58,221 bases of DNA from Megasphaera geminata F0357 (lineage in GTDB: Bacteria > Bacillota > Negativicutes > Veillonellales > Megasphaeraceae): assembly GCF_000239275.1 (NCBI RefSeq), contig NZ_JH417610.1, positions 1 to 58,221 on the forward strand, in the 5' to 3' direction. The notes beneath the pieces are model-generated. The model had not been told where the DNA came from and searched no databases. It saw only the letters and a list, made by a program, of their open reading frames with translations. Below, one piece after another: positions 1-58,221 of the stretch (within the stretch, counting starts at the first letter, position 1; each line of letters begins with the position of its first letter). The position numbers and the translations under genes are program-made.

Positions 1-529
1 TGGAACTGGGAAGGATTTGTCGTCATGATGCCGCTCCGGGGTACATATGTTGCCGATATTTCCTTAAAAGATGTCGTCCAGGTATTTGAAATCCGCAGCG
101 CTCTCGAAGAATTGGCGGCAGGCCTTGCGGCCGAACGGATCACGCCGGATGAATTGGAAGAACTAGAACGGATTGTCGTGGAAATAAGTGAGTATATAGC
201 ACGGGATGAGTTTGATAAAATAGTCGACGCGGACATCCGTTTTCACGGCGTCCTTTACAGAGCGAGCCGTTCGCCGGCTTGTGGATATACTTCATAATCT
301 GCGTGAACAGATGTTGCGTTTCCGTTCCATTTCCATGCATTATCCCGGCCGTTTGGCGGCGACATGGGAAGAACATCGTCAGCTCGTGGAATATATTGCC
401 AATCATAATAGTGTACAGGCGCGGAAGATTGCGAAGAAGCACATGGAAAATTCGGAGAAAACTCTCATTATGGGAATTAAGCAGGATAAAAATTCGGCTC
501 GTCTTGTGCAAGAACTGTTTCCCCATTAA
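1..529 (+). pseudogene. GntR-family regulator, FCD ligand-binding domain; 5' end outside window, frameshifted
   Basis: The reading frame is open from base 1, so the N-terminal winged-helix DNA-binding domain lies upstream of the window. What remains is the wing (RGTYVAD) and the helical FCD domain with the typical DxxFHxxL motif (DADIRFHGVL). Translation must move from the frame of base 1 to the next frame at about 265-275 (one extra base) so that RASR joins RLVDILHNLREQM; the second part runs to the stop at 529 with the HRQLVEYI motif of the domain. FCD-type GntR proteins commonly control organic-acid catabolism, and a GlcD-type oxidase follows, so regulation of glycolate/lactate oxidation is the likely role (inference). 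The frameshift may be a sequencing error. Confidence 0.8.
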
Positions 530-544
530 CGAAAGGAGCGGCAC

Positions 545-682
545 ATGGAATACGAAAATTCTGACGGTCATAAATACAAAAGGAAAGATGAATTCGAACA
601 TTTTTTAGAAATCCTCTCTAAGGGCGTCATCGTATTAATGGCGGTACGCCTTGTCATTGCCTTTTTTATGGATCAATTATAA
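545..682 (+). CDS. Small single-span membrane protein, 45 aa, unknown
   Basis: ATG at 545 is preceded by GAAAGGAG about seven bases upstream, and it begins 15 bases after the regulator's stop, so it is probably co-transcribed with it. The protein has a charged N-terminus (residues 1-22, rich in Lys, Asp and Glu) followed by one hydrophobic stretch (about residues 26-42, GVIVLMAVRLVIAFFM) that can span the membrane once. I do not recognise the family. A good ribosome binding site, tight spacing and a terminator just downstream support a real gene, but its small size keeps confidence moderate. Confidence 0.5.
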   Translation: MEYENSDGHKYKRKDEFEHFLEILSKGVIVLMAVRLVIAFFMDQL

Positions 683-725
683 TGGCGGTGGGGTTGTCTG
701 CGCAGGCCATATTTCCGGAAAAGTA

Positions 726-759
726 GCATCGATTCGCCGGAATCGGTGTTATTTTTTTT
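726..759 (+). terminator. Rho-independent terminator after the GntR/small-protein unit
   Basis: A ten-pair stem (with G-U pairs) at 726-749 around a GCCG loop is followed by a run of eight T residues. It separates the regulator unit from the oxidase gene, which has a TATAAT at 838-843. Confidence 0.75.
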
Positions 760-904
760 GCTTTTTAAGATAAAAATGCGGGTTTTCAGTCTTTTTATTG
801 ATGGGCAGAGCACTTTAAAAACAGGGGAGTTCTGCCATATAATAAACTTATAAATTAGTTGTATCCCCGGAAAAAGAGGGAATATAAATCATGAGGAGTG
901 CATT

Positions 905-2313
905 ATGCAATATAATCCTGTAACAGAGGAAGTGTTGACCGCCTTGAGAGAAGCTCTCGGTGAGCAGTATGTAAAAACCGATCCGCAGGTCCTATCCGCC
1001 TATAAAGAAGAAGAAAGCCTGACCCCGTCTTTTTGGGGCACCCCGGAAGCGGTTGTCTTGCCGGCCGATCCGGAAGAAGTGGGCGAGGTGATGAAGATCG
1101 CCAATCGGTATAAAATCCCCGTTACCCCGCGCAGTGCCGGCACGAGTGTCAGCTGTGGCGCCGTTCCCGCGTACAAGGGGATTGTCCTCCCCATGGAACG
1201 CATGAATAAAATTTTGGAGTTCAATGAGGACGGTATGTATATGGTTGTTGAAGCCGGTGTCCGTACCGTCGATATCCAGAATCTTGCAAAGTCGAAACAT
1301 CTCATGTATGCCGGTGACCCCTGCAGCGCCGACAGTTGTCTTATCGGAGATAATCTGGCAACCAATGCGGGCGGCAATAAAGCCGTCCGTTACGGTACGA
1401 CGCGTCATCAGGTCTACGCTGGTGGAAGTCGTCTTGCCGACCGGGAAAATAACGACCTTAGGGGCGCCCCTGAAAAAGTGTTCTACCGGCTTTTGCCTTG
1501 AGCAGCTGATCATAGGCAGTGAAGGCACGTTGGGAATCATTACGAAGGCTACGCTGAAACTTGTACCCTTGTGTCCTTTCCGTCTTGATGTACTGGCCGT
1601 ATTTACGGATCTCGGCAAAGCAACAGATCTCGTGCCGCAACTGGTCAAAGCGGGACTCAATCCGACCTCCGTCGAGTTCATGGATAACAACTTTGTCCGC
1701 AGTGCCTGCGATTACAGTGAAGTAAAGCTGCCTCACTATGAAGACGGGTTTTACGATAGAAGCGTTCAATGAAAGCGAATTGGATGAAAAAACGGAAAAG
1801 CTTGTCGGCATTTGTGAAAAATGCGGTGCCGTGGAGGTGGTCGAAGCGGATGAGCGTGTTTGGAAAGTTCGCCGTAACTGCTTGGAAAGTACGCGCGTGT
1901 TTTCAAAAGTTGCCACGTCGGAAGACATGGTCGTACCGGTAACGCGTATTTCCGATTGCATTCGGTATCTTGTTGAAGAAAGCAAAAGCTATGATTTCCG
2001 CATCTTCTGCCTTGCTCACGCCGGAGACGGAAATCTCCATTTCCAGATCTTGAAGGGCAATATGAGTGATTCTGAATGGGAGAAGCAGACGGAAGCCTTC
2101 CGTGCCGTCGCCTATCCTTATGTGTACAGCCTGGGCGGTCGCCTGTCCGGAGAACACGGCATCGGCCTGAAACGCCTGAAATATATGGAGAAATATACGG
2201 ATCCTGTTGAGCTGGACCTGATGAAAACCATCAAAAAAGCAATAGACCCCAACTGGATCCTGAATCCCGGAAAAATACTGTCCTATCCAATCACGGCGCC
2301 GCAGGAGACGTGA
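905..2313 (+). pseudogene. FAD-linked oxidase, GlcD/lactate dehydrogenase type; two frameshifts
   Basis: Three consecutive frames together give one protein of about 470 residues, the usual GlcD length. Part 1 (from ATG 905, Shine-Dalgarno GAGGAG) carries the FAD-binding PCMH domain: VTPRSAGTSVSCGAV, GDNLATNAGG and RYGTTRHQVY. The frame shifts near 1420 into LVEVVLPTGK...STGFCLEQLIIGSEGTLGI. It shifts again near 1745 into the C-terminal domain with HAGDGNLH and SGEHGIG, which bind flavin and substrate. Both shifts fit one extra base. Such enzymes oxidise 2-hydroxy acids (glycolate, D-lactate) and pass electrons to partner subunits or to electron-transfer flavoprotein; no partner subunit is seen here. 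The 3' end runs into the tandem repeat beginning at 2281, so the last residues (SYPITAPQET) are encoded by repeat DNA. Confidence 0.85.
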
Positions 2314-2550
2314 TTGGCATATAGGACGTACTCGAAAACAGCCCAAGAATGCGAGGGCGAAGCATGAAGCATGATTGGCAGCTGTTGACCGAGACTGTCC
2401 TATCCAATCACGGCGTCGCAGGAGAGGTGATTGGCATATAGGACGTACTCGAAAACAGCCCAAGAATGCGAGGGCGAAGCATGAAGCATGATTGGCGGCT
2501 GTTGACCGAGACTGTCCTATCCAATCACGGTGCCGCAGGAGACGTGATTG
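2278..2550. repeat. 117-bp direct tandem repeat, two full units plus a partial third, each with a hairpin
   Basis: Near-identical units begin at about 2278, 2395 and 2512; only the first about 39 bases of the third are present. Each full unit opens with an inverted repeat: GTCCTAT + CCAATCACG pairs with CGTGATTGG + ATAGGAC across a 13-base loop, with a three-base bulge. The partial copy keeps only the inner arms. Differences between copies are single bases. The repeat covers the oxidase stop codon and ends just before the ssrA terminator. It resembles REP/BIME-type palindromic intergenic elements; whether it is spread through the genome cannot be seen here. Confidence 0.9.
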
Positions 2551-2555
2551 ATTGT

Positions 2556-2597
2556 ATAAAAAAAACGAGGTTATACTCATCGGTATAACCTCGTTCT
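2556..2597 (-). terminator. ssrA terminator, possibly bidirectional
   Basis: A 13-pair stem (AACGAGGTTATAC with GTATAACCTCGTT) sits directly downstream of the tmRNA 3' end and is followed on the minus strand by eight T residues. On the plus strand it is followed by TCTCTTTT, so it may also stop transcripts coming from the oxidase gene. Confidence 0.85.
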
Positions 2598-2601
2598 CTT
2601 T

Positions 2602-2952
2602 TGGTGGAGATGAGGAGAGTCGAACTCCTGTCCGTACACACTGCCCCATGAACCTCTCCGAGCGCAGACCTTGTTCAGTGTTTCGATCGGTTTTCGTACA
2701 AGGACAAACCGAACCGATCCAGCCCGGTGGGTTCCCGCAACGGCCGTCGGGCCCGGCCGCTCGGTATCCCGCTGAGTGACGCCTGCAAACCGCACGCGGG
2801 ATCAGCGGCAAGAGACGATAGTTGCCCTTAGGCAGCTAAAGCAAAATTGTTTTCTTTTGCGTTTAATTTAAAGGTTCACCGATTTACGGGCAGATGAAAC
2901 CCCGGCTCGCTGTTCATGATACAACTGTACACGTCGAAACCTTTACATCCCC
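2602..2952 (-). ncRNA. ssrA: tmRNA (transfer-messenger RNA)
   Basis: Read on the minus strand the RNA starts GGGGATGTAAAGGTTTCGAC and ends GACTCCTCTCATCTCCACCA. The GGGGATG and CATCTCC ends form the tRNA-like acceptor stem, the T-arm sequence precedes the 3' end, and CCA is encoded (2602-2604). The internal tag reading frame lies at complement 2828-2860 and encodes AKENNFALAA followed by TAA, ending in the protease-recognised ALAA typical of the family. With SmpB (encoded at 51124-51592) it rescues stalled ribosomes and marks the nascent chain for degradation. The 351-base length is normal for one-piece tmRNA. Open reading frames drawn across this region in other frames are artefacts. Confidence 0.97.
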
Positions 2953-2984
2953 GTGAAAGGGTGCATAAAGGATATGCTCTGTTA

Positions 2985-3013
2985 AGTATAACATAAACGG
3001 TACAATATGTAAA
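2985..3013 (-). promoter_or_regulatory. ssrA promoter
   Basis: On the minus strand TTTACA (3008-3013) is separated by 17 bases from TATACT (2985-2990), a good housekeeping-sigma promoter. It lies about 32 bases before the mature tmRNA 5' end, leaving a short leader for RNase P processing. Confidence 0.7.
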
Positions 3014-3015
3014 AA

Positions 3016-3174
3016 TCAGTGTTTTTCTCCTGTTTTCAGCCGTTTCAGTTCGGCCTGTTCCGCAGGCGGCAGGTTAACGCCGCAGCAACCGCCCGTAGTA
3101 TTGGATGTAAATCCTTTATATACCTGGCGGATGACATTTTTTTGTTGTTTAATCAAGTTTCTTATATCTGCCAT
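3016..3174 (-). CDS. Small protein of 52 aa with a Cys-Cys motif, unknown
   Basis: The start chosen is the ATG at 3174, because AGGAG lies seven bases upstream; an upstream in-frame ATG at 3219 has no such site. The product begins MADIRNLIKQQKNVIRQVYK, which looks helical and basic, then has a Gly-Cys-Cys segment (TTGGCCGVNLPP) and a charged tail. I do not recognise the family and assign no function. The two adjacent cysteines in a glycine-rich turn might bind metal or form a disulphide (inference). It sits just upstream of the ssrA promoter on the same strand. Confidence 0.5.
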   Translation of the reverse strand: MADIRNLIKQQKNVIRQVYKGFTSNTTGGCCGVNLPPAEQAELKRLKTGEKH

Positions 3175-3307
3175 GGATAATCTCCTTCTGTATAATTCCA
3201 AATTAATTCGGTTGGACACTAATTAATAATCTTTATTCATAGCATATCATGTATTTTTAAAATCGTAAAGGTTTTCGGTGCACATAGCCATAAACGACAG
3301 GGCGGTG

Positions 3308-3334
3308 TATAATAAATATACTTAGTTACAGTAA
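3308..3334 (+). promoter_or_regulatory. Promoter -10 box and candidate operator of the SorC-type regulator
   Basis: TATAAT at 3308-3313 is followed at 3326-3334 by the palindrome TTACAGTAA, just before the GTG start. The same TTAC(n)GTAA pattern occurs twice at the transketolase promoter (4752-4759 and 4781-4789), which suggests a shared operator and autoregulation (inference). I found no convincing -35 box. Confidence 0.4.
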
Positions 3335-3341
3335 ACGGGGT

Positions 3342-4326
3342 GTGGTTGTGAGAAAAATCGTCGATGACACGCGGCTTTTAGTGAAATGTTGCCTTCTCTA
3401 TTATCGTGAGAATTTAGGGCAGCAGGAAATATGTGATATTTTAGGCGTTTCCCGACCGACTGTATCGCGGCTTTTGAAACAGGGCAGAGAACAGGGAATC
3501 GTAAAAATTGAAGTGCATGATCCGTTTGCTCCCGAATTCGGTGAAACCGAACGTAAGTTGGAAGGAGCGTTTCGGTCTGCAGGAAGTTATCGTCGTTGAA
3601 GACAGGCCCATTGAAATCGAGTCGGAACATGTCAGCGCTCTGCTTGCCGTCACGGCCCTGGCCTATTTGGATCGCGTCCTTAAAGACGGTGATACGGTCG
3701 GCGTGACCTTGGGATTTACGCTGCATAACATCGCCCGGGCCGATTATGTGGTTGATAAAGTTGTTCATTGCCGGTTCGTTCCCGTTCTGGGCGGTGTGGG
3801 CGAAACGTATTTGGAGCTCCATGCCAACTGGCTGGCCGCGGAATTTGCCAAACGATTTCGTGCCGAATATATACCTTTTTATGCACCGGCTGTTTTTGCC
3901 GATGCGGGCGTAATCAGCGTATTTAAGAAAGAGCCGTCCATAAAACGGATTTTTGCTCTCTTTACTAATCTCAACGCCGTTATTATGAGCATAGGCGTTC
4001 CTCAGGGGGACTATTCGACAGTTCTTAAAATGCAATATATTGACGATCCTATTTTGCGGGACTTCTCCGCCCGCGGTGCAGTCGGCGATATAGGCCTGCA
4101 GTATTTTGATATAAACGGAGAGTCGGAACAATTCGCTTCCCATAATGAGCGCGTAGCCGGCATGACCTTGGCGGATATTCGCAAAGTACCGCGCCGTATT
4201 GCCGTCGTGGCCGGCAGCGACAAGGTAGAAGCCGTCATCGGCGCTATTCGCGGCGGCTACATCAATACGCTGATTACGGACGCTTCTTGTGCCGAAGGGC
4301 TTTTGGCCTGCCGGAAAGACACATAG
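3342..4326 (+). pseudogene. SorC/DeoR-type sugar-binding transcriptional regulator; frameshifted
   Basis: The first frame, from GTG 3342 (GTG 3348 is also possible), encodes the helix-turn-helix: LGQQEICDILGVSRPTVSRLLKQ. Near 3563-3566 one extra base moves translation to the next frame, giving ERKLEERFGLQEVIVVE and then the sugar-phosphate-binding domain (GVTLGFTLHNIA, GDIGLQYFDINGE, VAGSDKVEAVIGAIRGG), typical of SorC effector domains. The repaired product would be about 328 residues, the normal size. These proteins sense phosphorylated sugars and control adjacent catabolic genes; here those are an orphan PTS IIA domain and a split transketolase. The indel is probably a sequence error. Confidence 0.85.
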
Positions 4327-4344
4327 AATACAGGAGTTTTAATA

Positions 4345-4717
4345 ATGAAATATTCGGCACGAAATCGTCGGTTACGGTTCCGATGCATTGGAATTCCTCG
4401 GCGATCCCGATTTAAGGTATCTCGTTTTATTCGATTATACTGTACCGCAGGAACTTGCTGAAATCTCGGTTCTTCAAAAGCGCAAAGCCGGTCACGGCAC
4501 CTTGGAAGTAGGTGATGCGTTTATCATTTGCGACAAGGCTTTCAGCATTACGGCTATAGGCAGTGAAGCCTTGCATACACTGGATGAACTGGGACACTGC
4601 ACGCTGTGCTTTAAAGGCGGCAGTGAGGCGGAGCGTCCCGGCTGTATCATGCTGGACGGTGAAAAAATGCTTTCCAAATATGATGTCCGCGTGGGCAAAA
4701 CTATAGAAGTCTACTAG
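4345..4717 (+). pseudogene. PTS glucitol/sorbitol-specific IIA domain protein; frameshifted near its start
   Basis: ATG at 4345 is preceded by CAGGAG. After MKYSA one extra base at about 4359-4361 shifts the frame; removing it yields EIVGYGSDALEFLGDPDL and then an unbroken frame to 4717. The repaired protein is about 123 residues, the size of the GutA/SrlB IIA family, with family features such as GHGTLEVGDAFIICDKAFSI and IEVY at the end. IIA domains take phosphate from HPr and pass it to IIB. No IIB or IIC gene is nearby, so it may serve a transporter elsewhere or act as a sensor for the SorC regulator (inference). It lies 18 bases after the regulator. Confidence 0.8.
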
Positions 4718-4750
4718 CTTTCTAAAGGATTCACGGCGGGCAAATTTTCC

Positions 4751-4789
4751 TTTACGTAACGATGATTTTATATTATTCTGTTAACGTAA
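4751..4789 (+). promoter_or_regulatory. Transketolase promoter flanked by operator-like repeats
   Basis: TTTACG (4751-4756), 17 bases, TATTCT (4774-4779) make a plausible promoter. TTACGTAA (4752-4759) overlaps the -35 box, and TTAACGTAA (4781-4789) lies immediately after the -10 box. Both resemble TTACAGTAA in front of the SorC regulator gene, so this is a candidate SorC operator. Confidence 0.5.
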
Positions 4790-4825
4790 GCGGTTTTTAC
4801 AGCACGACGAAAAGGGGAGAAGACG

Positions 4826-5644
4826 ATGAAAAACGAAGAATTGGCAAAACATGCGGCCCATGTGCGTCAGAATATTGTAAAGATGCTGACTGAGGCAAAA
4901 TCCGGGCATCCCGGCGGATCGCTATCCGTTACGGATATTTTGACAGTTCTTTATTTTGAGACGATGAATGTTGATGCCGCCGATCCGCATGATGCCGGCC
5001 GCGACCGTTTGGTTCTCTCGAAAGGCCATGCCGCGCCGGCCCTCTATGCGGTTCTTGCGGAAAAAGGATATTTTTCGGAAGAAGAACTGTGGCGGCTCCG
5101 CAAATGCGGCGCCATGCTCCAGGGTCATCCGGATATGAAACACACACCGGGCGTTGACATGTCGACCGGCTCTCTCGGACAGGGCCTTTCCGCGGCTAAC
5201 GGCATGGCGCTGGCCGCTAAAATCGACAAGGCCGACTGGCGCGTGTACGTCGTCTGCGGCGACGGGGAAATCCAGGAAGGCCAGATCTGGGAAGCCGCCA
5301 TGTCGGCGGCGCACTACCGGCTGGATAATATAACGGCTTTCATTGACCATAATAAATTACAGATTGACGGCACTAATGATGAAGTGATGTCCGTTATGCC
5401 GATCGACGAAAAATTCAGAGCTTTCGGGTGGAACGTCGTTGAGATCGACGGACATGATTACGATGCCGTTCGCGGTGCCCTGGCGATAGCGAGGACGACA
5501 AAAGGTCGCCCGACAGCCATTATTGCTGAAACAATAAAAGGAAAGGGCGTATCCTTTATGGAAAATCAAGTCGGCTGGCACGGTAAGGCGCCGAGTGCGG
5601 AACAATGTGCCGCCGCGATTAAAGAATTAGGGGGTGAAGCATAA
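4826..5644 (+). CDS. Transketolase, N-terminal (thiamine diphosphate-binding) subunit
   Basis: The 272-residue protein matches the N-terminal half of transketolase: SGHPGGSLS (about residues 26-34), [21 protein letters not shown], and the thiamine diphosphate/Mg motif starting [13 protein letters not shown] (about 145) and ending IDHNKLQ. It ends with the WHGKAP segment characteristic of the half-size enzyme. Shine-Dalgarno AAAGGGGAG precedes ATG 4826. The stop overlaps the next start (TAATG), so the two halves are translationally coupled. Together they transfer two-carbon ketol units in the non-oxidative pentose phosphate pathway. Split transketolases are well known in Firmicutes and archaea. 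Confidence 0.95.
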
Positions 5645-6564
5645 TGGGCAAGGCTACAAGAGCCGCATACGGTGAAGCGCTGAAAACCGTTGTTTATAAA
5701 AACCCGCGTGTCGTCGTATTGGAAGCGGATCTCGGCAACGCTACAAAATCCGGTGCGTTCAAAGAGGTTGCCCCCGAACGGTACTTCAACATGGGAATTT
5801 CCGAACAGGATATGATGGGTACGGCGGCAGGCTTTGCGGCGGCCGGTAAAATTCCCGTTGCCAGCACGTTTGCCGTGTTTGCTGCAGGCCGCGCTTTTGA
5901 ACAGGTGCGTAACTCCATCTGTTATCCCAATCTGAACGTAAAAATCTGTGCCACCCATGCGGGCCTCACTGTCGGCGCCGACGGCGGCAGCCATCAGGCA
6001 GTGGAAGATATTTCTCTCATGCGTTCCCTGCCGAACATGACGGTTATCAACCCGGCCGACGCAAAGGAAGCGAAAGAAGCTGTTTGTGCGGCAGTCGAAT
6101 ATACGGGCCCCGTATATATACGGCTTGGCCGTGCGGAAGTCGAAGACATTCACGGCGAAGATTATGTCTTCCGGTGGGGCAGGGGTGAAATCCTGCGCGA
6201 CGGGGACGATGTTACGATTTTTGCGACCGGTATTATGACGGCAAAAGCGTTGCAGGCGGCGGAACAACTTGCCGCTGACGGAATACAGGCCCGCGTTGTC
6301 AATATACACACTGTTAAACCGCTTGATGAAAAACTTGTTATTGAATCGGCACAAAAGACCGGTAAAGTCGTTACGGCGGAAGAACACAGCGTGATCGGCG
6401 GCCTCGGTTCGGCAGTAGCGGAAGTACTGGCACGCACCTGCCCGACGAAACAGGCCTTTGTCGGTATTAACGATACCTTCGGCGAGTCCGGTTCGCCCGA
6501 CGATTTATTGGAGAAATACGGGTTGACGGCGGAAGCTATCGTTGCGGCGGCAAAAGAATTATAA
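5644..6564 (+). CDS. Transketolase, C-terminal subunit
   Basis: 306 residues with the pyrimidine-binding domain: FNMGISEQDMMGTAAGFA contains the conserved catalytic Glu (near residue 50), followed by THAGLTVGADGGSHQA and the C-terminal transketolase domain (VKPLDEKLV, TAEEHSVIGGLGSAV, FGESGSPDDLLEKYGL). It begins within the stop codon of the N-terminal half and forms the active heterotetramer with it. It is the last gene before a terminator, so the unit appears to be tktN-tktC under the promoter at 4751, possibly also read from the regulator promoter. Confidence 0.95.
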   Translation: MGKATRAAYGEALKTVVYKNPRVVVLEADLGNATKSGAFKEVAPERYFNMGISEQDMMGTAAGFAAAGKIPVASTFAVFAAGRAFEQVRNSICYPNLNVKICATHAGLTVGADGGSHQAVEDISLMRSLPNMTVINPADAKEAKEAVCAAVEYTGPVYIRLGRAEVEDIHGEDYVFRWGRGEILRDGDDVTIFATGIMTAKALQAAEQLAADGIQARVVNIHTVKPLDEKLVIESAQKTGKVVTAEEHSVIGGLGSAVAEVLARTCPTKQAFVGINDTFGESGSPDDLLEKYGLTAEAIVAAAKEL

Positions 6565-6577
6565 GAATTACAGCGGG

Positions 6578-6613
6578 AAGGGGTTTTGTTTTTATGACGA
6601 AACCTCTTTTTTA
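6578..6613 (+). terminator. Rho-independent terminator after the transketolase genes
   Basis: AAGGGGTTT pairs with AAACCTCTT across a loop of about 12 bases and is followed by TTTTTT, just downstream of the stop at 6564. Confidence 0.65.
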
Positions 6614-6647
6614 AGATATGTTGCAGAAAATGCGGGAGGAAAGAATC

Positions 6648-8153
6648 ATGACCGATAACGGTTCATACGAACAATTACAGAACGGCAGTGATATTCGCGG
6701 CGTTGCCACTGCGGGAGTTGACGGGGAAAGCGTCAATCTGACAGCGCGACGGGTTGTGCAAATCGGCGGGGCTTTCGCGGCTTTTCTGGAAAAACGTACG
6801 GACCGGGCCGCAAAAGAACTGAAAATTGCTGTCGGTCATGATTCGCGTATTTCTGCGGCTGAAATGAAACAAGCCCTTTTTGCGGGACTGGGCGGTGCCG
6901 GTGTAACTGTTCTGGATTGCGGCCTCGCATCGACGCCGGCCATGTTCATGTCCACCGTTTTTAAAGAGACGAAAACGGACGGCGCCGTCATGATTACGGC
7001 CAGCCACCTGCCGTACAACCGTAACGGTCTTAAATTCTTTATACCTGAAGGCGGTTTGGAAAAAGCCGATATAAAAGAAATCCTGACTACGGCGGCAAAG
7101 GAAAACACGGCGGCGGGAGAAGGAACTGTCGTGCCTTGCAACCTTATGGAGCTCTATACGGCTCATTTACGGGCAAGTATCTGCAAAGAGCTGGAGATTT
7201 CGGAAAAAGCCGGGCCCTTCAAGGGCATGCATATCGTTGTTGATGCCGGTAACGGTGCGGGCGGCTTCTTTGCGACCGATGTGTTGGCTCCGTTGGGCGC
7301 CGATATATCAGGCAGCCGTTTCCTTGAGCCGGACGGCATGTTTCCCCATCACGTCCCTAATCCGGAGGATGAGACGGCGATGGCCGCCGTCAAAGAAGCG
7401 GTTCTCACGAATCATGCCGATTTGGGACTTATCTTCGACACGGATGTGGATCGTATGAGCGCAGTCCTTTCCGACGGCACGGAAGTGAACCGCAATGCCC
7501 TCATCGCCATGATGGCGGCTATTTTGGCGGACGATTATCCCGGCGGCACCATTGTCACGGATTCCGTTACATCGGATGAATTAACGGATTTTTTGGAAAA
7601 TGAACTTCATCTTGTCCACCATCGGTACATGCGCGGGTATAAAAATGTTATCAATGAATGTATCCGCCTTAATAAGAGCTTTGTTATATCCCCGTTAGCT
7701 ATCGAGACTTCCGGACACGGGGCGCTCAGCGAAAATTATTTTCTTGATGACGGCGCATATTTGGCCGTGAAACTCCTCGTTGCAGCCGCAAAAGCGAAGC
7801 GGGGGGGGGGAAAGTTGGAAGCGCTGATCGAGCGGTTAAAAGAGCCGGCTGAGGCCGCTGAATACCGCTTGACTATCAGCGGCGTCAACGATGTTCATCG
7901 TTACGGCAATAAAGTACTGGAGGCGCTGGAACAAACCGCTTTTGACCGGCGGATCCCCGTCGCGTCCCCGTCTTATGAGGGTGTGCGTCTTATATTTCCC
8001 GAAGGCTGGGCTCTTTTGCGGCTGTCCCTTCATGACCCGAATATGCCTTTGAATATTGAAAGCAAAGAGGCGGGCGGCTGCCATATGATCAAACGCCGTC
8101 TTTATAATCTGCTGGCGCAATATGAACACCTTGATACGACGCCTTTAAAATAA
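6648..8153 (+). CDS. Phosphomannomutase/phosphoglucomutase (alpha-D-phosphohexomutase)
   Basis: The start chosen is ATG 6648, with GGGAGGAAAG upstream; an in-frame start at 6618 lacks a site. The 501-residue protein has the four-domain hexomutase layout: NGSDIRGVA near the N-terminus, the phosphoserine loop TASHLPYNRNGLK (about 115-127), the Mg loop DTDVDR (about 264-269), and a C-terminal phosphate-binding region. It would interconvert hexose 1- and 6-phosphates and so feed nucleotide-sugar synthesis for the polysaccharide locus downstream. The serine loop reads HLPYNRNG rather than HNPxxxNG, a variant of the canonical sequence. A run of ten G residues at 7801-7810 lies inside the coding region. 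Confidence 0.9.
   Translation: MTDNGSYEQLQNGSDIRGVATAGVDGESVNLTARRVVQIGGAFAAFLEKRTDRAAKELKIAVGHDSRISAAEMKQALFAGLGGAGVTVLDCGLASTPAMFMSTVFKETKTDGAVMITASHLPYNRNGLKFFIPEGGLEKADIKEILTTAAKENTAAGEGTVVPCNLMELYTAHLRASICKELEISEKAGPFKGMHIVVDAGNGAGGFFATDVLAPLGADISGSRFLEPDGMFPHHVPNPEDETAMAAVKEAVLTNHADLGLIFDTDVDRMSAVLSDGTEVNRNALIAMMAAILADDYPGGTIVTDSVTSDELTDFLENELHLVHHRYMRGYKNVINECIRLNKSFVISPLAIETSGHGALSENYFLDDGAYLAVKLLVAAAKAKRGGGKLEALIERLKEPAEAAEYRLTISGVNDVHRYGNKVLEALEQTAFDRRIPVASPSYEGVRLIFPEGWALLRLSLHDPNMPLNIESKEAGGCHMIKRRLYNLLAQYEHLDTTPLK
7801..7810 (+). repeat. G10 homopolymer inside the hexomutase gene
   Basis: Ten consecutive G residues encode part of KRGGGK at about residue 385. Slippage by one base would truncate the protein. 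Such tracts are known phase-variation switches in surface-sugar genes of other bacteria, but this may also be a base-calling problem. Confidence 0.9.
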
Positions 8154-8162
8154 GGAGGCCCC

Positions 8163-8660
8163 ATGAAATATATTACTACGTATGAATCACCGCTCGGTAT
8201 AATTATTATGGCAGGCACGGACAGGGCGCTGACCGCTCTTGATTTTGCGGGGCAGCTGTATCAGCCCGAATTCGGCGACGACTATAAGAGAAAGGAAACG
8301 CCGGTCTTTAAAGCGGCGAAGGCGTGGCTTGATGAATATTTTTCCGGTAAAGAGCCGCAAACGGACGTACCTGTGGAACTTCACGGCACAAGTTTCCGTC
8401 AGGAAGTGTGGTCCGTTTTGCAGAAGATTCCTTATGGCAAAACGACTACGTACGGCGCCATAGCGGCACAGATCAGTGCAAGAACCGGGAAACCCATGTC
8501 TGCCCAGGCCGTAGGGGGTGCTGTCGGGCATAACCCGATTTCCCTTATCGTGCCGTGCCATCGCGTTATCGGCAGTGACCGCAGCCTTACGGGTTATGCC
8601 GGCGGGCTGGATAAAAAGAGATACCTTCTTAATTTGGAAGGCATCCTCTATAAAAAATAG
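8163..8660 (+). CDS. ogt: Methylated-DNA-[protein]-cysteine S-methyltransferase
   Basis: 165 residues with the active-site motif IVPCHRVIG (acceptor Cys132), the helix-turn-helix region (FRQEVWSVLQKIPYGKTTTYG) and the C-terminal GYAGGLDKKRYLLNLEG typical of Ogt/AGT. It repairs O6-alkylguanine by transferring the alkyl group to its own cysteine. AAGGAGG precedes the ATG, nine bases after the hexomutase stop, so the two are probably co-transcribed; the association looks incidental rather than functional. Confidence 0.95.
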   Translation: MKYITTYESPLGIIIMAGTDRALTALDFAGQLYQPEFGDDYKRKETPVFKAAKAWLDEYFSGKEPQTDVPVELHGTSFRQEVWSVLQKIPYGKTTTYGAIAAQISARTGKPMSAQAVGGAVGHNPISLIVPCHRVIGSDRSLTGYAGGLDKKRYLLNLEGILYKK

Positions 8661-8691
8661 AGTCTTATATTATCATCGTTCAGATATAAGA

Positions 8692-8700
8692 TGATATAAT
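8692..8700 (+). promoter_or_regulatory. Extended -10 promoter element before the first LTA-synthase-like gene
   Basis: TGATATAAT forms an extended -10 box 33 bases before the GTG start; no clear -35 box. An 8-bp inverted repeat (TCTTATAT at about 8663, ATATAAGA at about 8683) lies just upstream. Confidence 0.4.
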
Positions 8701-8733
8701 GACAGTGAGCCGTAGCTGAAAAGAGGTAGTGGC

Positions 8734-10668
8734 GTGAGCAGATGGCAGGTATTGACAAAGACCGTTCAAATAGAGATTCGTGCATTCTTGTTTTTTACGG
8801 TACTGTTTTCTTTGTTCCGCCTCGCGTTTATTATTTTCTTTTCGGAACAACTGGCTTCTGTCGGTATAAAAGATGTCGGTGAAGCAATGCTTCTGGGGTT
8901 GCGGCTAAGCCTCAAATCGACGGGTGTCATTGTTTTGCTGTCCGTTGTCGTTGCCGATACGCCGCAGCAATTATGGCTGAAGTGGCCGGCGCAGACAATA
9001 CGACGTTTCAGCTACGGCTTCATGACTGTCGTTTTAACATTCCTCTTTGCCGGACGGCTGCCCTTTTATCGTATCTTTAACTCCGGGTATAATATGCTGG
9101 TTATTAACGGCAAGAACGACGGTATTAAAGCTATTTTGAAGACGGGCGTCGAACAATACCATGCGATTCCGCTCTTATTGGGGGCCCTCGCTGTGTCCGC
9201 CATATCGGTGCTGTTGTTGTACCGTGTTTTGAATTGCTCCGTAAGGACGGCGGAGCCGCCTGAAAGCCGTACCCGTAAGGTACTCCTGGCTGTCGGCGGT
9301 ATCTTATTTTTTTTAGTGTTTTGCGTATTTATCCGCTATGGCGGCGGCTTTTCCTATGCGCACTCCGTTAACTGGGAAAATGCAGCCCGCCTTCCTTCGA
9401 ACCTCTTGAATGAAGCGGTATTAGATGATATACAGGCACTTTATCGCGTGAGATCGATCCATAAACGGATGAGTAAGTTAAGTAGCGTTTCACTGACATC
9501 TGATGAAGTGCGCAGCCGTATTGCGGCAATCGGCGGCAACGGCAATGCGGATGGGTTTGATGAGGCGTTTACCCGTATCGTTACGACAGAACGGCTGCGT
9601 GAGCAACCGCGGTCTGTTACGGTTATCCTTGGCGAATCGTACGGACTGTGGCCGTTTTTAGCGGCCTATGACGAACCGGGTGCTTACATTGCCCGGGAAG
9701 GTCGCCGTTTGGCGGCTGACGAACACAGTATGAGCCCTGCATACGCCCTTGCCCAGGGAACGGGCACGATGCCGGCTATCAACGGCCTTTTGACCGGAAT
9801 GCCCGATGTGGGCCTGTATCCGAACTATGAGCCGCAAAGTTATAAATCTGCATACGGTCTCGGTATCGGTTCCGTCATGAAACACCTCGGATATAAGACC
9901 GTATTCTGGTATGGCGGGTTCAGCACCTGGCAGGACGTAAAGAAGATGGCCATGGCTCAGAATTTTGACGAATTTCACGATGCGTCGGAGATGCAAAGTG
10001 ATGAAGAAAATGCGTGGGGCGTAGCGGACGGGGCCCTTTTTAGGGCTGTCGAAACATACATGACGGCTCATAAAGGAGAAAAAATACTCAACGTTATCAT
10101 GACGACATCCAATCATCCGCCCTACAGTGTTCCCGTCGAGAAAGAAGGCTTTGACGCGGATAAGGTGCACGGGCACGTGCCCGACTCCATTGCGGATACG
10201 CCCGAACAGGTCAATGAAATGGGACACTTCTGGTATGCCGACCATGTGATGGGTGAATTCGTGGATACCTTACGGCGACAGGATCCGACAGCACTCTTCG
10301 TCATTACGGGCGACCATAGTGAACGTTTCAGCTTTGTCCGTGACGTCGGACCGGGAGTTGCTTCGACAATACCGCTTATTTTCTACGGACAAGGGATGCG
10401 GAAAGACTGGATTGCCTCCGACAGTACGGGCATGTCCATTCAGATGATTCCGACTTTGGCGGAACTCGTCGGCCGTCCCGGAGAAACCTATATGTCAATG
10501 GTACCGAGCCTCTTCGAAAAAGAAAAGTTCGTTTTTAATCATCGGCTCTGGGCTGATGATAAGGGTATTTTTGAGCAGAATGACAGGATGCCGGGCGCCT
10601 ATAAAGATAAAATTCGAATCATGCGTGAACTGACGGCATGGAGAATAAAGCACGGGAACAGGATATAA
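8734..10668 (+). CDS. LTA synthase/sulfatase-fold membrane phosphotransferase (first copy)
   Basis: 644 residues starting at GTG 8734 (AGAGG upstream). Five hydrophobic segments occupy roughly residues 1-205 and are followed by an extracytoplasmic alkaline-phosphatase/sulfatase-like domain. Active-site features are ILGESYGLWPF (metal-binding Glu, about 295), GTGTMPAINGLLTG (nucleophile Thr, about 345), FWYGGFSTW, TTSNHPPYSVP and TGDHSERF (metal-binding Asp-His). Family members move glycerol- or ethanolamine-phosphate groups from phospholipid onto envelope glycans or lipids. In a diderm lineage the acceptor could be LPS core or a lipid-linked polymer; I cannot tell which. A divergent paralogue follows immediately. 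Confidence 0.85.
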   Translation: MSRWQVLTKTVQIEIRAFLFFTVLFSLFRLAFIIFFSEQLASVGIKDVGEAMLLGLRLSLKSTGVIVLLSVVVADTPQQLWLKWPAQTIRRFSYGFMTVVLTFLFAGRLPFYRIFNSGYNMLVINGKNDGIKAILKTGVEQYHAIPLLLGALAVSAISVLLLYRVLNCSVRTAEPPESRTRKVLLAVGGILFFLVFCVFIRYGGGFSYAHSVNWENAARLPSNLLNEAVLDDIQALYRVRSIHKRMSKLSSVSLTSDEVRSRIAAIGGNGNADGFDEAFTRIVTTERLREQPRSVTVILGESYGLWPFLAAYDEPGAYIAREGRRLAADEHSMSPAYALAQGTGTMPAINGLLTGMPDVGLYPNYEPQSYKSAYGLGIGSVMKHLGYKTVFWYGGFSTWQDVKKMAMAQNFDEFHDASEMQSDEENAWGVADGALFRAVETYMTAHKGEKILNVIMTTSNHPPYSVPVEKEGFDADKVHGHVPDSIADTPEQVNEMGHFWYADHVMGEFVDTLRRQDPTALFVITGDHSERFSFVRDVGPGVASTIPLIFYGQGMRKDWIASDSTGMSIQMIPTLAELVGRPGETYMSMVPSLFEKEKFVFNHRLWADDKGIFEQNDRMPGAYKDKIRIMRELTAWRIKHGNRI

Positions 10669-10722
10669 GGGCAACGCAGTAAGTTATGCGGATATTTATA
10701 TTTATTGTATTGGAGAGAATAT

Positions 10723-12705
10723 ATGTTTTCAAGTATGTTTTACGGGGTACAGCAAGATGTAAAGCTGGCGTTGCTTGCTCCATTATTTTGTGCAGTGTTT
10801 CGCTTAATCTTTATTTTGGCATATGCGCCTGATAAAACGTTGCGCGGCAATGAAAAAAAGTGGATTGAATGCTTTAGGTACGGGTTTTGGTGGGGAATGG
10901 ATTATAATGCGTATGTGTTTTTAGTCCTTTTTTTGTTGGTTACAGTGCCCGGTATATTTTTTTCATCCTACTATACAGTGGGAAACTATGTGCGGATTAC
11001 CTTACTTGGATTGTATATGCTTGCTTTATATATCGCTTTTTCCGGGCGTATGATTTTTTACTATCATTTCCATGATATTTTCAACCCGACACTACGTTTA
11101 GGAGGCAAGGCTGATAAAAAAAATTTGATGGATATATTTTTCAATCAAAACCATGGTATATTAATTTTAGCGGGAATTATACCTTATCTGCTCACGTATA
11201 CGGGGATGGCAGCACTGTTAATTCATGTTCCGCTGCTCATATATCCTCAAATATCGTCAAGGGTTTTGAATTTAGGAATTAATATATTTTTATTTATAGT
11301 ATCTATACTCTTTTTTTATTGGTGCCGCTACGGCGGTACTTTAAATCACCGTAAAAAGCCTGAATGGGATACGGTACCTGAAGTTGTCAAAAATGATATT
11401 TTTTTCGGCAAGGCGACATATGACGATTTTATTAATTTGAAAAATATTTACAGACAGCCGGTACATGAAATTTTAAACCATAGTGACGAAGAGTCCGAGA
11501 AGATACTGGAGCCTGCGCTTCATGTCCGGAATAAGGAAAATATTTTACATGCTTTCAGGCGTTTTGCCGAAGGGGCAAGAATCACCAAACCGAAACATAT
11601 ATTTTTCATAGTTGGAGAAAGTTATACACAAGCTCCTTTCGATGAAGAATTCAGCAACCTTCATATTGTTGATAACGGAAAACGTTTTCGTAATAATGAG
11701 CATACTTTTGTGATCAATAACTTCTTGCCTGCCGGTATGATTTCTCAGCCGGCGATTACCAGCCTTATTTCAGGCATATTTGATTGTAACTTGGAAATTA
11801 ACGAGAGACAGGATTTTCGTAATAAGCCCCCTGTTACATCGCTCCCGGCGCAGCTCTCTAAGCTGGGGTATAAGACTGTCTTATGGTACGGAGGGAGTTT
11901 ATCATGGTCCAGTATCGGCGAGTTTTCAAAATCTATGGGCTTTGACGTGGCTTTGTCGGGAAATGTGATTTGTGCGAAAGATGCGCCTAAAACATGGCTT
12001 GGTGTGTATGATCATATTTTTCTTGACGGGATAAAACATAATCTGGAAAAATATGATGATGAGCCTTCGTTTCATTTTATCTATACGACTTCCAATCATG
12101 GACCTTATACAATTCCCATTGAGAAATACGGCATCAATGTGGGTCGGATTTTTTCCGATTTTCCTGAATCTATGAAAAGAAATAAAACATTGTTGGCAGA
12201 TTTAGGAACCTATTATTATGTCGATTGGGCTCAGACCAGTTTCATAGAAGAAATAAAAAAGAGATATGCTGACAGTTTGATTGTTGTGACCGGAGACCAT
12301 TCAAGGTTAGTAATTCCTCTCGGCAGTGAACGTTACCCTCGTAAAAGCCCTACTGTTCGTGAAATGTACTGCACATCTTTTGCCATGTATCATCAGGAAA
12401 TCAAGGCGGATATGTTTACCACTACCCGTATAGGCGGCCATATGAATATAATACCGACTTTATTTGAATTAATTGCGCCTGAAGGATATGAGTACTATGC
12501 TTTAATGCCTTCATTTTTTGAAAAAGTCAATCAAGTTGTTACTCCTTACCACTGGTTGACTGATGATAGAATAGGGTATTATGGTGACAGAATAGCTCAG
12601 TATTTCTGTGATTATCAGAATATTGAACAAAATATAGTCGAATTTGAGGCAATCCGTAATGCTTATAGTGAAGTTACGGGTTGGTATATTCGCCACTGTA
12701 AGTAA
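10723..12705 (+). CDS. LTA synthase/sulfatase-fold membrane phosphotransferase (second copy)
   Basis: The start chosen is ATG 10723, with GGAGAG eight bases upstream, giving 660 residues. The layout matches the preceding protein: N-terminal membrane segments (to about residue 215), then FFIVGESYTQAPF, LWYGGSLSW, YTTSNHGPYTIP and VVTGDHSRL. At the nucleophile position the paralogue's GTMPAI is replaced by ISQPAI, so Ser may take the place of Thr, if my alignment is right. The gene is clearly more AT-rich than its neighbour, so it is not a recent duplication and probably came with the polysaccharide locus. Function is the same broad class: transfer of a phospho-group to a surface glycan or lipid. 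Confidence 0.8.
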   Translation: MFSSMFYGVQQDVKLALLAPLFCAVFRLIFILAYAPDKTLRGNEKKWIECFRYGFWWGMDYNAYVFLVLFLLVTVPGIFFSSYYTVGNYVRITLLGLYMLALYIAFSGRMIFYYHFHDIFNPTLRLGGKADKKNLMDIFFNQNHGILILAGIIPYLLTYTGMAALLIHVPLLIYPQISSRVLNLGINIFLFIVSILFFYWCRYGGTLNHRKKPEWDTVPEVVKNDIFFGKATYDDFINLKNIYRQPVHEILNHSDEESEKILEPALHVRNKENILHAFRRFAEGARITKPKHIFFIVGESYTQAPFDEEFSNLHIVDNGKRFRNNEHTFVINNFLPAGMISQPAITSLISGIFDCNLEINERQDFRNKPPVTSLPAQLSKLGYKTVLWYGGSLSWSSIGEFSKSMGFDVALSGNVICAKDAPKTWLGVYDHIFLDGIKHNLEKYDDEPSFHFIYTTSNHGPYTIPIEKYGINVGRIFSDFPESMKRNKTLLADLGTYYYVDWAQTSFIEEIKKRYADSLIVVTGDHSRLVIPLGSERYPRKSPTVREMYCTSFAMYHQEIKADMFTTTRIGGHMNIIPTLFELIAPEGYEYYALMPSFFEKVNQVVTPYHWLTDDRIGYYGDRIAQYFCDYQNIEQNIVEFEAIRNAYSEVTGWYIRHCK

Positions 12706-12757
12706 TGACAGCAGTTGAAGCCGTTGAATAAAGCTGACATAGGGGGAGTACATACAA

Positions 12758-13909
12758 ATGCGTGTAGCTATACTGGAAAGCATAAGTATGCCTGCCGGTC
12801 ATGAAGTTGAATTTGACCGGATTTTAGTGAATGAATTAATGCGTCAAGGCCATGAACCGATCTTTTTTGTTCCTGCAAACTTTCCTTTTAAAGACGATTA
12901 CGGCGTGCCTGTCGTGTATTTGGACGGTGGTGAAGTTGTTACTTATGCGGGGGCGTCTAAGTGGAAGAAACCTTTTCTGTCACTTCTCCGAGAAAAAAGA
13001 AGGCGTGCCTGGTTTACAGCAGCGGCAAAGGAAATAAAAAGTCAACATTGTGATGCCCTCATTATTCCGACAAGTACATATCGATATGTCAACGCTCTGT
13101 TAGATACACCTCTGAAAGACTCAACCGTACCGATCCATCTTATTTTTCACGGTATAGGTAAGAAGGAATTGGAACGGTTTCATAAGCAGGCACGGCGAGC
13201 AAGGGCATATCGTGCTATTTACATGGATGTTATTACCTTGCGGGATGATATGTTGCGGACCGACTTGACGAATATACGAAAAATAATGCCTCCCGTCTTT
13301 TTGCCGGCCAGTCGTATTGATGTAAACACCGGCCGTTGTGAGTTGCCTGAATTATCTTTTCATCAGCCTTTGCGGTTAGGTTTTTTCGGACAGTTCAGAA
13401 AAGAAAAAAATATCATTCCTTTGTTGGATGCCTTCATAAAAGCAAGATTTGTCGGCCCTGTTACGTTACTGGTTCAAGGTGCGACAGCCAAGCCGGAAGA
13501 CGGAGTACTGTTTGATTCTATTGCCGCAGAGTATAAAAAATACAAAAATATCACGTTCTTACACACTGATTTAATCGGTAAAAATTGGGACGAAGCCTTG
13601 TTGAATACAGATGCTTTTCTCATGCCGTATGGTGCCGAACGCTATCGCTATCATTGGAGCGCCATGTTATTTACGGCTATCGGTTTTAAAAAACCGGTTT
13701 TGGTATCACCTGAAATTAATCCGGAAGTATTATGTAACTATCATATCGGCGAAACGGTTGATCTCACATCGGTAGAAACAATATGTTCCGGGCTGGAATC
13801 ATTTGTTAATACACTCCTTTCGGCGCCGTATGTATACCGACAGGGATTGGAAGCGGCTAACCGGGCATACAGTCATGAAAACTTAATCAAAGCCGTTTTA
13901 AATGTATGA
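12758..13909 (+). CDS. Glycosyltransferase, GT-B fold (group 1-like)
   Basis: 383 residues after AGGGGGAG. The N-terminal half begins MRVAILESISMPAGHEVEF and the C-terminal half has the nucleotide-sugar domain opening LRLGFFGQFRKEKNIIPLLDAF, a pattern seen in family 4-type transferases. The usual E-x7-E motif is not obvious; FLMPYGAERYRYHWSAMLFTA occupies that region, so it belongs to a divergent group. It probably adds a sugar to LPS core or an O-unit at the cytoplasmic membrane. It lies 52 bases after the LTA-synthase-like gene and overlaps the upstream extension of the next glycosyltransferase frame. Confidence 0.7.
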   Translation: MRVAILESISMPAGHEVEFDRILVNELMRQGHEPIFFVPANFPFKDDYGVPVVYLDGGEVVTYAGASKWKKPFLSLLREKRRRAWFTAAAKEIKSQHCDALIIPTSTYRYVNALLDTPLKDSTVPIHLIFHGIGKKELERFHKQARRARAYRAIYMDVITLRDDMLRTDLTNIRKIMPPVFLPASRIDVNTGRCELPELSFHQPLRLGFFGQFRKEKNIIPLLDAFIKARFVGPVTLLVQGATAKPEDGVLFDSIAAEYKKYKNITFLHTDLIGKNWDEALLNTDAFLMPYGAERYRYHWSAMLFTAIGFKKPVLVSPEINPEVLCNYHIGETVDLTSVETICSGLESFVNTLLSAPYVYRQGLEAANRAYSHENLIKAVLNV

Positions 13910-13940
13910 AAAACGGTATGGTCGGAGAGAAGTGAAACAG

Positions 13941-15119
13941 ATGCGAATTCTGCTGACGAATTTAACAAAAATGGTAGGAGATACAGGAGGTTTGGCGAAA
14001 GTCGCCTGTGCATTTGCCAATGAAATGTACAAAAGAGGGCACGATGTGAGTCTGGTGTATAGTGATGTCCGAAAGGGTGATTTTTATTATCCTTTAGATA
14101 AAAAAGTAACAACTTATGATTTATGCCACTATGGAGACGGAGAGATTTCTTTTCCTCTGCATCTTAAAGTAAAACGGGAAATACTGAGGGCTTTTAGTAA
14201 AGCTAAGGCGCGTGCAGTAAATGATGAATTTATTAAAGCGTATTTACTTCCTAATCTTCAGGAGATTTTAGAATGGACTCAGCCTGAATGTATCATTTCT
14301 TTTCAACCGGCGGCGAGCAAAGCTCTTTTATGCGATATAGGAACGAAAGTCCCGGTCATTACGATGAGTCACGGTGATCCGGAAGATTATTTTTATACGT
14401 ATCCTCCGGAAGAAATTCCGGCTTTAGTGAAAAGTGCCGTGAACCAAGTGCTTTTACCGTCTTTCAGTAAACATATAACAGACCGTTTACCTGAAGCCAG
14501 GACGGTTGTTATCGGTAATGCAATACCGCAATTTTCCGAACAGGCCGCGCTGGATATGCATAAAGAACGATATACCATTGTCTTTGTAGGCATGTTGACA
14601 AAGAATCATAAACGCCCTCATCTTTTAGTGGAGTCCTTTGCGAAACTTGCGACAACCTATCCGGATTGGCATGTAGAACTTTGGGGGGCGGAAGATAGAA
14701 AGACCTATAAGGCGGAGCTGGAGCTTCTCATCAAACGGAATAACTTGGAAAACCGTGTCCATTTCATGGGGACTACTGAGCAGGTTCCGGAAGTTTTGCA
14801 GAAATGTGATATTTTTGCTTTTCCCAGTGCTTGCGAAGGATTTGGACTGGCCTTAGCAGAAGCGATGAGTATGGGCTTACCGGCTGTAGGATATAGAAAT
14901 TGTCCCGCCGTGAATGAACTCATTGAAGACGGAAAAAACGGTATACTTTGTGAAGATGGCGTCTTACCTTTTGCCGGCGCCTTGGAAACATTGATGAAAG
15001 ACCGGAACTTACGCATTGCCATGGGTAATGCCGGTAAAGAAGCGATGAAGCAATATGCACCTGAGAAAATTTGGGATTCATGGGAACAGGTAATAAAAGA
15101 AGTAAGCAGGTTGTCCTGA
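13941..15119 (+). CDS. Glycosyltransferase family 4
   Basis: The start chosen is ATG 13941 (GGAGAG 11 bases upstream); an ATG at 13902 overlapping the previous gene lacks a site. The 392-residue protein opens MRILLTNLTKMVGDTGGLAK, a typical GT4 acceptor-domain start with a glycine-rich loop, and has the donor-domain motif EGFGLALAEAMSMGLPAVGY containing the E-x7-E pair. It should transfer a sugar from a nucleotide donor with retention of configuration. Its place between two other glycosyltransferases ahead of the ligase gene suggests LPS core assembly. Confidence 0.85.
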   Translation: MRILLTNLTKMVGDTGGLAKVACAFANEMYKRGHDVSLVYSDVRKGDFYYPLDKKVTTYDLCHYGDGEISFPLHLKVKREILRAFSKAKARAVNDEFIKAYLLPNLQEILEWTQPECIISFQPAASKALLCDIGTKVPVITMSHGDPEDYFYTYPPEEIPALVKSAVNQVLLPSFSKHITDRLPEARTVVIGNAIPQFSEQAALDMHKERYTIVFVGMLTKNHKRPHLLVESFAKLATTYPDWHVELWGAEDRKTYKAELELLIKRNNLENRVHFMGTTEQVPEVLQKCDIFAFPSACEGFGLALAEAMSMGLPAVGYRNCPAVNELIEDGKNGILCEDGVLPFAGALETLMKDRNLRIAMGNAGKEAMKQYAPEKIWDSWEQVIKEVSRLS

Positions 15120-15152
15120 TTTATACAATTGTTCTTAGAAGGAGTTTGTTGC

Positions 15153-15905
15153 GTGAATTCATTAGCTATATTGATATTAACTAAGAATGAAGAAGAAAAT
15201 ATAGTTTCTGTTGTAAAAAATGCCAAGTGTTGTGCCGATGAAGTGGTAATCATTGATTCCGGCAGCACTGACAATACGGTTGAATTAGCAGAAGCACACG
15301 GAGCACGGGTATGTTATCGTACATGGGATAATGATTTTTCGGCACAGCGCAACTTCGGTTTGACTCAGACTGATGCTGACTGGGTTCTTTATTTGGATGC
15401 GGACGAACGTCTGAACAATGAGCTGATAGAGGCCATTATGTCTGTTTTGTCGACAGGTGAATTAAATACGCAATACGCGATTACCCGTAAATCCGTAGCA
15501 TTCGGAATTATGTTTAATCACGGTGTGTTGCAACCGGACCGTGTGCTGCGTATGTTTCCCCGCACATCCGTGAAATGGGTATATAAGGTGCATGAACATC
15601 CGGAATGCTCTCTGGCAGAGAAGCGGTTGTCCGGGTACATTGAACATTATACCTATCGCGATTGGCGCGAATGGGAAGAAAAACTATGTCTTTATACTGC
15701 GATTTGGGCAAATGACGCGTTAAAACGAGGGAAAAGAACCTCTCTTCCCGGTATTCTCATACACAGTATAGGAGGTTTTTTCAAAATGTTTATCCTTCGT
15801 AAAGGTTTTTTGGATGGATGGCTGGGTTCCTATCTGTGTTGCGCTCATTTTACATATACTATGTTGAAATATTTGAAGCTATATGAGCTGCAAAGAAAAA
15901 ACTGA
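15153..15905 (+). CDS. Glycosyltransferase family 2, WaaE/KdtX-like
   Basis: GTG 15153 has AAGGAG eight bases upstream and was preferred over an upstream TTG. The 250-residue protein starts LAILILTKNEEENIVSVVKN and has DSGSTDNTVELAEAHGA and the DXD region YLDADERL, all typical of the GT2 GT-A fold. The pattern closely resembles LPS core beta-glucosyltransferases of the WaaE group. An in-frame RDWREWEEKL segment and a C-terminal hydrophobic stretch are also usual in this group. It likely adds a sugar to inner core heptose or Kdo. Confidence 0.8.
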   Translation: MNSLAILILTKNEEENIVSVVKNAKCCADEVVIIDSGSTDNTVELAEAHGARVCYRTWDNDFSAQRNFGLTQTDADWVLYLDADERLNNELIEAIMSVLSTGELNTQYAITRKSVAFGIMFNHGVLQPDRVLRMFPRTSVKWVYKVHEHPECSLAEKRLSGYIEHYTYRDWREWEEKLCLYTAIWANDALKRGKRTSLPGILIHSIGGFFKMFILRKGFLDGWLGSYLCCAHFTYTMLKYLKLYELQRKN

Positions 15906-16172
15906 AAGGTGATTTAGTATTTCACTATAGTGGCATAAATAGGCGGAAACTTTAGATATCGTGAACATTTGCATAATATGTACATAAAATGAAGACAGGT
16001 CTTCCGGCTGAAAGAAATTGACAACAGTATGAAAGTATGGAGATTTACGTAGTAATACCTGTCGTTTCAGGGGAATAAAAGTGCAGTGATAATACTGCCT
16101 TGGAAACGCTTTGTACATAAGGAATGAGCATACTTTATTTGAAGGCTGATCTTGATTGGGGAGAATACCTCT

Positions 16173-17210
16173 ATGCTTAGCGGGAAAAAAATATTTATAA
16201 CAACAGGGGGAGGCGTCGGAGACTTAATTATGCTTACACCTTCTTTGTATAAGCTGAAAAATCTCTACCCTTCATGTAAATTATCCATTTTAACAAAACA
16301 GCAAACAGTTGAAGTTATTAATCGTGTTCCATGGATAGATTATGTAATAGGCGTAAAACGAGGAACATTTATGTCGCGCTTTAGAGTTTTACCGGAACTT
16401 TCACAGCAAGACATAGTTATATGTACGGATTGGCAGCCTCATTTATTGCCGTGGATGGTTTTATTCAGAATTCCCTTGCGTGCAGGATATGCAAGGAAAG
16501 GAAAGCTGCTCAATAATTGTTTAAACAGGAAATTAAAGAATTCCGTTTTTACCAGTGAAAAGTATGCCGCAGTCACCAATGCCGGGATTATCAGTGAAGC
16601 ATTAGGGATTAAACTTGAAGGTGACATGACATACTGTGAGGTATCCCAGCCTAATATCGGTGAAATTGAGTCAGTAAAAAGCAAACTGGAAGTATTGGGC
16701 ATTTTTGCCGACACTCCTTTTGTGCTGCTGGCTCCGTATACAAGTCGTTATGAACGGGATTGGAATAAGAAAGATATAGTGGCTTTAACACAACAGATTG
16801 AACAAAAGTACGGGATCCCGGTCGTAATAGCAGGTCAAACAAAAGAATATAATGATAAGCTGGTAGAATGTCCGAATAATCTGCTTAACCAGACAAGTTT
16901 TTTTGAACTTGTCTGGTTAGTGAAGGAAGCCAAATATTTAATTTGCAGTGACAGCGGGCCTATGCATATTGCCGCTGCAACCAGGACGCCTGTGATTCCG
17001 TTATTTAATAAAGACCTTCCTTCCAGATGGGCACCTAAACATGATTGTTATCCTATTGATTTGAGGGTTGAGCGTTGTAATGATTTTTTTAATATACATG
17101 ACTACAAACTGAAATACCCGAACAACATTACGGATATAAGAAACATAACAGCCGAGATGGTATTTGATGTGTTTTCACGAGTGGAACAAGTTAAACAGTA
17201 TTTAAATTAA
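16173..17210 (+). CDS. Glycosyltransferase family 9 (heptosyltransferase-like)
   Basis: The start chosen is ATG 16173, with GGGGAG eight bases upstream. The 345-residue protein opens KIFITTGGGVGDLIMLTPSL, the hallmark of ADP-heptose:LPS heptosyltransferases, and has the C-terminal donor site CSDSGPMHIAAATRTPVIPLF. It is direct support for an LPS-bearing, diderm cell. The 267-base gap upstream (15906-16172) holds no gene I can support; a TTGACA at 16018 lacks a convincing -10 box. Confidence 0.85.
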   Translation: MLSGKKIFITTGGGVGDLIMLTPSLYKLKNLYPSCKLSILTKQQTVEVINRVPWIDYVIGVKRGTFMSRFRVLPELSQQDIVICTDWQPHLLPWMVLFRIPLRAGYARKGKLLNNCLNRKLKNSVFTSEKYAAVTNAGIISEALGIKLEGDMTYCEVSQPNIGEIESVKSKLEVLGIFADTPFVLLAPYTSRYERDWNKKDIVALTQQIEQKYGIPVVIAGQTKEYNDKLVECPNNLLNQTSFFELVWLVKEAKYLICSDSGPMHIAAATRTPVIPLFNKDLPSRWAPKHDCYPIDLRVERCNDFFNIHDYKLKYPNNITDIRNITAEMVFDVFSRVEQVKQYLN

Positions 17211-17228
17211 ATAGATCTGGAGTCATTA

Positions 17229-18570
17229 ATGGGTGTTTTGAAGAAATATATACACGCATGGGAAATAAAAGTATTGGTATGTACGATGGTATATGCTTTC
17301 TTTTTGATTTTAAGTGAAAGCAATGCCGGCTACAGTATATCCTTATCTTTGCTTCTGATATACACAGTATGGAATTATAAATATGGCAGGTACGGGACTG
17401 ACAGTAAGTTTCCAAGACCGATTTTAATTGCGTATGGCTCATTTTTCACATGTTTATTCATTGCTGCGGTTTTTCAACCTGACCGGACAACGATGCAATT
17501 AACTCTTAAATATTTATCCTGGGCGTTTCCTTTTATTCCTATGTTTTACGGATATGTGAAAGAAAAAAGCGAGGCAGGATTATTTTTAGGCGCCGGATTG
17601 GCTGTGTTTATTTTATCACTTTATGGCTGGCTACAAATTCCTGCGTTTTTTCAACACGATTGGTATTTTGAATATAGGATACATAGCATATTTGTGAGTC
17701 CTAACGGATTTGCACAAGTGTTAGAACAAGGAATCCCGGTTTGTATTGCAGGAGCCGTATATACGTATAAATTATTAACAAAAGACAGAAAAAACAGGAT
17801 AGTGATTGATTTTAATAATACAATGTTTTTTAGTATTATTCAGTTTGATTCCCTTTGCGTTATCATTATCGCGCGGTTCTATCAGCGGTTTTCTGGCAGG
17901 GGGTGGGACCGTAGCAGTTGTATATTTAATTCGCTTATATCCACAATATTTTAAAAGAATCGGCTGGGGGTTATTGCTTGTACTTTTTATGGGGATAAGT
18001 TACATTTACAGTGTACATATTCAAAATACAAATGAGTACTCTGTAGCTGATATGATAGCTGTAACAACGAATCACGATGAGTATAAAAGCGGACTGCATC
18101 GTCCGTACGACAATGAGCGACTGTTAATGTGGCAGTCCAGCTACCGAATGTGGGAAAATCATAAGCTGTATGGCGTAGGATTTAACCATTGGAAAGATGA
18201 ATATGTACATTATATATTGCCGCAAGCTAAGGAACGGGATACTCCGATGCCTCATAACAATATTGCTTTCTTCTTTTCTGCAACCGGATTGATTGGCGGG
18301 ATTGGTTATTTAATACTTACAGGGATTTTACTCTGCTATTTATTGTATTTATTGTATAATAATCCGGAAAATATACTGGTGGCTGCTGTGTTATGGGGGT
18401 TTATTGCATTAACCGTGCATGGTCAGGTTGATGCGGGGATTACCAATAAGTTTGTTATGCGGATTTTCTTCGGAATGTTAGGTATTATGTGTGCTTCCGT
18501 TAAAAAGCAGAATTTTAAAGGAGCAGTTTCGCATGATAATAGTTATCCGGATGGGAAATTACTTCTGTAA
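17229..18570 (+). pseudogene. O-antigen ligase/polymerase family (WaaL/Wzy-type) membrane protein; frameshifted
   Basis: Frame 1 (from 17229) gives about seven hydrophobic segments up to KNRIVI; near 17800-17815 one extra base moves to the next frame, which continues LIIQCFLVLFSLIPFALSLSRGS and carries the Wzy_C periplasmic loop and end (HKLYGVGFNHW, TPMPHNNIAFFFSATGLIGG). The repaired protein is about 446 residues with 10-12 membrane spans, normal for the family. The GVGxxxW and PHNxxxxxxxxxG signatures match O-antigen ligases. It sits between core glycosyltransferases and the O-unit genes, so attachment of O-antigen to lipid A-core is the likely role. The frameshift may be artefactual. Confidence 0.8.
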
Positions 18571-18697
18571 GCCACAAAAATATATACAATTAAGCCTTAA
18601 CGTTATAAAATATTATTTATTGAAAGGCGTGTAGTTTTATAGTGTGAGCGGAGTTGCTGAATACCATTTATGTTCAATTTTATATATTGGTGGTAGT

Positions 18698-20152
18698 ATG
18701 TTAATTAATGTAGTTAAAAACATAATTATATCATTATCTAATGTAATGATAATAAACAAAGGGTTATTAATGCTAGCAGATTATCTGGCAATAGTTACCG
18801 GATTGTGGGCAGCATACCATTTGCGAATTAATTTTTATTGGATTAGTTTAGACAAGTCTTTTCGCCTTCAACCCTTCTATATTCTCGGCGTGATTCCGTT
18901 ACTGTTCATTTTTGTGTTTTTATTGAACGATACGTATGAAATCGAGGCTCCGTATTGGGATAAAATAAAAAAGCTCTTTCGCAGTGTAACGATTGGTGTT
19001 ATTGTTGCTATTGTATTAATGTACTCGGGGCATGTGACTAATAATGTTTCTCGACTTTTTGTCGCTTTTTCTTATGGAGTTATTACAATTAATGTAATTA
19101 TTTTTCGTTATATCGTGGAACGTATACTCCTGTATTTACATCTTTTTGGGGTTCCCGTTTTGCTTATTGGTGCGGGAAAGACGGCTGAACTGGTGAATCA
19201 TGCGTTCAACCGTATGCCCATAATGTGTTATAAAATTATCGGATATATAGATGATCATCCGAAGTCGGAAGCTATAGCATCCCAATATCCCTGTTTGGGT
19301 AGTTTTAATGACATTGAACAGGTTATTAAAAGAACAGGTGTCCGGAATGTACTTGTTTGTGCACCCGGATTAGAATCTAAAGAATTAGTGGCGTTGATTA
19401 ATAAGCTGCAATTACTGGTGCAATGCGTTTCTTTTGTTCCCGAGTTATTCGGTGTACCTGCAGGCAACGTCAGTGTCCAGGGTATGATGGAGGAGCAGGC
19501 TCTCATTATACGCGTGCAAAATAATTTAACAAAGAAAGTCAACCGTATTATAAAACGGATATTTGATATTGTAGTCACAGTTTGCGGCGGGATTTTAATT
19601 CTTCCGTTCATTGCGGTTATTGCGTTATTGATTCGATTAGATTCTAATCCGGGGCCCGTTGTATTTGCGCATCGTAGAGTAGGACAAGGCGGCAAAGAAT
19701 TTTCTTGTTATAAATTTCGCTCGATGGTATCTAATGCACAGGAAGAATTAAATGCGTATTTGAAAGATAATCCTGAAGCAAGAGAAGAATGGGAACGTGA
19801 TTTTAAATTAAAAGACGATCCGCGGATTACAAAAATCGGCCGTTTTTTGCGTAAAACGAGTCTTGATGAATTACCGCAGCTGTGGAATGTTCTTGTCGGG
19901 GATATGAGTTTAGTCGGGCCGCGACCTATTGTAAAAGATGAAATTGTAAAGTACGGCACATATATCAACGATTTCTATTTAGTGCCGCCGGGAATTACCG
20001 GCGTATGGCAAGTATCCGGACGCAGTGATACGACTTACGATGAACGGGTGCAAATGGATTCCTGGTATGTTCATAACTGGAGTGTGTGGATTGATATCGT
20101 GTATTTGGTTAAAACCGTGTTAGCTGTTGCTAAGGGGAAAGGCGCATATTAA
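18698..20152 (+). CDS. Undecaprenyl-phosphate sugar phosphotransferase, WbaP-type
   Basis: ATG 18698 is chosen (GGTGG just upstream); an in-frame GTG at 18644 is an alternative. About 484 residues: four N-terminal membrane segments, a CoA-binding-like domain (PVLLIGAGKTAELVNHAF), then a fifth hydrophobic helix and the catalytic bacterial sugar transferase domain with KRIFDIVVTVCGG, YKFRSMV, DDPRITKIGRFLRKTSLDEL, PQLWNVLVGDMSLVGPRP and VPPGITGVWQVSGRS. It transfers a sugar 1-phosphate, often galactose or glucose, to undecaprenyl phosphate and so starts each repeat unit. galE downstream would be consistent with UDP-galactose as donor (inference). Confidence 0.92.
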   Translation: MLINVVKNIIISLSNVMIINKGLLMLADYLAIVTGLWAAYHLRINFYWISLDKSFRLQPFYILGVIPLLFIFVFLLNDTYEIEAPYWDKIKKLFRSVTIGVIVAIVLMYSGHVTNNVSRLFVAFSYGVITINVIIFRYIVERILLYLHLFGVPVLLIGAGKTAELVNHAFNRMPIMCYKIIGYIDDHPKSEAIASQYPCLGSFNDIEQVIKRTGVRNVLVCAPGLESKELVALINKLQLLVQCVSFVPELFGVPAGNVSVQGMMEEQALIIRVQNNLTKKVNRIIKRIFDIVVTVCGGILILPFIAVIALLIRLDSNPGPVVFAHRRVGQGGKEFSCYKFRSMVSNAQEELNAYLKDNPEAREEWERDFKLKDDPRITKIGRFLRKTSLDELPQLWNVLVGDMSLVGPRPIVKDEIVKYGTYINDFYLVPPGITGVWQVSGRSDTTYDERVQMDSWYVHNWSVWIDIVYLVKTVLAVAKGKGAY

Positions 20153-20159
20153 CGGAAGA

Positions 20160-21749
20160 ATGGCTTATGAAATGATGTCTAATAAGTGTATTAATAAATT
20201 AATCCAGTTTTTAATATTCATGTCTGTGTTCTGTTTGTTTTTTGATAACATTCCGCAAGCCTTTAATTTTGGCTTAATTAGTATATATTTTTCCCGTCTG
20301 TTAACACGGTACTTTTTATTCGCAATATTTATTTTGCATGCTGTTAATCAATTTATTAGTGTGGGTATAAAAACATCAATTGTTTTATTAGTTAATAGTA
20401 AGGTATTTCAATATATAGGTGTTTTTACAAGTGTGCTTTTATTAGCTACTATTATTGGGGCCTTTAATTTTGAGTATTATGACAGTGAGTATTTGTTAGG
20501 GAGTATACAATCTAATAAATATCAGGCCGTCACAGTTATTTTACAAAATATGGGGCTTAACTTTTCCAATAAGAATATACTGGCTGTTTGGTTAATTATT
20601 AGAGTAATTAAGGAAAGCTTATTAACAGGTCTTTATACTTTTGGCTTTTCGTGGCTAATAGCCTACTATATAAAATTGGATTTTTGCAAATATTGGGAAA
20701 TTATTAATAAATCAATATTATGTGCTGTTAGTGTTTTTATGATAGGAGTTATTATTGATATATTTTATTTAGGGGGCAATGAAACGGCAAGGAAAGTTTT
20801 GGAAATAATAACTCCCTATATCCACGTTATTGAAACTGAATCTGAATGGTGGCCCCCTCTATTGTGGGATTCACAACAAGTAAGATCTTTTCTTTGTGAA
20901 CCGTCTCGGATTGGTAATTATGTTGCTTTTATATTGCCTTTTGTCTGGGGATGGTATTTATATTATAAGAATAATTTAAAAAACAGGATTATAAGCAGCG
21001 GGTTTATATTCCTCATTACGTGTACTGTTTTCTTGTCTCAAGCTAGAACTGCTTATGGTGTATTTAGTTTTTTGCTTATTGGTTTATGTATATTAATAGC
21101 AATTAAAAGAAAAGAGTTTTTAAAGTCAGGGAGTATCATAGTATTGCTTTCTATTGTTTCATTTTTTACTTCTGTGGCTATTATACAATATGAAAATTAT
21201 CTAAGGTTTAGTTCTGAGCAAAGTATAAAAGTCTTAATTGAACGCAATTTGGTTTCATTAAATGAGGGGAAAGCCAGGAGTAATGGTGCTAGGTATGGAT
21301 TATTGAGAAGTGGATTGCGAGTTGGAATGTCCCATCCAGTATTAGGTGTAGGCAAAGGTTTCTCCACGATTTATATATTAGAAAACTTGGATGAGGAAGC
21401 GTTAGAAGAACGAGAAGTTAAACTTTGGAAGTCGACTATTAAAAATATTGGTATTCTACAGTATAATGTTGATGCCATGAATGATTATGTTACCAGTTTC
21501 ATGGAGATAGGAATTTTGGGATTACTTTTATATTTATTCCCATTTATGGTGATTATATATATGTTATTGCATGAGTATTTTAAATGTGATGATAGTAGAC
21601 AAATCATTATTTTAGTTTGCATTCTTTCGTTGACTGGGAGCTTAGTCGCAAATATGAATGGTTCTTATAAAACTTTATATACTACTTGGATTATACTTGG
21701 AATTTCTTATGGTGCATTAGGATATTTGAAGAGTCAATATCTTAAGTGA
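20160..21749 (+). CDS. O-antigen polymerase-like integral membrane protein (Wzy candidate)
   Basis: ATG 20160 overlaps nothing and begins eight bases after the WbaP-type stop; ATG 20172 is also possible. About 529 residues with at least ten hydrophobic segments, a large loop in the middle (residues about 205-260, including ESEWWPPLLWDSQQ), and a second loop with the ligase/polymerase-like stretch LRSGLRVGMSHPVLGVGKGF. Sequence conservation in Wzy proteins is poor, so assignment rests on topology and on position between initiator and flippase. From here to about 29770 the DNA is strikingly AT-rich. Confidence 0.7.
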   Translation: MAYEMMSNKCINKLIQFLIFMSVFCLFFDNIPQAFNFGLISIYFSRLLTRYFLFAIFILHAVNQFISVGIKTSIVLLVNSKVFQYIGVFTSVLLLATIIGAFNFEYYDSEYLLGSIQSNKYQAVTVILQNMGLNFSNKNILAVWLIIRVIKESLLTGLYTFGFSWLIAYYIKLDFCKYWEIINKSILCAVSVFMIGVIIDIFYLGGNETARKVLEIITPYIHVIETESEWWPPLLWDSQQVRSFLCEPSRIGNYVAFILPFVWGWYLYYKNNLKNRIISSGFIFLITCTVFLSQARTAYGVFSFLLIGLCILIAIKRKEFLKSGSIIVLLSIVSFFTSVAIIQYENYLRFSSEQSIKVLIERNLVSLNEGKARSNGARYGLLRSGLRVGMSHPVLGVGKGFSTIYILENLDEEALEEREVKLWKSTIKNIGILQYNVDAMNDYVTSFMEIGILGLLLYLFPFMVIIYMLLHEYFKCDDSRQIIILVCILSLTGSLVANMNGSYKTLYTTWIILGISYGALGYLKSQYLK

Positions 21750-21764
21750 AAGAGGTATTGTATA

Positions 21765-22571
21765 TTGAAACAATTAACTTTAAGAGAATTGCAGTTAGCC
21801 GAATTAGATATTCTTAAACGGTATGCTGCTTTTTGTAAAAAACATAATTTAAAATATAGCTTAATATATGGGACTTTAATTGGAGCCGCTAGGCATCAAG
21901 GTTTTATTCCTTGGGATGATGATATTGATGTTTGTATGCCTAGACCAGATTATGAAAGATTGTTGTCTTTGGCCGAAGATTTTAACCATGCTACCTATAA
22001 ATTAATAGCTAATCCTTTAGGTCATTCTTTAGATGCTATATATGCGGCCATTATTAATACAGATATTCCTTGTGTTAATATGTATACAGATACGATAAGA
22101 AGCAGTTATTTGTGGATTGATATATTTCCTGTAGACGGGTTTGCTGCTGATGATATTATTATGAAAGGAATATATTTGAGATCTCGACTGTATCAAAAAA
22201 TGGTGAAAATTGCAGGAGCCAAATATAATACTGGCAAAAGCACTGCACATAGATTAGGTAAACTGTCTTTAATCCCGTTATGTAGATTATATGGTATCCA
22301 GCGATGCTTAGATAGGATGGATTTACTAGCTAAATCGTATCCTTATGATACTGCTAATGATATCGGTATCATTGCATGGGGAGAAGGCCCACAAGAACGT
22401 TTTCCAAAAACAGGATTTGATAATATGCAGGAATTAGAATTTGAAGGCCAAAAATTTCCGGTCTTATCGTGCTGGAAAGACTATTTGAAAAATATGTATG
22501 GCGATTATACTCAATTACCGCCAGAAAGTGAACGAATAGATCACAATATAATTGCTTATAAAAAACAGTAG
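21765..22571 (+). CDS. LicD-family phosphotransferase (first copy)
   Basis: TTG start at 21765 after AAGAGG. The 268-residue protein has the LicD signature: LKYSLIYGTLIGAARHQGF followed by IPWDDDIDVCMPRPDYERL, with the metal-binding DDDID, and DIFPVDG. LicD proteins transfer phosphocholine, ribitol phosphate or similar groups from CDP-activated donors onto sugars, via nucleotidyltransferase-fold chemistry. A CDP-donor enzyme (cytidylyltransferase domain at 23659) lies two genes downstream, so substrate supply and transfer are probably linked. A second LicD gene is at 27356. Confidence 0.88.
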   Translation: MKQLTLRELQLAELDILKRYAAFCKKHNLKYSLIYGTLIGAARHQGFIPWDDDIDVCMPRPDYERLLSLAEDFNHATYKLIANPLGHSLDAIYAAIINTDIPCVNMYTDTIRSSYLWIDIFPVDGFAADDIIMKGIYLRSRLYQKMVKIAGAKYNTGKSTAHRLGKLSLIPLCRLYGIQRCLDRMDLLAKSYPYDTANDIGIIAWGEGPQERFPKTGFDNMQELEFEGQKFPVLSCWKDYLKNMYGDYTQLPPESERIDHNIIAYKKQ

Positions 22572-22580
22572 GAGAAGGCT

Positions 22581-23606
22581 ATGATTGATTTTAGTTTAAT
22601 TATTCCTGTATACAATAATTCAGAAATTGAGTTACTGCGATGTGTGAATAGTATAGATAATCAAACTTTTCGTAACTTTGAAGTAATTATTGTTGATGAC
22701 GGTAGCAATAGCGAATGTTCCAAACTGTTAGATATTCTTGGGAATAGATATTCTTATATTCGAGTTTTTCATAAATTTAATGGAGGAGTTTCGGATGCAA
22801 GAAATGTTGGTATTAACCTTAGTAAGGGAAAATATATAACATTTATTGATGCAGATGACTTTATTTCTCCGGTCATGTTGGAAGAAGCTTTACCATATAT
22901 GGAGAAATATTCTTTAGACATATTATATGGTCTTGTATTTTATGTTCAGAAAGATACTTTAAAAATTTTTGAAAGAACTAGAAACCCTGAAATTATACTT
23001 TTAAATACTAAACTGAAAAAGAAATTGATTAATCATATGTTTAATATAGGGGAAGAGTATTTTTGGAGAGAAAAGGCCTATGTAAGCAGAGGCCCTTGTG
23101 CTAAAATCTTAAAAAGAGATGTATGTTTAGATAATTTGTTTAATATAGATTTGAAATTTGGGGAAGATGAAGATTTTAATTTTAGATTATTGAGAAATAA
23201 TAGGTATTCTATTGGCGTGATATTTAGCTGTTGGTACTATTATCTGTTCAATAATGAATCTTCGTTGCATAAATATAGAAGTGACTTTGTTGAAGAGTCA
23301 GAAAAAAGATTAAATGTTTTACGACAGAATATTATTGATGATATAAATAAACGGGCATTAATGTTAGAAGGGTTTACCATAGTGAGGGAACTATTCTATA
23401 GATATTATTTATCTCCCGAATATCCTAGATCTTTTCTTTGCTGTATAAAGGAATTTAATAGTCTAATACATACATCTCCATGGAAAGATATTTTTAAATT
23501 TTATATTGCAAAAGACTTGGGTTTTAAAAATTTAATGAAGTTTTTATTATTATATAGTGGAATATATCCAATTTTATTTTATTGCAAGAAGAAATATTAT
23601 ACTTGA
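22581..23606 (+). CDS. Glycosyltransferase family 2
   Basis: AGGAGA precedes ATG 22581. The 341-residue protein has the GT-A opening FSLIIPVYNNSEIELLRCVN, VIIVDDGSN, the GGVSDARNVGI loop and the DXD-type YITFIDADDFI, all diagnostic of family 2, with a C-terminal variable domain that sets acceptor specificity. Its position inside the O-unit block suggests that it adds one sugar of the repeat. The very AT-rich codon use matches its neighbours. Confidence 0.88.
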   Translation: MIDFSLIIPVYNNSEIELLRCVNSIDNQTFRNFEVIIVDDGSNSECSKLLDILGNRYSYIRVFHKFNGGVSDARNVGINLSKGKYITFIDADDFISPVMLEEALPYMEKYSLDILYGLVFYVQKDTLKIFERTRNPEIILLNTKLKKKLINHMFNIGEEYFWREKAYVSRGPCAKILKRDVCLDNLFNIDLKFGEDEDFNFRLLRNNRYSIGVIFSCWYYYLFNNESSLHKYRSDFVEESEKRLNVLRQNIIDDINKRALMLEGFTIVRELFYRYYLSPEYPRSFLCCIKEFNSLIHTSPWKDIFKFYIAKDLGFKNLMKFLLLYSGIYPILFYCKKKYYT

Positions 23607-23658
23607 AATGTAAATTTGATATTATGTATTATTTACTCATGTGGGAGGTAAAATTTTC

Positions 23659-24963
23659 ATGAAAAAAATCATAACTTACGGTACATATGATCTATTTCAT
23701 GAGGGTCATTATAATTTATTAAAAAATGCTAAGGCGTTAGGTGATTATTTAATAGTTGGGATTACTTCAAGTGATTTTGATAAAAATCGTGGTAAATTAA
23801 ATGTTCGAGATTCTTTAATGACTCGTATTAAGCATGTTGAAGAAACCGGGTTTGCCGATGAAGTAATTGTAGAAGAATATTTTGGACAAAAAATTGATGA
23901 CATAAAGAAGTATAATATTGATGTTTTTACGGTAGGCTCTGATTGGACTGGACATTTTGATTATTTGAATGAGTACTGCGAGGTCATTTATTTGCCTCGT
24001 ACGAAAGGTGTATCAAGTACAATATTAAGAAACCAAAATACTGTGAAAATTGGTATTTGGGGTGCTGAACAAATTACTTTCCGTTTTATAGATGAAGCTA
24101 AGTTTGTCAGTGGTATTGAAGTTTCTTGTCTATACGTTGACTATGATACGAGTTATAAAAGTGAGTTATTATATGTAGACGGATTAGAATTAGTTGATTC
24201 AGAAGAAGAGTTTTTCAAGAATATTGATGCAGTTTATTTATCAGTACCACCAGTAAATCAATACACAGTAATAAAAAGAATATTAAATCATGGCAAACAT
24301 ATTTTATGTGAATTTCCGGTTTTAATGAATAAAGAAGAGCTTCAAAATATTAGAGAATTAGCAAGTCAGAAGCATTGTATTTTTATGGAAGGAATTAAAA
24401 CTGCTTATACTCCTGCATTTGGAAAATTGGTTTCACTTGCTAAGAGTGGAATTATCGGAAATATAATTAGTGTAGATGCTAACTTTACTCAGATAAATGG
24501 AAATAATTTATTAAAACAGATTCGAATAGCCAACGGCGGCAGTGTTAATGCTCTTGCATCGTATCCATTTTTAGCGTTTATTAAACTATTAGGCACTGAC
24601 TATTTAGATATTCAATATTTTTCACGAAAAAATGTTGATAATATTGATATTTTTACTAAAATTCTGGTTCGCTATCCGAAGGGAATTGCATCCAGTGAGG
24701 TAGCTATTAATGCAAAGAGTGAAGGGACTTTGACTATAGCCGGAGATAAAGGTTATATTTATGTTCCTGCGCCTTGGTGGAAGACCGAATATTTTGAAGT
24801 GCGCTTTGAAAATGTAAATGATAATAGAAAATATTTCTATAAATTTGATGGGGACGGATTGCGTTATGAGATTGCAGAATTTGGTAGATGTATTTTAAAT
24901 AAGACCGAGTCCATTTTACTTACCTTTGAGGAAATCAGCTGTATAGCAGCATTAAATAGATAA
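23659..24963 (+). CDS. Fusion: TagD-type cytidylyltransferase + Gfo/Idh/MocA-type domain
   Basis: The start chosen is ATG 23659 (GGGAGG upstream), giving 434 residues. Residues 1-130 form a glycerol-3-phosphate-cytidylyltransferase-like domain: GTYDLFHEGHYNLL with the HxGH motif, RGKLNVRDSLMTRIKHV, and the C-terminal RTKGVSSTILR. Residues about 135-434 form a Gfo/Idh/MocA fold: KIGIWGAEQITFRF at the Rossmann start and KHILCEFPVLMNKEEL, where the family's catalytic Lys of EKP is replaced by Phe. The first domain should make a CDP-linked alcohol; the second may reduce or oxidise that alcohol, or bind without catalysis. I know of TagD and Gfo/Idh as separate families; this fusion is unusual to me. 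Confidence 0.85.
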   Translation: MKKIITYGTYDLFHEGHYNLLKNAKALGDYLIVGITSSDFDKNRGKLNVRDSLMTRIKHVEETGFADEVIVEEYFGQKIDDIKKYNIDVFTVGSDWTGHFDYLNEYCEVIYLPRTKGVSSTILRNQNTVKIGIWGAEQITFRFIDEAKFVSGIEVSCLYVDYDTSYKSELLYVDGLELVDSEEEFFKNIDAVYLSVPPVNQYTVIKRILNHGKHILCEFPVLMNKEELQNIRELASQKHCIFMEGIKTAYTPAFGKLVSLAKSGIIGNIISVDANFTQINGNNLLKQIRIANGGSVNALASYPFLAFIKLLGTDYLDIQYFSRKNVDNIDIFTKILVRYPKGIASSEVAINAKSEGTLTIAGDKGYIYVPAPWWKTEYFEVRFENVNDNRKYFYKFDGDGLRYEIAEFGRCILNKTESILLTFEEISCIAALNR

Positions 24964-25010
24964 ATATAATAGTGACTCTGTTATCAGTATATAATGGGAG
25001 GTATATAAAG

Positions 25011-26066
25011 ATGGTTTATGTGAGTTCATTAGTAAATAATTTAATTAGAAAGTATCCTAATGGTGATCGCAGCAATATTTTACGCCTTGATATGAATGAA
25101 AATCCGGGTGGGTTACCTCAGGATATTGTATCAAGAATGGTAAAATTAATTACTCCGGAATTTCTGGCTACTTATCCTGATAAGAAAGAGCTAATTGTAT
25201 CTTTATCAAAAATTCATAACTTGCCTGAAGCGCAATTTTCGGTTACAGATGGTTCTGAAATGGCTTTGAAATATATTTTTGAGACCTTTGGTAGACCTGA
25301 TTCTGTCTTTTTGAGTATAACACCGACTTTTGAAATGTACGGTGTTTTTGCCGGCATGTATGGGCTTAAACACAAGAAAATTGAGATTCTTGATAACTTT
25401 GATATAGATTTTGATTCCTTTATAAATTCTATAGATGAAAATACTTCTATTGTTTCGATGTTGAATCCTAATAATCCGGTTGGGAGAGCGTTTTTAGATG
25501 AAGAATTTATACTAGTTGCTGAGAAGGCTAATTCTGTAGGTGCATTATTAATAATTGATGAAGCATATCATTATTTTTATGAAAAATCGCAAATAAAATT
25601 ACTGGATAAGTATGATAATATCATTGTGCTGAGAACTTTCTCGAAATTATTTTCTTTAGCTGCATGTCGTATTGGATATGCTGTGGCCGATCAAAAAATT
25701 ATTGAACTTATGAACCGAGTTCGTCCTACGTTTGATACAAATGCGATAGCATTAGCATTTGCTAATATAGTTATTAATGATAATAACTTAATAGAATATC
25801 TTATTAATACTGAATTAGATGGACGTATGTATCTATTTAATGCGCTAGATAATGCAGGGTATGATTACACTTATGGCGGTGGTAATTTTGTTTCAATAAA
25901 AACTAATACCGACCCGTCTAAATTAAGCTATAATATGTTACTTAATAAAAAAATAGCAATTAAAACATTTGGATATGAAATATTAAAAGATTATATTCGT
26001 GTTTCTACTGGAGGGATTAATTATATGAAACAATTTATGGAAGCCCTGCTTTTATTAGATAAATAA
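25011..26066 (+). CDS. HisC-like PLP-dependent aminotransferase (fold type I)
   Basis: ATG 25011 has GGGAGG upstream and is preferred over 24972. The 351-residue protein has LDMNENPGG, NPNNPVG, DEAYHYF and the PLP-lysine motif RTFSKLFSLAACRIGYA, all in the order of histidinol-phosphate aminotransferase. No other his genes are present, so it was probably recruited to the sugar locus. HisC-like enzymes in the Campylobacter capsule locus act on small phosphates (serine phosphate decarboxylation, dihydroxyacetone phosphate amination), which makes amination of a polyol phosphate a plausible role here (inference). Confidence 0.85.
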   Translation: MVYVSSLVNNLIRKYPNGDRSNILRLDMNENPGGLPQDIVSRMVKLITPEFLATYPDKKELIVSLSKIHNLPEAQFSVTDGSEMALKYIFETFGRPDSVFLSITPTFEMYGVFAGMYGLKHKKIEILDNFDIDFDSFINSIDENTSIVSMLNPNNPVGRAFLDEEFILVAEKANSVGALLIIDEAYHYFYEKSQIKLLDKYDNIIVLRTFSKLFSLAACRIGYAVADQKIIELMNRVRPTFDTNAIALAFANIVINDNNLIEYLINTELDGRMYLFNALDNAGYDYTYGGGNFVSIKTNTDPSKLSYNMLLNKKIAIKTFGYEILKDYIRVSTGGINYMKQFMEALLLLDK

Positions 26067-26072
26067 TAACCT

Positions 26073-26801
26073 ATGGCAAAAATTCAATTACATATACATA
26101 CAAAGTATTCCCATGATAGTATACTGCCCTTCTGGTTAGTATATTGGCGATGTATTTTTACTGGCATTAACTATGTTGCTATAACTGAGCACAATAATAT
26201 TAGTGGGGCAGTTGCATTTTCTGAATATTGTAAAAGACGTGGGAATAAAATACATGTAATCATTGGTGAAGAAATTATGACTACGGGAGGAGAAATTATC
26301 GGTTTATATTTAAACAAAGAAATACCTTGCGGATTGACTCCTTCTGAAACTGTACAAAAAATTAAAGAGCAAAATGGACTTGTTTATATACCACATCCTT
26401 CTGATTTAAAGCGTATTAAAACCGTTTTAAAGGAACAATATATAGAAGAATTAAAAGGATTGATAGATTGTATTGAAGTTCATAATGGCAGGAATATTGA
26501 TCCCGTATATGATAAATACCAGAATCTTATTGCTGAGCGATACCATTTGAAAAAGGTAATAGGCTCCGATGCACATACTTCAATTGAGATCGGCAAAAAT
26601 TATATTATTTCTGATATTGAGCCGTCATCGCCGGAAGAATTTTTGGCTCTATTAGAAATGAATGAGTCATACGGCCATTCTTGTATTAGTATTGCACATA
26701 AAATCACAATTTTAGCTAGAATCGTTAAATTTGTACAGCGAGGTGATTTTAATGGATTATATCGAACTATCATTAAACGATTTAAAAGAAAAAAGTGTTG
26801 A
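26073..26801 (+). CDS. PHP-domain metal-dependent phosphoesterase
   Basis: 242 residues with the full set of PHP metal ligands: LHIHTKYSHDS, AITEHNN, IIGEEI, YIPHPSD, IEVHNGR and GSDAHT. PHP phosphatases include histidinol-phosphate phosphatase, so this gene directly after a HisC-like gene forms an aminotransferase-phosphatase pair like that of histidine synthesis, probably acting on another amino-alcohol phosphate. The ATG lies only six bases after the previous stop and has no good Shine-Dalgarno, which suggests coupled translation. The last 50 bases overlap the next gene. Confidence 0.8.
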   Translation: MAKIQLHIHTKYSHDSILPFWLVYWRCIFTGINYVAITEHNNISGAVAFSEYCKRRGNKIHVIIGEEIMTTGGEIIGLYLNKEIPCGLTPSETVQKIKEQNGLVYIPHPSDLKRIKTVLKEQYIEELKGLIDCIEVHNGRNIDPVYDKYQNLIAERYHLKKVIGSDAHTSIEIGKNYIISDIEPSSPEEFLALLEMNESYGHSCISIAHKITILARIVKFVQRGDFNGLYRTIIKRFKRKKC

Positions 26802-27342
26802 ATTAGCAAATCAGATTAAAATAGATTATGAACCAGATCTTATTATATATATTGCTAAAGGAGGCTATTTAATTGGTAAATATATAAGTGAGTCATTGAA
26901 TGTGATGCTTATTCCTGTTTATGCTGAACGTAGGACAAACGGGTTTAAATCTGTCGTATCTCCATTATTACAGGTATTACCTAATAGGATAAAGTTATTT
27001 TTTAGAAGGCTGGAGTTAAAATCAGGTGTCCATGCAGTCGTAAAAAAAAGAGATGTGCATTTTAAATCAGAAGATTTAGAGAGCCTTGGAAAGGTGAAAA
27101 AGATTTTGTTAGTTGATGATTCCGTAGATACTGGATCATCAGTATTGTCTATAATAGAAGAAATGGGAAAATTAAAGATATCAATTGAAGAGATTCGAGT
27201 TGCGGCTTTGAATGTATGGGGAAAGAGCACAGGTGTTGTGAAGGTAGCATATTGGATATTTAGAGATACAATTATCATTACGCCCATGTCTAATGATTCT
27301 AGGTATCATAATGATTTTCTGGAATTATATAATAATAGATAG
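26752..27342 (+). CDS. Soluble phosphoribosyltransferase-fold protein
   Basis: ATG 26752 has AGGTGA six bases upstream, inside the 3' end of the PHP gene; the genes overlap by 50 bases. The 196-residue protein has the PRPP-binding loop ILLVDDSVDTGSSVL (about residues 119-133) and an N-terminal strand with IYIAKGGYLIGKYIS, as in type I phosphoribosyltransferases. Nothing near suggests nucleotide salvage. PRPP is known as a ribose donor in some capsule pathways, so it might supply ribose phosphate to the glycan, with the PHP protein removing phosphate (inference). A regulatory or salvage role remains possible. Confidence 0.75.
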   Translation: MDYIELSLNDLKEKSVELANQIKIDYEPDLIIYIAKGGYLIGKYISESLNVMLIPVYAERRTNGFKSVVSPLLQVLPNRIKLFFRRLELKSGVHAVVKKRDVHFKSEDLESLGKVKKILLVDDSVDTGSSVLSIIEEMGKLKISIEEIRVAALNVWGKSTGVVKVAYWIFRDTIIITPMSNDSRYHNDFLELYNNR

Positions 27343-27355
27343 GATTTTAGATTCT

Positions 27356-28216
27356 ATGAATGCGTTGACTAAAGAAGAACTAAAAATAGTAGAATTTAAT
27401 ATTTTAAAAGATGTAGCCTGTTTTTGTCGTATGCATAATATTAGGTATTTTCTCTGCGGAGGTACTTTATTAGGTGCAATTAGGCATAATGGGTTTATTC
27501 CTTGGGATGATGATATTGATATAATGATGCCAAGGGAGGATTATCAAAGGTTTTTTAAATTATATAATCGGAGTAATAGTAGGTATAGAGCTGATTCATT
27601 AGACAATAATCCTGACTGGCATATGGCGTTTGGTCGTGTTGGCGATACGGAAACGATATTATTTGAAAATACTTTAAAAAAAAAATATAGCAAATATCAT
27701 GCCTTTATTGATGTGTTTCCTATAGATGGTATCCCTGATAATATGATTATGCATAAATTTCTTGTGTTAATACAAAAGACATTAGGTGTTATTGGCAATG
27801 CTTCCGCTTTTATTTATCTTCCTAGTAAACATTTTTCCGATTCAAAAGAGGAAAATATAAGTATAAAAAATAAATTAAGAACAATTGTTAAATATATTTT
27901 AATAACACTTCTTGCATGGGTGCCAACACAAAAAGTATTCTTGCTAGTCAATTCTATTTCGAAGAAATTTAATTTTAATTCATGTAATAATGTAGGGCTG
28001 ACTGTTTATGTTTGGAATTGGTCTTTTGAGTATGCTAGTCGAAAGTCTATGCTCTCTGGAATTAAATTGAAATTTGAGGAGAGTGAATTTTGGGCCCCGA
28101 AAGGGTATGATGAATATTTAACTAATACATTTGGAGATTATATAACTCCACCTCCAGATAAAAATCAGGTAAGCCATCATAATTTTGATGTATATTGGTT
28201 AACAAAGAGTTGTTAA
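27356..28216 (+). CDS. LicD-family phosphotransferase (second copy)
   Basis: The ATG at 27356 is preferred over upstream codons that would overlap the phosphoribosyltransferase; AGGAT is a weak site upstream. 286 residues with the LicD motif RYFLCGGTLLGAIRHNGF, IPWDDDIDIMMPREDYQRF and DVFPIDG. It is clearly related to the LicD protein at 21765 but diverged in the C-terminal half, so the two likely recognise different acceptors or donors. As the last enzyme before the flippase it may add the group made by the cytidylyltransferase-aminotransferase set. Confidence 0.85.
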   Translation: MNALTKEELKIVEFNILKDVACFCRMHNIRYFLCGGTLLGAIRHNGFIPWDDDIDIMMPREDYQRFFKLYNRSNSRYRADSLDNNPDWHMAFGRVGDTETILFENTLKKKYSKYHAFIDVFPIDGIPDNMIMHKFLVLIQKTLGVIGNASAFIYLPSKHFSDSKEENISIKNKLRTIVKYILITLLAWVPTQKVFLLVNSISKKFNFNSCNNVGLTVYVWNWSFEYASRKSMLSGIKLKFEESEFWAPKGYDEYLTNTFGDYITPPPDKNQVSHHNFDVYWLTKSC

Positions 28217-28240
28217 AGAGAACTTTCGGGGGAGATAAAA

Positions 28241-29770
28241 ATGCCTGGCAATCAATATCATCAAAGGAAAATAGGGATAATTTTATCTTATTTATTTCTG
28301 TTAGTTAATACAGTGGTAAATTTGGCATACGTTCCTATTTTAGTTACTTATATAGGTATAGATGAGTTTGGGTTATATAAACTGTTAGGATCTATTATCG
28401 CTTATTTTAATGTATTAGATTTTGGGTTATCGACAACTATAGTTAAATTTCTGTCAGAGTATTTAGAGTTAGACAAGAAGGAGACCATAAAGGAATTATT
28501 ATCAACAGTATCAATTCTGTGTTTGATAATTAGCATTGTGTTGTGTTTTGTGAGTATAATAATTTATTATAATATTCCATTACTGTTTAAAGAAACTCTA
28601 TCTGAATCTATGATAATAAGTGCACAGCAGATTTTGTTGCTTTTGTTTTTTAATATTATTCTGCTTTTTAATTCTAAAATTTTTGATGCGATCATTGTTT
28701 CTCATGAAAGGTTTATATTTTTAAAGATAGTCAGTATATTGCAAGTCGTATTACAACCATTTGTTGTTATTGCGGTTATTTTTTGGTATCCAACAGCTTT
28801 ATACGTTGTTTTAGTACAGTCTTTGTTTAATACCGTATTGATTTTTATTAAGTGGAGTTATTGTAGATATATATTACATACTAAGATTTCTTATTGCGGA
28901 TGCAATAAATCCATTATCAAGGCATTATATAAATTGTCTATAAGTTTGTTTGTTGTTGCCGTTGTTGATCAAGTGTTTTGGCAGAGTAATCAAATTTTAT
29001 TGGGGTTAAAAGTAGGCACGGCTGCTGTAGCTGTTTATGCTGTTGCAAGCCAAATTTATATTAATTATATGAATATATCTACAGCTATGTCGGGAGTTTT
29101 ATTGCCGAAAATAACCATGATGGTTGCGCGAAGAGAGTCTGACAAGGCCTTTCAACATATATTTATAAAAGTCGGACGATTACAATTTTATTTATTATCT
29201 TTAATCTTGACCGGTTTTGTTATTTTTGGGCATGATTTTCTTCATTATTGGGCAGGTGAGAATTTTCGTGATGCCTATTGGATAGCCTTAATAGTAATGA
29301 TTCCATTTACGATTGATTTGATTCAAAATATTGGCTTAATTATTATGCAGGCAAGGAATGTTTATCATATCCGTGCCATAATATATTTTTTTATGGGAAT
29401 AGCAAATATAATTTTAGCCGTGTGGTTGATTCGTGATTATGGGATTTTGGGCGGCGCAGTTGCTACCGGGACATGTATGTTTATAGGTAATGGACTTTTA
29501 ATGAACTGGTATTATCATTGCTGTATGAAAATTAATATAGTTGTCTTTTGGCGAGAAATTGCTAAAATTGCTTTTGTAGCATTGGCAGTAATGACTGTTG
29601 CTTATCTTTTATGGAATTATTTTTTTATTAGGCATACGGTTATTGCCTTTTGTATTTCTATCGTTATTTATATCAGTTTTTTCTTTGCTTTACAGTGGTA
29701 TGTTAATTTTAATGAATATGAGAAGAATTTATTTATAAGTGTTAAACTTAAGTCATTACGAAATCTATAA
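28241..29770 (+). CDS. Polysaccharide (O-unit) flippase, Wzx-type
   Basis: 509 residues, GGGGAG before ATG 28241. Twelve or more hydrophobic segments with the characteristic opening of the PST/MATE group (ILSYLFLLVNTVVNLAYVPI, YIGIDEFGLYKLLGSI, LDFGLSTTIVKFLSEY). It would carry undecaprenyl-linked O-units across the inner membrane for polymerisation. It is the last gene of the AT-rich block; insertion-sequence debris follows immediately, which marks the right edge of the imported segment. Confidence 0.85.
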   Translation: MPGNQYHQRKIGIILSYLFLLVNTVVNLAYVPILVTYIGIDEFGLYKLLGSIIAYFNVLDFGLSTTIVKFLSEYLELDKKETIKELLSTVSILCLIISIVLCFVSIIIYYNIPLLFKETLSESMIISAQQILLLLFFNIILLFNSKIFDAIIVSHERFIFLKIVSILQVVLQPFVVIAVIFWYPTALYVVLVQSLFNTVLIFIKWSYCRYILHTKISYCGCNKSIIKALYKLSISLFVVAVVDQVFWQSNQILLGLKVGTAAVAVYAVASQIYINYMNISTAMSGVLLPKITMMVARRESDKAFQHIFIKVGRLQFYLLSLILTGFVIFGHDFLHYWAGENFRDAYWIALIVMIPFTIDLIQNIGLIIMQARNVYHIRAIIYFFMGIANIILAVWLIRDYGILGGAVATGTCMFIGNGLLMNWYYHCCMKINIVVFWREIAKIAFVALAVMTVAYLLWNYFFIRHTVIAFCISIVIYISFFFALQWYVNFNEYEKNLFISVKLKSLRNL

Positions 29771-29800
29771 AAAATTTTTGTATGTCCAGTTTGTCGATTT

Positions 29801-30345
29801 GTCAAACATATGTTACACGGCAGAAAGAAATTGAATGAGACAGTAACGCAGTGATTTCCAACCTAAGGGCACTGATTGTATTCTTTGTTCCGCCGTGCCG
29901 GTTGTACCTTAAAATCATCGAAGGCATGAAACGTGTGAATGACGTAAAACTTCCCATGTCCTTTCTGTGGGGCCGCTTTTTTGCAAGTGGGCTGATAGGG
30001 CTTGGAATATACTTGACCTTTATGCCGTTAGCCCGGGTGTTTCATGTAGCAGTACAAGCCGGTGATAGAGCGGGAATAATGTTTTCGTTGTAAGAAGCCC
30101 CCCCAATGTTACACCGCTTACGTAGGCGATAGATAAATCGGTGGATACGTATGGTGCATGATGGCAGCCGTTAGCGCCACCATGTTTTTCCGCATAGGAA
30201 AGAATTGCCTGGTAATGAGTAATGTCTTGTGATACGCTTTTCATGAGAAAGTACTCTTTTTTTAATGATTTTTTGTGTAGATACAGCATGCTGCAAAAAG
30301 AGCTTTCTCTTTTATTTTTATATACCAGTGTAACACATGTATTGT
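29801..30345 (-). mobile_element. Degenerate insertion-sequence remnant (integrase-core transposase)
   Basis: Read on the minus strand, MKSVSQDITHYQAILSYAEK (from about 30241) matches the N-terminal start of a DDE integrase-type transposase (IS481/IS3-like). After frame disruptions and a large internal deletion, GHGKFYVIHTFHAFDDFK and ARRNKEYNQCPL match the C-terminal HRKDxxxFY..FxSFDDFKxQLxxRNxxYN region. Imperfect inverted ends flank it: CAAACATATGTTACACGG at 29803-29820 and CCAGTGTAACACATGTATTG at 30325-30344. No intact frame remains. It fills most of the 643-base gap between the flippase and galE. Confidence 0.55.
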
Positions 30346-30413
30346 AATCTTATAGAATTATATAAAAGGCATTTGTGCGTATCTTTTACGGCGATGCATG
30401 AAGAGGTGGTACT

Positions 30414-31403
30414 ATGAAAGTATTAGTGACGGGCGGTGCCGGGTATATCGGCAGTCATGCGGTGCGGGCCCTTTTGGAAAAGGGGCATGAGGCGGTTGTT
30501 CTTGATAATTTATCGCGCGGACATCGGGGCGCCGTGCCGACGGATGTTAAACTGATTATTGAAGACATTCATAATACGGACAGCGTGCAGACGATTCTTG
30601 AGACCGAACGGATTGAAGGGGTCATGCATTTTGCGGCCCATAGCCGGCTTGGCGAATCCATGGAGAATCCGACCGTCTATTATGATAACAATGTTATCGG
30701 TTCATGGTCCCTTCTGGAAGCGGTTCGCCGTGCAGGCGTGCCGAATTTTGTTTTTTCTTCGACTGCTGCCGTTTACGGTGAGCCGGAAGTAACGCCGATT
30801 ACGGAAACTATGCCGCATGAGCCGACGAATGTATACGGTCAGACGAAGCTTATGATTGAACAGATGCTGGCTCAGTTTGCCCGGGCCTATGGCCTTCATT
30901 ATGCGTCCTTACGGTATTTTAACGCTGCCGGCGCGTCTCCTGACGCTTCTATCGGTGAGGATCATGTTCCGGAAACGCACTTGATTCCTCTCATCTTGCA
31001 GGCTGCATTGGGGATACGTGACAGTATCAGCATCTTCGGGACGGATTATCCGACGCCTGACGGCACGTGTATTCGTGATTATATCCATGTCGTCGATCTG
31101 GCCGATGCCCATTGCCGCGTGCTCGAATATCTTGTAAACGGCGGCATATCACAGGCCTTTAATTTAGGTTCTCAAAACGGGTTTTCCGTTCGGGAAATGA
31201 TCAGGGTGGCTAAAGAAGTGACCGGCCGTAACTTTACGGTTAAAGAAGCGTTGCGCCGTGCCGGAGACCCGGCCGTCCTTATCGCCTCGTCTGAAAAATT
31301 CAGGAAGGCAACGACATGGCGGCCGCAATTCAGCGATATCGGAACGATAATCGAACACGCTTGGAAATGGCATAAAACTCATCCGAACGGGTATAAAAAA
31401 TAA
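30414..31403 (+). CDS. galE: UDP-glucose 4-epimerase
   Basis: 329 residues with NAD-binding GGAGYIGSHAVRAL at the N-terminus, the catalytic Ser-Thr (SSTAAVYG) and YxxxK pair (VYGQTKLMIEQ, near residue 140), and the substrate-binding LRYFNAAGASPD plus RDYIHVVDLADAH. It interconverts UDP-glucose and UDP-galactose and would supply galactose to the O-unit. GAGGTGG lies upstream of the ATG. Base composition is like the housekeeping genes, unlike the AT-rich block to its left, so it probably belongs to the core genome. Confidence 0.95.
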   Translation: MKVLVTGGAGYIGSHAVRALLEKGHEAVVLDNLSRGHRGAVPTDVKLIIEDIHNTDSVQTILETERIEGVMHFAAHSRLGESMENPTVYYDNNVIGSWSLLEAVRRAGVPNFVFSSTAAVYGEPEVTPITETMPHEPTNVYGQTKLMIEQMLAQFARAYGLHYASLRYFNAAGASPDASIGEDHVPETHLIPLILQAALGIRDSISIFGTDYPTPDGTCIRDYIHVVDLADAHCRVLEYLVNGGISQAFNLGSQNGFSVREMIRVAKEVTGRNFTVKEALRRAGDPAVLIASSEKFRKATTWRPQFSDIGTIIEHAWKWHKTHPNGYKK

Positions 31404-31422
31404 GAAGAAAACTCTGTTATAA

Positions 31423-31662
31423 TGCAAGTGGCCAAACCGACAGGATAATAGGGAGCTTCCTTCTTATGAAATCTATTATGACCGAAGTTTCGATAGGATA
31501 GAAGGCCTTCGTAAAGTCCGTAAGCGGTATACAAGTCGACATAATACCGTTGCACAAAGGATGCTTAGTTTCAAATCACCCAATGAGGTGGCGGCAGAAT
31601 TCTTCTTAATTATTCTGCATGAGTACTTGTCGCAAATGTCTGATTACGCTACAGATAAATAA
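31423..31662 (+). pseudogene. Orphan C-terminal gene fragment, possibly of a transposase
   Basis: An open frame without a start codon at its left end encodes ELPSYEIYYDRSFDRIEGLR, RKRYTSRHN, MLSFKSPNEV and a short tail to TAA at 31660. The basic, SPNEV-ending pattern recalls the C-terminal ends of integrase-type transposases, but I cannot place it in a family. It lies in a 311-base gap between galE and the toxin gene; otherwise that gap shows no gene. Confidence 0.25.
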
Positions 31663-31714
31663 CTCAATATTACTAATTGCATTTTTTGAACAATATATGC
31701 TATCATAAAATATA

Positions 31715-32080
31715 ATGAAACAACCTAAATTCGAATTTTACACACGGCTAAATGGGCACAATGAATTCATTGAGTTTTTACAAGCCTTGCCTAAAAAAGA
31801 TAAGCAAAAGCTTCTCGCTACAATTGATGTTATACAAGAAAAGGGCTTGCTGATTGCACAGCGTATGGAGTGGGTTAAAAAACTGGATAATGATATTTTT
31901 GAAATCCGTTCAAAGGTATCTTCTAATATCCGGCGTGCTTTATACTTCCATGCGGTTGACGATCGTTACATCATCACTCATGGATTTACTAAGAAAACTC
32001 AAAAAACACCGTCCAGTGAAATCAAGCATGCTAAAGAATTGAAAAAAGAATTTGAGGAGAACAATCATGGCAACTATTAA
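31715..32080 (+). CDS. HigB/RelE-family toxin (Gp49-like)
   Basis: 121 residues: FIEFLQALPKKDKQKLL, an ordered RelE-type beta-sheet region (EWVKKLDNDIFEIRSKVSSN) with FEIR, then ALYFHAVDDRYIITHGFTKK, the K/T-rich end of the phage Gp49/HigB group, and HAKELKKEF. Such toxins cleave mRNA at the ribosome. The ATG overlaps a TATAAT-like sequence (31711-31716) and lacks a Shine-Dalgarno, so translation is probably weak. The antitoxin start overlaps its 3' end by 14 bases, the reverse toxin-first order typical of HigBA. Confidence 0.85.
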   Translation: MKQPKFEFYTRLNGHNEFIEFLQALPKKDKQKLLATIDVIQEKGLLIAQRMEWVKKLDNDIFEIRSKVSSNIRRALYFHAVDDRYIITHGFTKKTQKTPSSEIKHAKELKKEFEENNHGNY

Positions 32081-32342
32081 ATTTGATGATTTTTTAAGAA
32101 ACGAATTAAAACACGATAACTTCAAAGCAGGTTACTTAGCAGAAAAAGCTGTCTTAGAAAGTGCAATTGCAGTATCTAATGCTAGACAAAATGCCGGGTT
32201 GACTCAGCGTGAACTTGCAGAGTTATCACATGTTCCACAATCAACCATTGCCAGAATTGAGCGTGGTAATAATACTAGTATTGAAACTATGAGCAAAATT
32301 GCCTTTGCACTTGGCCAAAAACTCACTATTAACATTTGTTAA
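32067..32342 (+). CDS. HigA-family antitoxin (XRE helix-turn-helix)
   Basis: The start chosen is ATG 32067, with GAGGAG six bases upstream; the frame is open to 32052. 91 residues: an N-terminal FDDFLRNELKHDNF segment, a helix LAEKAVLESAIAVSNARQ, then the XRE helix-turn-helix AGLTQRELAELSHVPQSTIA with RIERGNNTSIETMSKIAFAL. It should bind and neutralise the preceding toxin and repress the operon. Its strong ribosome binding site contrasts with the toxin's lack of one, favouring excess antitoxin. Confidence 0.87.
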   Translation: MATIKFDDFLRNELKHDNFKAGYLAEKAVLESAIAVSNARQNAGLTQRELAELSHVPQSTIARIERGNNTSIETMSKIAFALGQKLTINIC

Positions 32343-32356
32343 TCCCAATTTTGATA

Positions 32357-32935
32357 TTATTGTCTAGTGTAAGAGCGGTTTATATGATTCTTGATGTAAA
32401 TAAAGAAAAAATTGACTACCCTAGCGGCAATATGGTACTGCTCGCCCACAATATGGGCATTGGGAAACAGTCTCTCCATAATACACTTAAATTGGTTGAA
32501 CATATCCATCACAATGAACTTAACGTTTATCCTGATGCGGCGTGTAAAGCCTGAGAAATACTTACACAAAGCTTTGTCTCTCTTTTAGGCAAAATGTCCG
32601 GTATATATGAGTATATGAGCCCGTCAGAATCACTTGGTATCGTTGTTCGGCTGCATTCCCACGAAACTCGTCAACCGGGACAAGTACGCACAGTAACGGG
32701 GATCTGTAATTCATATACAAAGGCATTATTTGTTTCGTATGTATTCTTGATACATTCAGCTTTTATATTCATTAAAGATTCTATATAATTAACAGTAAGC
32801 ATATGAGTTCGCATCCTTTCTTTAGGACTGGACATTTTATTGTAAAGCATGCGAGTCTCATATGCTTTTCTTTGCAAAAAAAGAATGCTGAAGTCAGCAG
32901 CTTTCACTGCCGACCCCAACATGTATTATAGAACC
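32357..32935 (-). mobile_element. Degenerate, internally deleted ISL3-family copy
   Basis: On the minus strand the left end GGTTCTATAATA...TGTTGGGGTC (outer end at 32935) matches the left end of the element at 56792. Translated fragments follow the same order as that transposase: MLTVNYIESLMNIKAECIKN and VTVRTCPG; then, after a deletion of about 330 bases, VDEFRGNAAEQRYQVIL; then FIVMDMFNQFKCIMERLFPNAHIV. The rest of the transposase and the right end are missing. It is a diverged relative, not a recent copy, lying against the toxin-antitoxin pair. Confidence 0.85.
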
Positions 32936-32953
32936 TTTTTTCTTGTACAAGTT

Positions 32954-33954
32954 TTATCGTTTCGGCGCTTCAATCGGATCGTAGTCCGCCGGTTTATCTG
33001 TTACGGACGCCTCGTCGATTGCTGACGGTATCGGAGCGAATTCGGGCCGGATAAGGCTTTTGTCGCTTCAATGTAAGGAGGTACGATTTTATCCATGAGA
33101 AGGTAGCGCTTACGGAAAAGGTTGCGCTTCTGTGATTTGATTTCATCGTATTTGCGGCGTTTTTCTTCAATAGGTAGAGCCAGATACCATTTTTCGCCGG
33201 CGGCGGAGAAGGCGCCTTCTTCTTGCCAGAAGCCATTGAAGTTTGTTTTCTTTGAGCGGTTGCCGCGAAGAAGATGGCTGTTTGTATAGAATCCTTCGTC
33301 GGTAATGACGTAGAGGTTTTTCATTCCCAAGGTCTGTACGAAAATACGGAGTAAATAAAGAATAAAGTTTTTCGGCCTGTAGCCGAAGAGTTTTTTCGTC
33401 AAATCCTTGGTCTGCGCCAAGCCTTCTTTGGAACCCTGAAGGGTGCCGACGTAAAGGGACGGGACATTTTCCGCGTTATAGTCGAAACGAAAATTAAAGT
33501 GATATATCATATTCCCACTGTAATAGATGAAGAGCGAGAGGAACCCTTCTTTTCGCTGTCCCGTATCAAAAACGAGACGGCATTCTAAAGGAAGTTCCGG
33601 GTCGGGAGACTGCCACAGGGTATAGCCGTTGCCCCAATAGAGTTCATGAATGACTTCGTCCGTAAACATGGTGCGGAGAATATCGAAATGGTGTTCCAGT
33701 GCATTGAGCCGTTCGCGCATAGTCGAGTTTTTGAAGAAAAAGACCCGCGTCATGATTTCCTGGAAGTCCCTGTCTTTTTCGGTCAGGAAATTTCGCATCG
33801 GAGCATAGGCGTCAAAGTAGTCGTACAGTTCCTGAAAAAGCCCTTTATTGGTGCAGGCTTTACAGAAAAAAACAAAAGCACGTTTATCTTCTCTGAAGTT
33901 GCGATGCTTGTATATTTTTCGCGACAGGTTCCAAAAATAGGATGTACTGAGCAT
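32954..33954 (-). pseudogene. VirK/YbjX (DUF535) family protein; probable frameshift near its end
   Basis: ATG at 33954. The first about 297 residues match the DUF535 family: YFWNLSRKIYKHRNFRED, LEHHFDIL, LFIYYSGNMIYHFNF, VGTLQGSKEG, LLRIFVQTLGMKNLYVITDEGF and a final KSQKRNLFRKRYLLMD. As given, the frame ends at 33001 with an unlikely tail. A one-base deletion near 33066 would instead join it to a protein-like tail (PEFAPIPSAIDEASVTDKPA) ending at 32954. Family members are linked to LPS modification and resistance to antimicrobial peptides in Gram-negative bacteria, though the biochemistry is unknown. It may therefore relate to the outer membrane (inference). Confidence 0.75.
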
Positions 33955-34064
33955 GGCCGCCTCCCGGGATGCATTCGAAACGATTGATATAACTTATTCA
34001 TTATAAGAGGTTGCAAATCGGCCTGTCAATGCTTTCCGCATCAGGCGAGAGTATTCTTAAAACC

Positions 34065-34109
34065 TTGCAAAAAGTCAAAAAGTCTAATATAATAAGGCGT
34101 AAGGTCAAA
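34065..34109 (+). promoter_or_regulatory. clpC operon promoter with CtsR-like heptads
   Basis: TTGCAA (34065-34070), 17 bases, TATAAT (34088-34093). AGTCAAA lies in the spacer (34073-34079), and GGTCAAA (34103-34109) lies near the start point. These match the CtsR heptad (A/G)GTCAAA, though not in the canonical three-base-spaced tandem. Autoregulation by CtsR is likely. Confidence 0.6.
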
Positions 34110-34156
34110 GCAGTATCGAACAGACCTGTATGAAAGTTTAACCGAGAGGTGATAGA

Positions 34157-34628
34157 GTGAGTGTTTTAGCTGATAAAATAGAAAAATTCATACTTCATAA
34201 ATTACTGGAAGAAGAGGAAGAAAATATTATTCTGCGACGTAATGAACTGGCCGATGAATTGGACTGCGCGCCGTCACAGATCAGTTATGTCCTGAGTACG
34301 CGGTTTTCCAACGATAAGGGCTTTATCGTCGAATCGCGCCGCGGTTCCGGCGGTTTTGTGCGCATTGTACGGTTGCAGCAGAAAAAGAAAAAAATGGACT
34401 GCACGCCCGTAACCTTATCGGAACGCCGCCCGGCCGTCAGTGTTTCTATGGAAGATTTGGACGGCCTCTTGTTCCGTCTTTTGAAGCATAAAGCGGTGAC
34501 GAACAGCGAAGCTATCATGCTTCATCATACCTTCCGGGCGCTTTTTGCCGAGGATTGATGATGAACCGCAGCGCATTGCCGTTATTACGCGTATCCTGAA
34601 AAGTCTTAACCTGCGGCCCCATGCTTGA
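34157..34628 (+). pseudogene. ctsR: CtsR, class III heat-shock repressor; frameshifted near its end
   Basis: GTG 34157 with GAGGTGA upstream. The N-terminal helix-turn-helix (RRNELADELDCAPSQISYVLSTRF) and the glycine-rich wing (ESRRGSGGFVRIVRL) are diagnostic. As given, the frame stops at 34558 after 133 residues. Removing one T at about 34555 extends it as DDEPQRIAVITRILKSLNL to TGA at 34626, about 156 residues, the family's normal size. CtsR represses the clp genes until heat stress; McsA and McsB encoded next modulate it. The indel is probably a sequence error. Confidence 0.92.
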
Positions 34629-34641
34629 AGGAGGTGCGCCT

Positions 34642-35160
34642 ATGTTATGTGATATGTGTAAACTGACTGACGCGGTTGTGCACATTACGAAGATAGAGAA
34701 CGGCAAGCGTACGGAACTGCATCTGTGTGCCGCCTGTGCAAAGAAGCAGGGTACCCTCGGCGGTGATCATGCGCTGAATATTGTGGACAACGATTTTTTC
34801 CGTAAGATGGCTTATGCCGATTATGAAGGGCCGGCTGCCGATGAACCGCGCTGCAGCGGCTGCGGCATGACGTACAGTGATTTTAACCGCACCGGCAAGT
34901 TCGGCTGTCCCAAGTGCTATGATGCATTCAATGGGGAAATCCGGCCGCTCATGCGACGTATTCACGGCCATGCGCGCCATGTCGGCAAGGTACCGGCCAG
35001 AGGCAGCGGCGTTTTCCGTACGGCGACGCATATTAAACGGCTGCGGCAGCATTTGCGTAAGCTTGTGTTGGCGGAAAGATATGAAGAAGCGGCGGAGATC
35101 CGCGATGAGATCAGAGCGCTGGAACGGCATGATGACGGTGAGGTGACAGGTCATGTTTAA
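34642..35160 (+). CDS. mcsA: McsA, zinc-finger activator of McsB kinase
   Basis: The start chosen is ATG 34642 (GAAGGAGG upstream). 172 residues: two paired-cysteine zinc motifs (LCDMCK with LCAACAKK, and CSGCGMTYSDFNRTGKFGCPKC) followed by a C-terminal UVR motif (LRKLVLAERYEEAAEIRDEI). McsA binds McsB and stimulates its arginine kinase activity. It overlaps mcsB by eight bases, which suggests coupled translation. Confidence 0.92.
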   Translation: MLCDMCKLTDAVVHITKIENGKRTELHLCAACAKKQGTLGGDHALNIVDNDFFRKMAYADYEGPAADEPRCSGCGMTYSDFNRTGKFGCPKCYDAFNGEIRPLMRRIHGHARHVGKVPARGSGVFRTATHIKRLRQHLRKLVLAERYEEAAEIRDEIRALERHDDGEVTGHV

Positions 35161-36208
35161 AGACTGTATAGCTTCTACGCTCCTGCCGTGGCAGCAGGGC
35201 TCGGGGGCGGATAACGATGTTGTGCTCGACAGCCGTGTGCGCCTGGTGCGCAATCTCCGTGAATACCGTTTCCCCAATCGTGCCTCAAAAGCGGAACTGG
35301 GCGCGGCGGAAACGGCTGTTGTTGCTGCGGTACCGCGTCTTGACGCTATCGGCGCGGGAGAGTATGAATGTATTAAAATGCCGGCGCTGACGAATGCCGA
35401 ACGGGAATTAACCGCAACCAAGCATTTTATCTCGGCCGCCCTGATGAATGTGCCCGAACATCATGCCGTTATAGTACGCGAAGACGGGGCCGTTTCGGTT
35501 ATGGTAAATGAAGCGGATCACATTGTCGTTCAAACGGCGGCGGCCGGGTTTACTGTACAAAAAGCCGCAGACGATGCTTTGCGTGTTGACGATGCATTGG
35601 AAGAAACGCTTAATTATGCCTTTCATGAAGAATTCGGCTATCTTACGGCCAGCCCGTCCATGGCAGGCACGGGATTTCTGGCAGGCGTGACCCTGCATTT
35701 GCCCGGCCTCGCCGCCATGAAGAGGCTCCATCGTATTACACAGGGAATTACGAAGTTCGGTTTCGTTTTCATGGGGGTTTACAGCAGCAGGAATACATAT
35801 ATCGGTAATGTCTTCCAGATTACCAATCAAGTAACGCTTGGCGTTACGGAGGAGGATATTGTCACTCAGTTAAAAAAGATAGTCGCCCATATCATTCAGG
35901 AAGAACGGGCTTGCCGCGCTCTTTTACAGGCAAATGAACCCGACACGGTACGCGATCGGCTGCTTCGCAGCTACGGACTTCTTTCGCAGGCCTGGCTTAT
36001 GGAGCATGAAGAGGCGTTGAATCTCCTCAGTGATTTCCAATTGGCGACGACTATGGGCCTGATTAAGGCAAAGCCTCATGCGTACACCGCGTTGGCGGCT
36101 GTCTGCGAACCCGCCTATATCCGTGCCGTCGGCAAAAGCGGTCTCGGTGAAGAAGCTAAAGTGCGTACCCGTCTTTTACGGGATACATTGCAGGAATATA
36201 AAGACTAG
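35153..36208 (+). CDS. mcsB: McsB, protein arginine kinase
   Basis: 351 residues of the phosphagen (guanidino) kinase fold: VVLDSRVRLVRNLREYRFPN near the N-terminus, FGYLTASPSMAGTGFLAGV (the GYLTxxPxNxGT-type ATP/substrate motif), and RIAGFVF-like RITQGITKFGFVFMGVYS. It phosphorylates arginine residues of CtsR and of damaged proteins, marking the latter for ClpCP degradation. The conserved Asn of the LTxxPxNxG motif is read here as Ser-Met (PSMAG), a small difference worth noting. Confidence 0.92.
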   Translation: MFKDCIASTLLPWQQGSGADNDVVLDSRVRLVRNLREYRFPNRASKAELGAAETAVVAAVPRLDAIGAGEYECIKMPALTNAERELTATKHFISAALMNVPEHHAVIVREDGAVSVMVNEADHIVVQTAAAGFTVQKAADDALRVDDALEETLNYAFHEEFGYLTASPSMAGTGFLAGVTLHLPGLAAMKRLHRITQGITKFGFVFMGVYSSRNTYIGNVFQITNQVTLGVTEEDIVTQLKKIVAHIIQEERACRALLQANEPDTVRDRLLRSYGLLSQAWLMEHEEALNLLSDFQLATTMGLIKAKPHAYTALAAVCEPAYIRAVGKSGLGEEAKVRTRLLRDTLQEYKD

Positions 36209-36246
36209 ATTTACATGATGCATGACACGTAAGGAGGGAGATGTGC

Positions 36247-38718
36247 ATGTATAATCGTTTTACAGACGACTCTAAACAAGTTCTTCGGTATGCCCGCACC
36301 GCTGCGCAGCGGATGGCGCATAATTATGTAGGAACAGAACATATATTGCTCGGTCTCGTCCTCAACGAAGACGGGGCGGCCGGTCAGATGCTGCGTGACT
36401 TGGGGCTGACCACTGCCAATGTGACCCGCGCGTTGGAAAATATTGTCGGTTTGGGCATGACGCCTGATGCCGACCTTATTTTGACGAGAAAAATGAAACA
36501 GGCCATGGAATTTGCCGTAACGGAATCGAAGCGGCTGAACCGTAATTATGTCGGTACGGAGCATATCCTCCTCGGGATTTTGCAGCAGCGCGACAGTATG
36601 GCCGTGCAGGTGCTGGAAAGTATGGATGTCGATCCGGCCGCCTTAATTGAGCGGATTAATGAATTTAATGAGGATATGCCGTATACCGAAGGCGCCGGGG
36701 AAGGGGCTTACAGCCCCAACGAATATGCCGGTGCGGCTGCGGAGGAAGACAGCGGTGAATCTAATCTTCTGACTGCTTACGGCAGGGATTTAAACGCTGA
36801 TGCGGCAAACGGCAAGATTGATCCCGTCATCGGCAGAGATAAAGAAGTGGAACGGGTTATTCAGATTCTCTGCAGGCGGACGAAAAACAATCCTATCCTG
36901 CTCGGTGCGCCCGGTGTGGGTAAGACGGCCATTGCCGAAGGCCTGGCACAGAAGATCGTCGACCGCGATGTGCCGTATCCTTTAGCGGATAAACAGATTT
37001 TTTCGCTCAATTTGTCCAGTCTTGTAGCCGGCACAAAGTATCGCGGGGAATTCGAAGAACGAATCAAACGCATTCTGGAAAAGGCGGAAAAGGATCCGTC
37101 CGTCATTCTCTTTATTGATGAGCTCCACCAGCTTGTCGGCGCCGGTTCGGCAGAAGGGACGATGGATGCGGCCGATATTATGAAACCCGCTCTGGCGCGC
37201 GGTGAATTACAGTGCATCGGGGCGACGACAACGGATGAATATAAGAAGCATATTGAAAAGGATTCGGCTCTGACACGGCGGTTCCAGCCTGTCCGCGTCG
37301 ATGAACCGACGCAGGAAGACGCGCTGCAGATTTTGCGAGGTCTGCGCAGCAGATATGAGGACTTTCATCACGTGACGATTACAGACCGGGCCCTTGAAGA
37401 GGCCGTTACTCTTTCGGCGCGTTACATTGCCGACAGATATTTGCCTGACAAGGCGATTGACGTCATTGACGAGGCGTCCGCCAAGGTGCGCCTGCGCGAA
37501 GCCGTGCCTACGGCGGAAGTGAAAGCGCTGAAAGATGAGTTGTCCCGTATGAACCGCGAAAAGGAAGCGCTCCTGGCGGCGGAAAATTTCGAAAAATGCG
37601 CGGATCTGCGCGATCGGATCAAAGAGGCGGAAGATAAACTTGAGTCCGTCTGCAGAGGTGAAACTGAAAATAAAGAACGTCCCGTTGTGTCTGCCGACGA
37701 CATTGCCGATGTTGTATCCGTCTGGTCGGGCGTGCCTGTACAACAGATTACGGAAACGGAGTCGCAGAGGCTTATGCATTTGGAAGAAGAGTTACATAAG
37801 CGTGTCATCAGCCAGGATGAAGCCGTTACGGCCGTTGCCAGAGCCGTCCGACGTGCCCGTGCGGGGCTGAAGGATGAGAAGCGTCCTATCGGCTCTTTCC
37901 TCTTTCTCGGCCCCAGCGGCGTCGGTAAGACGGAACTGGCACGGACCTTGGCGGGGCGGCTTTTCGGCAGTGAAGATGCGATGATTCGCATTGATATGAG
38001 CGAATTTATGGAATCTCATGCCGTGGCCCGTCTTATCGGCGCGCCTCCCGGCTATGTCGGTCACGACGACGGCGGGGAACTGACCGATAAGGTGCGGGAA
38101 AAACCGTACAGCGTCATTCTCTTTGATGAAGTGGAAAAAGCGAACCGCAATTTCTTCAATATTCTCTTGCAGATTCTCGATGACGGCCGCCTGACCGATA
38201 CGAAGGGGCGGACTGTCGATTTCCGCAATACGGTTATCATTATGACGAGCAATCTCGGCGCCACGCATTTGCGTCCCGAAACGCCGACGATGGGCTTTGC
38301 TGTCGGCGGTGATACGGAAAAAACAAAGATGACGGCTTTTGAACAGGCGGAAAAGGAAATCATGGGTGATGTACGTCGGTTCTTCAGGCCCGAATTTATT
38401 AACCGCCTTGATGAAATGATCATTTTCAGGCCTCTTGAAAAGAAGGATTTACAGCGTATCGTCGGTATTATGCTTGATGATTTGATGGAACGCCTCTCTG
38501 AAAAGGGCGTGCAGTTTAAACGGACGGAAGCGGCAACGGATGTGCTTGTCGGCGAAGGTACCGACTTTGCTTACGGCGCACGGCCGCTCCGCCGCTCCAT
38601 TCAGAAACTGGTGGAAGATCCTATTGCCGAATTGCTTTTAGAAGGCCGGCTGACGGAGGGCAAGACTGTCCATGTCGACAGTAAGGATAAGAAAAAACTC
38701 GACTTCGAAACGATATAA
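36247..38718 (+). CDS. clpC: ClpC, AAA+ unfoldase
   Basis: The start chosen is ATG 36247, about nine bases after GGAGGG; an ATG at 36241 is too close. 823 residues: two N-terminal Clp repeats ([11 protein letters not shown] twice), the first AAA module with Walker [10 protein letters not shown] and Walker [15 protein letters not shown], a UVR-containing middle domain ([18 protein letters not shown]), the second AAA module with GPSGVGKTE and [10 protein letters not shown], and the C-terminal domain. With ClpP it degrades McsB-tagged and misfolded proteins. It is the fourth gene of the ctsR operon. Confidence 0.97.
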
Positions 38719-38727
38719 GGAGATACG

Positions 38728-40098
38728 ATGGCAAAAGTGAGGACCCGCTTTGTCTGCAGTGAATGCGGCAGCGTCTCGACCCGGTGGTTGGGGCGCTGCC
38801 CGCACTGCGGCGAGTGGAACACGTTAGCGGAGGAAACGGAAAAAGCTGCCGTACCGGCGGCTGCGGCGTCATCTGTACGGCAAAACGATACAAAGCCGGC
38901 GCCGTTGAGGGAGATTAAGCTGGAGACGGTGACCCGTCTGACAACAGGCATCGGTGAGCTCGATACGGTTCTGGGCGGCGGTATCGTCCCGGGAGCGCTT
39001 ATTCTTCTCAGCGGCGATCCGGGGATCGGCAAGTCGACCCTTGTCCTGCAGACGGCGGCAGCCGTTTCAAAAGCGGCGGGACCGGTCCTGTACGCGTCCG
39101 GTGAAGAATCGGCGGGGCAGATTAAGCTTCGTGCCGAGCGGCTCGGTATTGATCCGCAAGGGCTCTTTGTCGAGGCCGATACATATCTTGATTCGGTTTT
39201 AAAAGCGGCGGAGACGGAAAAGGCGGGGCTTCTCATTGTCGATTCCATACAGACCATGTATACAGGCGATTGTGACAGTGCGCCGGGAAGTCAGGGACAG
39301 GTCCGTGAGGGGACGAATAAGCTCATGAACTTTGCCAAGTCCACCGGTATTCCCGTTATTGTTGTCGGGCACGTGACAAAAGAGGGGACTATTGCCGGTC
39401 CCCGGCTCATGGAACACCTCGTTGACGTGGTTCTTTATCTGGAAGGGGAACGGCACTATCAGTTCCGTGTCCTGCGGAGCATGAAGAACCGGTTCGGGTC
39501 GACTCATGAAACGGGATTGTTTACCATGTCCGAAAGAGGTTTGGAAGAGCTGGTCAATCCGTCGGCACTGCTTCTGGCGGAGCGTTCCGCGGGACAGGCC
39601 GGTTCGGCTGTCGCCGCCGTTATGGACGGTATGCGCCCTCTTGTAGGAGAGGTACAGGCTCTTACGTCGCGGTCCGTTTTTTCCGTGCCCCGACGTACTG
39701 TCGTCGGCATGGACTATAACCGTCTGATTTTATTGCTGGCTGTCCTGGAAAAGAGGGCCGGCCTGAACCTGTCGGCGCAGGATGTCTATATTAACGTTGC
39801 CGGCGGCCTGAAAGTAAACGAAACGGCGGCCGATTTGCCCGTGGCCCTGTCGGTCGTTTCGTCTTTTAGGGATATGGCCATGGATAAGAATACTGTCGTT
39901 ATGGGTGAAATCGGTCTGACCGGAGATATCCGCCGCGTGCCGCATGTCCGCAGACGCATACAGGAAGCGGCAAAACTCGGCTTTACGAGATTTATCATTC
40001 CCGTCGGCAACGCAGACGACCGGGATAAGAGAAAGTATGATATCGTCGCCGTAAAGACGCTGCGGGAAGCTGTAGAAGCGGCTTTTAACGGGACGTAG
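38728..40098 (+). CDS. radA: RadA (Sms), DNA recombination/repair ATPase
   Basis: 456 residues: an N-terminal C4 zinc finger (FVCSECGSVSTRWLGRCPHC), the RecA-like core with Walker A GDPGIGKST, the RadA-specific KNRFGSTHE motif, and a C-terminal Lon-protease-like domain (DVYINVAGGLKVNETAADLP). It promotes branch migration in recombination. AAGGAG precedes ATG 38728, nine bases after clpC, so it ends the ctsR operon. Confidence 0.96.
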   Translation: MAKVRTRFVCSECGSVSTRWLGRCPHCGEWNTLAEETEKAAVPAAAASSVRQNDTKPAPLREIKLETVTRLTTGIGELDTVLGGGIVPGALILLSGDPGIGKSTLVLQTAAAVSKAAGPVLYASGEESAGQIKLRAERLGIDPQGLFVEADTYLDSVLKAAETEKAGLLIVDSIQTMYTGDCDSAPGSQGQVREGTNKLMNFAKSTGIPVIVVGHVTKEGTIAGPRLMEHLVDVVLYLEGERHYQFRVLRSMKNRFGSTHETGLFTMSERGLEELVNPSALLLAERSAGQAGSAVAAVMDGMRPLVGEVQALTSRSVFSVPRRTVVGMDYNRLILLLAVLEKRAGLNLSAQDVYINVAGGLKVNETAADLPVALSVVSSFRDMAMDKNTVVMGEIGLTGDIRRVPHVRRRIQEAAKLGFTRFIIPVGNADDRDKRKYDIVAVKTLREAVEAAFNGT

Positions 40099-40258
40099 CG
40101 GACTGACTTGGATATTGATGATAATTTGGATATGTGCTCAAGACGCGGGTGGTGCTGACGGCATGAACTTATGGATGCAAAAAATTGTATAGAATTAAGA
40201 TCCTGTCTATGGATTTATGTTTTTTGAATGCTGTAAGATCGTAATATCCCGATCGGTG

Positions 40259-40293
40259 ATCTCCTGCGAGTTTTCTCACAGGGGATTTTTATT
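40259..40293 (+). terminator. Terminator of the ctsR-radA operon
   Basis: A hairpin of about 12 pairs (ATCTCCTGCGAG against CTCACAGGGGAT, one mismatch) around TTTT is followed by TTTTTATT. It lies in the 376-base gap 40099-40474, where I see no gene; TATAAT-like sequences at 40362 and 40422 could belong to the next gene's promoter but have no clear -35 partner. Confidence 0.75.
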
Positions 40294-40474
40294 ATGTTGA
40301 GGCGATAATCTCTGCACATTCACATCATAATATATAAACAGGGGTTGCTATATTTCCCGTTTATAATATAAAGAGCGCTCCCATATGCGGTATCATACTG
40401 GTAACGATGTGGTATACATGATATAATTAAACAGTTTTAAGGGTGTTCTGTGTTCTTTCAGGAGGTGAATTGAT

Positions 40475-41659
40475 ATGACGGATTACGGAACTTCTTCGAG
40501 AGATGATCGGGAAGCGGGTAAAGCGCGGCGCGCCAAGGTTCATAAATTGGCGGACACCGTCATGCGCTGGCTTATCGTCCTTGTCGTGGCCATCATTTTC
40601 GTGGTTCTTGCCGACGAGCTGATGTCCGCTCCTTTTTTCAGCGCCGAAATTGAAGGCGAAGCCGCGGCCAAGGGCCTTTACAGCATTACTGTCCTTACGG
40701 TCATCGCATATGTTGCCGGCGCTTTCGTCGGTGCCATTGTCGGGTATATTTTGTCTCATTTCATTTTGCGTCTCATCTGGGCGGCCATTCATCGCATTGA
40801 ATTCAGTTTAAGCGGCCTGTCCGGACAGGACCTGCTTGCCGGGACGATAGGGTTGCTTATTGGACTTATAATCGCTAACTTAATCGGACTTGCCTTCGCC
40901 CGGCTCCCCATTATCGGCGCGTACGGGCCGATCGTGTTTAATCTTGTCTTCGGTTATGCGGGCATGAGTATTGCCGTCCGCAAAAAAACGGAGATTTCCG
41001 CGCTTCTTTCGTCTTTCCGTTTCGGCAAACAGAGCAAGGACAAAACGGTGAAAAAAGATGTCGGTCCCGTCGGTAAACTCCTGGATACGAGCTCGATTAT
41101 CGACGGCCGTATTGCCGAGCTTTGTGCGACCGGTTTTCTGGAAGGGCCTCTTCTCGTGCCTGTTTTTGTCCTTGAAGAGCTGCAGCTTATTGCGGACTCG
41201 TCCGATCTGCTGAAGCGTACCAAAGGACGCCGCGGCTTGGATATTCTCAAGCAGATGCAGGAAGATCGTCATGTGCAGGTCGATATTATCAGCGATGATT
41301 TCGAAGACGCCCAGGGTGTCGACTCCAAACTTATCCGTCTGGGCAGACAGCTTGGCGCCAAGGTCATTACCAATGATTACAACCTCAATAAGGTTGCCGA
41401 ATTACAGGGCGTCATCGTCCTCAATATCAATGATTTGGCTAACGCCATGAAGCCGGCCCGCGTACCGGGTGAAGAAATGAATGTGCTCATTGTCAAGGCC
41501 GGTAAGGAAGAAAATCAGGGCATAGCTTACCTTGATGACGGTACGATGATCGTCGTCGAGAACGGGGAAAAATACATCGGTATGAATATTCCCGTTACGG
41601 TTACATCCGTCTTGCAGACCTCTGCAGGCCGCATGATTTTCGTAAAAGTATCTGATTAA
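40475..41659 (+). CDS. yacL: YacL-type PIN/TRAM-domain membrane protein
   Basis: CAGGAGG precedes ATG 40475. 394 residues: four hydrophobic segments in the first about 170 residues, then a PIN nuclease-like domain beginning LLDTSSIIDGRIAELCATGF with the acidic sites (DTS, DDF, TNDYNL), and a C-terminal TRAM RNA-binding domain (VPGEEMNVLIVKAGKEENQG). The family is conserved next to ispD in Firmicutes; the substrate is unknown, and an RNA-related role is inferred from the domains. Confidence 0.9.
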   Translation: MTDYGTSSRDDREAGKARRAKVHKLADTVMRWLIVLVVAIIFVVLADELMSAPFFSAEIEGEAAAKGLYSITVLTVIAYVAGAFVGAIVGYILSHFILRLIWAAIHRIEFSLSGLSGQDLLAGTIGLLIGLIIANLIGLAFARLPIIGAYGPIVFNLVFGYAGMSIAVRKKTEISALLSSFRFGKQSKDKTVKKDVGPVGKLLDTSSIIDGRIAELCATGFLEGPLLVPVFVLEELQLIADSSDLLKRTKGRRGLDILKQMQEDRHVQVDIISDDFEDAQGVDSKLIRLGRQLGAKVITNDYNLNKVAELQGVIVLNINDLANAMKPARVPGEEMNVLIVKAGKEENQGIAYLDDGTMIVVENGEKYIGMNIPVTVTSVLQTSAGRMIFVKVSD

Positions 41660-41675
41660 GAAACAGGTGGATTGG

Positions 41676-42856
41676 TTGAAAGTATCTGTTATTGTCGTGG
41701 CTGCCGGTTCAGGCCGCCGTTTTGGTTACGAACGGAATAAATTATTTTATCCTCTGTGCGGTAAACCCGTCCTGAACACACGCTGGCCCATGTCTTCGCG
41801 GCGAAACGGGTAGACGAGGCGGTTATCGTAATTTCCGAGCGGGATCGCGCGGATGTTGAACGAATTGTAGCTTCCCTTCACCCGGCAATACCTGTGAAGT
41901 ACGCCTTGGGCGGAGCCGAGCGGGAAGATTCGGTATATAACGGTCTTATGGCGACGGCGGAAGACAGCGCCGTCGTTATGGTTCAGGACGGGTCACGGCC
42001 GCTGACCGGTCCGGAGTGGTATGATAATGCCGTGCCTGTTATGGAAGCAGCCGAAGCTGCCGTTTACGCCATTCCCGTCAAGGATACGGTAAAGCTTCGT
42101 GAAAGTGCGGACGGAGTCGGTCCGGAGCGGTTGGAAACGCTTGAACGGAGCCGGCTTATTGCGGTGCAGACCCCGCAGATTTTTCACCGCGCCATTCTCA
42201 GGGAGGCACATCGTTATGCAAAGGCCCACGGCTTCAGCGGTACTGATGACGCGTCCCTTGTCGAGGCAATCGGCGGAAAACTGGTTGTGCTCAAAGGTGA
42301 TGAGCGTAATCATAAGGTAACGACGCCGGATGATATACCTGTTCTCGAATTTTATTTAAACGGCCCGACGAAGCACTGTGTCGGCAGCGGGTATGACGTC
42401 CATCGTCTCGTAGAGGGGCGCGCGCTTGTTGTCGGCGGTGTTACCATACCTTTTGAAAAGGGGCTGGATGGCCATTCCGATGCGGATGTTCTTCTTCACG
42501 CCGTTATGGACGCTCTTTTGGGAGCGGCAGGACTCAACGATATCGGCACGTATTTTCCCGATACGGACGGGGCTTTTAAAGATATATCCAGCCTTGTGCT
42601 CTTACGTAAGGTTAAACAGATTCTTGTCGAGAACGGCTGCCGCATTATTAACGTCGATGCGACTCTGCTGGCTCAGCGGCCGAAGGTCAAGCCTTTTATC
42701 CCCGCCATGATCCGCAATATCGCGGCTGCTCTGGAAATCGGGGCGGCCGATGTGTCCGTCAAGGCGACAACGACGGAACGGCTCGGGTTCATCGGTAAAG
42801 AAGAGGGTATGGCCGCACAGGCCGCCGCCATGGTTCTCAAGTATAATGCACTGTAG
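41676..42856 (+). pseudogene. ispDF: Bifunctional IspD-IspF (isoprenoid pathway); frameshifted
   Basis: TTG 41676 (AGGTGG upstream) starts VSVIVVAAGSGRRFG, the CTP-binding loop of IspD. Near 41775-41782 one base is missing; restoring it joins PVLN to TLAHVFAAKRVDEAVIVI, and IspD continues to DDIPVLEFYL. IspF follows in the same chain: GSGYDVHRLVEGRALVVGG, DGHSDADVLLHAVMDALLGA, DIGTYFPDTD, KATTTERLGFIG. The two domains catalyse steps three and five of the methylerythritol phosphate pathway, making CDP-ME and MEcPP. As this pathway is normally essential, the break is most likely a sequence error. gltX begins 13 bases later. Confidence 0.9.
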
Positions 42857-42869
42857 GAGGAATTGATTT

Positions 42870-44342
42870 ATGTCTGAGAAAGTACGCGTACGTTTTGCTC
42901 CGAGTCCGACCGGACCTTTCCATATAGGCGGCGCCCGCTCCGCTCTTTTTAACTACCTGGCTGCCCGGCACGAAGACGGCACCTTTGTCGTCCGCATTGA
43001 AGATACGGATCGGCAGCGTTCCACGCGTGAATCGGAAGAAAATATTAAAGAAGCCCTTGCCTGGCTCGGCATTAACTGGGATGAAGGTATCGATGCAGGC
43101 GGTGACCACGGCCCGTACCGTCAGATGGAACGGCTCGGGATATATCGGGAGTATACGGATAAGCTTCTCGCTGAAGGAAAAGCGTATTACTGTTTTTGTA
43201 CGCATGAGGAATTGGAGGCCGAAAAAAACGCGCAAATGGCCGAGGGCGAAACTCCCGTATACAGCGGCAAATGCAGCCGGCTCACACAGGAACAGGTGGA
43301 ACAGTACTTAAAAGAAGGCCGGCCGTATGTCATTCGTGTTAAGACGCCCGGGAACGAGACCTTTGAAGTCGATGACATCGTTCGCGGTAAAGTTTCTTTT
43401 GATTCCAATAAAATCGGCGATTTCGTTATCGTTAAATCCGACGGCGTCCCCGTTTATAATTATTGTGTAGTTCTTGACGACGCGCTTATGGAAATCACAC
43501 ATGTTATCCGTGCGGAAGAGCATCTTTCCAATACGCCGCGCCAGCTTGTGCTTTACCGGCTGTTGGGCTTTAAGCCGCCCCAATTTGCTCACGTATCGCT
43601 TATTCTCGGCGCGGATAAGAAAAAGATGAGCAAACGTCACGGCGCCACTTCCGTGCAGCAGTATCGGGACATGGGATATCTGCCGGATGCTCTCTTCAAT
43701 TTCCTCGCGCTTCTGGGCTGGACGCCCGAAGGTGATAGGGAAATTTTCAGTAAAGAAGAGCTTTGCAAGCTGTTCACGCTCGATCGCGTAGCCAAGAATC
43801 CGGCAGTGTTCGATATTGAAAAACTGAACTGGATCAATTTCCAGTACATGAAAGAACTGGACGCGGACCAGCTCCTTGCGGTTTGCCTGCCGCACCTGCA
43901 GAAAGCGGGGTATGTAGCCGAAAACCCCGATGTCGCGACTCTTATCCGGATTAAGGAGATGGTTCAGGCGCTGCGTGAACATATTCAATACGGTGCGCAG
44001 GCCGCCGCTGCGGCAAAAATTTTCTTCACTGACGACTATGCACCGGAAAATGAAGAAACGGCAGCCGTTCTGAAGGAAGAAACGGCTGCGGACGTTTTGA
44101 CCGTATTTGCACGGGAATTACAGGCTCTTGATGAAGTGACCGCCGACACGGTGCAGCCGCTTTTCAAAAAGGTGCAAAAAGAGCTCGGCGTTAAGGGAAG
44201 AGCCGTCTACATGCCGATACGCGTTGCCGTTACGGGCGTTATGCACGGCCCCGACCTGCATCATATTATCGCTCTCATGGGGCGCGAAAAGGTCATGGCC
44301 CGCCTGCAAAAGACGGGACTTCTGCGGCGGCTGCCATCTTGA
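42870..44342 (+). CDS. gltX: Glutamyl-tRNA synthetase
   Basis: 490 residues of a class I synthetase: the HIGH-type motif PTGPFHIGGARSALF at the N-terminus, ARHEDGTFVVRIEDTDRQR, and the KMSKS motif ADKKKMSKRHGA, followed by the helical anticodon-binding domain ending VMARLQKTGLLRRL. It charges tRNA-Glu and may also charge tRNA-Gln, as is usual in Firmicutes that use the amidotransferase route. AGGAGG precedes ATG 42870. The stop codon overlaps the -35 box of the cysS leader promoter. Confidence 0.97.
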   Translation: MSEKVRVRFAPSPTGPFHIGGARSALFNYLAARHEDGTFVVRIEDTDRQRSTRESEENIKEALAWLGINWDEGIDAGGDHGPYRQMERLGIYREYTDKLLAEGKAYYCFCTHEELEAEKNAQMAEGETPVYSGKCSRLTQEQVEQYLKEGRPYVIRVKTPGNETFEVDDIVRGKVSFDSNKIGDFVIVKSDGVPVYNYCVVLDDALMEITHVIRAEEHLSNTPRQLVLYRLLGFKPPQFAHVSLILGADKKKMSKRHGATSVQQYRDMGYLPDALFNFLALLGWTPEGDREIFSKEELCKLFTLDRVAKNPAVFDIEKLNWINFQYMKELDADQLLAVCLPHLQKAGYVAENPDVATLIRIKEMVQALREHIQYGAQAAAAAKIFFTDDYAPENEETAAVLKEETAADVLTVFARELQALDEVTADTVQPLFKKVQKELGVKGRAVYMPIRVAVTGVMHGPDLHHIIALMGREKVMARLQKTGLLRRLPS

Positions 44343-44367
44343 CAGCCCGTCTCAAGTCGTATACTAT
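44339..44367 (+). promoter_or_regulatory. Promoter of the cysS T-box transcript
   Basis: TTGACA (44339-44344), 17 bases, TACTAT (44362-44367); a TATAAT follows at 44367-44372. The -35 box overlaps the gltX stop codon. Confidence 0.6.
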
Positions 44368-44410
44368 ATAATATAAATTAAGAACCTCATTGCAGGTTGT
44401 AATAACTATG

Positions 44411-44636
44411 ATGACCGAAATATGTTCATCGCCGAGCGCTACAGAGAGAAGGGGCGGCTGCTGAGAGTCCGTTCAGAGAGCAGAACGATGAAGTTGCCTT
44501 CGTGAATAGGTCGGGTGAATTGAGAAGTAGTCCGATCCGGTCGGCCGCCGTTACCGGTACTAAGATTACGGCATTGCCGTAAAGCAGAGTGGAACCGCGG
44601 GCCACCGTCTCTGTCAGGGGATGGCGGCCTTTTTTG
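44411..44636 (+). promoter_or_regulatory. T-box leader controlling cysS
   Basis: The leader has stem I (GACC at 44413 pairing with GGTC at 44509), an AGAGAGAAGG-type GA motif, and the T-box sequence AGAGTGGAACCGCGG (44586-44600) that pairs with the acceptor end of uncharged tRNA. The terminator GCCACCGTC...GGATGGCGGC with a T6 run at 44629 lies just before cysS. TGC at 44495-44497 on the 3' side of stem I is a candidate cysteine specifier. Uncharged tRNA-Cys would favour the antiterminator and switch on cysS and the genes after it. It fills most of the 313-base gap between gltX and cysS. Confidence 0.9.
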
Positions 44637-44655
44637 TGTTCATCAGGAAGATGCT

Positions 44656-46101
44656 ATGAGAGAGTTAACCGTATACAACACACTGACACGGAAGAAAGAA
44701 TTGTTTAAGCCCGTCACACCCGGTCAGGTCAAAATGTATGTTTGCGGCATTACGCCGTATAACCATTCCCACATGGGCAACGCGCGTCCCTTCGTTACGT
44801 GGGATGTCATTAAGCGCTATCTGAAGCACCTGGGCTATCAGGTCACGCATATTCAGAATTTTACCGATGTCGACGACAAGATCATTAATGCGGCAAACGG
44901 TGAAGACGCGGCGTGGGATACCGTTGCCAACCGCTATATTGCGTCGTACTTTGAAGTAATGGATAAACTTCGCGTTCAACGTGCCGACAGATACCCCCGC
45001 GTGTCTGAACATATGGACGATATTATCAGCATGATCGGCGAACTCGTAAAGAAGGGCCATGCCTATGAATTGGACGGGGACATTTACTACCGCGTCCGGA
45101 GCTTTGAGAATTACGGTGAACTGAGCCACCGTTCTCTTGACGATATGATGGCCGGCGCCCGCATCGAAGTGGACGATCGTAAGGAAAACCCCATGGACTT
45201 TGCTCTCTGGAAATCGGCGAAGCCGGGTGAACCCGCATGGGACAGCCCCTGGGGCAAGGGCCGTCCGGGCTGGCATATCGAATGTTCCGCTATGAGTTTG
45301 AAATACTTGGGGGAACCGTTTGATTTTCACGGCGGCGGCAGTGATCTCATTTTCCCGCACCATGAAAATGAAATCGCTCAGACCGAGGCTTGTTGTGGAC
45401 ACGGCCCGATGGTAAATTATTGGGTCCACAACGGATTTATTACAATTGATTCGGAAAAAATGAGCAAATCTTTGAATAATTTTTTCCTCGTCAAGGATGT
45501 CCTGGAGCACTACAGCGCCGATGCGCTGCGGTATTTCCTCATTTCCAACCATTACAGAAGCCCCCTGGATTTCAGCGATGAACGCCTGACGGAGATGACG
45601 CGCAGCCTCGAACGCCTCGGTACGGCTATCGATAATACCCTCTATCTCCTCGACTTGCCGTCCGGTTCCGGTTCGGCAGCGTCGGCACAGCTTTTAAACG
45701 ATGCGCGAAAAGCGATGGAAGACTTTGAGGAAGCCATGTGCGACGATTTCAATACGGCCCTTGCCAGCGCCGCAATGTTCGAATTGGCGAAGAAGCTCAA
45801 CATTTATAAAAATGAAGTCGTTACTGATGATGTTCCTGTCGATGCTTCCGTATTGGCGGAAGTTAAACATATCTTTAAAACGATGACGGATATTCTCGGC
45901 ATTCTGGAAGATCGTTGGAACGGCGTGCGCGGCGGTACCGGCGATAAAGACTATGCGGAACTGATGGACGTCATTCTGGAGCTGCGGCAGGAATGCCGTG
46001 CGCAGAAGCAGTATGCTTTGGCCGACGCCATTCGCGATAAACTTTCGGAGCTCGGTATCACCATTGAAGATTCGCCGCAGGGAGCGCGTTGGAAGAAATG
46101 A
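44656..46101 (+). CDS. cysS: Cysteinyl-tRNA synthetase
   Basis: 481 residues: KMYVCGITPYNHSHMGNARP carries the first zinc-ligand Cys and the HIGH-type motif, GWHIECSAMSLKYLG and HGGGSDLIFPHHENEIAQ supply the other zinc and substrate residues, and KMSKSLNNFF is the KMSKS motif. It charges tRNA-Cys. It lies behind a T-box and its 3' end overlaps mrnC by 13 bases, so cysS, mrnC, rlmB and yacP form one cysteine-responsive unit. Confidence 0.97.
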   Translation: MRELTVYNTLTRKKELFKPVTPGQVKMYVCGITPYNHSHMGNARPFVTWDVIKRYLKHLGYQVTHIQNFTDVDDKIINAANGEDAAWDTVANRYIASYFEVMDKLRVQRADRYPRVSEHMDDIISMIGELVKKGHAYELDGDIYYRVRSFENYGELSHRSLDDMMAGARIEVDDRKENPMDFALWKSAKPGEPAWDSPWGKGRPGWHIECSAMSLKYLGEPFDFHGGGSDLIFPHHENEIAQTEACCGHGPMVNYWVHNGFITIDSEKMSKSLNNFFLVKDVLEHYSADALRYFLISNHYRSPLDFSDERLTEMTRSLERLGTAIDNTLYLLDLPSGSGSAASAQLLNDARKAMEDFEEAMCDDFNTALASAAMFELAKKLNIYKNEVVTDDVPVDASVLAEVKHIFKTMTDILGILEDRWNGVRGGTGDKDYAELMDVILELRQECRAQKQYALADAIRDKLSELGITIEDSPQGARWKK

Positions 46102-46577
46102 GATTTAAACAGTTTCAACACGTAAAAGAAAGAGCATATACTGCGTTTGCGACAGGGACGTCCCTTGATGTTCCCGGCTATGATGCGGCCCATGCGGATT
46201 CCCTTAATCTGGCGCTTGTCGGTGATGCGCATTATGCCCTTACTATGCGCAAACGCCTTGTCGCGACGGGTATTCCGAGTGTGCGCGTTCTCCACACGCT
46301 GGCGGCGGAATTTGTGTCTGCCAAAGCGCAGTCTTTCGTTTACAGGGTAATAAAAGAGCGGTTTAATGAAGTTGAAGCGGAGGTATGTCAGCGTGCGCGC
46401 AATACCGGATCCGGCGTACCGAAGAGTGCGTCTGTCGCGGAATACCGTGACAGCACGGCTTTGGAAGCGCTTGTCGGGTATCTTGTGCTCGCCGGGCAGA
46501 AGGAGAGGTTGTGCGAGATTATGGATCTTATTTATGAAGGCACGAAAACGTATTGTGAGCTTCACCATAAGGAGTAA
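46089..46577 (+). CDS. mrnC: Mini-ribonuclease III
   Basis: TTG 46089 follows AGGGAG at a good distance; ATG 46098 is an alternative. 162 residues containing only an RNase III catalytic domain (DSLNLALVGDAHYALTMRKR near the N-terminus and ALVGYLVLAGQKERL near the end) and no double-stranded RNA-binding domain, as in MrnC. It finishes 23S rRNA maturation. Its place after cysS is conserved in Firmicutes. Confidence 0.92.
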   Translation: MEEMRFKQFQHVKERAYTAFATGTSLDVPGYDAAHADSLNLALVGDAHYALTMRKRLVATGIPSVRVLHTLAAEFVSAKAQSFVYRVIKERFNEVEAEVCQRARNTGSGVPKSASVAEYRDSTALEALVGYLVLAGQKERLCEIMDLIYEGTKTYCELHHKE

Positions 46578-46580
46578 ATC

Positions 46581-47323
46581 GTGGATTCAGCTATTATTAC
46601 GGGCCGTAACAGTGTTATCGAAGCCTTGAAAGCGGGGCGGTCGGTGACAAGAATTTATATTACAGCCGGCAAGGATTCACAGCCGCTCTTGCGTATCAGG
46701 AGCATGGCTCGTGAAAAAGGGGTTCCCGTGGAACCCGTCAGCGCCGATGTCATGCGCCGCCATGCCCGCGGTACGCACCATCAGGATGTCGTCGCCTTTG
46801 CCGCGGCTGTCGCCTTTGCCGACCTGGACGAGGTGTTGAGCGAGGTGCAGGCGAAGGGAGATGTCCCTTTCCTCATCCTGCTTGACGGCATTGAAGACGT
46901 GCATAATCTGGGCGCCGTTATTCGTACGGCGGAATGCGCCGGCGCCCATGCGGTCCTCGTGCCGAAACGCCGCAGCGCTCCTGTAAATGAAACCGTCGGT
47001 AAAACTTCGGCCGGCGCCGTCGAATACATGCCTGTCGTCCGCATCGGTAACACGGCAAGTTTCTTGAAAAAACTGAAAAAGCAGGGATTTTGGGTTATCG
47101 GCGCCGATATGGACGGCGAGACGGATTACTTTCACAGCTCCCTGACGGGCCCGCTCGTTCTCGTTATCGGCAGTGAGGGAAAGGGAATATCCCGTTTAGT
47201 CAGGGAGATTGCGACCGCCTTGTCCGGATTCCCATGTTCGGCCGTGTGAACTCCCTCAATGCTTCCGTAGCGGCGGCTCTGCTTTTGTATGAAGCCGTGC
47301 GGCAGCGTCGGGAACAAGCATGA
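46581..47323 (+). pseudogene. rlmB: 23S rRNA 2'-O-methyltransferase RlmB (TrmH family); frameshifted near its end
   Basis: GTG 46581. SPOUT-family motifs are present: IITGRNSVIEALKAG (substrate-binding start), LDGIEDVHNLGAVIRTAEC (motif 1) and [17 protein letters not shown] (motif 2). As given, the frame ends at 47249. Near 47205-47212 one base is missing; restoring it gives [20 protein letters not shown] (motif 3, with the SAM-binding knot) and then [17 protein letters not shown] to TGA 47321. The repaired protein is about 247 residues. Since motif 3 is needed for activity, the given sequence would be inactive; a sequence error is more likely. It overlaps yacP by four bases. Confidence 0.88.
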
Positions 47324-47847
47324 AAGACCTCTATTTTGTGGACGGCTATAATATTATCTTTGCCTGGGACCCGTTGAAGAAACTGGCTGACGAATCGCTG
47401 GAACATGCGCGGCAAAAACTGATTGATATCTTGACGGGGTACGGCAAAATCAAGGGTATCGAACTGGTGCTTGTCTTTGACGCCATGTACACGGATGAAG
47501 CTGCAAAAGAAGAGAAAATAGGCGGGGACTGTACTGTCGTCTATACAGATAAGGAAGAAACGGCCGACAGCCGCATTGAACGCCTTGTCTATGAGCAGCG
47601 TCACCGGCGGCGCAGTATTTATGTGGCTACGTCGGACGGCACGGAACAGCTGCAGGTTCTCGGCAGCGGTGCCAATCGTGTGTCGGCGCGGGAACTGGCG
47701 GATGACGTGGAACGTATGAAAAAGGAAGCAAGCCGCTATCGGCATGACAACAGTCAGCTTGAAACGGGCACGCGCAACGAGGTTGTCCATTACGTGCGGA
47801 ACAGTGAAGTATGGGAAAAGCTTGAAAAAATTCGCAGATCAAAATAG
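47320..47847 (+). CDS. yacP: YacP-type NYN-domain ribonuclease
   Basis: 175 residues of the NYN (PIN-like) family: [20 protein letters not shown] at the N-terminus supplies the first acidic site, [10 protein letters not shown] the second, and [19 protein letters not shown] the third. The Bacillus homologue (Rae1) is a ribosome-associated endoribonuclease. The ATG overlaps the true rlmB stop (ATGA), a sign that the rlmB frame was intact in the organism. It ends ten bases before the sigma factor gene. Confidence 0.88.
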
Positions 47848-47857
47848 GAGCGCAGAT

Positions 47858-48520
47858 ATGAGCAGTCATAAGGAGGACGATTTTACAACGCGTACTGATG
47901 AAAATATTACGGAACTCGCCAAAAAGGGAGACGCGGCGGCCTCGGACTACCTGATTCAGAAATATCGCAATCTCGTAAAGGCAAGAGCCCACTCTTACTT
48001 TCTCGTCGGCGCGGATAAGGAAGATATCGTTCAGGAGGGGATGATCGGTCTTTATAAGGCCATCCGCGATTACGAACCGTCGCGTAAGGTGACGTTCAAG
48101 GCCTTTGCGGAGCTTTGCATTACCAGACAGATCATTACGGCTATCAAGACGGCGACGCGGCAAAAGCACGTGCCTCTGAATTCATACGTTTCCTTTAATA
48201 AACCCGTCTATGCGGACGAATCGGAACGGACTCTCCAGGATGTACTGACGGGGCTGAGGGCAATGAATCCGGAAGAACTGATTATCAGCCGTGAATCCTA
48301 TGAAGATATTGAAATGAAAATGAATGAAGTGTTGAGCGAACTGGAATGGCAGGTGCTCATTGCCTATTTGGACGGCAAGTCGTATCGTGAAATGTCCGTT
48401 GAGCTCGGCCGCCGTGAAAAGTCCATTGATAATGCGTTGCAGCGGGTCAAGCGAAAGGTGGAAGAGTATCTGCTTTCCCGCGATAACCGGACAAAACGTA
48501 CAAAATCTATTGATAGATAG
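47858..48520 (+). CDS. sigH: RNA polymerase sigma factor, SigH type
   Basis: The start chosen is ATG 47858 (AGGAGCG upstream); the longer open frame lacks a site. 220 residues with region 2 (YRNLVKARAHSYFLVGADKE, DIVQEGMIGLYKAIRDYEPS, FKAFAELCITRQIITAIKTA) and region 4 (LSELEWQVLIAYLDGKSYRE, IDNALQRVKRKVEEYL). It matches sigma-H of Bacillus in order and length. Sigma-H serves early sporulation or competence in Bacillus; in Negativicutes, many of which do not sporulate, the role is unknown. Confidence 0.9.
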   Translation: MSSHKEDDFTTRTDENITELAKKGDAAASDYLIQKYRNLVKARAHSYFLVGADKEDIVQEGMIGLYKAIRDYEPSRKVTFKAFAELCITRQIITAIKTATRQKHVPLNSYVSFNKPVYADESERTLQDVLTGLRAMNPEELIISRESYEDIEMKMNEVLSELEWQVLIAYLDGKSYREMSVELGRREKSIDNALQRVKRKVEEYLLSRDNRTKRTKSIDR

Positions 48521-48538
48521 GATAAATCAGTGTACAAT
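48510..48538 (+). promoter_or_regulatory. secG promoter
   Basis: TTGATA (48510-48515), 17 bases, TACAAT (48533-48538), overlapping the end of sigH. Confidence 0.55.
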
Positions 48539-48573
48539 AATACTGTTATCCATGAGATATAAGGAGGCGTACC

Positions 48574-48811
48574 GTGATTACCGTATTGGAAATTCTCGTC
48601 ATAATAGTGTCGTTATTGCTTATCACCGTAGTGGTAGCACAGAAAAGCAAGACGCAAGGCATGGGGGCAGGGTTCGGCGGCGGTGCCGAAGACTTGTTCG
48701 GCAGCCGTGCCAGAGGCATGGATGCGTTATTATCAAAAATGACCGATCATCCTTTCCGTTATTTTCGCTGTCTTAACCTTACTTTTAGGCAGATTGTTGC
48801 ATACATTTTGA
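48574..48811 (+). pseudogene. secG: SecG, preprotein translocase subunit; frameshifted
   Basis: GTG 48574 with AAGGAGG upstream. The first membrane helix (LEILVIIVSLLLITVVVAQ), the SKTQGMGAGFGGGAEDLFG loop and GMDALLSKMT match SecG. After MT one extra base at about 48739-48742 breaks the frame; without it the second helix reads IILSVIFAVLTLLLGRLLHT and stops at 48811, giving 78 residues, the usual size. As given, the product would have a nonsense tail without the second membrane helix. SecG stimulates the SecYEG channel. A sequence error is likely. Confidence 0.9.
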
Positions 48812-48821
48812 CAGACATATG

Positions 48822-48847
48822 ACCTGCGGCGCGGCCGCAGGTTTTTT
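48822..48847 (+). terminator. Terminator after secG
   Basis: A perfect nine-pair stem (ACCTGCGGC with GCCGCAGGT) around GCG, followed by TTTTTT. Confidence 0.9.
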
Positions 48848-48879
48848 AATGTCCGAAAACAGCGTGTGAATTTGATATA

Positions 48880-48888
48880 TGGTATAAT
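48880..48888 (+). promoter_or_regulatory. Extended -10 promoter element for rnr
   Basis: TGGTATAAT, an extended -10 box, lies about 50 bases before the rnr GTG; no matching -35 box is evident. Confidence 0.4.
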
Positions 48889-48938
48889 AATTATATTATG
48901 TTTTATGGCATCCCGGTTTTGCGGAAGGAAGTATATTT

Positions 48939-50999
48939 GTGAAGTACACAGGCAAAGAACGGCATAAGAAGGAAACGGCCGTCGAGATAACAGGTATATA
49001 TAAGGGCTATACCCGGTCCTTCGGGTTTGTGGTCACCCCTGACGGAGAAGATGACGTCTATGTTGCCGAAGAAAACAGGATGACCGCCATGAATAACGAC
49101 AAAGTCGTTGTTCATGTCACGCCGGGCGCCGCACGCCGCCGTAAAGAAGGAACCGTTGTTTCCGTTCTCGAACGTGCCAATGAGACTCTTGTCGGCACAT
49201 ATGATCGGCAGGCGGACTTCGGCTTTGTCACGCCCGATGACGAACGGATTCATGAAGATGTTTACGTTCCCCTGGATAAGGCCTGTGATGCCCGCAGCGG
49301 TGCGCGCGTACTCGTGCGTATTACGAAATGGCCCGAAGGCGCGCATAAGGCTGAAGGTGAAATAGAACGGGTCATCGGCTACAACGGCGATAAGGACTTG
49401 GATATCAAGGTTATTATGGCACGTCATCGTTTACCCTTCGCCTTTCCTCAAGAGGTGCTCGAAGCGGCGGAGAAAATTGATAAGACCGTAAAAGCCGAAA
49501 AGGGCCTTAACGATTACCGGGACAGACAATTGATTACGATTGACGGCGAAGATGCCAAGGACTTGGACGATGCCGTCGACGCGGTCAGACTGGAAAACGG
49601 GAATTACCGTCTCGGCGTCTATATTGCCGATGTCAGCCGCTATGTGAAGGCTGCCTCCGTCATTGATGCGGAAGCGTATGAGCGCGGTACCAGCGTGTAT
49701 CTCATAGACCGCGTTATTCCCATGCTTCCGGAAGTGCTCAGCAACGGTATTTGCAGTCTCAATGCCGGTGAAGACCGCTATTCCATGACGTGCGTCATGG
49801 AGATCGACCGTAACGGCACGGTTGTCCGCGCCGATATCGGACCTGCCGTGATCCGGGTTAAACGGCGCTGTAACTACAAAGAAATAAAAAAAGCTCTCGT
49901 CGACGGTATTGTCCCCGCCGATTTAGCCCCCTTCATGCCCATGATCGGCATATTGCGGGAGATATCGCAAATCCTCAGGCAAATGCGTTTACGACGCGGC
50001 GCCGTCGATTTTGATTTTCCCGAGTACAAGATTATTCTTGATCCGGAAGGCAGACCACTGCGTCTCGAAGAACGGAGACGAACTGTAGCCGAACAGATAA
50101 TTGAAGAATCAATGCTTATTGCGAACGAAACTGTTTCGGCTTATTTGGAAAGCAGCGGTAATCCGTCTGTTTTTCGAATCCATGAGATTCCCGACAGTGA
50201 TCGCATTGAGCTGATGAAGACGGTTCTGTCTGTTTTTAACCTGCCCATACCGAGTGCGACCGATGCCAAACCGGCCGAATTTCAGCGCCTTTTGGCGCTC
50301 GCTAAAGGGACGGAGGCGGAGCAGGTTGTGCAGACCGTTGCCCTGAGGGCCATGCAGCAGGCGCGCTATGCGACCGTCAATGCCGGCCATTTCGGACTGG
50401 CTTCGACCAGTTATACCCATTTCACTTCGCCTATCCGTCGTTACCCCGACCTGATGGTCCATCGCCTCATTCGGGCCTATGCAAAGAGGCACAAGTATAC
50501 TGAAAAAGTGACCGCCGCGAAGCTGGCTTTCCTGACGAAAGCCGCGGAGCATGCAAGTGTGCGCGAACGCATTGCCGTTGAAGCGGAACGGGACACGGAC
50601 GATCTGAAAAAAGCGGAATATATGAAGCCTTTTGTTGGGGAAGCTTTTACGGCGCACGTTACGGGAATTACGCCGTTCGGTCTGTTTGTGTCCCTGGAAA
50701 ACGGCATTGAAGGGCTTGTGCATATTTCCCTCCTGCGCGATGATGATTACGATTTTGACGAGGGGACGTATACGCTTAACGGCCGTCGCGGCGGTAAAGT
50801 GTATCGGCTCGGCGATGAAATGACGGTCACGTTGGCGTCGGTTGATACGGAGCGTTGTATAATCGATTTTGTGCCGGGAAAGATAGACTCACTTGAAGAT
50901 CTGCAGAAAATTTTTGCCGAACGGGGCGCCCGCCGTCACAAACAGGCGGAGGATCATCGGAAAACGTTACCGGACCGTGACCGTACGACGGCGAAGTGA
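48939..50999 (+). CDS. rnr: Ribonuclease R; in-frame TGA before a basic tail
   Basis: GTG 48939 (GGAAGGA upstream), 686 residues: cold-shock-like RNA-binding domains (GFVVTPDGEDDVYV, FGFVTPDDERIHEDVYVPL), the RNB catalytic domain with ITIDGEDAKDLDDAVDAV (metal-binding aspartates) and HFTSPIRRYPDLMVHRLI, and a C-terminal S1 domain (GITPFGLFVSLENGIEGLVH). It degrades structured RNA 3' to 5' and acts with tmRNA-SmpB in clearing stalled messages; smpB is the next gene. The frame stops at TGA 50997-50999 but continues in frame to TAA 51117-51119 with a 39-residue, Lys/Arg/Gly-rich stretch of the kind that normally ends RNase R. Confidence 0.95.
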   Translation: MKYTGKERHKKETAVEITGIYKGYTRSFGFVVTPDGEDDVYVAEENRMTAMNNDKVVVHVTPGAARRRKEGTVVSVLERANETLVGTYDRQADFGFVTPDDERIHEDVYVPLDKACDARSGARVLVRITKWPEGAHKAEGEIERVIGYNGDKDLDIKVIMARHRLPFAFPQEVLEAAEKIDKTVKAEKGLNDYRDRQLITIDGEDAKDLDDAVDAVRLENGNYRLGVYIADVSRYVKAASVIDAEAYERGTSVYLIDRVIPMLPEVLSNGICSLNAGEDRYSMTCVMEIDRNGTVVRADIGPAVIRVKRRCNYKEIKKALVDGIVPADLAPFMPMIGILREISQILRQMRLRRGAVDFDFPEYKIILDPEGRPLRLEERRRTVAEQIIEESMLIANETVSAYLESSGNPSVFRIHEIPDSDRIELMKTVLSVFNLPIPSATDAKPAEFQRLLALAKGTEAEQVVQTVALRAMQQARYATVNAGHFGLASTSYTHFTSPIRRYPDLMVHRLIRAYAKRHKYTEKVTAAKLAFLTKAAEHASVRERIAVEAERDTDDLKKAEYMKPFVGEAFTAHVTGITPFGLFVSLENGIEGLVHISLLRDDDYDFDEGTYTLNGRRGGKVYRLGDEMTVTLASVDTERCIIDFVPGKIDSLEDLQKIFAERGARRHKQAEDHRKTLPDRDRTTAK

Positions 51000-51123
51000 A
51001 AGCGTAAAGGCCGTAAGGGCGGCAAGAAGAATGCCAAAGGCATGAAGCCTAAAGAGGTACGCAAGTCCGGAGGCGGCCGTAAAAAGGATAAGAAAGGCAA
51101 GAGGAAAAACGGGAGGTAACACC

Positions 51124-51592
51124 TTGGCTGAGAAAACAGGCGTGAAATACATTGCGGATAACCGTAAAGCCCGTCATGATTATTTTATCCATGACACCTA
51201 TGAAGCGGGTCTTGCCTTGACGGGTACGGAAGTGAAGTCCCTGCGCCGGGGAGCGGTTAATTTGAAAGACAGTTACTGCCGTATCGATAACGGTGAAGCC
51301 TATATTGTGGGGATGCATATCAGCCCGTATGAACAGGGAAACCGTTTCAATGCGGATCCCCTGCGGACGCGGAAATTACTTCTGCACAAGTATGAGATTC
51401 TCAAGCTTATCGGGGCGACGAAAGAAAAAGGCTATACCCTGATCCCGTTGAATCTTTACTTTAAGAAAGGCCGCGTTAAAGCGACGGTGGGCTTGGCTAC
51501 AGGGAAGAAGCTGTACGATAAGCGGCAGGCCTTTGGCAGAAAAGGAAGCTAAACGCGATATAGAACGTCGCATGAAGCATAACGAGTATTAA
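51124..51592 (+). pseudogene. smpB: SmpB, tmRNA-binding protein; frameshifted near its end
   Basis: TTG 51124 after GGGAGG. The beta-barrel core is clear: [47 protein letters not shown], and [19 protein letters not shown]. One extra T at about 51531-51535 breaks the frame after DKRQA; without it the sequence reads [19 protein letters not shown] to TAA 51590, which is the helical tail that reads the empty A site. The repaired protein is about 155 residues, as usual. As given, the tail is lost and rescue would fail. Partner RNA: ssrA at 2602-2952. Confidence 0.92.
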
Positions 51593-51610
51593 GAGTGCGG
51601 AGGAAGTACT

Positions 51611-51997
51611 ATGAAATGTCGTCAGTGTGATAACGAATCCGTCTATGATGACGGCCTCTGTGAGGTATGCCACAGGCGGGCAATAACGGAAGAGGCAACG
51701 GTCATGTCCGACTCGGAACGGGATAATTTCCGCGGTCAGACTATAGATGAGGACGGGAATATCTATAACGATCTCAGTGAAGAACGCGCATACGGCGGGC
51801 GTTCGAAAGAACGTATTCACATTTACGCGGCCCGGGGCCTGCCGCTGCGTGTAAAAGCGGCGTTGGCCCTTATCGTTTTTTTTATTATTGCCGTCATTGT
51901 CGGGATCTTCGGCCTGCTCATCGTGGCACTGCCTTATTTACTCGGTATTTTGGCCGTCTATTTCGTATATTCTGTTGTGCGGTCTTTTTTACGTTGA
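51611..51997 (+). CDS. Zinc-ribbon membrane protein, unknown
   Basis: GGAGGAAG precedes ATG 51611. 128 residues: an N-terminal single zinc knuckle (MKCRQCDNESVYDDGLCEVC), a charged acidic linker (residues 30-68), then two hydrophobic segments (about 83-105 and 106-122, AALALIVFFIIAVIVGIFGL and LPYLLGILAVYFVYSV). I do not recognise the family. The paired cysteines suggest metal binding on the cytoplasmic side. It fits snugly between smpB and polA, so it is probably in the same transcript. Confidence 0.7.
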   Translation: MKCRQCDNESVYDDGLCEVCHRRAITEEATVMSDSERDNFRGQTIDEDGNIYNDLSEERAYGGRSKERIHIYAARGLPLRVKAALALIVFFIIAVIVGIFGLLIVALPYLLGILAVYFVYSVVRSFLR

Positions 51998-52018
51998 GAC
52001 GGGTAATAGGTGACTGAG

Positions 52019-54592
52019 ATGAAAAAACGCTTGATGATCGTTGACGGGAGCAGTTTGCTGTACAGGGCTTTCTATGCCATGCCGCCCCTGTCGGACAGCC
52101 GGGGAAATCCGACGAATGCCGTTTACGGATTTCTCAATATGCTCTTGAAGTTATATGAAGAGTTGAACCCTCAGTATATTACTGTGGCCTTTGATAAGGA
52201 TAAACATACTTTCCGCAACGACTTATATGCCGATTACAAGGCTACCCGTAAACCGGCTCCCGACGAATTGCGCCCGCAGTTTGCCCTTATTCGGGAGGTT
52301 TTGGCGTGTTTGGGTATCCGTGTTCTGGAAATTGAAGGGTATGAAGGGGACGACATCATCGGTACTGTCGCCAAAAACATACCTGATGCCGATACGGATA
52401 TTTCCGTTATTGCCGGCGACCGTGACGCATTGCAGCTCGTCGACGACAGGATTACGGTCTATCTGACAAAGAAGGGCATTTCGACGATGCTCGCCGTGAC
52501 GCCTGCCGTTATGCGGAGCGAGTACGGCTATACGCCGTCTCAGGTTATCGACATGAAAGCCCTTATGGGCGATGCATCCGATAATATTCCCGGTGTTTCC
52601 GGCGTCGGCGAAAAGACGGCGCAGAAGCTGATTGCCGAATACGGCACTGTCGAAGGCGTGTATGACCACATTGATAACATAAACGGCAAGAAGCTGCGTG
52701 AAAAGTTGATTGACAGTAAGGATAAGGCCATGCTTTCAAAGGAATTGGCTACGATCAACTGCCGTGTTCCCCTTTCTTTCACTACGGACATGTTCCTGCC
52801 GCAGCCCCGTGAAGAGGAAGTAAAAGAAATTTTTAAGCGGCTCGGCTTCCGCAGCCTCCTGAAACGGTTTGCCGCTTTCGCCCGGTTTGAAAACCCGGAA
52901 AAAGAGGAAGACGCGGCGGAGCTGACATTTCTGGAAGATTTCACGCCGCAGGCGCTTGACGGTGCCGTAGCCGCCGTTGCGGCCGTATATGAAAAGCTTC
53001 CCGGCGCTATGCGGGCTAAAAGTCTTGCCGTGGCCGTGGAAAACGGAGTTTACTATGTAAGCGGTGAGGCTGTCGGCGTATGGCTGCGGGCTTTGGCAAA
53101 AGCGGATACGGTCCTTTCGGAAGACGGGAAGTCCCTGTATAAGGCCGCAAAATATGCGGGTGCGGCAACGCCGCCTCTCTTTGACGTGACCTTGGCGGCT
53201 TATCTCCTCGATCCGACCCGTACGACGTACGGCCTTACATATTTATCCGAATTTTTCGGGCTGCCCTTCCGTGAAGACAAGCGTGATGAGGCCCATCAGC
53301 TCGGCAGCTGCGCCGCTTTTATCCTGTCGCTGCGAACCGCTGAAATGGAAGCTCTGGAAGACAAAAGGCTGGCTGATTTGTACAGACGGATAGAAGCGCC
53401 GCTCGTGCGTACCCTGGCTGTTATGGAGGACAACGGGTTCGCCGTGAATCGCGACCGGCTTGAAGCGATGAAGGCGGAATTTTCGCAGGAAGCGGATGCG
53501 CTGGAAACGGAAATTTATGATCTTGCCGGCACATCTTTCAATATTAACTCAACCAAACAGCTCGGCGTCATCCTTTTTGAAAAGATGGGCCTGCCCGCCC
53601 TCAAGAAGACGAAGACCGGTTATTCGACGGACTCGTCCGTACTGGAAGAACTGTCGGAATATAACGAGATTATTCCGAAAATTCTCAAGTTCCGTGCTTT
53701 GAAGAAACTCATCTCCACTTACCTGGACGGGTTGGAACCGCTGATCGTACAGGAAACGGGGCGGATTTACACCTCTTTCAACCAAATGGTGACGGCGACG
53801 GGCCGTCTCAGCAGCTCGGAACCGAATTTACAGAATATCCCTGTCCGCACGGAACAGGGACGCAAAATCCGCTCCTTCTTCGTGCCGGGAAAAGGGTATG
53901 ATTGGCTTATTTCAGGCGATTATTCGCAGATTGAACTGCGTCTTCTCGCGCATCTTTCACAGGATCCGACGATGATCGACGGGTTTCGCCACCGTCAGGA
54001 TATTCACAGACGGACGGCGGCGGAGGTTTTCGGCGTGCCTTTTGATGACGTGTCGGGCGAGCTTCGTTCCCATGCCAAGGCCGTAAATTTCGGCATCATT
54101 TACGGTATCAGTGACTTCGGCCTGGCACGTAATTTAGGCATTACGAGAAAACGGGCCAAAGAGTATATTGAATCTTACTTTGCGCGCTACAGCACCATTC
54201 ATGATTACATGAACGGTCTTGTTGAAGAAGCGCGGCGGACCGGTGAAGCGCGGACCATGTTCGGGCGGCTGCGCGTTCTGCCGGAAATTAACAGCAAAAA
54301 CTTTATGCGCCGTTCATTTGCCGAGCGCACAGCCATGAATACGCCTATCCAGGGCAGCGCGGCCGATATTATCAAGATGGCGATGAATGCCGTACAGACG
54401 GAATTGGAAGCGCGTAATCTAAAGAGCCGCATGCTTGTCCAGGTGCATGACGAACTCGTTCTGGAAGTACCTGACAGCGAAAAGAAAGAAGCGGAAGCAG
54501 TGCTGAAAGAAACGATGGAAGGGATCGTCACCTTGTCCGTGCCGCTTATTGCGGATATACACAGCGGTAAAACCTGGGAAGAGGCCAAGTAG
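52019..54592 (+). CDS. polA: DNA polymerase I
   Basis: ATG 52019 is chosen (AGGTGA upstream; GTG 52010 is possible). 857 residues: the 5' nuclease domain (1-285, VDGSSLLYRAFYAMPPLSD, KALMGDASDNIPGVSGVGEK), a 3'-5' exonuclease-like domain (about 300-460) in which the usual DxE of motif I is absent (KSLAVAVENGVYY in its place), and the polymerase domain with TGRLSSSEPNLQNIPVRTEQ, SGDYSQIELRLLAHLS, RSHAKAVNFGIIYG and VQVHDELVLEV. It fills gaps in repair and removes primers; proofreading is probably lost, as in Bacillus and Thermus Pol I. Confidence 0.97.
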   Translation: MKKRLMIVDGSSLLYRAFYAMPPLSDSRGNPTNAVYGFLNMLLKLYEELNPQYITVAFDKDKHTFRNDLYADYKATRKPAPDELRPQFALIREVLACLGIRVLEIEGYEGDDIIGTVAKNIPDADTDISVIAGDRDALQLVDDRITVYLTKKGISTMLAVTPAVMRSEYGYTPSQVIDMKALMGDASDNIPGVSGVGEKTAQKLIAEYGTVEGVYDHIDNINGKKLREKLIDSKDKAMLSKELATINCRVPLSFTTDMFLPQPREEEVKEIFKRLGFRSLLKRFAAFARFENPEKEEDAAELTFLEDFTPQALDGAVAAVAAVYEKLPGAMRAKSLAVAVENGVYYVSGEAVGVWLRALAKADTVLSEDGKSLYKAAKYAGAATPPLFDVTLAAYLLDPTRTTYGLTYLSEFFGLPFREDKRDEAHQLGSCAAFILSLRTAEMEALEDKRLADLYRRIEAPLVRTLAVMEDNGFAVNRDRLEAMKAEFSQEADALETEIYDLAGTSFNINSTKQLGVILFEKMGLPALKKTKTGYSTDSSVLEELSEYNEIIPKILKFRALKKLISTYLDGLEPLIVQETGRIYTSFNQMVTATGRLSSSEPNLQNIPVRTEQGRKIRSFFVPGKGYDWLISGDYSQIELRLLAHLSQDPTMIDGFRHRQDIHRRTAAEVFGVPFDDVSGELRSHAKAVNFGIIYGISDFGLARNLGITRKRAKEYIESYFARYSTIHDYMNGLVEEARRTGEARTMFGRLRVLPEINSKNFMRRSFAERTAMNTPIQGSAADIIKMAMNAVQTELEARNLKSRMLVQVHDELVLEVPDSEKKEAEAVLKETMEGIVTLSVPLIADIHSGKTWEEAK

Positions 54593-54607
54593 GGAAGAGG
54601 GGATACT

Positions 54608-55429
54608 ATGCCGAAATTTACGGAAGTGGAAACGGTGCGCCGCACCTTGGCGGCGGTCTTGCCGGGACGGACGATTGAAACCGTTCACGTTGCCTTGCCA
54701 CGGCTTATTAAAAATGCGTCGCCCGCCGATTTCGCGGCGGCTCTGCGCGGGCAGACCGTGACGGCCGTGCAGCGGAAAGGAAAATATCTGCGCCTTGTCT
54801 TTGACGGTCCCCGTCATCTTCTCATACATCTGCGTATGACGGGAAGCCTCGTCTATTTTCCCGCCGCAGCCGATTTGCCTAAGTCGGCTCATATTATTTT
54901 CCGCCTCGATAAAGGGAATCTTGTGTATTGTGATGTCCGTACCTTCGGCTGTCTGTGGCTGATTCCGCCGGCCGGGCCGACAGGCGTTAAAGGGTATGAC
55001 ACACTCGGCCCCGACGCGAACGGTCCGGACTTTACCGTCGATTATATATGGTCTCTCTTGAAAAAATCCGAACGCACCGTAAAGGCTTTTTTGCTGGATC
55101 AGACCGTGATTGCGGGACTCGGCAACATTTATGCGGACGAGGCGCTGTTTCTCGCCGGTATCCGCCCGTCCCGCCGCTGCGGCAGCATGACGAAAAAGAG
55201 CCTTGTCGCTTTGCATGAAGCCATACAGTCGGTTCTTGCGGAAGGAATTACGTACGGCGGCACGACGATTCGCAACTTCGTCAACGGCAGCGGCAGAGAA
55301 GGGGGCAACCGGAAAAATCTCGCCGTTTACGGCAGAGAAGGAGAACCGTGTATCAAATGCGGTACGGCCGTTCAATATGTCAAGCAGGGCGGCAGGGGCA
55401 CCCGTTATTGCCCGCATTGTCAGAAATAG
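54608..55429 (+). CDS. mutM: Formamidopyrimidine-DNA glycosylase
   Basis: 273 residues: EVETVRRTLAAVLPG at the N-terminus, KGKYLRLVF with the conserved Lys, HLRMTGSL, DQTVIAGLGNIYADEALFLA, and the C-terminal zinc finger CIKCGTAVQYVKQGGRGTRY with the following CPHC. It removes oxidised purines. The canonical N-terminus MPELPEVE reads MPKFTEVE here, so the catalytic Glu next to Pro1 is replaced by Lys. Pro1 itself, which forms the Schiff base, is kept. This may be real or a cluster of base-calling errors. It lies 15 bases after polA and is followed by coaE. Confidence 0.93.
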   Translation: MPKFTEVETVRRTLAAVLPGRTIETVHVALPRLIKNASPADFAAALRGQTVTAVQRKGKYLRLVFDGPRHLLIHLRMTGSLVYFPAAADLPKSAHIIFRLDKGNLVYCDVRTFGCLWLIPPAGPTGVKGYDTLGPDANGPDFTVDYIWSLLKKSERTVKAFLLDQTVIAGLGNIYADEALFLAGIRPSRRCGSMTKKSLVALHEAIQSVLAEGITYGGTTIRNFVNGSGREGGNRKNLAVYGREGEPCIKCGTAVQYVKQGGRGTRYCPHCQK

Positions 55430-55439
55430 GGGGAACTAT

Positions 55440-56042
55440 ATGTACAAAATCGGCCTGACCGGTTCCATTGCCACGGGAAAGAGTACTGTGACCGGTATGC
55501 TCCGCGACCTGGGGGCCAAGGTCATCGACTGTGACCGCATCGCCCATGATGTCGTGGCCGCCGGAACGGAAGGAGTGCGCCGCGTGGCGGCGGCATTCGG
55601 ACCGGAAGCCGTCGGTCCCGGCGGGGCTATGGACAGAGAATATATGGGGCGCCTTGTTTTTGGCGATAAAGCGGCGAAAAAACGGCTCGAAGAAATTCTC
55701 TTTCCGCTGATTTACCGGCGTATTGACGATGATATCGAGGCGTTGGAAAAAGCCGGGAGCGGGTCGGCCGTTTTTCTTGACATGCCTCTTTTATATGAAG
55801 TAAAATATGACTCATATGTTGATGAAGTATGGCTCGTTTATGTACCTTACGAGGTGCAATTGGCCCGTCTTGTAAAGCGGGACGGCTGTAGTGAAGAAGA
55901 AGCGAAGCGGCGGATTCATTCGCAGCTTCCCGTTGCCGGGAAAAAAGCGCTTGCCGATGTCGTCATCGACAACTCGGGTACGCCGGAAGAAACGAAGACA
56001 CAGGTCCTTTTTCAGTGGAGAAGACTGCAATCCCGTATCTGA
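55440..56042 (+). CDS. coaE: Dephospho-CoA kinase
   Basis: ATG 55440 after AGGGGGAA; the longer open frame upstream overlaps mutM and is not used. 200 residues: P-loop GLTGSIATGKSTVTGMLRD, VIDCDRIAHDVV, a lid region with PLIYRRIDDDIE, and FLDMPLLYEVKYDSYVDEVW, ending with VIDNSGTPEETK. It phosphorylates dephospho-CoA in the last step of coenzyme A synthesis. The polA-mutM-coaE order is common in Firmicutes. Confidence 0.96.
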   Translation: MYKIGLTGSIATGKSTVTGMLRDLGAKVIDCDRIAHDVVAAGTEGVRRVAAAFGPEAVGPGGAMDREYMGRLVFGDKAAKKRLEEILFPLIYRRIDDDIEALEKAGSGSAVFLDMPLLYEVKYDSYVDEVWLVYVPYEVQLARLVKRDGCSEEEAKRRIHSQLPVAGKKALADVVIDNSGTPEETKTQVLFQWRRLQSRI

Positions 56043-56061
56043 GCCGGGAAGGGAGGATATT

Positions 56062-56634
56062 TTGAGGAGAAAAAACAGGACGGATACGACGATTATAGCT
56101 GTTTTGGCGGTGCTCCTCTGCATCTTTTACTTCAGCTCGTGGAAACAGACGGTCATGCGCAAATTCGTCTATCCTTTGGAATATGATTATATGGTGCGTC
56201 AATATGCCCATGCGAACGGTGTGCGGCCCAGCCTGGTCGCGGCTGTTGTCCTGGCGGAAAGCAAGTTTAATCAGGAGGCGGCGTCCCGTCGCGGTGCGAG
56301 CGGGCTCATGCAAATCATGCCCGAGACGGGAGAGTGGATAGCGGAAGAAATGGGCCTGCCCGGATTTTCAGCGGATAAACTCAGTGACGTGAGTATGAAC
56401 TTACGCATGGGAACATGGTACCTGGCTTACCTTTTCAGGGAATACGACGGTAATACGATTTTGGTACTGTCGGCATATAATGCCGGCCGTGGTCAGGTGG
56501 ATGAATGGATAAAGGAGTACGGCTGGGACAAAAATTTTTCTGAAATAGAGCAAATACCCTTTTCAGAAACACGAGAGTATGTTAAAGTAGTAATGCAGAA
56601 CGAAGAGCAATATAAGGCGTTGTATGATTTTTAG
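56062..56634 (+). CDS. Lytic transglycosylase, SLT family
   Basis: TTG 56062 (GGGAGGA upstream) gives 190 residues. An N-terminal membrane anchor (TTIIAVLAVLLCIFYFSSW, about residues 9-27) leads to the SLT domain with the catalytic Glu in VVLAESKFNQEAASRRGASG, LMQIMPETGEWIAEEMGL, and LVLSAYNAGRGQVDEWI. It would cleave peptidoglycan on the outer side of the inner membrane with formation of anhydromuropeptides. It follows coaE by 19 bases and precedes a tRNA gene. Confidence 0.92.
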   Translation: MRRKNRTDTTIIAVLAVLLCIFYFSSWKQTVMRKFVYPLEYDYMVRQYAHANGVRPSLVAAVVLAESKFNQEAASRRGASGLMQIMPETGEWIAEEMGLPGFSADKLSDVSMNLRMGTWYLAYLFREYDGNTILVLSAYNAGRGQVDEWIKEYGWDKNFSEIEQIPFSETREYVKVVMQNEEQYKALYDF

Positions 56635-56640
56635 TTTTAT

Positions 56641-56725
56641 GCGGTTGTGGCGGAATGGCAGACGCGCTGTCTTCAGGCGGCAGTGATCTATGGTCGTGCG
56701 GGTTCAAGTCCCGCCAACCGCACCA
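56641..56725 (+). tRNA. tRNA-Leu (anticodon CAG)
   Basis: Acceptor stem GCGGTTG/CAACCGC, D-arm GCG...CGC, anticodon stem CTGTC/GGCAG with loop TTCAGGC giving anticodon CAG, a long variable arm (typical of type II tRNAs), T-arm GCGGG-TTCAAGT-CCCGC, and encoded CCA. Confidence 0.95.
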
Positions 56726-56791
56726 TATTTCTATTTGAGAAATAATAGATTGTAACGAATTATAACAAACTGTAACGCAAACAATAATTCT

Positions 56792-58187
56792 GGTTCTATA
56801 ATAAATGTTGGGGTCAGCACCGAATAGGTGCTGACTTCAACATTATTTTTTTGCAAAACAAAAGCATATGAGGCTCGCATGCTTTACAATAAAAGTGTCT
56901 AAGTCCTAAAGAAAGGATGCGATCTCATATGCCTACTATTGATTATATACAACCCTTCTTCAATATTAAAGGGGAATGTATTACCCATTCCTACCAAACA
57001 GATACTTCGTTAGTCTATGAGGTGAGGCTTCCCGCCACGGAGCATACTTGCCCTTATTGCGGGCATACTACGAAATATATAAAGGACTATCGAGTTCGTA
57101 CGATAAATCTAGGAAGTATTCACGGTTTATATATCTGTGCTAAATACAAGCAACGTAGATATTCTTGTCCTCAATGTACCCATTCATTTTCAGAAAAAAA
57201 TCCCTTTATTCAGCGTTACAGGCGATTAGGTATGACTACTATTGCCGAAATATTTCGTCTGTTACAGGAAAGGCTGAACTACACGAGCATCGCTCGTGCT
57301 TGCCATGTGTCTGTAACTACCGTTATTCGGTATTGCTCCCTTATTTCTATTTCACGACCGAACGAATTGCCGACCGTCTTGGGTGTAGATGAGTTTAGAG
57401 GCAATGCGGCCGGCCAGAAATACCAGGTTATTTTAACCGACCCGGACAGCCATAATATCATTGATAGTTTACCGAAGAAGGATACGAACGCCCTGTATAG
57501 GTATTCGCTTCCTATAGCCGAAATGCGAGACAGAAGGTTCGCTTTATTGTGATGGATATGTCTCCGCAATTTAGGCTTGTAATGGAACCCCTATTTCCTC
57601 ATGCTCACATAGTGTGTGACCGCTACCATGTTTGCCGTTTAGTGGACTGGGCGGTAGAACGAGTTAGAAAGCGTGAACAAAAGAAGCTGGTACGCTATTC
57701 TGCCATGTTAAAGAGCAACAAGAGAATACTCATGAAACACACCGGCCGTTTAACGGACGCTGAGCTTATTAAGTTAGAAGAAATCTTACGGGTTTCAGAT
57801 GATTTAAGAAAAGCATACAAGCTAAAGCAAGAGTTCATTCATATCTTTAAAAGGCAAGGCAAGGAGCCAATTACATACCATTTAGAGTGGTGGTTAAAGA
57901 GCGTAAAGACAGCCCGGTTAACGGAATTTAGGAACTTTTCTACGTCTTTTGTTTCATGGAAGAGCCAGATAACCAATGCGTTCTTACTGCCTTTTTCTAA
58001 CGGATATACGGAAGCATGCAATAACAAGATTAAAGTATTGAAACGAATAAGTTACGGTCTGCGACACTTTGGCCGTTTCCGGACTCGTATCCTATTGTTG
58101 AGCAAAAAGAACGGCACCGAACACGATAGTGTTCGATGCCGAGAAAAGCTTGTTGGTTAGTTACACCCCAACATTTGCAAAAGAGCC
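56792..58187 (+). mobile_element. ISL3-family insertion sequence
   Basis: The left end (56792-56814, GGTTCTATAATAAATGTTGG) and the right end (58165-58187, reading inward GGCTCTTTTGCAAATGTTGG) match at 18 of 23 bases, with AAATGTTGGGGT identical. GGCTCTTTTGCAAA is typical of ISL3 ends. A perfect hairpin (GTCAGCACC/GGTGCTGAC, 56814-56836) sits inside the left end, and another (58113-58140) at the transposase 3' end; both may act as terminators against read-through. I see no 8-bp target duplication (ATAATTCT left, GATATTTG right). A degenerate relative is at 32357-32935. Confidence 0.9.
56929..58160 (+). pseudogene. ISL3-family transposase; frameshifted
   Basis: ATG 56929 or 56917. The first frame carries the N-terminal zinc ribbon (HTCPYCGHTTKYIKDYRVRT, CPQCTHSFSEKNPF), a helix-turn-helix and the first DDE-domain segment (VLGVDEFRGNAAGQKYQVIL). 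Near 57500 one base is missing; the second frame continues FASYSRNARQKVRFIVMDMS, then LFPHAHIVCDRYHVCRLVDW and, near the end, SNGYTEACNNKIKVLKRISY with the final catalytic Glu. The repaired protein is about 410 residues, normal for the family. The short overlap of frames is not at a slippery heptamer, so a sequence error or inactivation is more likely than programmed frameshifting. Confidence 0.88.
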
Positions 58188-58221
58188 GATATTTGCTTCT
58201 TACTCTCTCTATTGCGAGTGT

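Follow-up and report, generated by a model that had tools for sequence, protein, structure and literature searches.

Do five adjacent genes in a polysaccharide locus of Megasphaera geminata F0357 encode one pathway for a phosphate-linked glycan decoration, as a first-pass annotation proposed? We examined these genes within the window, the whole stretch of DNA analysed (58,221 nucleotides). Open reading frames and Pfam profiles confirmed that the five genes are real, contiguous and identified as claimed. Their description as lying back to back inside an O-antigen-type locus also stood, since the neighbours encode WbaP, two Wzy_C proteins, Wzx, and glycosyltransferases, which makes the locus one of the O-antigen/capsule type.

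Gene content and separable modules

The genes given here with coordinates lie on the forward strand. The first, FUS (23659-24963), was identified from Pfam, motifs, and AlphaFold as a TagD-like cytidylyltransferase domain (residues 1-125; PF01467, 1.2e-17) joined to a Gfo/Idh Rossmann domain (residues 129-434; PF01408, 2.7e-11). HxGH and the other conserved cytidylyltransferase motifs are present, and the protein scored 116.6 bits against NCBIfam TIGR01518 (TagD), below the curated cut-off of 165.4. It is followed by a HisC-like class I/II aminotransferase (25011-26066; PF00155, 3.8e-35), whose start is uncertain, GTG 24972 being possible, and by a PHP phosphoesterase (26073-26801; PF02811, 4.2e-12; 47.1 bits against a gathering cut-off of 26.4), in which His/Asp/Glu positions of the metal-ligand type are invariant in four homologues. 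The type I phosphoribosyltransferase PRT (26752-27342; PF00156, 1.0e-10) carries the PRPP loop LLVDDSVDTG. The reported overlap of the PHP and PRT genes is real and spans 50 bp, from the PRT ATG at 26752, with AGGTGA just upstream, to the PHP stop at 26801.

The fifth gene encodes a LicD-type phosphotransferase (27293-28216; PF04991, 6.1e-44), and the other LicD gene said to lie in the locus was found at 21765-22571 (PF04991, 9.1e-41), separated from FUS by a GT2 glycosyltransferase (22581-23606; Pfam). The two LicD proteins scored 151 and 141 bits against a gathering cut-off of 22.6, and the search of the 88%-complete genome turned up no third LicD gene. Whether the fifth gene overlaps PRT depends on the choice of start: the alternative ATG at 27356, more likely than 27293, abolishes the overlap. 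Assigning each LicD to a module by orthology was abandoned, all LicD pairs being about 30-35% identical and thus uninformative.

Neighbourhood comparison ruled out a five-gene unit: the genes are not co-conserved as such, and the neighbourhoods of relatives show two sets. PHP or PRT occurred in 0 of 114 other FUS loci, FUS with an aminotransferase recurs without PHP or PRT, and PHP and PRT recur together with neither FUS nor the HisC-like gene nearby in three of the four PRT-bearing genomes. The locus is therefore made up of two separable modules, FUS with the HisC-like gene (module 1) and PHP with PRT (module 2), each of which would add its own decoration to a shared repeat unit. Because the modules recur separately, PHP probably does not carry out the dephosphorylation in an amino-alcohol route, the role first suggested for it. 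What survives of the original interpretation is the CDP-amino-alcohol route; the single pathway does not.

Motif loss in FUS and the genes beside it

The AlphaFold model of FUS (pLDDT 87) has Gfo/Idh proteins as its best PDB matches (Foldseek 4had, E 3.2e-20) and retains the two-domain Gfo/Idh/MocA fold; the C-terminal half is kept. The features of an active Gfo/Idh/MocA enzyme, namely the GxxGxG loop, the EKP lysine, the acid, and the His positions, are not intact. Six cofactor or active-site positions differ from EKP-type proteins (G137E, A140T, H198P, H201Q, K219F, and E298A). The changes remove the third glycine of the Rossmann loop, the EKP lysine, the acid, and both histidines; each of these positions is conserved in 49 to 54 of the 54 EKP-type sequences. 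Judged by these residues, the Gfo/Idh half is best read as a relic or scaffold that is probably catalytically dead and would be retained for structure. The earlier annotation had not foreseen this loss of residues.

Full-length FUS proteins are common, and we compared 115 of them: 54 EKP-type proteins, 38 ETP/EIP-type, and 23 decayed, with the Gfo/Idh domain textbook-intact in 54 of the 115. An aminotransferase gene lay within 5 kb of 3/54 EKP-type, 11/38 ETP/EIP-type, and 17/23 decayed FUS genes (Fisher p=1.7e-9 for EKP-type against decayed, without correction for phylogeny). The six decayed loci without one, of which one lies at the end of a contig, count against the reading of module 1 given below. 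A GDPD gene is a neighbour of 24 of the 54 EKP-type genes and of none of the 23 decayed ones, and in no FUS locus compared did GDPD and an aminotransferase occur together. Some FUS proteins without EKP keep all remaining motifs yet carry an aminotransferase, an observation that likewise counts against that reading.

Constraining the window FUS into the decayed clade was not rejected (AU p=0.557). Decayed FUS may therefore stem from a single loss, and the 17/23 association rests on one to three loss events; independent reductase loss in the window lineage was set aside for the same reason. When motif loss was compared with aminotransferase presence in sister pairs, there were too few independent events. 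On the decayed-FUS tree, class V and HisC-like aminotransferases, which are unrelated families, exchange at least six times.

A proposed amino-alcohol phosphate route and its alternatives

The HisC-like protein scored 236.3 bits against TIGR01141 (HisC), below the curated cut-off of 276.55, and far lower, at 142.8 bits and again under the cut-off, against TIGR01140 (CobD-type). A separate hisC elsewhere in the genome exceeds the TIGR01141 cut-off at 301 bits, so a role in histidine biosynthesis is unlikely and was rejected. The class I/II aminotransferase PLP residues K212, D183, Y186, and R220 are invariant in A7, and the Arg of a VRS(Y/F) motif near the C-terminus, present as R in the genome's own hisC product, is H or K in 10/10 FUS-associated proteins; the alignment included a T. 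maritima HisC sequence, on which no conclusion rests.

The HisC-like subfamily was found in 11 of 150 genomes, with a cytidylyltransferase gene near it in all 11 (FUS in four, LicC-like in seven, the latter accounting for 7/7 genomes without FUS). The best solved match of the LicC-like partner is LicC, CTP:phosphocholine cytidylyltransferase. Because of this 11/11 association, a CDP-activated small amino alcohol, as originally suggested, is the best reading of FUS with the HisC-like enzyme. The enzyme would aminate a small keto phosphate; dihydroxyacetone phosphate, which would yield serinol phosphate, is the likeliest candidate. FUS would then use its TagD-like domain to convert the amino-alcohol phosphate to a CDP-amino-alcohol, and a LicD would transfer the phospho-amino-alcohol to a sugar. 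For the first step there is a described enzyme, Cj1437, which makes (S)-serinol phosphate from DHAP (PMC11800397). In ancestral-type relatives the Gfo/Idh half probably acts on a three-carbon substrate of this type, by reduction (or oxidation), and in the window locus an aminotransferase seems to have assumed that step; the GDPD genes beside EKP-type FUS suggest ready-made glycerol-3-phosphate, which conflicts with a DHAP reductase ancestor. From domains, motif loss, and gene associations we infer every substrate and product named here. We give an even chance to this route to an amino-alcohol phosphate, with the reductase half inactive, taken together with the two-module split, while serinol in particular is a tentative choice that falls a little short of even.

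Alternatively, the HisC-like enzyme could be a phosphoserine or phosphothreonine decarboxylase, with FUS then making CDP-ethanolamine or CDP-aminopropanol and phosphoethanolamine ending up on the glycan. HisC-like proteins do include CobD-type decarboxylases, Cj1436 decarboxylates phosphoserine (PMC11800397), and the product would fit a LicC-like or TagD-like enzyme equally well. However, the TIGR01141 score far exceeds that for TIGR01140, the cytidylyltransferase domain of FUS is closer to glycerol-3-phosphate than to ethanolamine-phosphate enzymes, and class V PhnW-like proteins, a transaminase family, replace the HisC-like protein in sister loci; this exchange of families argues for amination over decarboxylation, and we regard decarboxylation as unlikely.

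The EKP lysine is not universal across the Gfo/Idh superfamily, and an active Gfo/Idh half with unusual residues could oxidise CDP-glycerol to CDP-dihydroxyacetone, whose nucleotide-linked ketone would then be aminated. The end product would be the same, and the ETP-type proteins that have all other motifs and an aminotransferase (among the 11/38) would be accounted for, but the simultaneous loss of the third Rossmann glycine, Lys, acid, and both His in the window FUS makes this decidedly improbable. A phosphonate pathway to CMP-2-aminoethylphosphonate, modelled on the known cytidylyltransferase-aminotransferase pair PntC-AEPT (PMC6697681), whose structure 6pd1 is also matched by a LicC-like relative, was dismissed as scarcely credible, as no PEP mutase was found in the 88%-complete genome and the single PEP mutase motif-like match in FUS loci (L097) has no aminotransferase nearby.

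The proposed CDP-amino-alcohol route shares its donor logic and LicD transferase with the Lic pathway for phosphocholine (LicC, LicD), and LicC-like proteins pair with the same HisC-like subfamily in other genomes. In contrast to that pathway, the window locus has no visible choline uptake or kinase step, probably obtains its amino alcohol through transamination, and encodes a TagD-like cytidylyltransferase joined to a decayed reductase. Bcs1 of H. influenzae type b is built from protein families other than those of FUS. Like FUS, it joins CDP-polyol formation to a reductase, with a CTP transferase yielding CDP-ribitol (PMC10299916), whereas the reductase half of FUS is decayed. By function and context, the locus resembles the Cj1436/Cj1437 system, in which PLP enzymes make ethanolamine phosphate and serinol phosphate, small amino-alcohol phosphates, in a surface glycan locus for the C. 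jejuni capsule (PMC11800397); there, however, the amine ends up in an amide bond to GlcA and the phosphate is cleaved off, with neither CDP activation nor LicD. PntC and PntC-AEPT likewise pair a cytidylyltransferase with a transaminase for surface decoration (PMC6697681), but their product is a C-P compound that needs PEP mutase. The literature searched held no description of a FUS-type fusion with LicD and an aminotransferase, and the open literature searched no mention of CDP-serinol.

The PHP and PRT pair

PHP and PRT overlap in 4/4 genomes carrying PRT. PRPP-dependent ribosylation followed by dephosphorylation is described for Hib and Campylobacter capsules (PMC10299916; PMC12096443), and by analogy PRT would use PRPP to attach phosphoribose to a glycan acceptor, after which PHP would remove the 5-phosphate of the glycan-linked ribose. 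These are the two steps of the gPRT/PRP and CriT/CrpP ribofuranosyltransferase systems, but the window PRT is a canonical type I PRTase and its partner phosphatase is PHP, not HAD. A glycan-ribose role for families distinct from the gPRT/HAD pair already described is possible yet doubtful, and the weaker claim compared with that for module 1. Two observations count against it: PRT is nearest purine PRTases rather than glycan PRTs, and the search turned up only four examples. A profile search of solved structures detected no similarity to CriT, the AlphaFold model of PRT reached pLDDT 33 (single-sequence input), too low to be of use, and phage, plasmid, and viral collections gave no match to PRT.

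For module 2 alone, the pair could instead be a small regulatory or nucleotide-salvage set carried along in the locus, which we think somewhat unlikely. The closest solved PRTs, purine/hypoxanthine PRTs, PyrR, and the like, favour it, as does L116, where the pair lies between mnmA-like and prfB-like genes (by eye), a non-polysaccharide context. Against it, PRT and a GT2 glycosyltransferase form one protein in L116 and L120, and in L121, the one other genome with LicD, PHP-PRT-LicD adjoins glycosyltransferase-like genes.

In the literature searched, the glycan ribosylation step belongs to gPRT/HAD or membrane UbiA-type enzymes only. That PHP-PRT is a second, unrelated solution to ribofuranose from PRPP, joined to a CDP-serinol decoration in which an aminotransferase displaced the fused reductase, is rather unlikely as a whole. 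A PHP and type I PRTase pair acting in this way would add a second family set for glycan ribose. If the proposed reading of module 1 is right, the widespread FUS family divides into types whose neighbours and motif state would predict glycerol-type versus amino-alcohol phosphate on the surface glycan, and many gut-bacterial surface structures would become predictable from sequence.

Glycan locus and its division into two modules

The five genes reported in the first-pass annotation were intact and in the order described, spanning window positions 23659–28216: a TagD-like cytidylyltransferase (CT) domain fused to a Gfo/Idh domain (FUS, 23659–24963), a HisC-like aminotransferase (25011–26066), a PHP protein (26073–26801), a phosphoribosyltransferase (PRT, 26752–27342) and a LicD protein. 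The surrounding Wzx/Wzy-type locus encodes WbaP (18644), two Wzy_C proteins, Wzx (28241) and a second LicD (21765). GC content was approximately 30% in the locus core (20000–29000) versus about 51% in the flanks, consistent with acquisition by transfer; together with the lack of FUS in all 16 other family members whose genomes were searched, this is the usual picture for a swapped surface-glycan locus.

The overlapping frames at 17229–17954 and 17806–18570, the second a Wzy_C/O-antigen ligase, look like a single ligase/polymerase gene broken by a frameshift or assembly error. Just upstream of the locus (8734–12705), two tandem large membrane-type proteins carry C-terminal sulfatase domains (PF00884), resembling phosphoglycerol/phosphoethanolamine transferases. 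At the locus edge, galE is adjoined by a Gp49-like (HigB-type) and HTH antitoxin-like gene pair (31715–32342).

Full-length FUS occurred in eight other genomes among 398 of the phylum and, within a single family (299 genomes), at more than 25 loci; a bacterial-genome scan confirmed 581 relatives, the best 80 of which were retained. PRT was rare (2/398, 3/299 and 1/245 genomes, every draw including known carriers). None of the 114 other FUS loci had PHP or PRT nearby, and in the three other carrier genomes the PHP–PRT pair had no adjacent FUS or HisC-like gene. The earlier reading of one phosphate-linked decoration pathway is partly supported: a CDP-activated amino alcohol placed by LicD is the likeliest scheme for part of the set, but the five genes do not behave as one unit and include two modules: FUS with the HisC-like gene, and PHP with PRT.

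Gfo/Idh motif state and neighbours of FUS

We compared 115 FUS proteins, classed by Gfo/Idh motif state as EKP-type, ETP/EIP-type or decayed. The 54 EKP-type proteins all retained GxxGxG, EKP, an acid at 298 and His201, and 49 retained His198. In the window's FUS, the third glycine is replaced by E, the Lys by F, the acid by A, His201 by Q and His198 by P; W373, K353, G362 and G365, invariant in the C-terminal half, are kept, and the AlphaFold model (pLDDT 87) retains the Gfo/Idh fold. Another 22 FUS had a decayed cofactor loop. The reductase half is probably dead, and the aminotransferase would substitute for it.

An aminotransferase gene lay within 5 kb of FUS at 17/23 decayed, 11/38 ETP/EIP-type and 3/54 EKP-type loci, an association whose Fisher values ignore kinship. 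Glycerophosphodiester phosphodiesterase (GDPD) genes showed the opposite trend (24/54 EKP-type versus 0/23 decayed; e.g. L028, L029 and L031), and no FUS locus had both. The decayed state required two or three changes on trees, and grouping the window's FUS with the decayed clade was not rejected (AU p=0.557), so a single loss may underlie the whole association. HisC-like and class V aminotransferases were exchanged at least six times on the weakly supported decayed-FUS tree, so that the recurring element is the change of partner.

Two decayed loci without an aminotransferase (L167, 5808–10979; L111, 5679–11341) instead had FUS next to a gene for an acetolactate-synthase-like TPP enzyme and one resembling that for 4-hydroxy-2-oxovalerate aldolase, L167 additionally carrying an iron-type alcohol dehydrogenase. 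These neighbours are in keeping with a separate enzyme having taken over the carbonyl step, and the sets are possibly another CDP-polyol pathway. A Gfo/Idh-only paralogue directly adjoined a complete FUS gene at two loci (L031, 8391–9380; G644:C3, 67273–68229).

HisC-like subfamily and proposed amino-alcohol chemistry

The window's HisC-like protein and its kin scored under the HisC cut-off and have H or K in place of the VRS(Y/F) Arg of the genome's own hisC. A profile built from FUS-associated members and run on 150 genomes recovered 11 proteins, four of them from FUS loci. All seven non-FUS loci had a LicC-like nucleotidyltransferase gene close by (adjacent in six), and the one LicC-like protein tested best matched LicC of S. 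pneumoniae among solved structures. This companionship with two unrelated cytidylyltransferase families, often with LicD, is the strongest evidence that the aminotransferase product would be what is CDP-activated. An octopine/nopaline-dehydrogenase-like gene in both locus kinds (FUS–class V, L032, 7876–8994; HisC-like/LicC-like, L205, 5870–6958) hints at a further shared amine modification.

The CT domain is closest to glycerol-3-phosphate enzymes, and serinol phosphate is glycerol-3-phosphate with its 2-hydroxyl swapped for an amine. With the precedent of DHAP amination by Campylobacter Cj1437 (PMC11800397), this points to a route in which DHAP would be converted to serinol phosphate, activated to CDP-serinol and phosphodiester-linked to the glycan by LicD. 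An amino-alcohol phosphate in general is the probable decoration; serinol itself is a tentative assignment, at slightly under even chances.

Proposed role of the PHP–PRT pair

The PRPP loop of PRT (LLVDDSVDTG) is complete, and PHP has conserved residues of metal-ligand type. PHP was directly upstream of and overlapping PRT in all four PRT-bearing genomes, the order PHP–PRT–LicD recurred in L121, and PRT was fused to a GT2 glycosyltransferase in two loci, where PHP and the fusion form a two-gene islet near secA with no polysaccharide locus visible around it (L116, 9000–11010; L120, 7565–9539). The fusion, the closeness to LicD and glycosyltransferase genes and the two-gene overlap suggest, less firmly than for the first module, that PRT would transfer phosphoribose to a glycan and PHP would dephosphorylate it. 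The same logic has been shown for Hib Bcs3 (PMC10299916) and Cj1432 (PMC12096443); those have their own PRTase-like fold and HAD phosphatases, and the window's PRT and PHP belong to other families. Since the nearest solved relatives of PRT are purine phosphoribosyltransferases and PyrR, a nucleotide or regulatory role is also possible.

The scheme proposed for FUS and the aminotransferase is a variant of CDP-amino-alcohol/LicD decoration, and the PHP–PRT pair is the part of the locus with more potential novelty.
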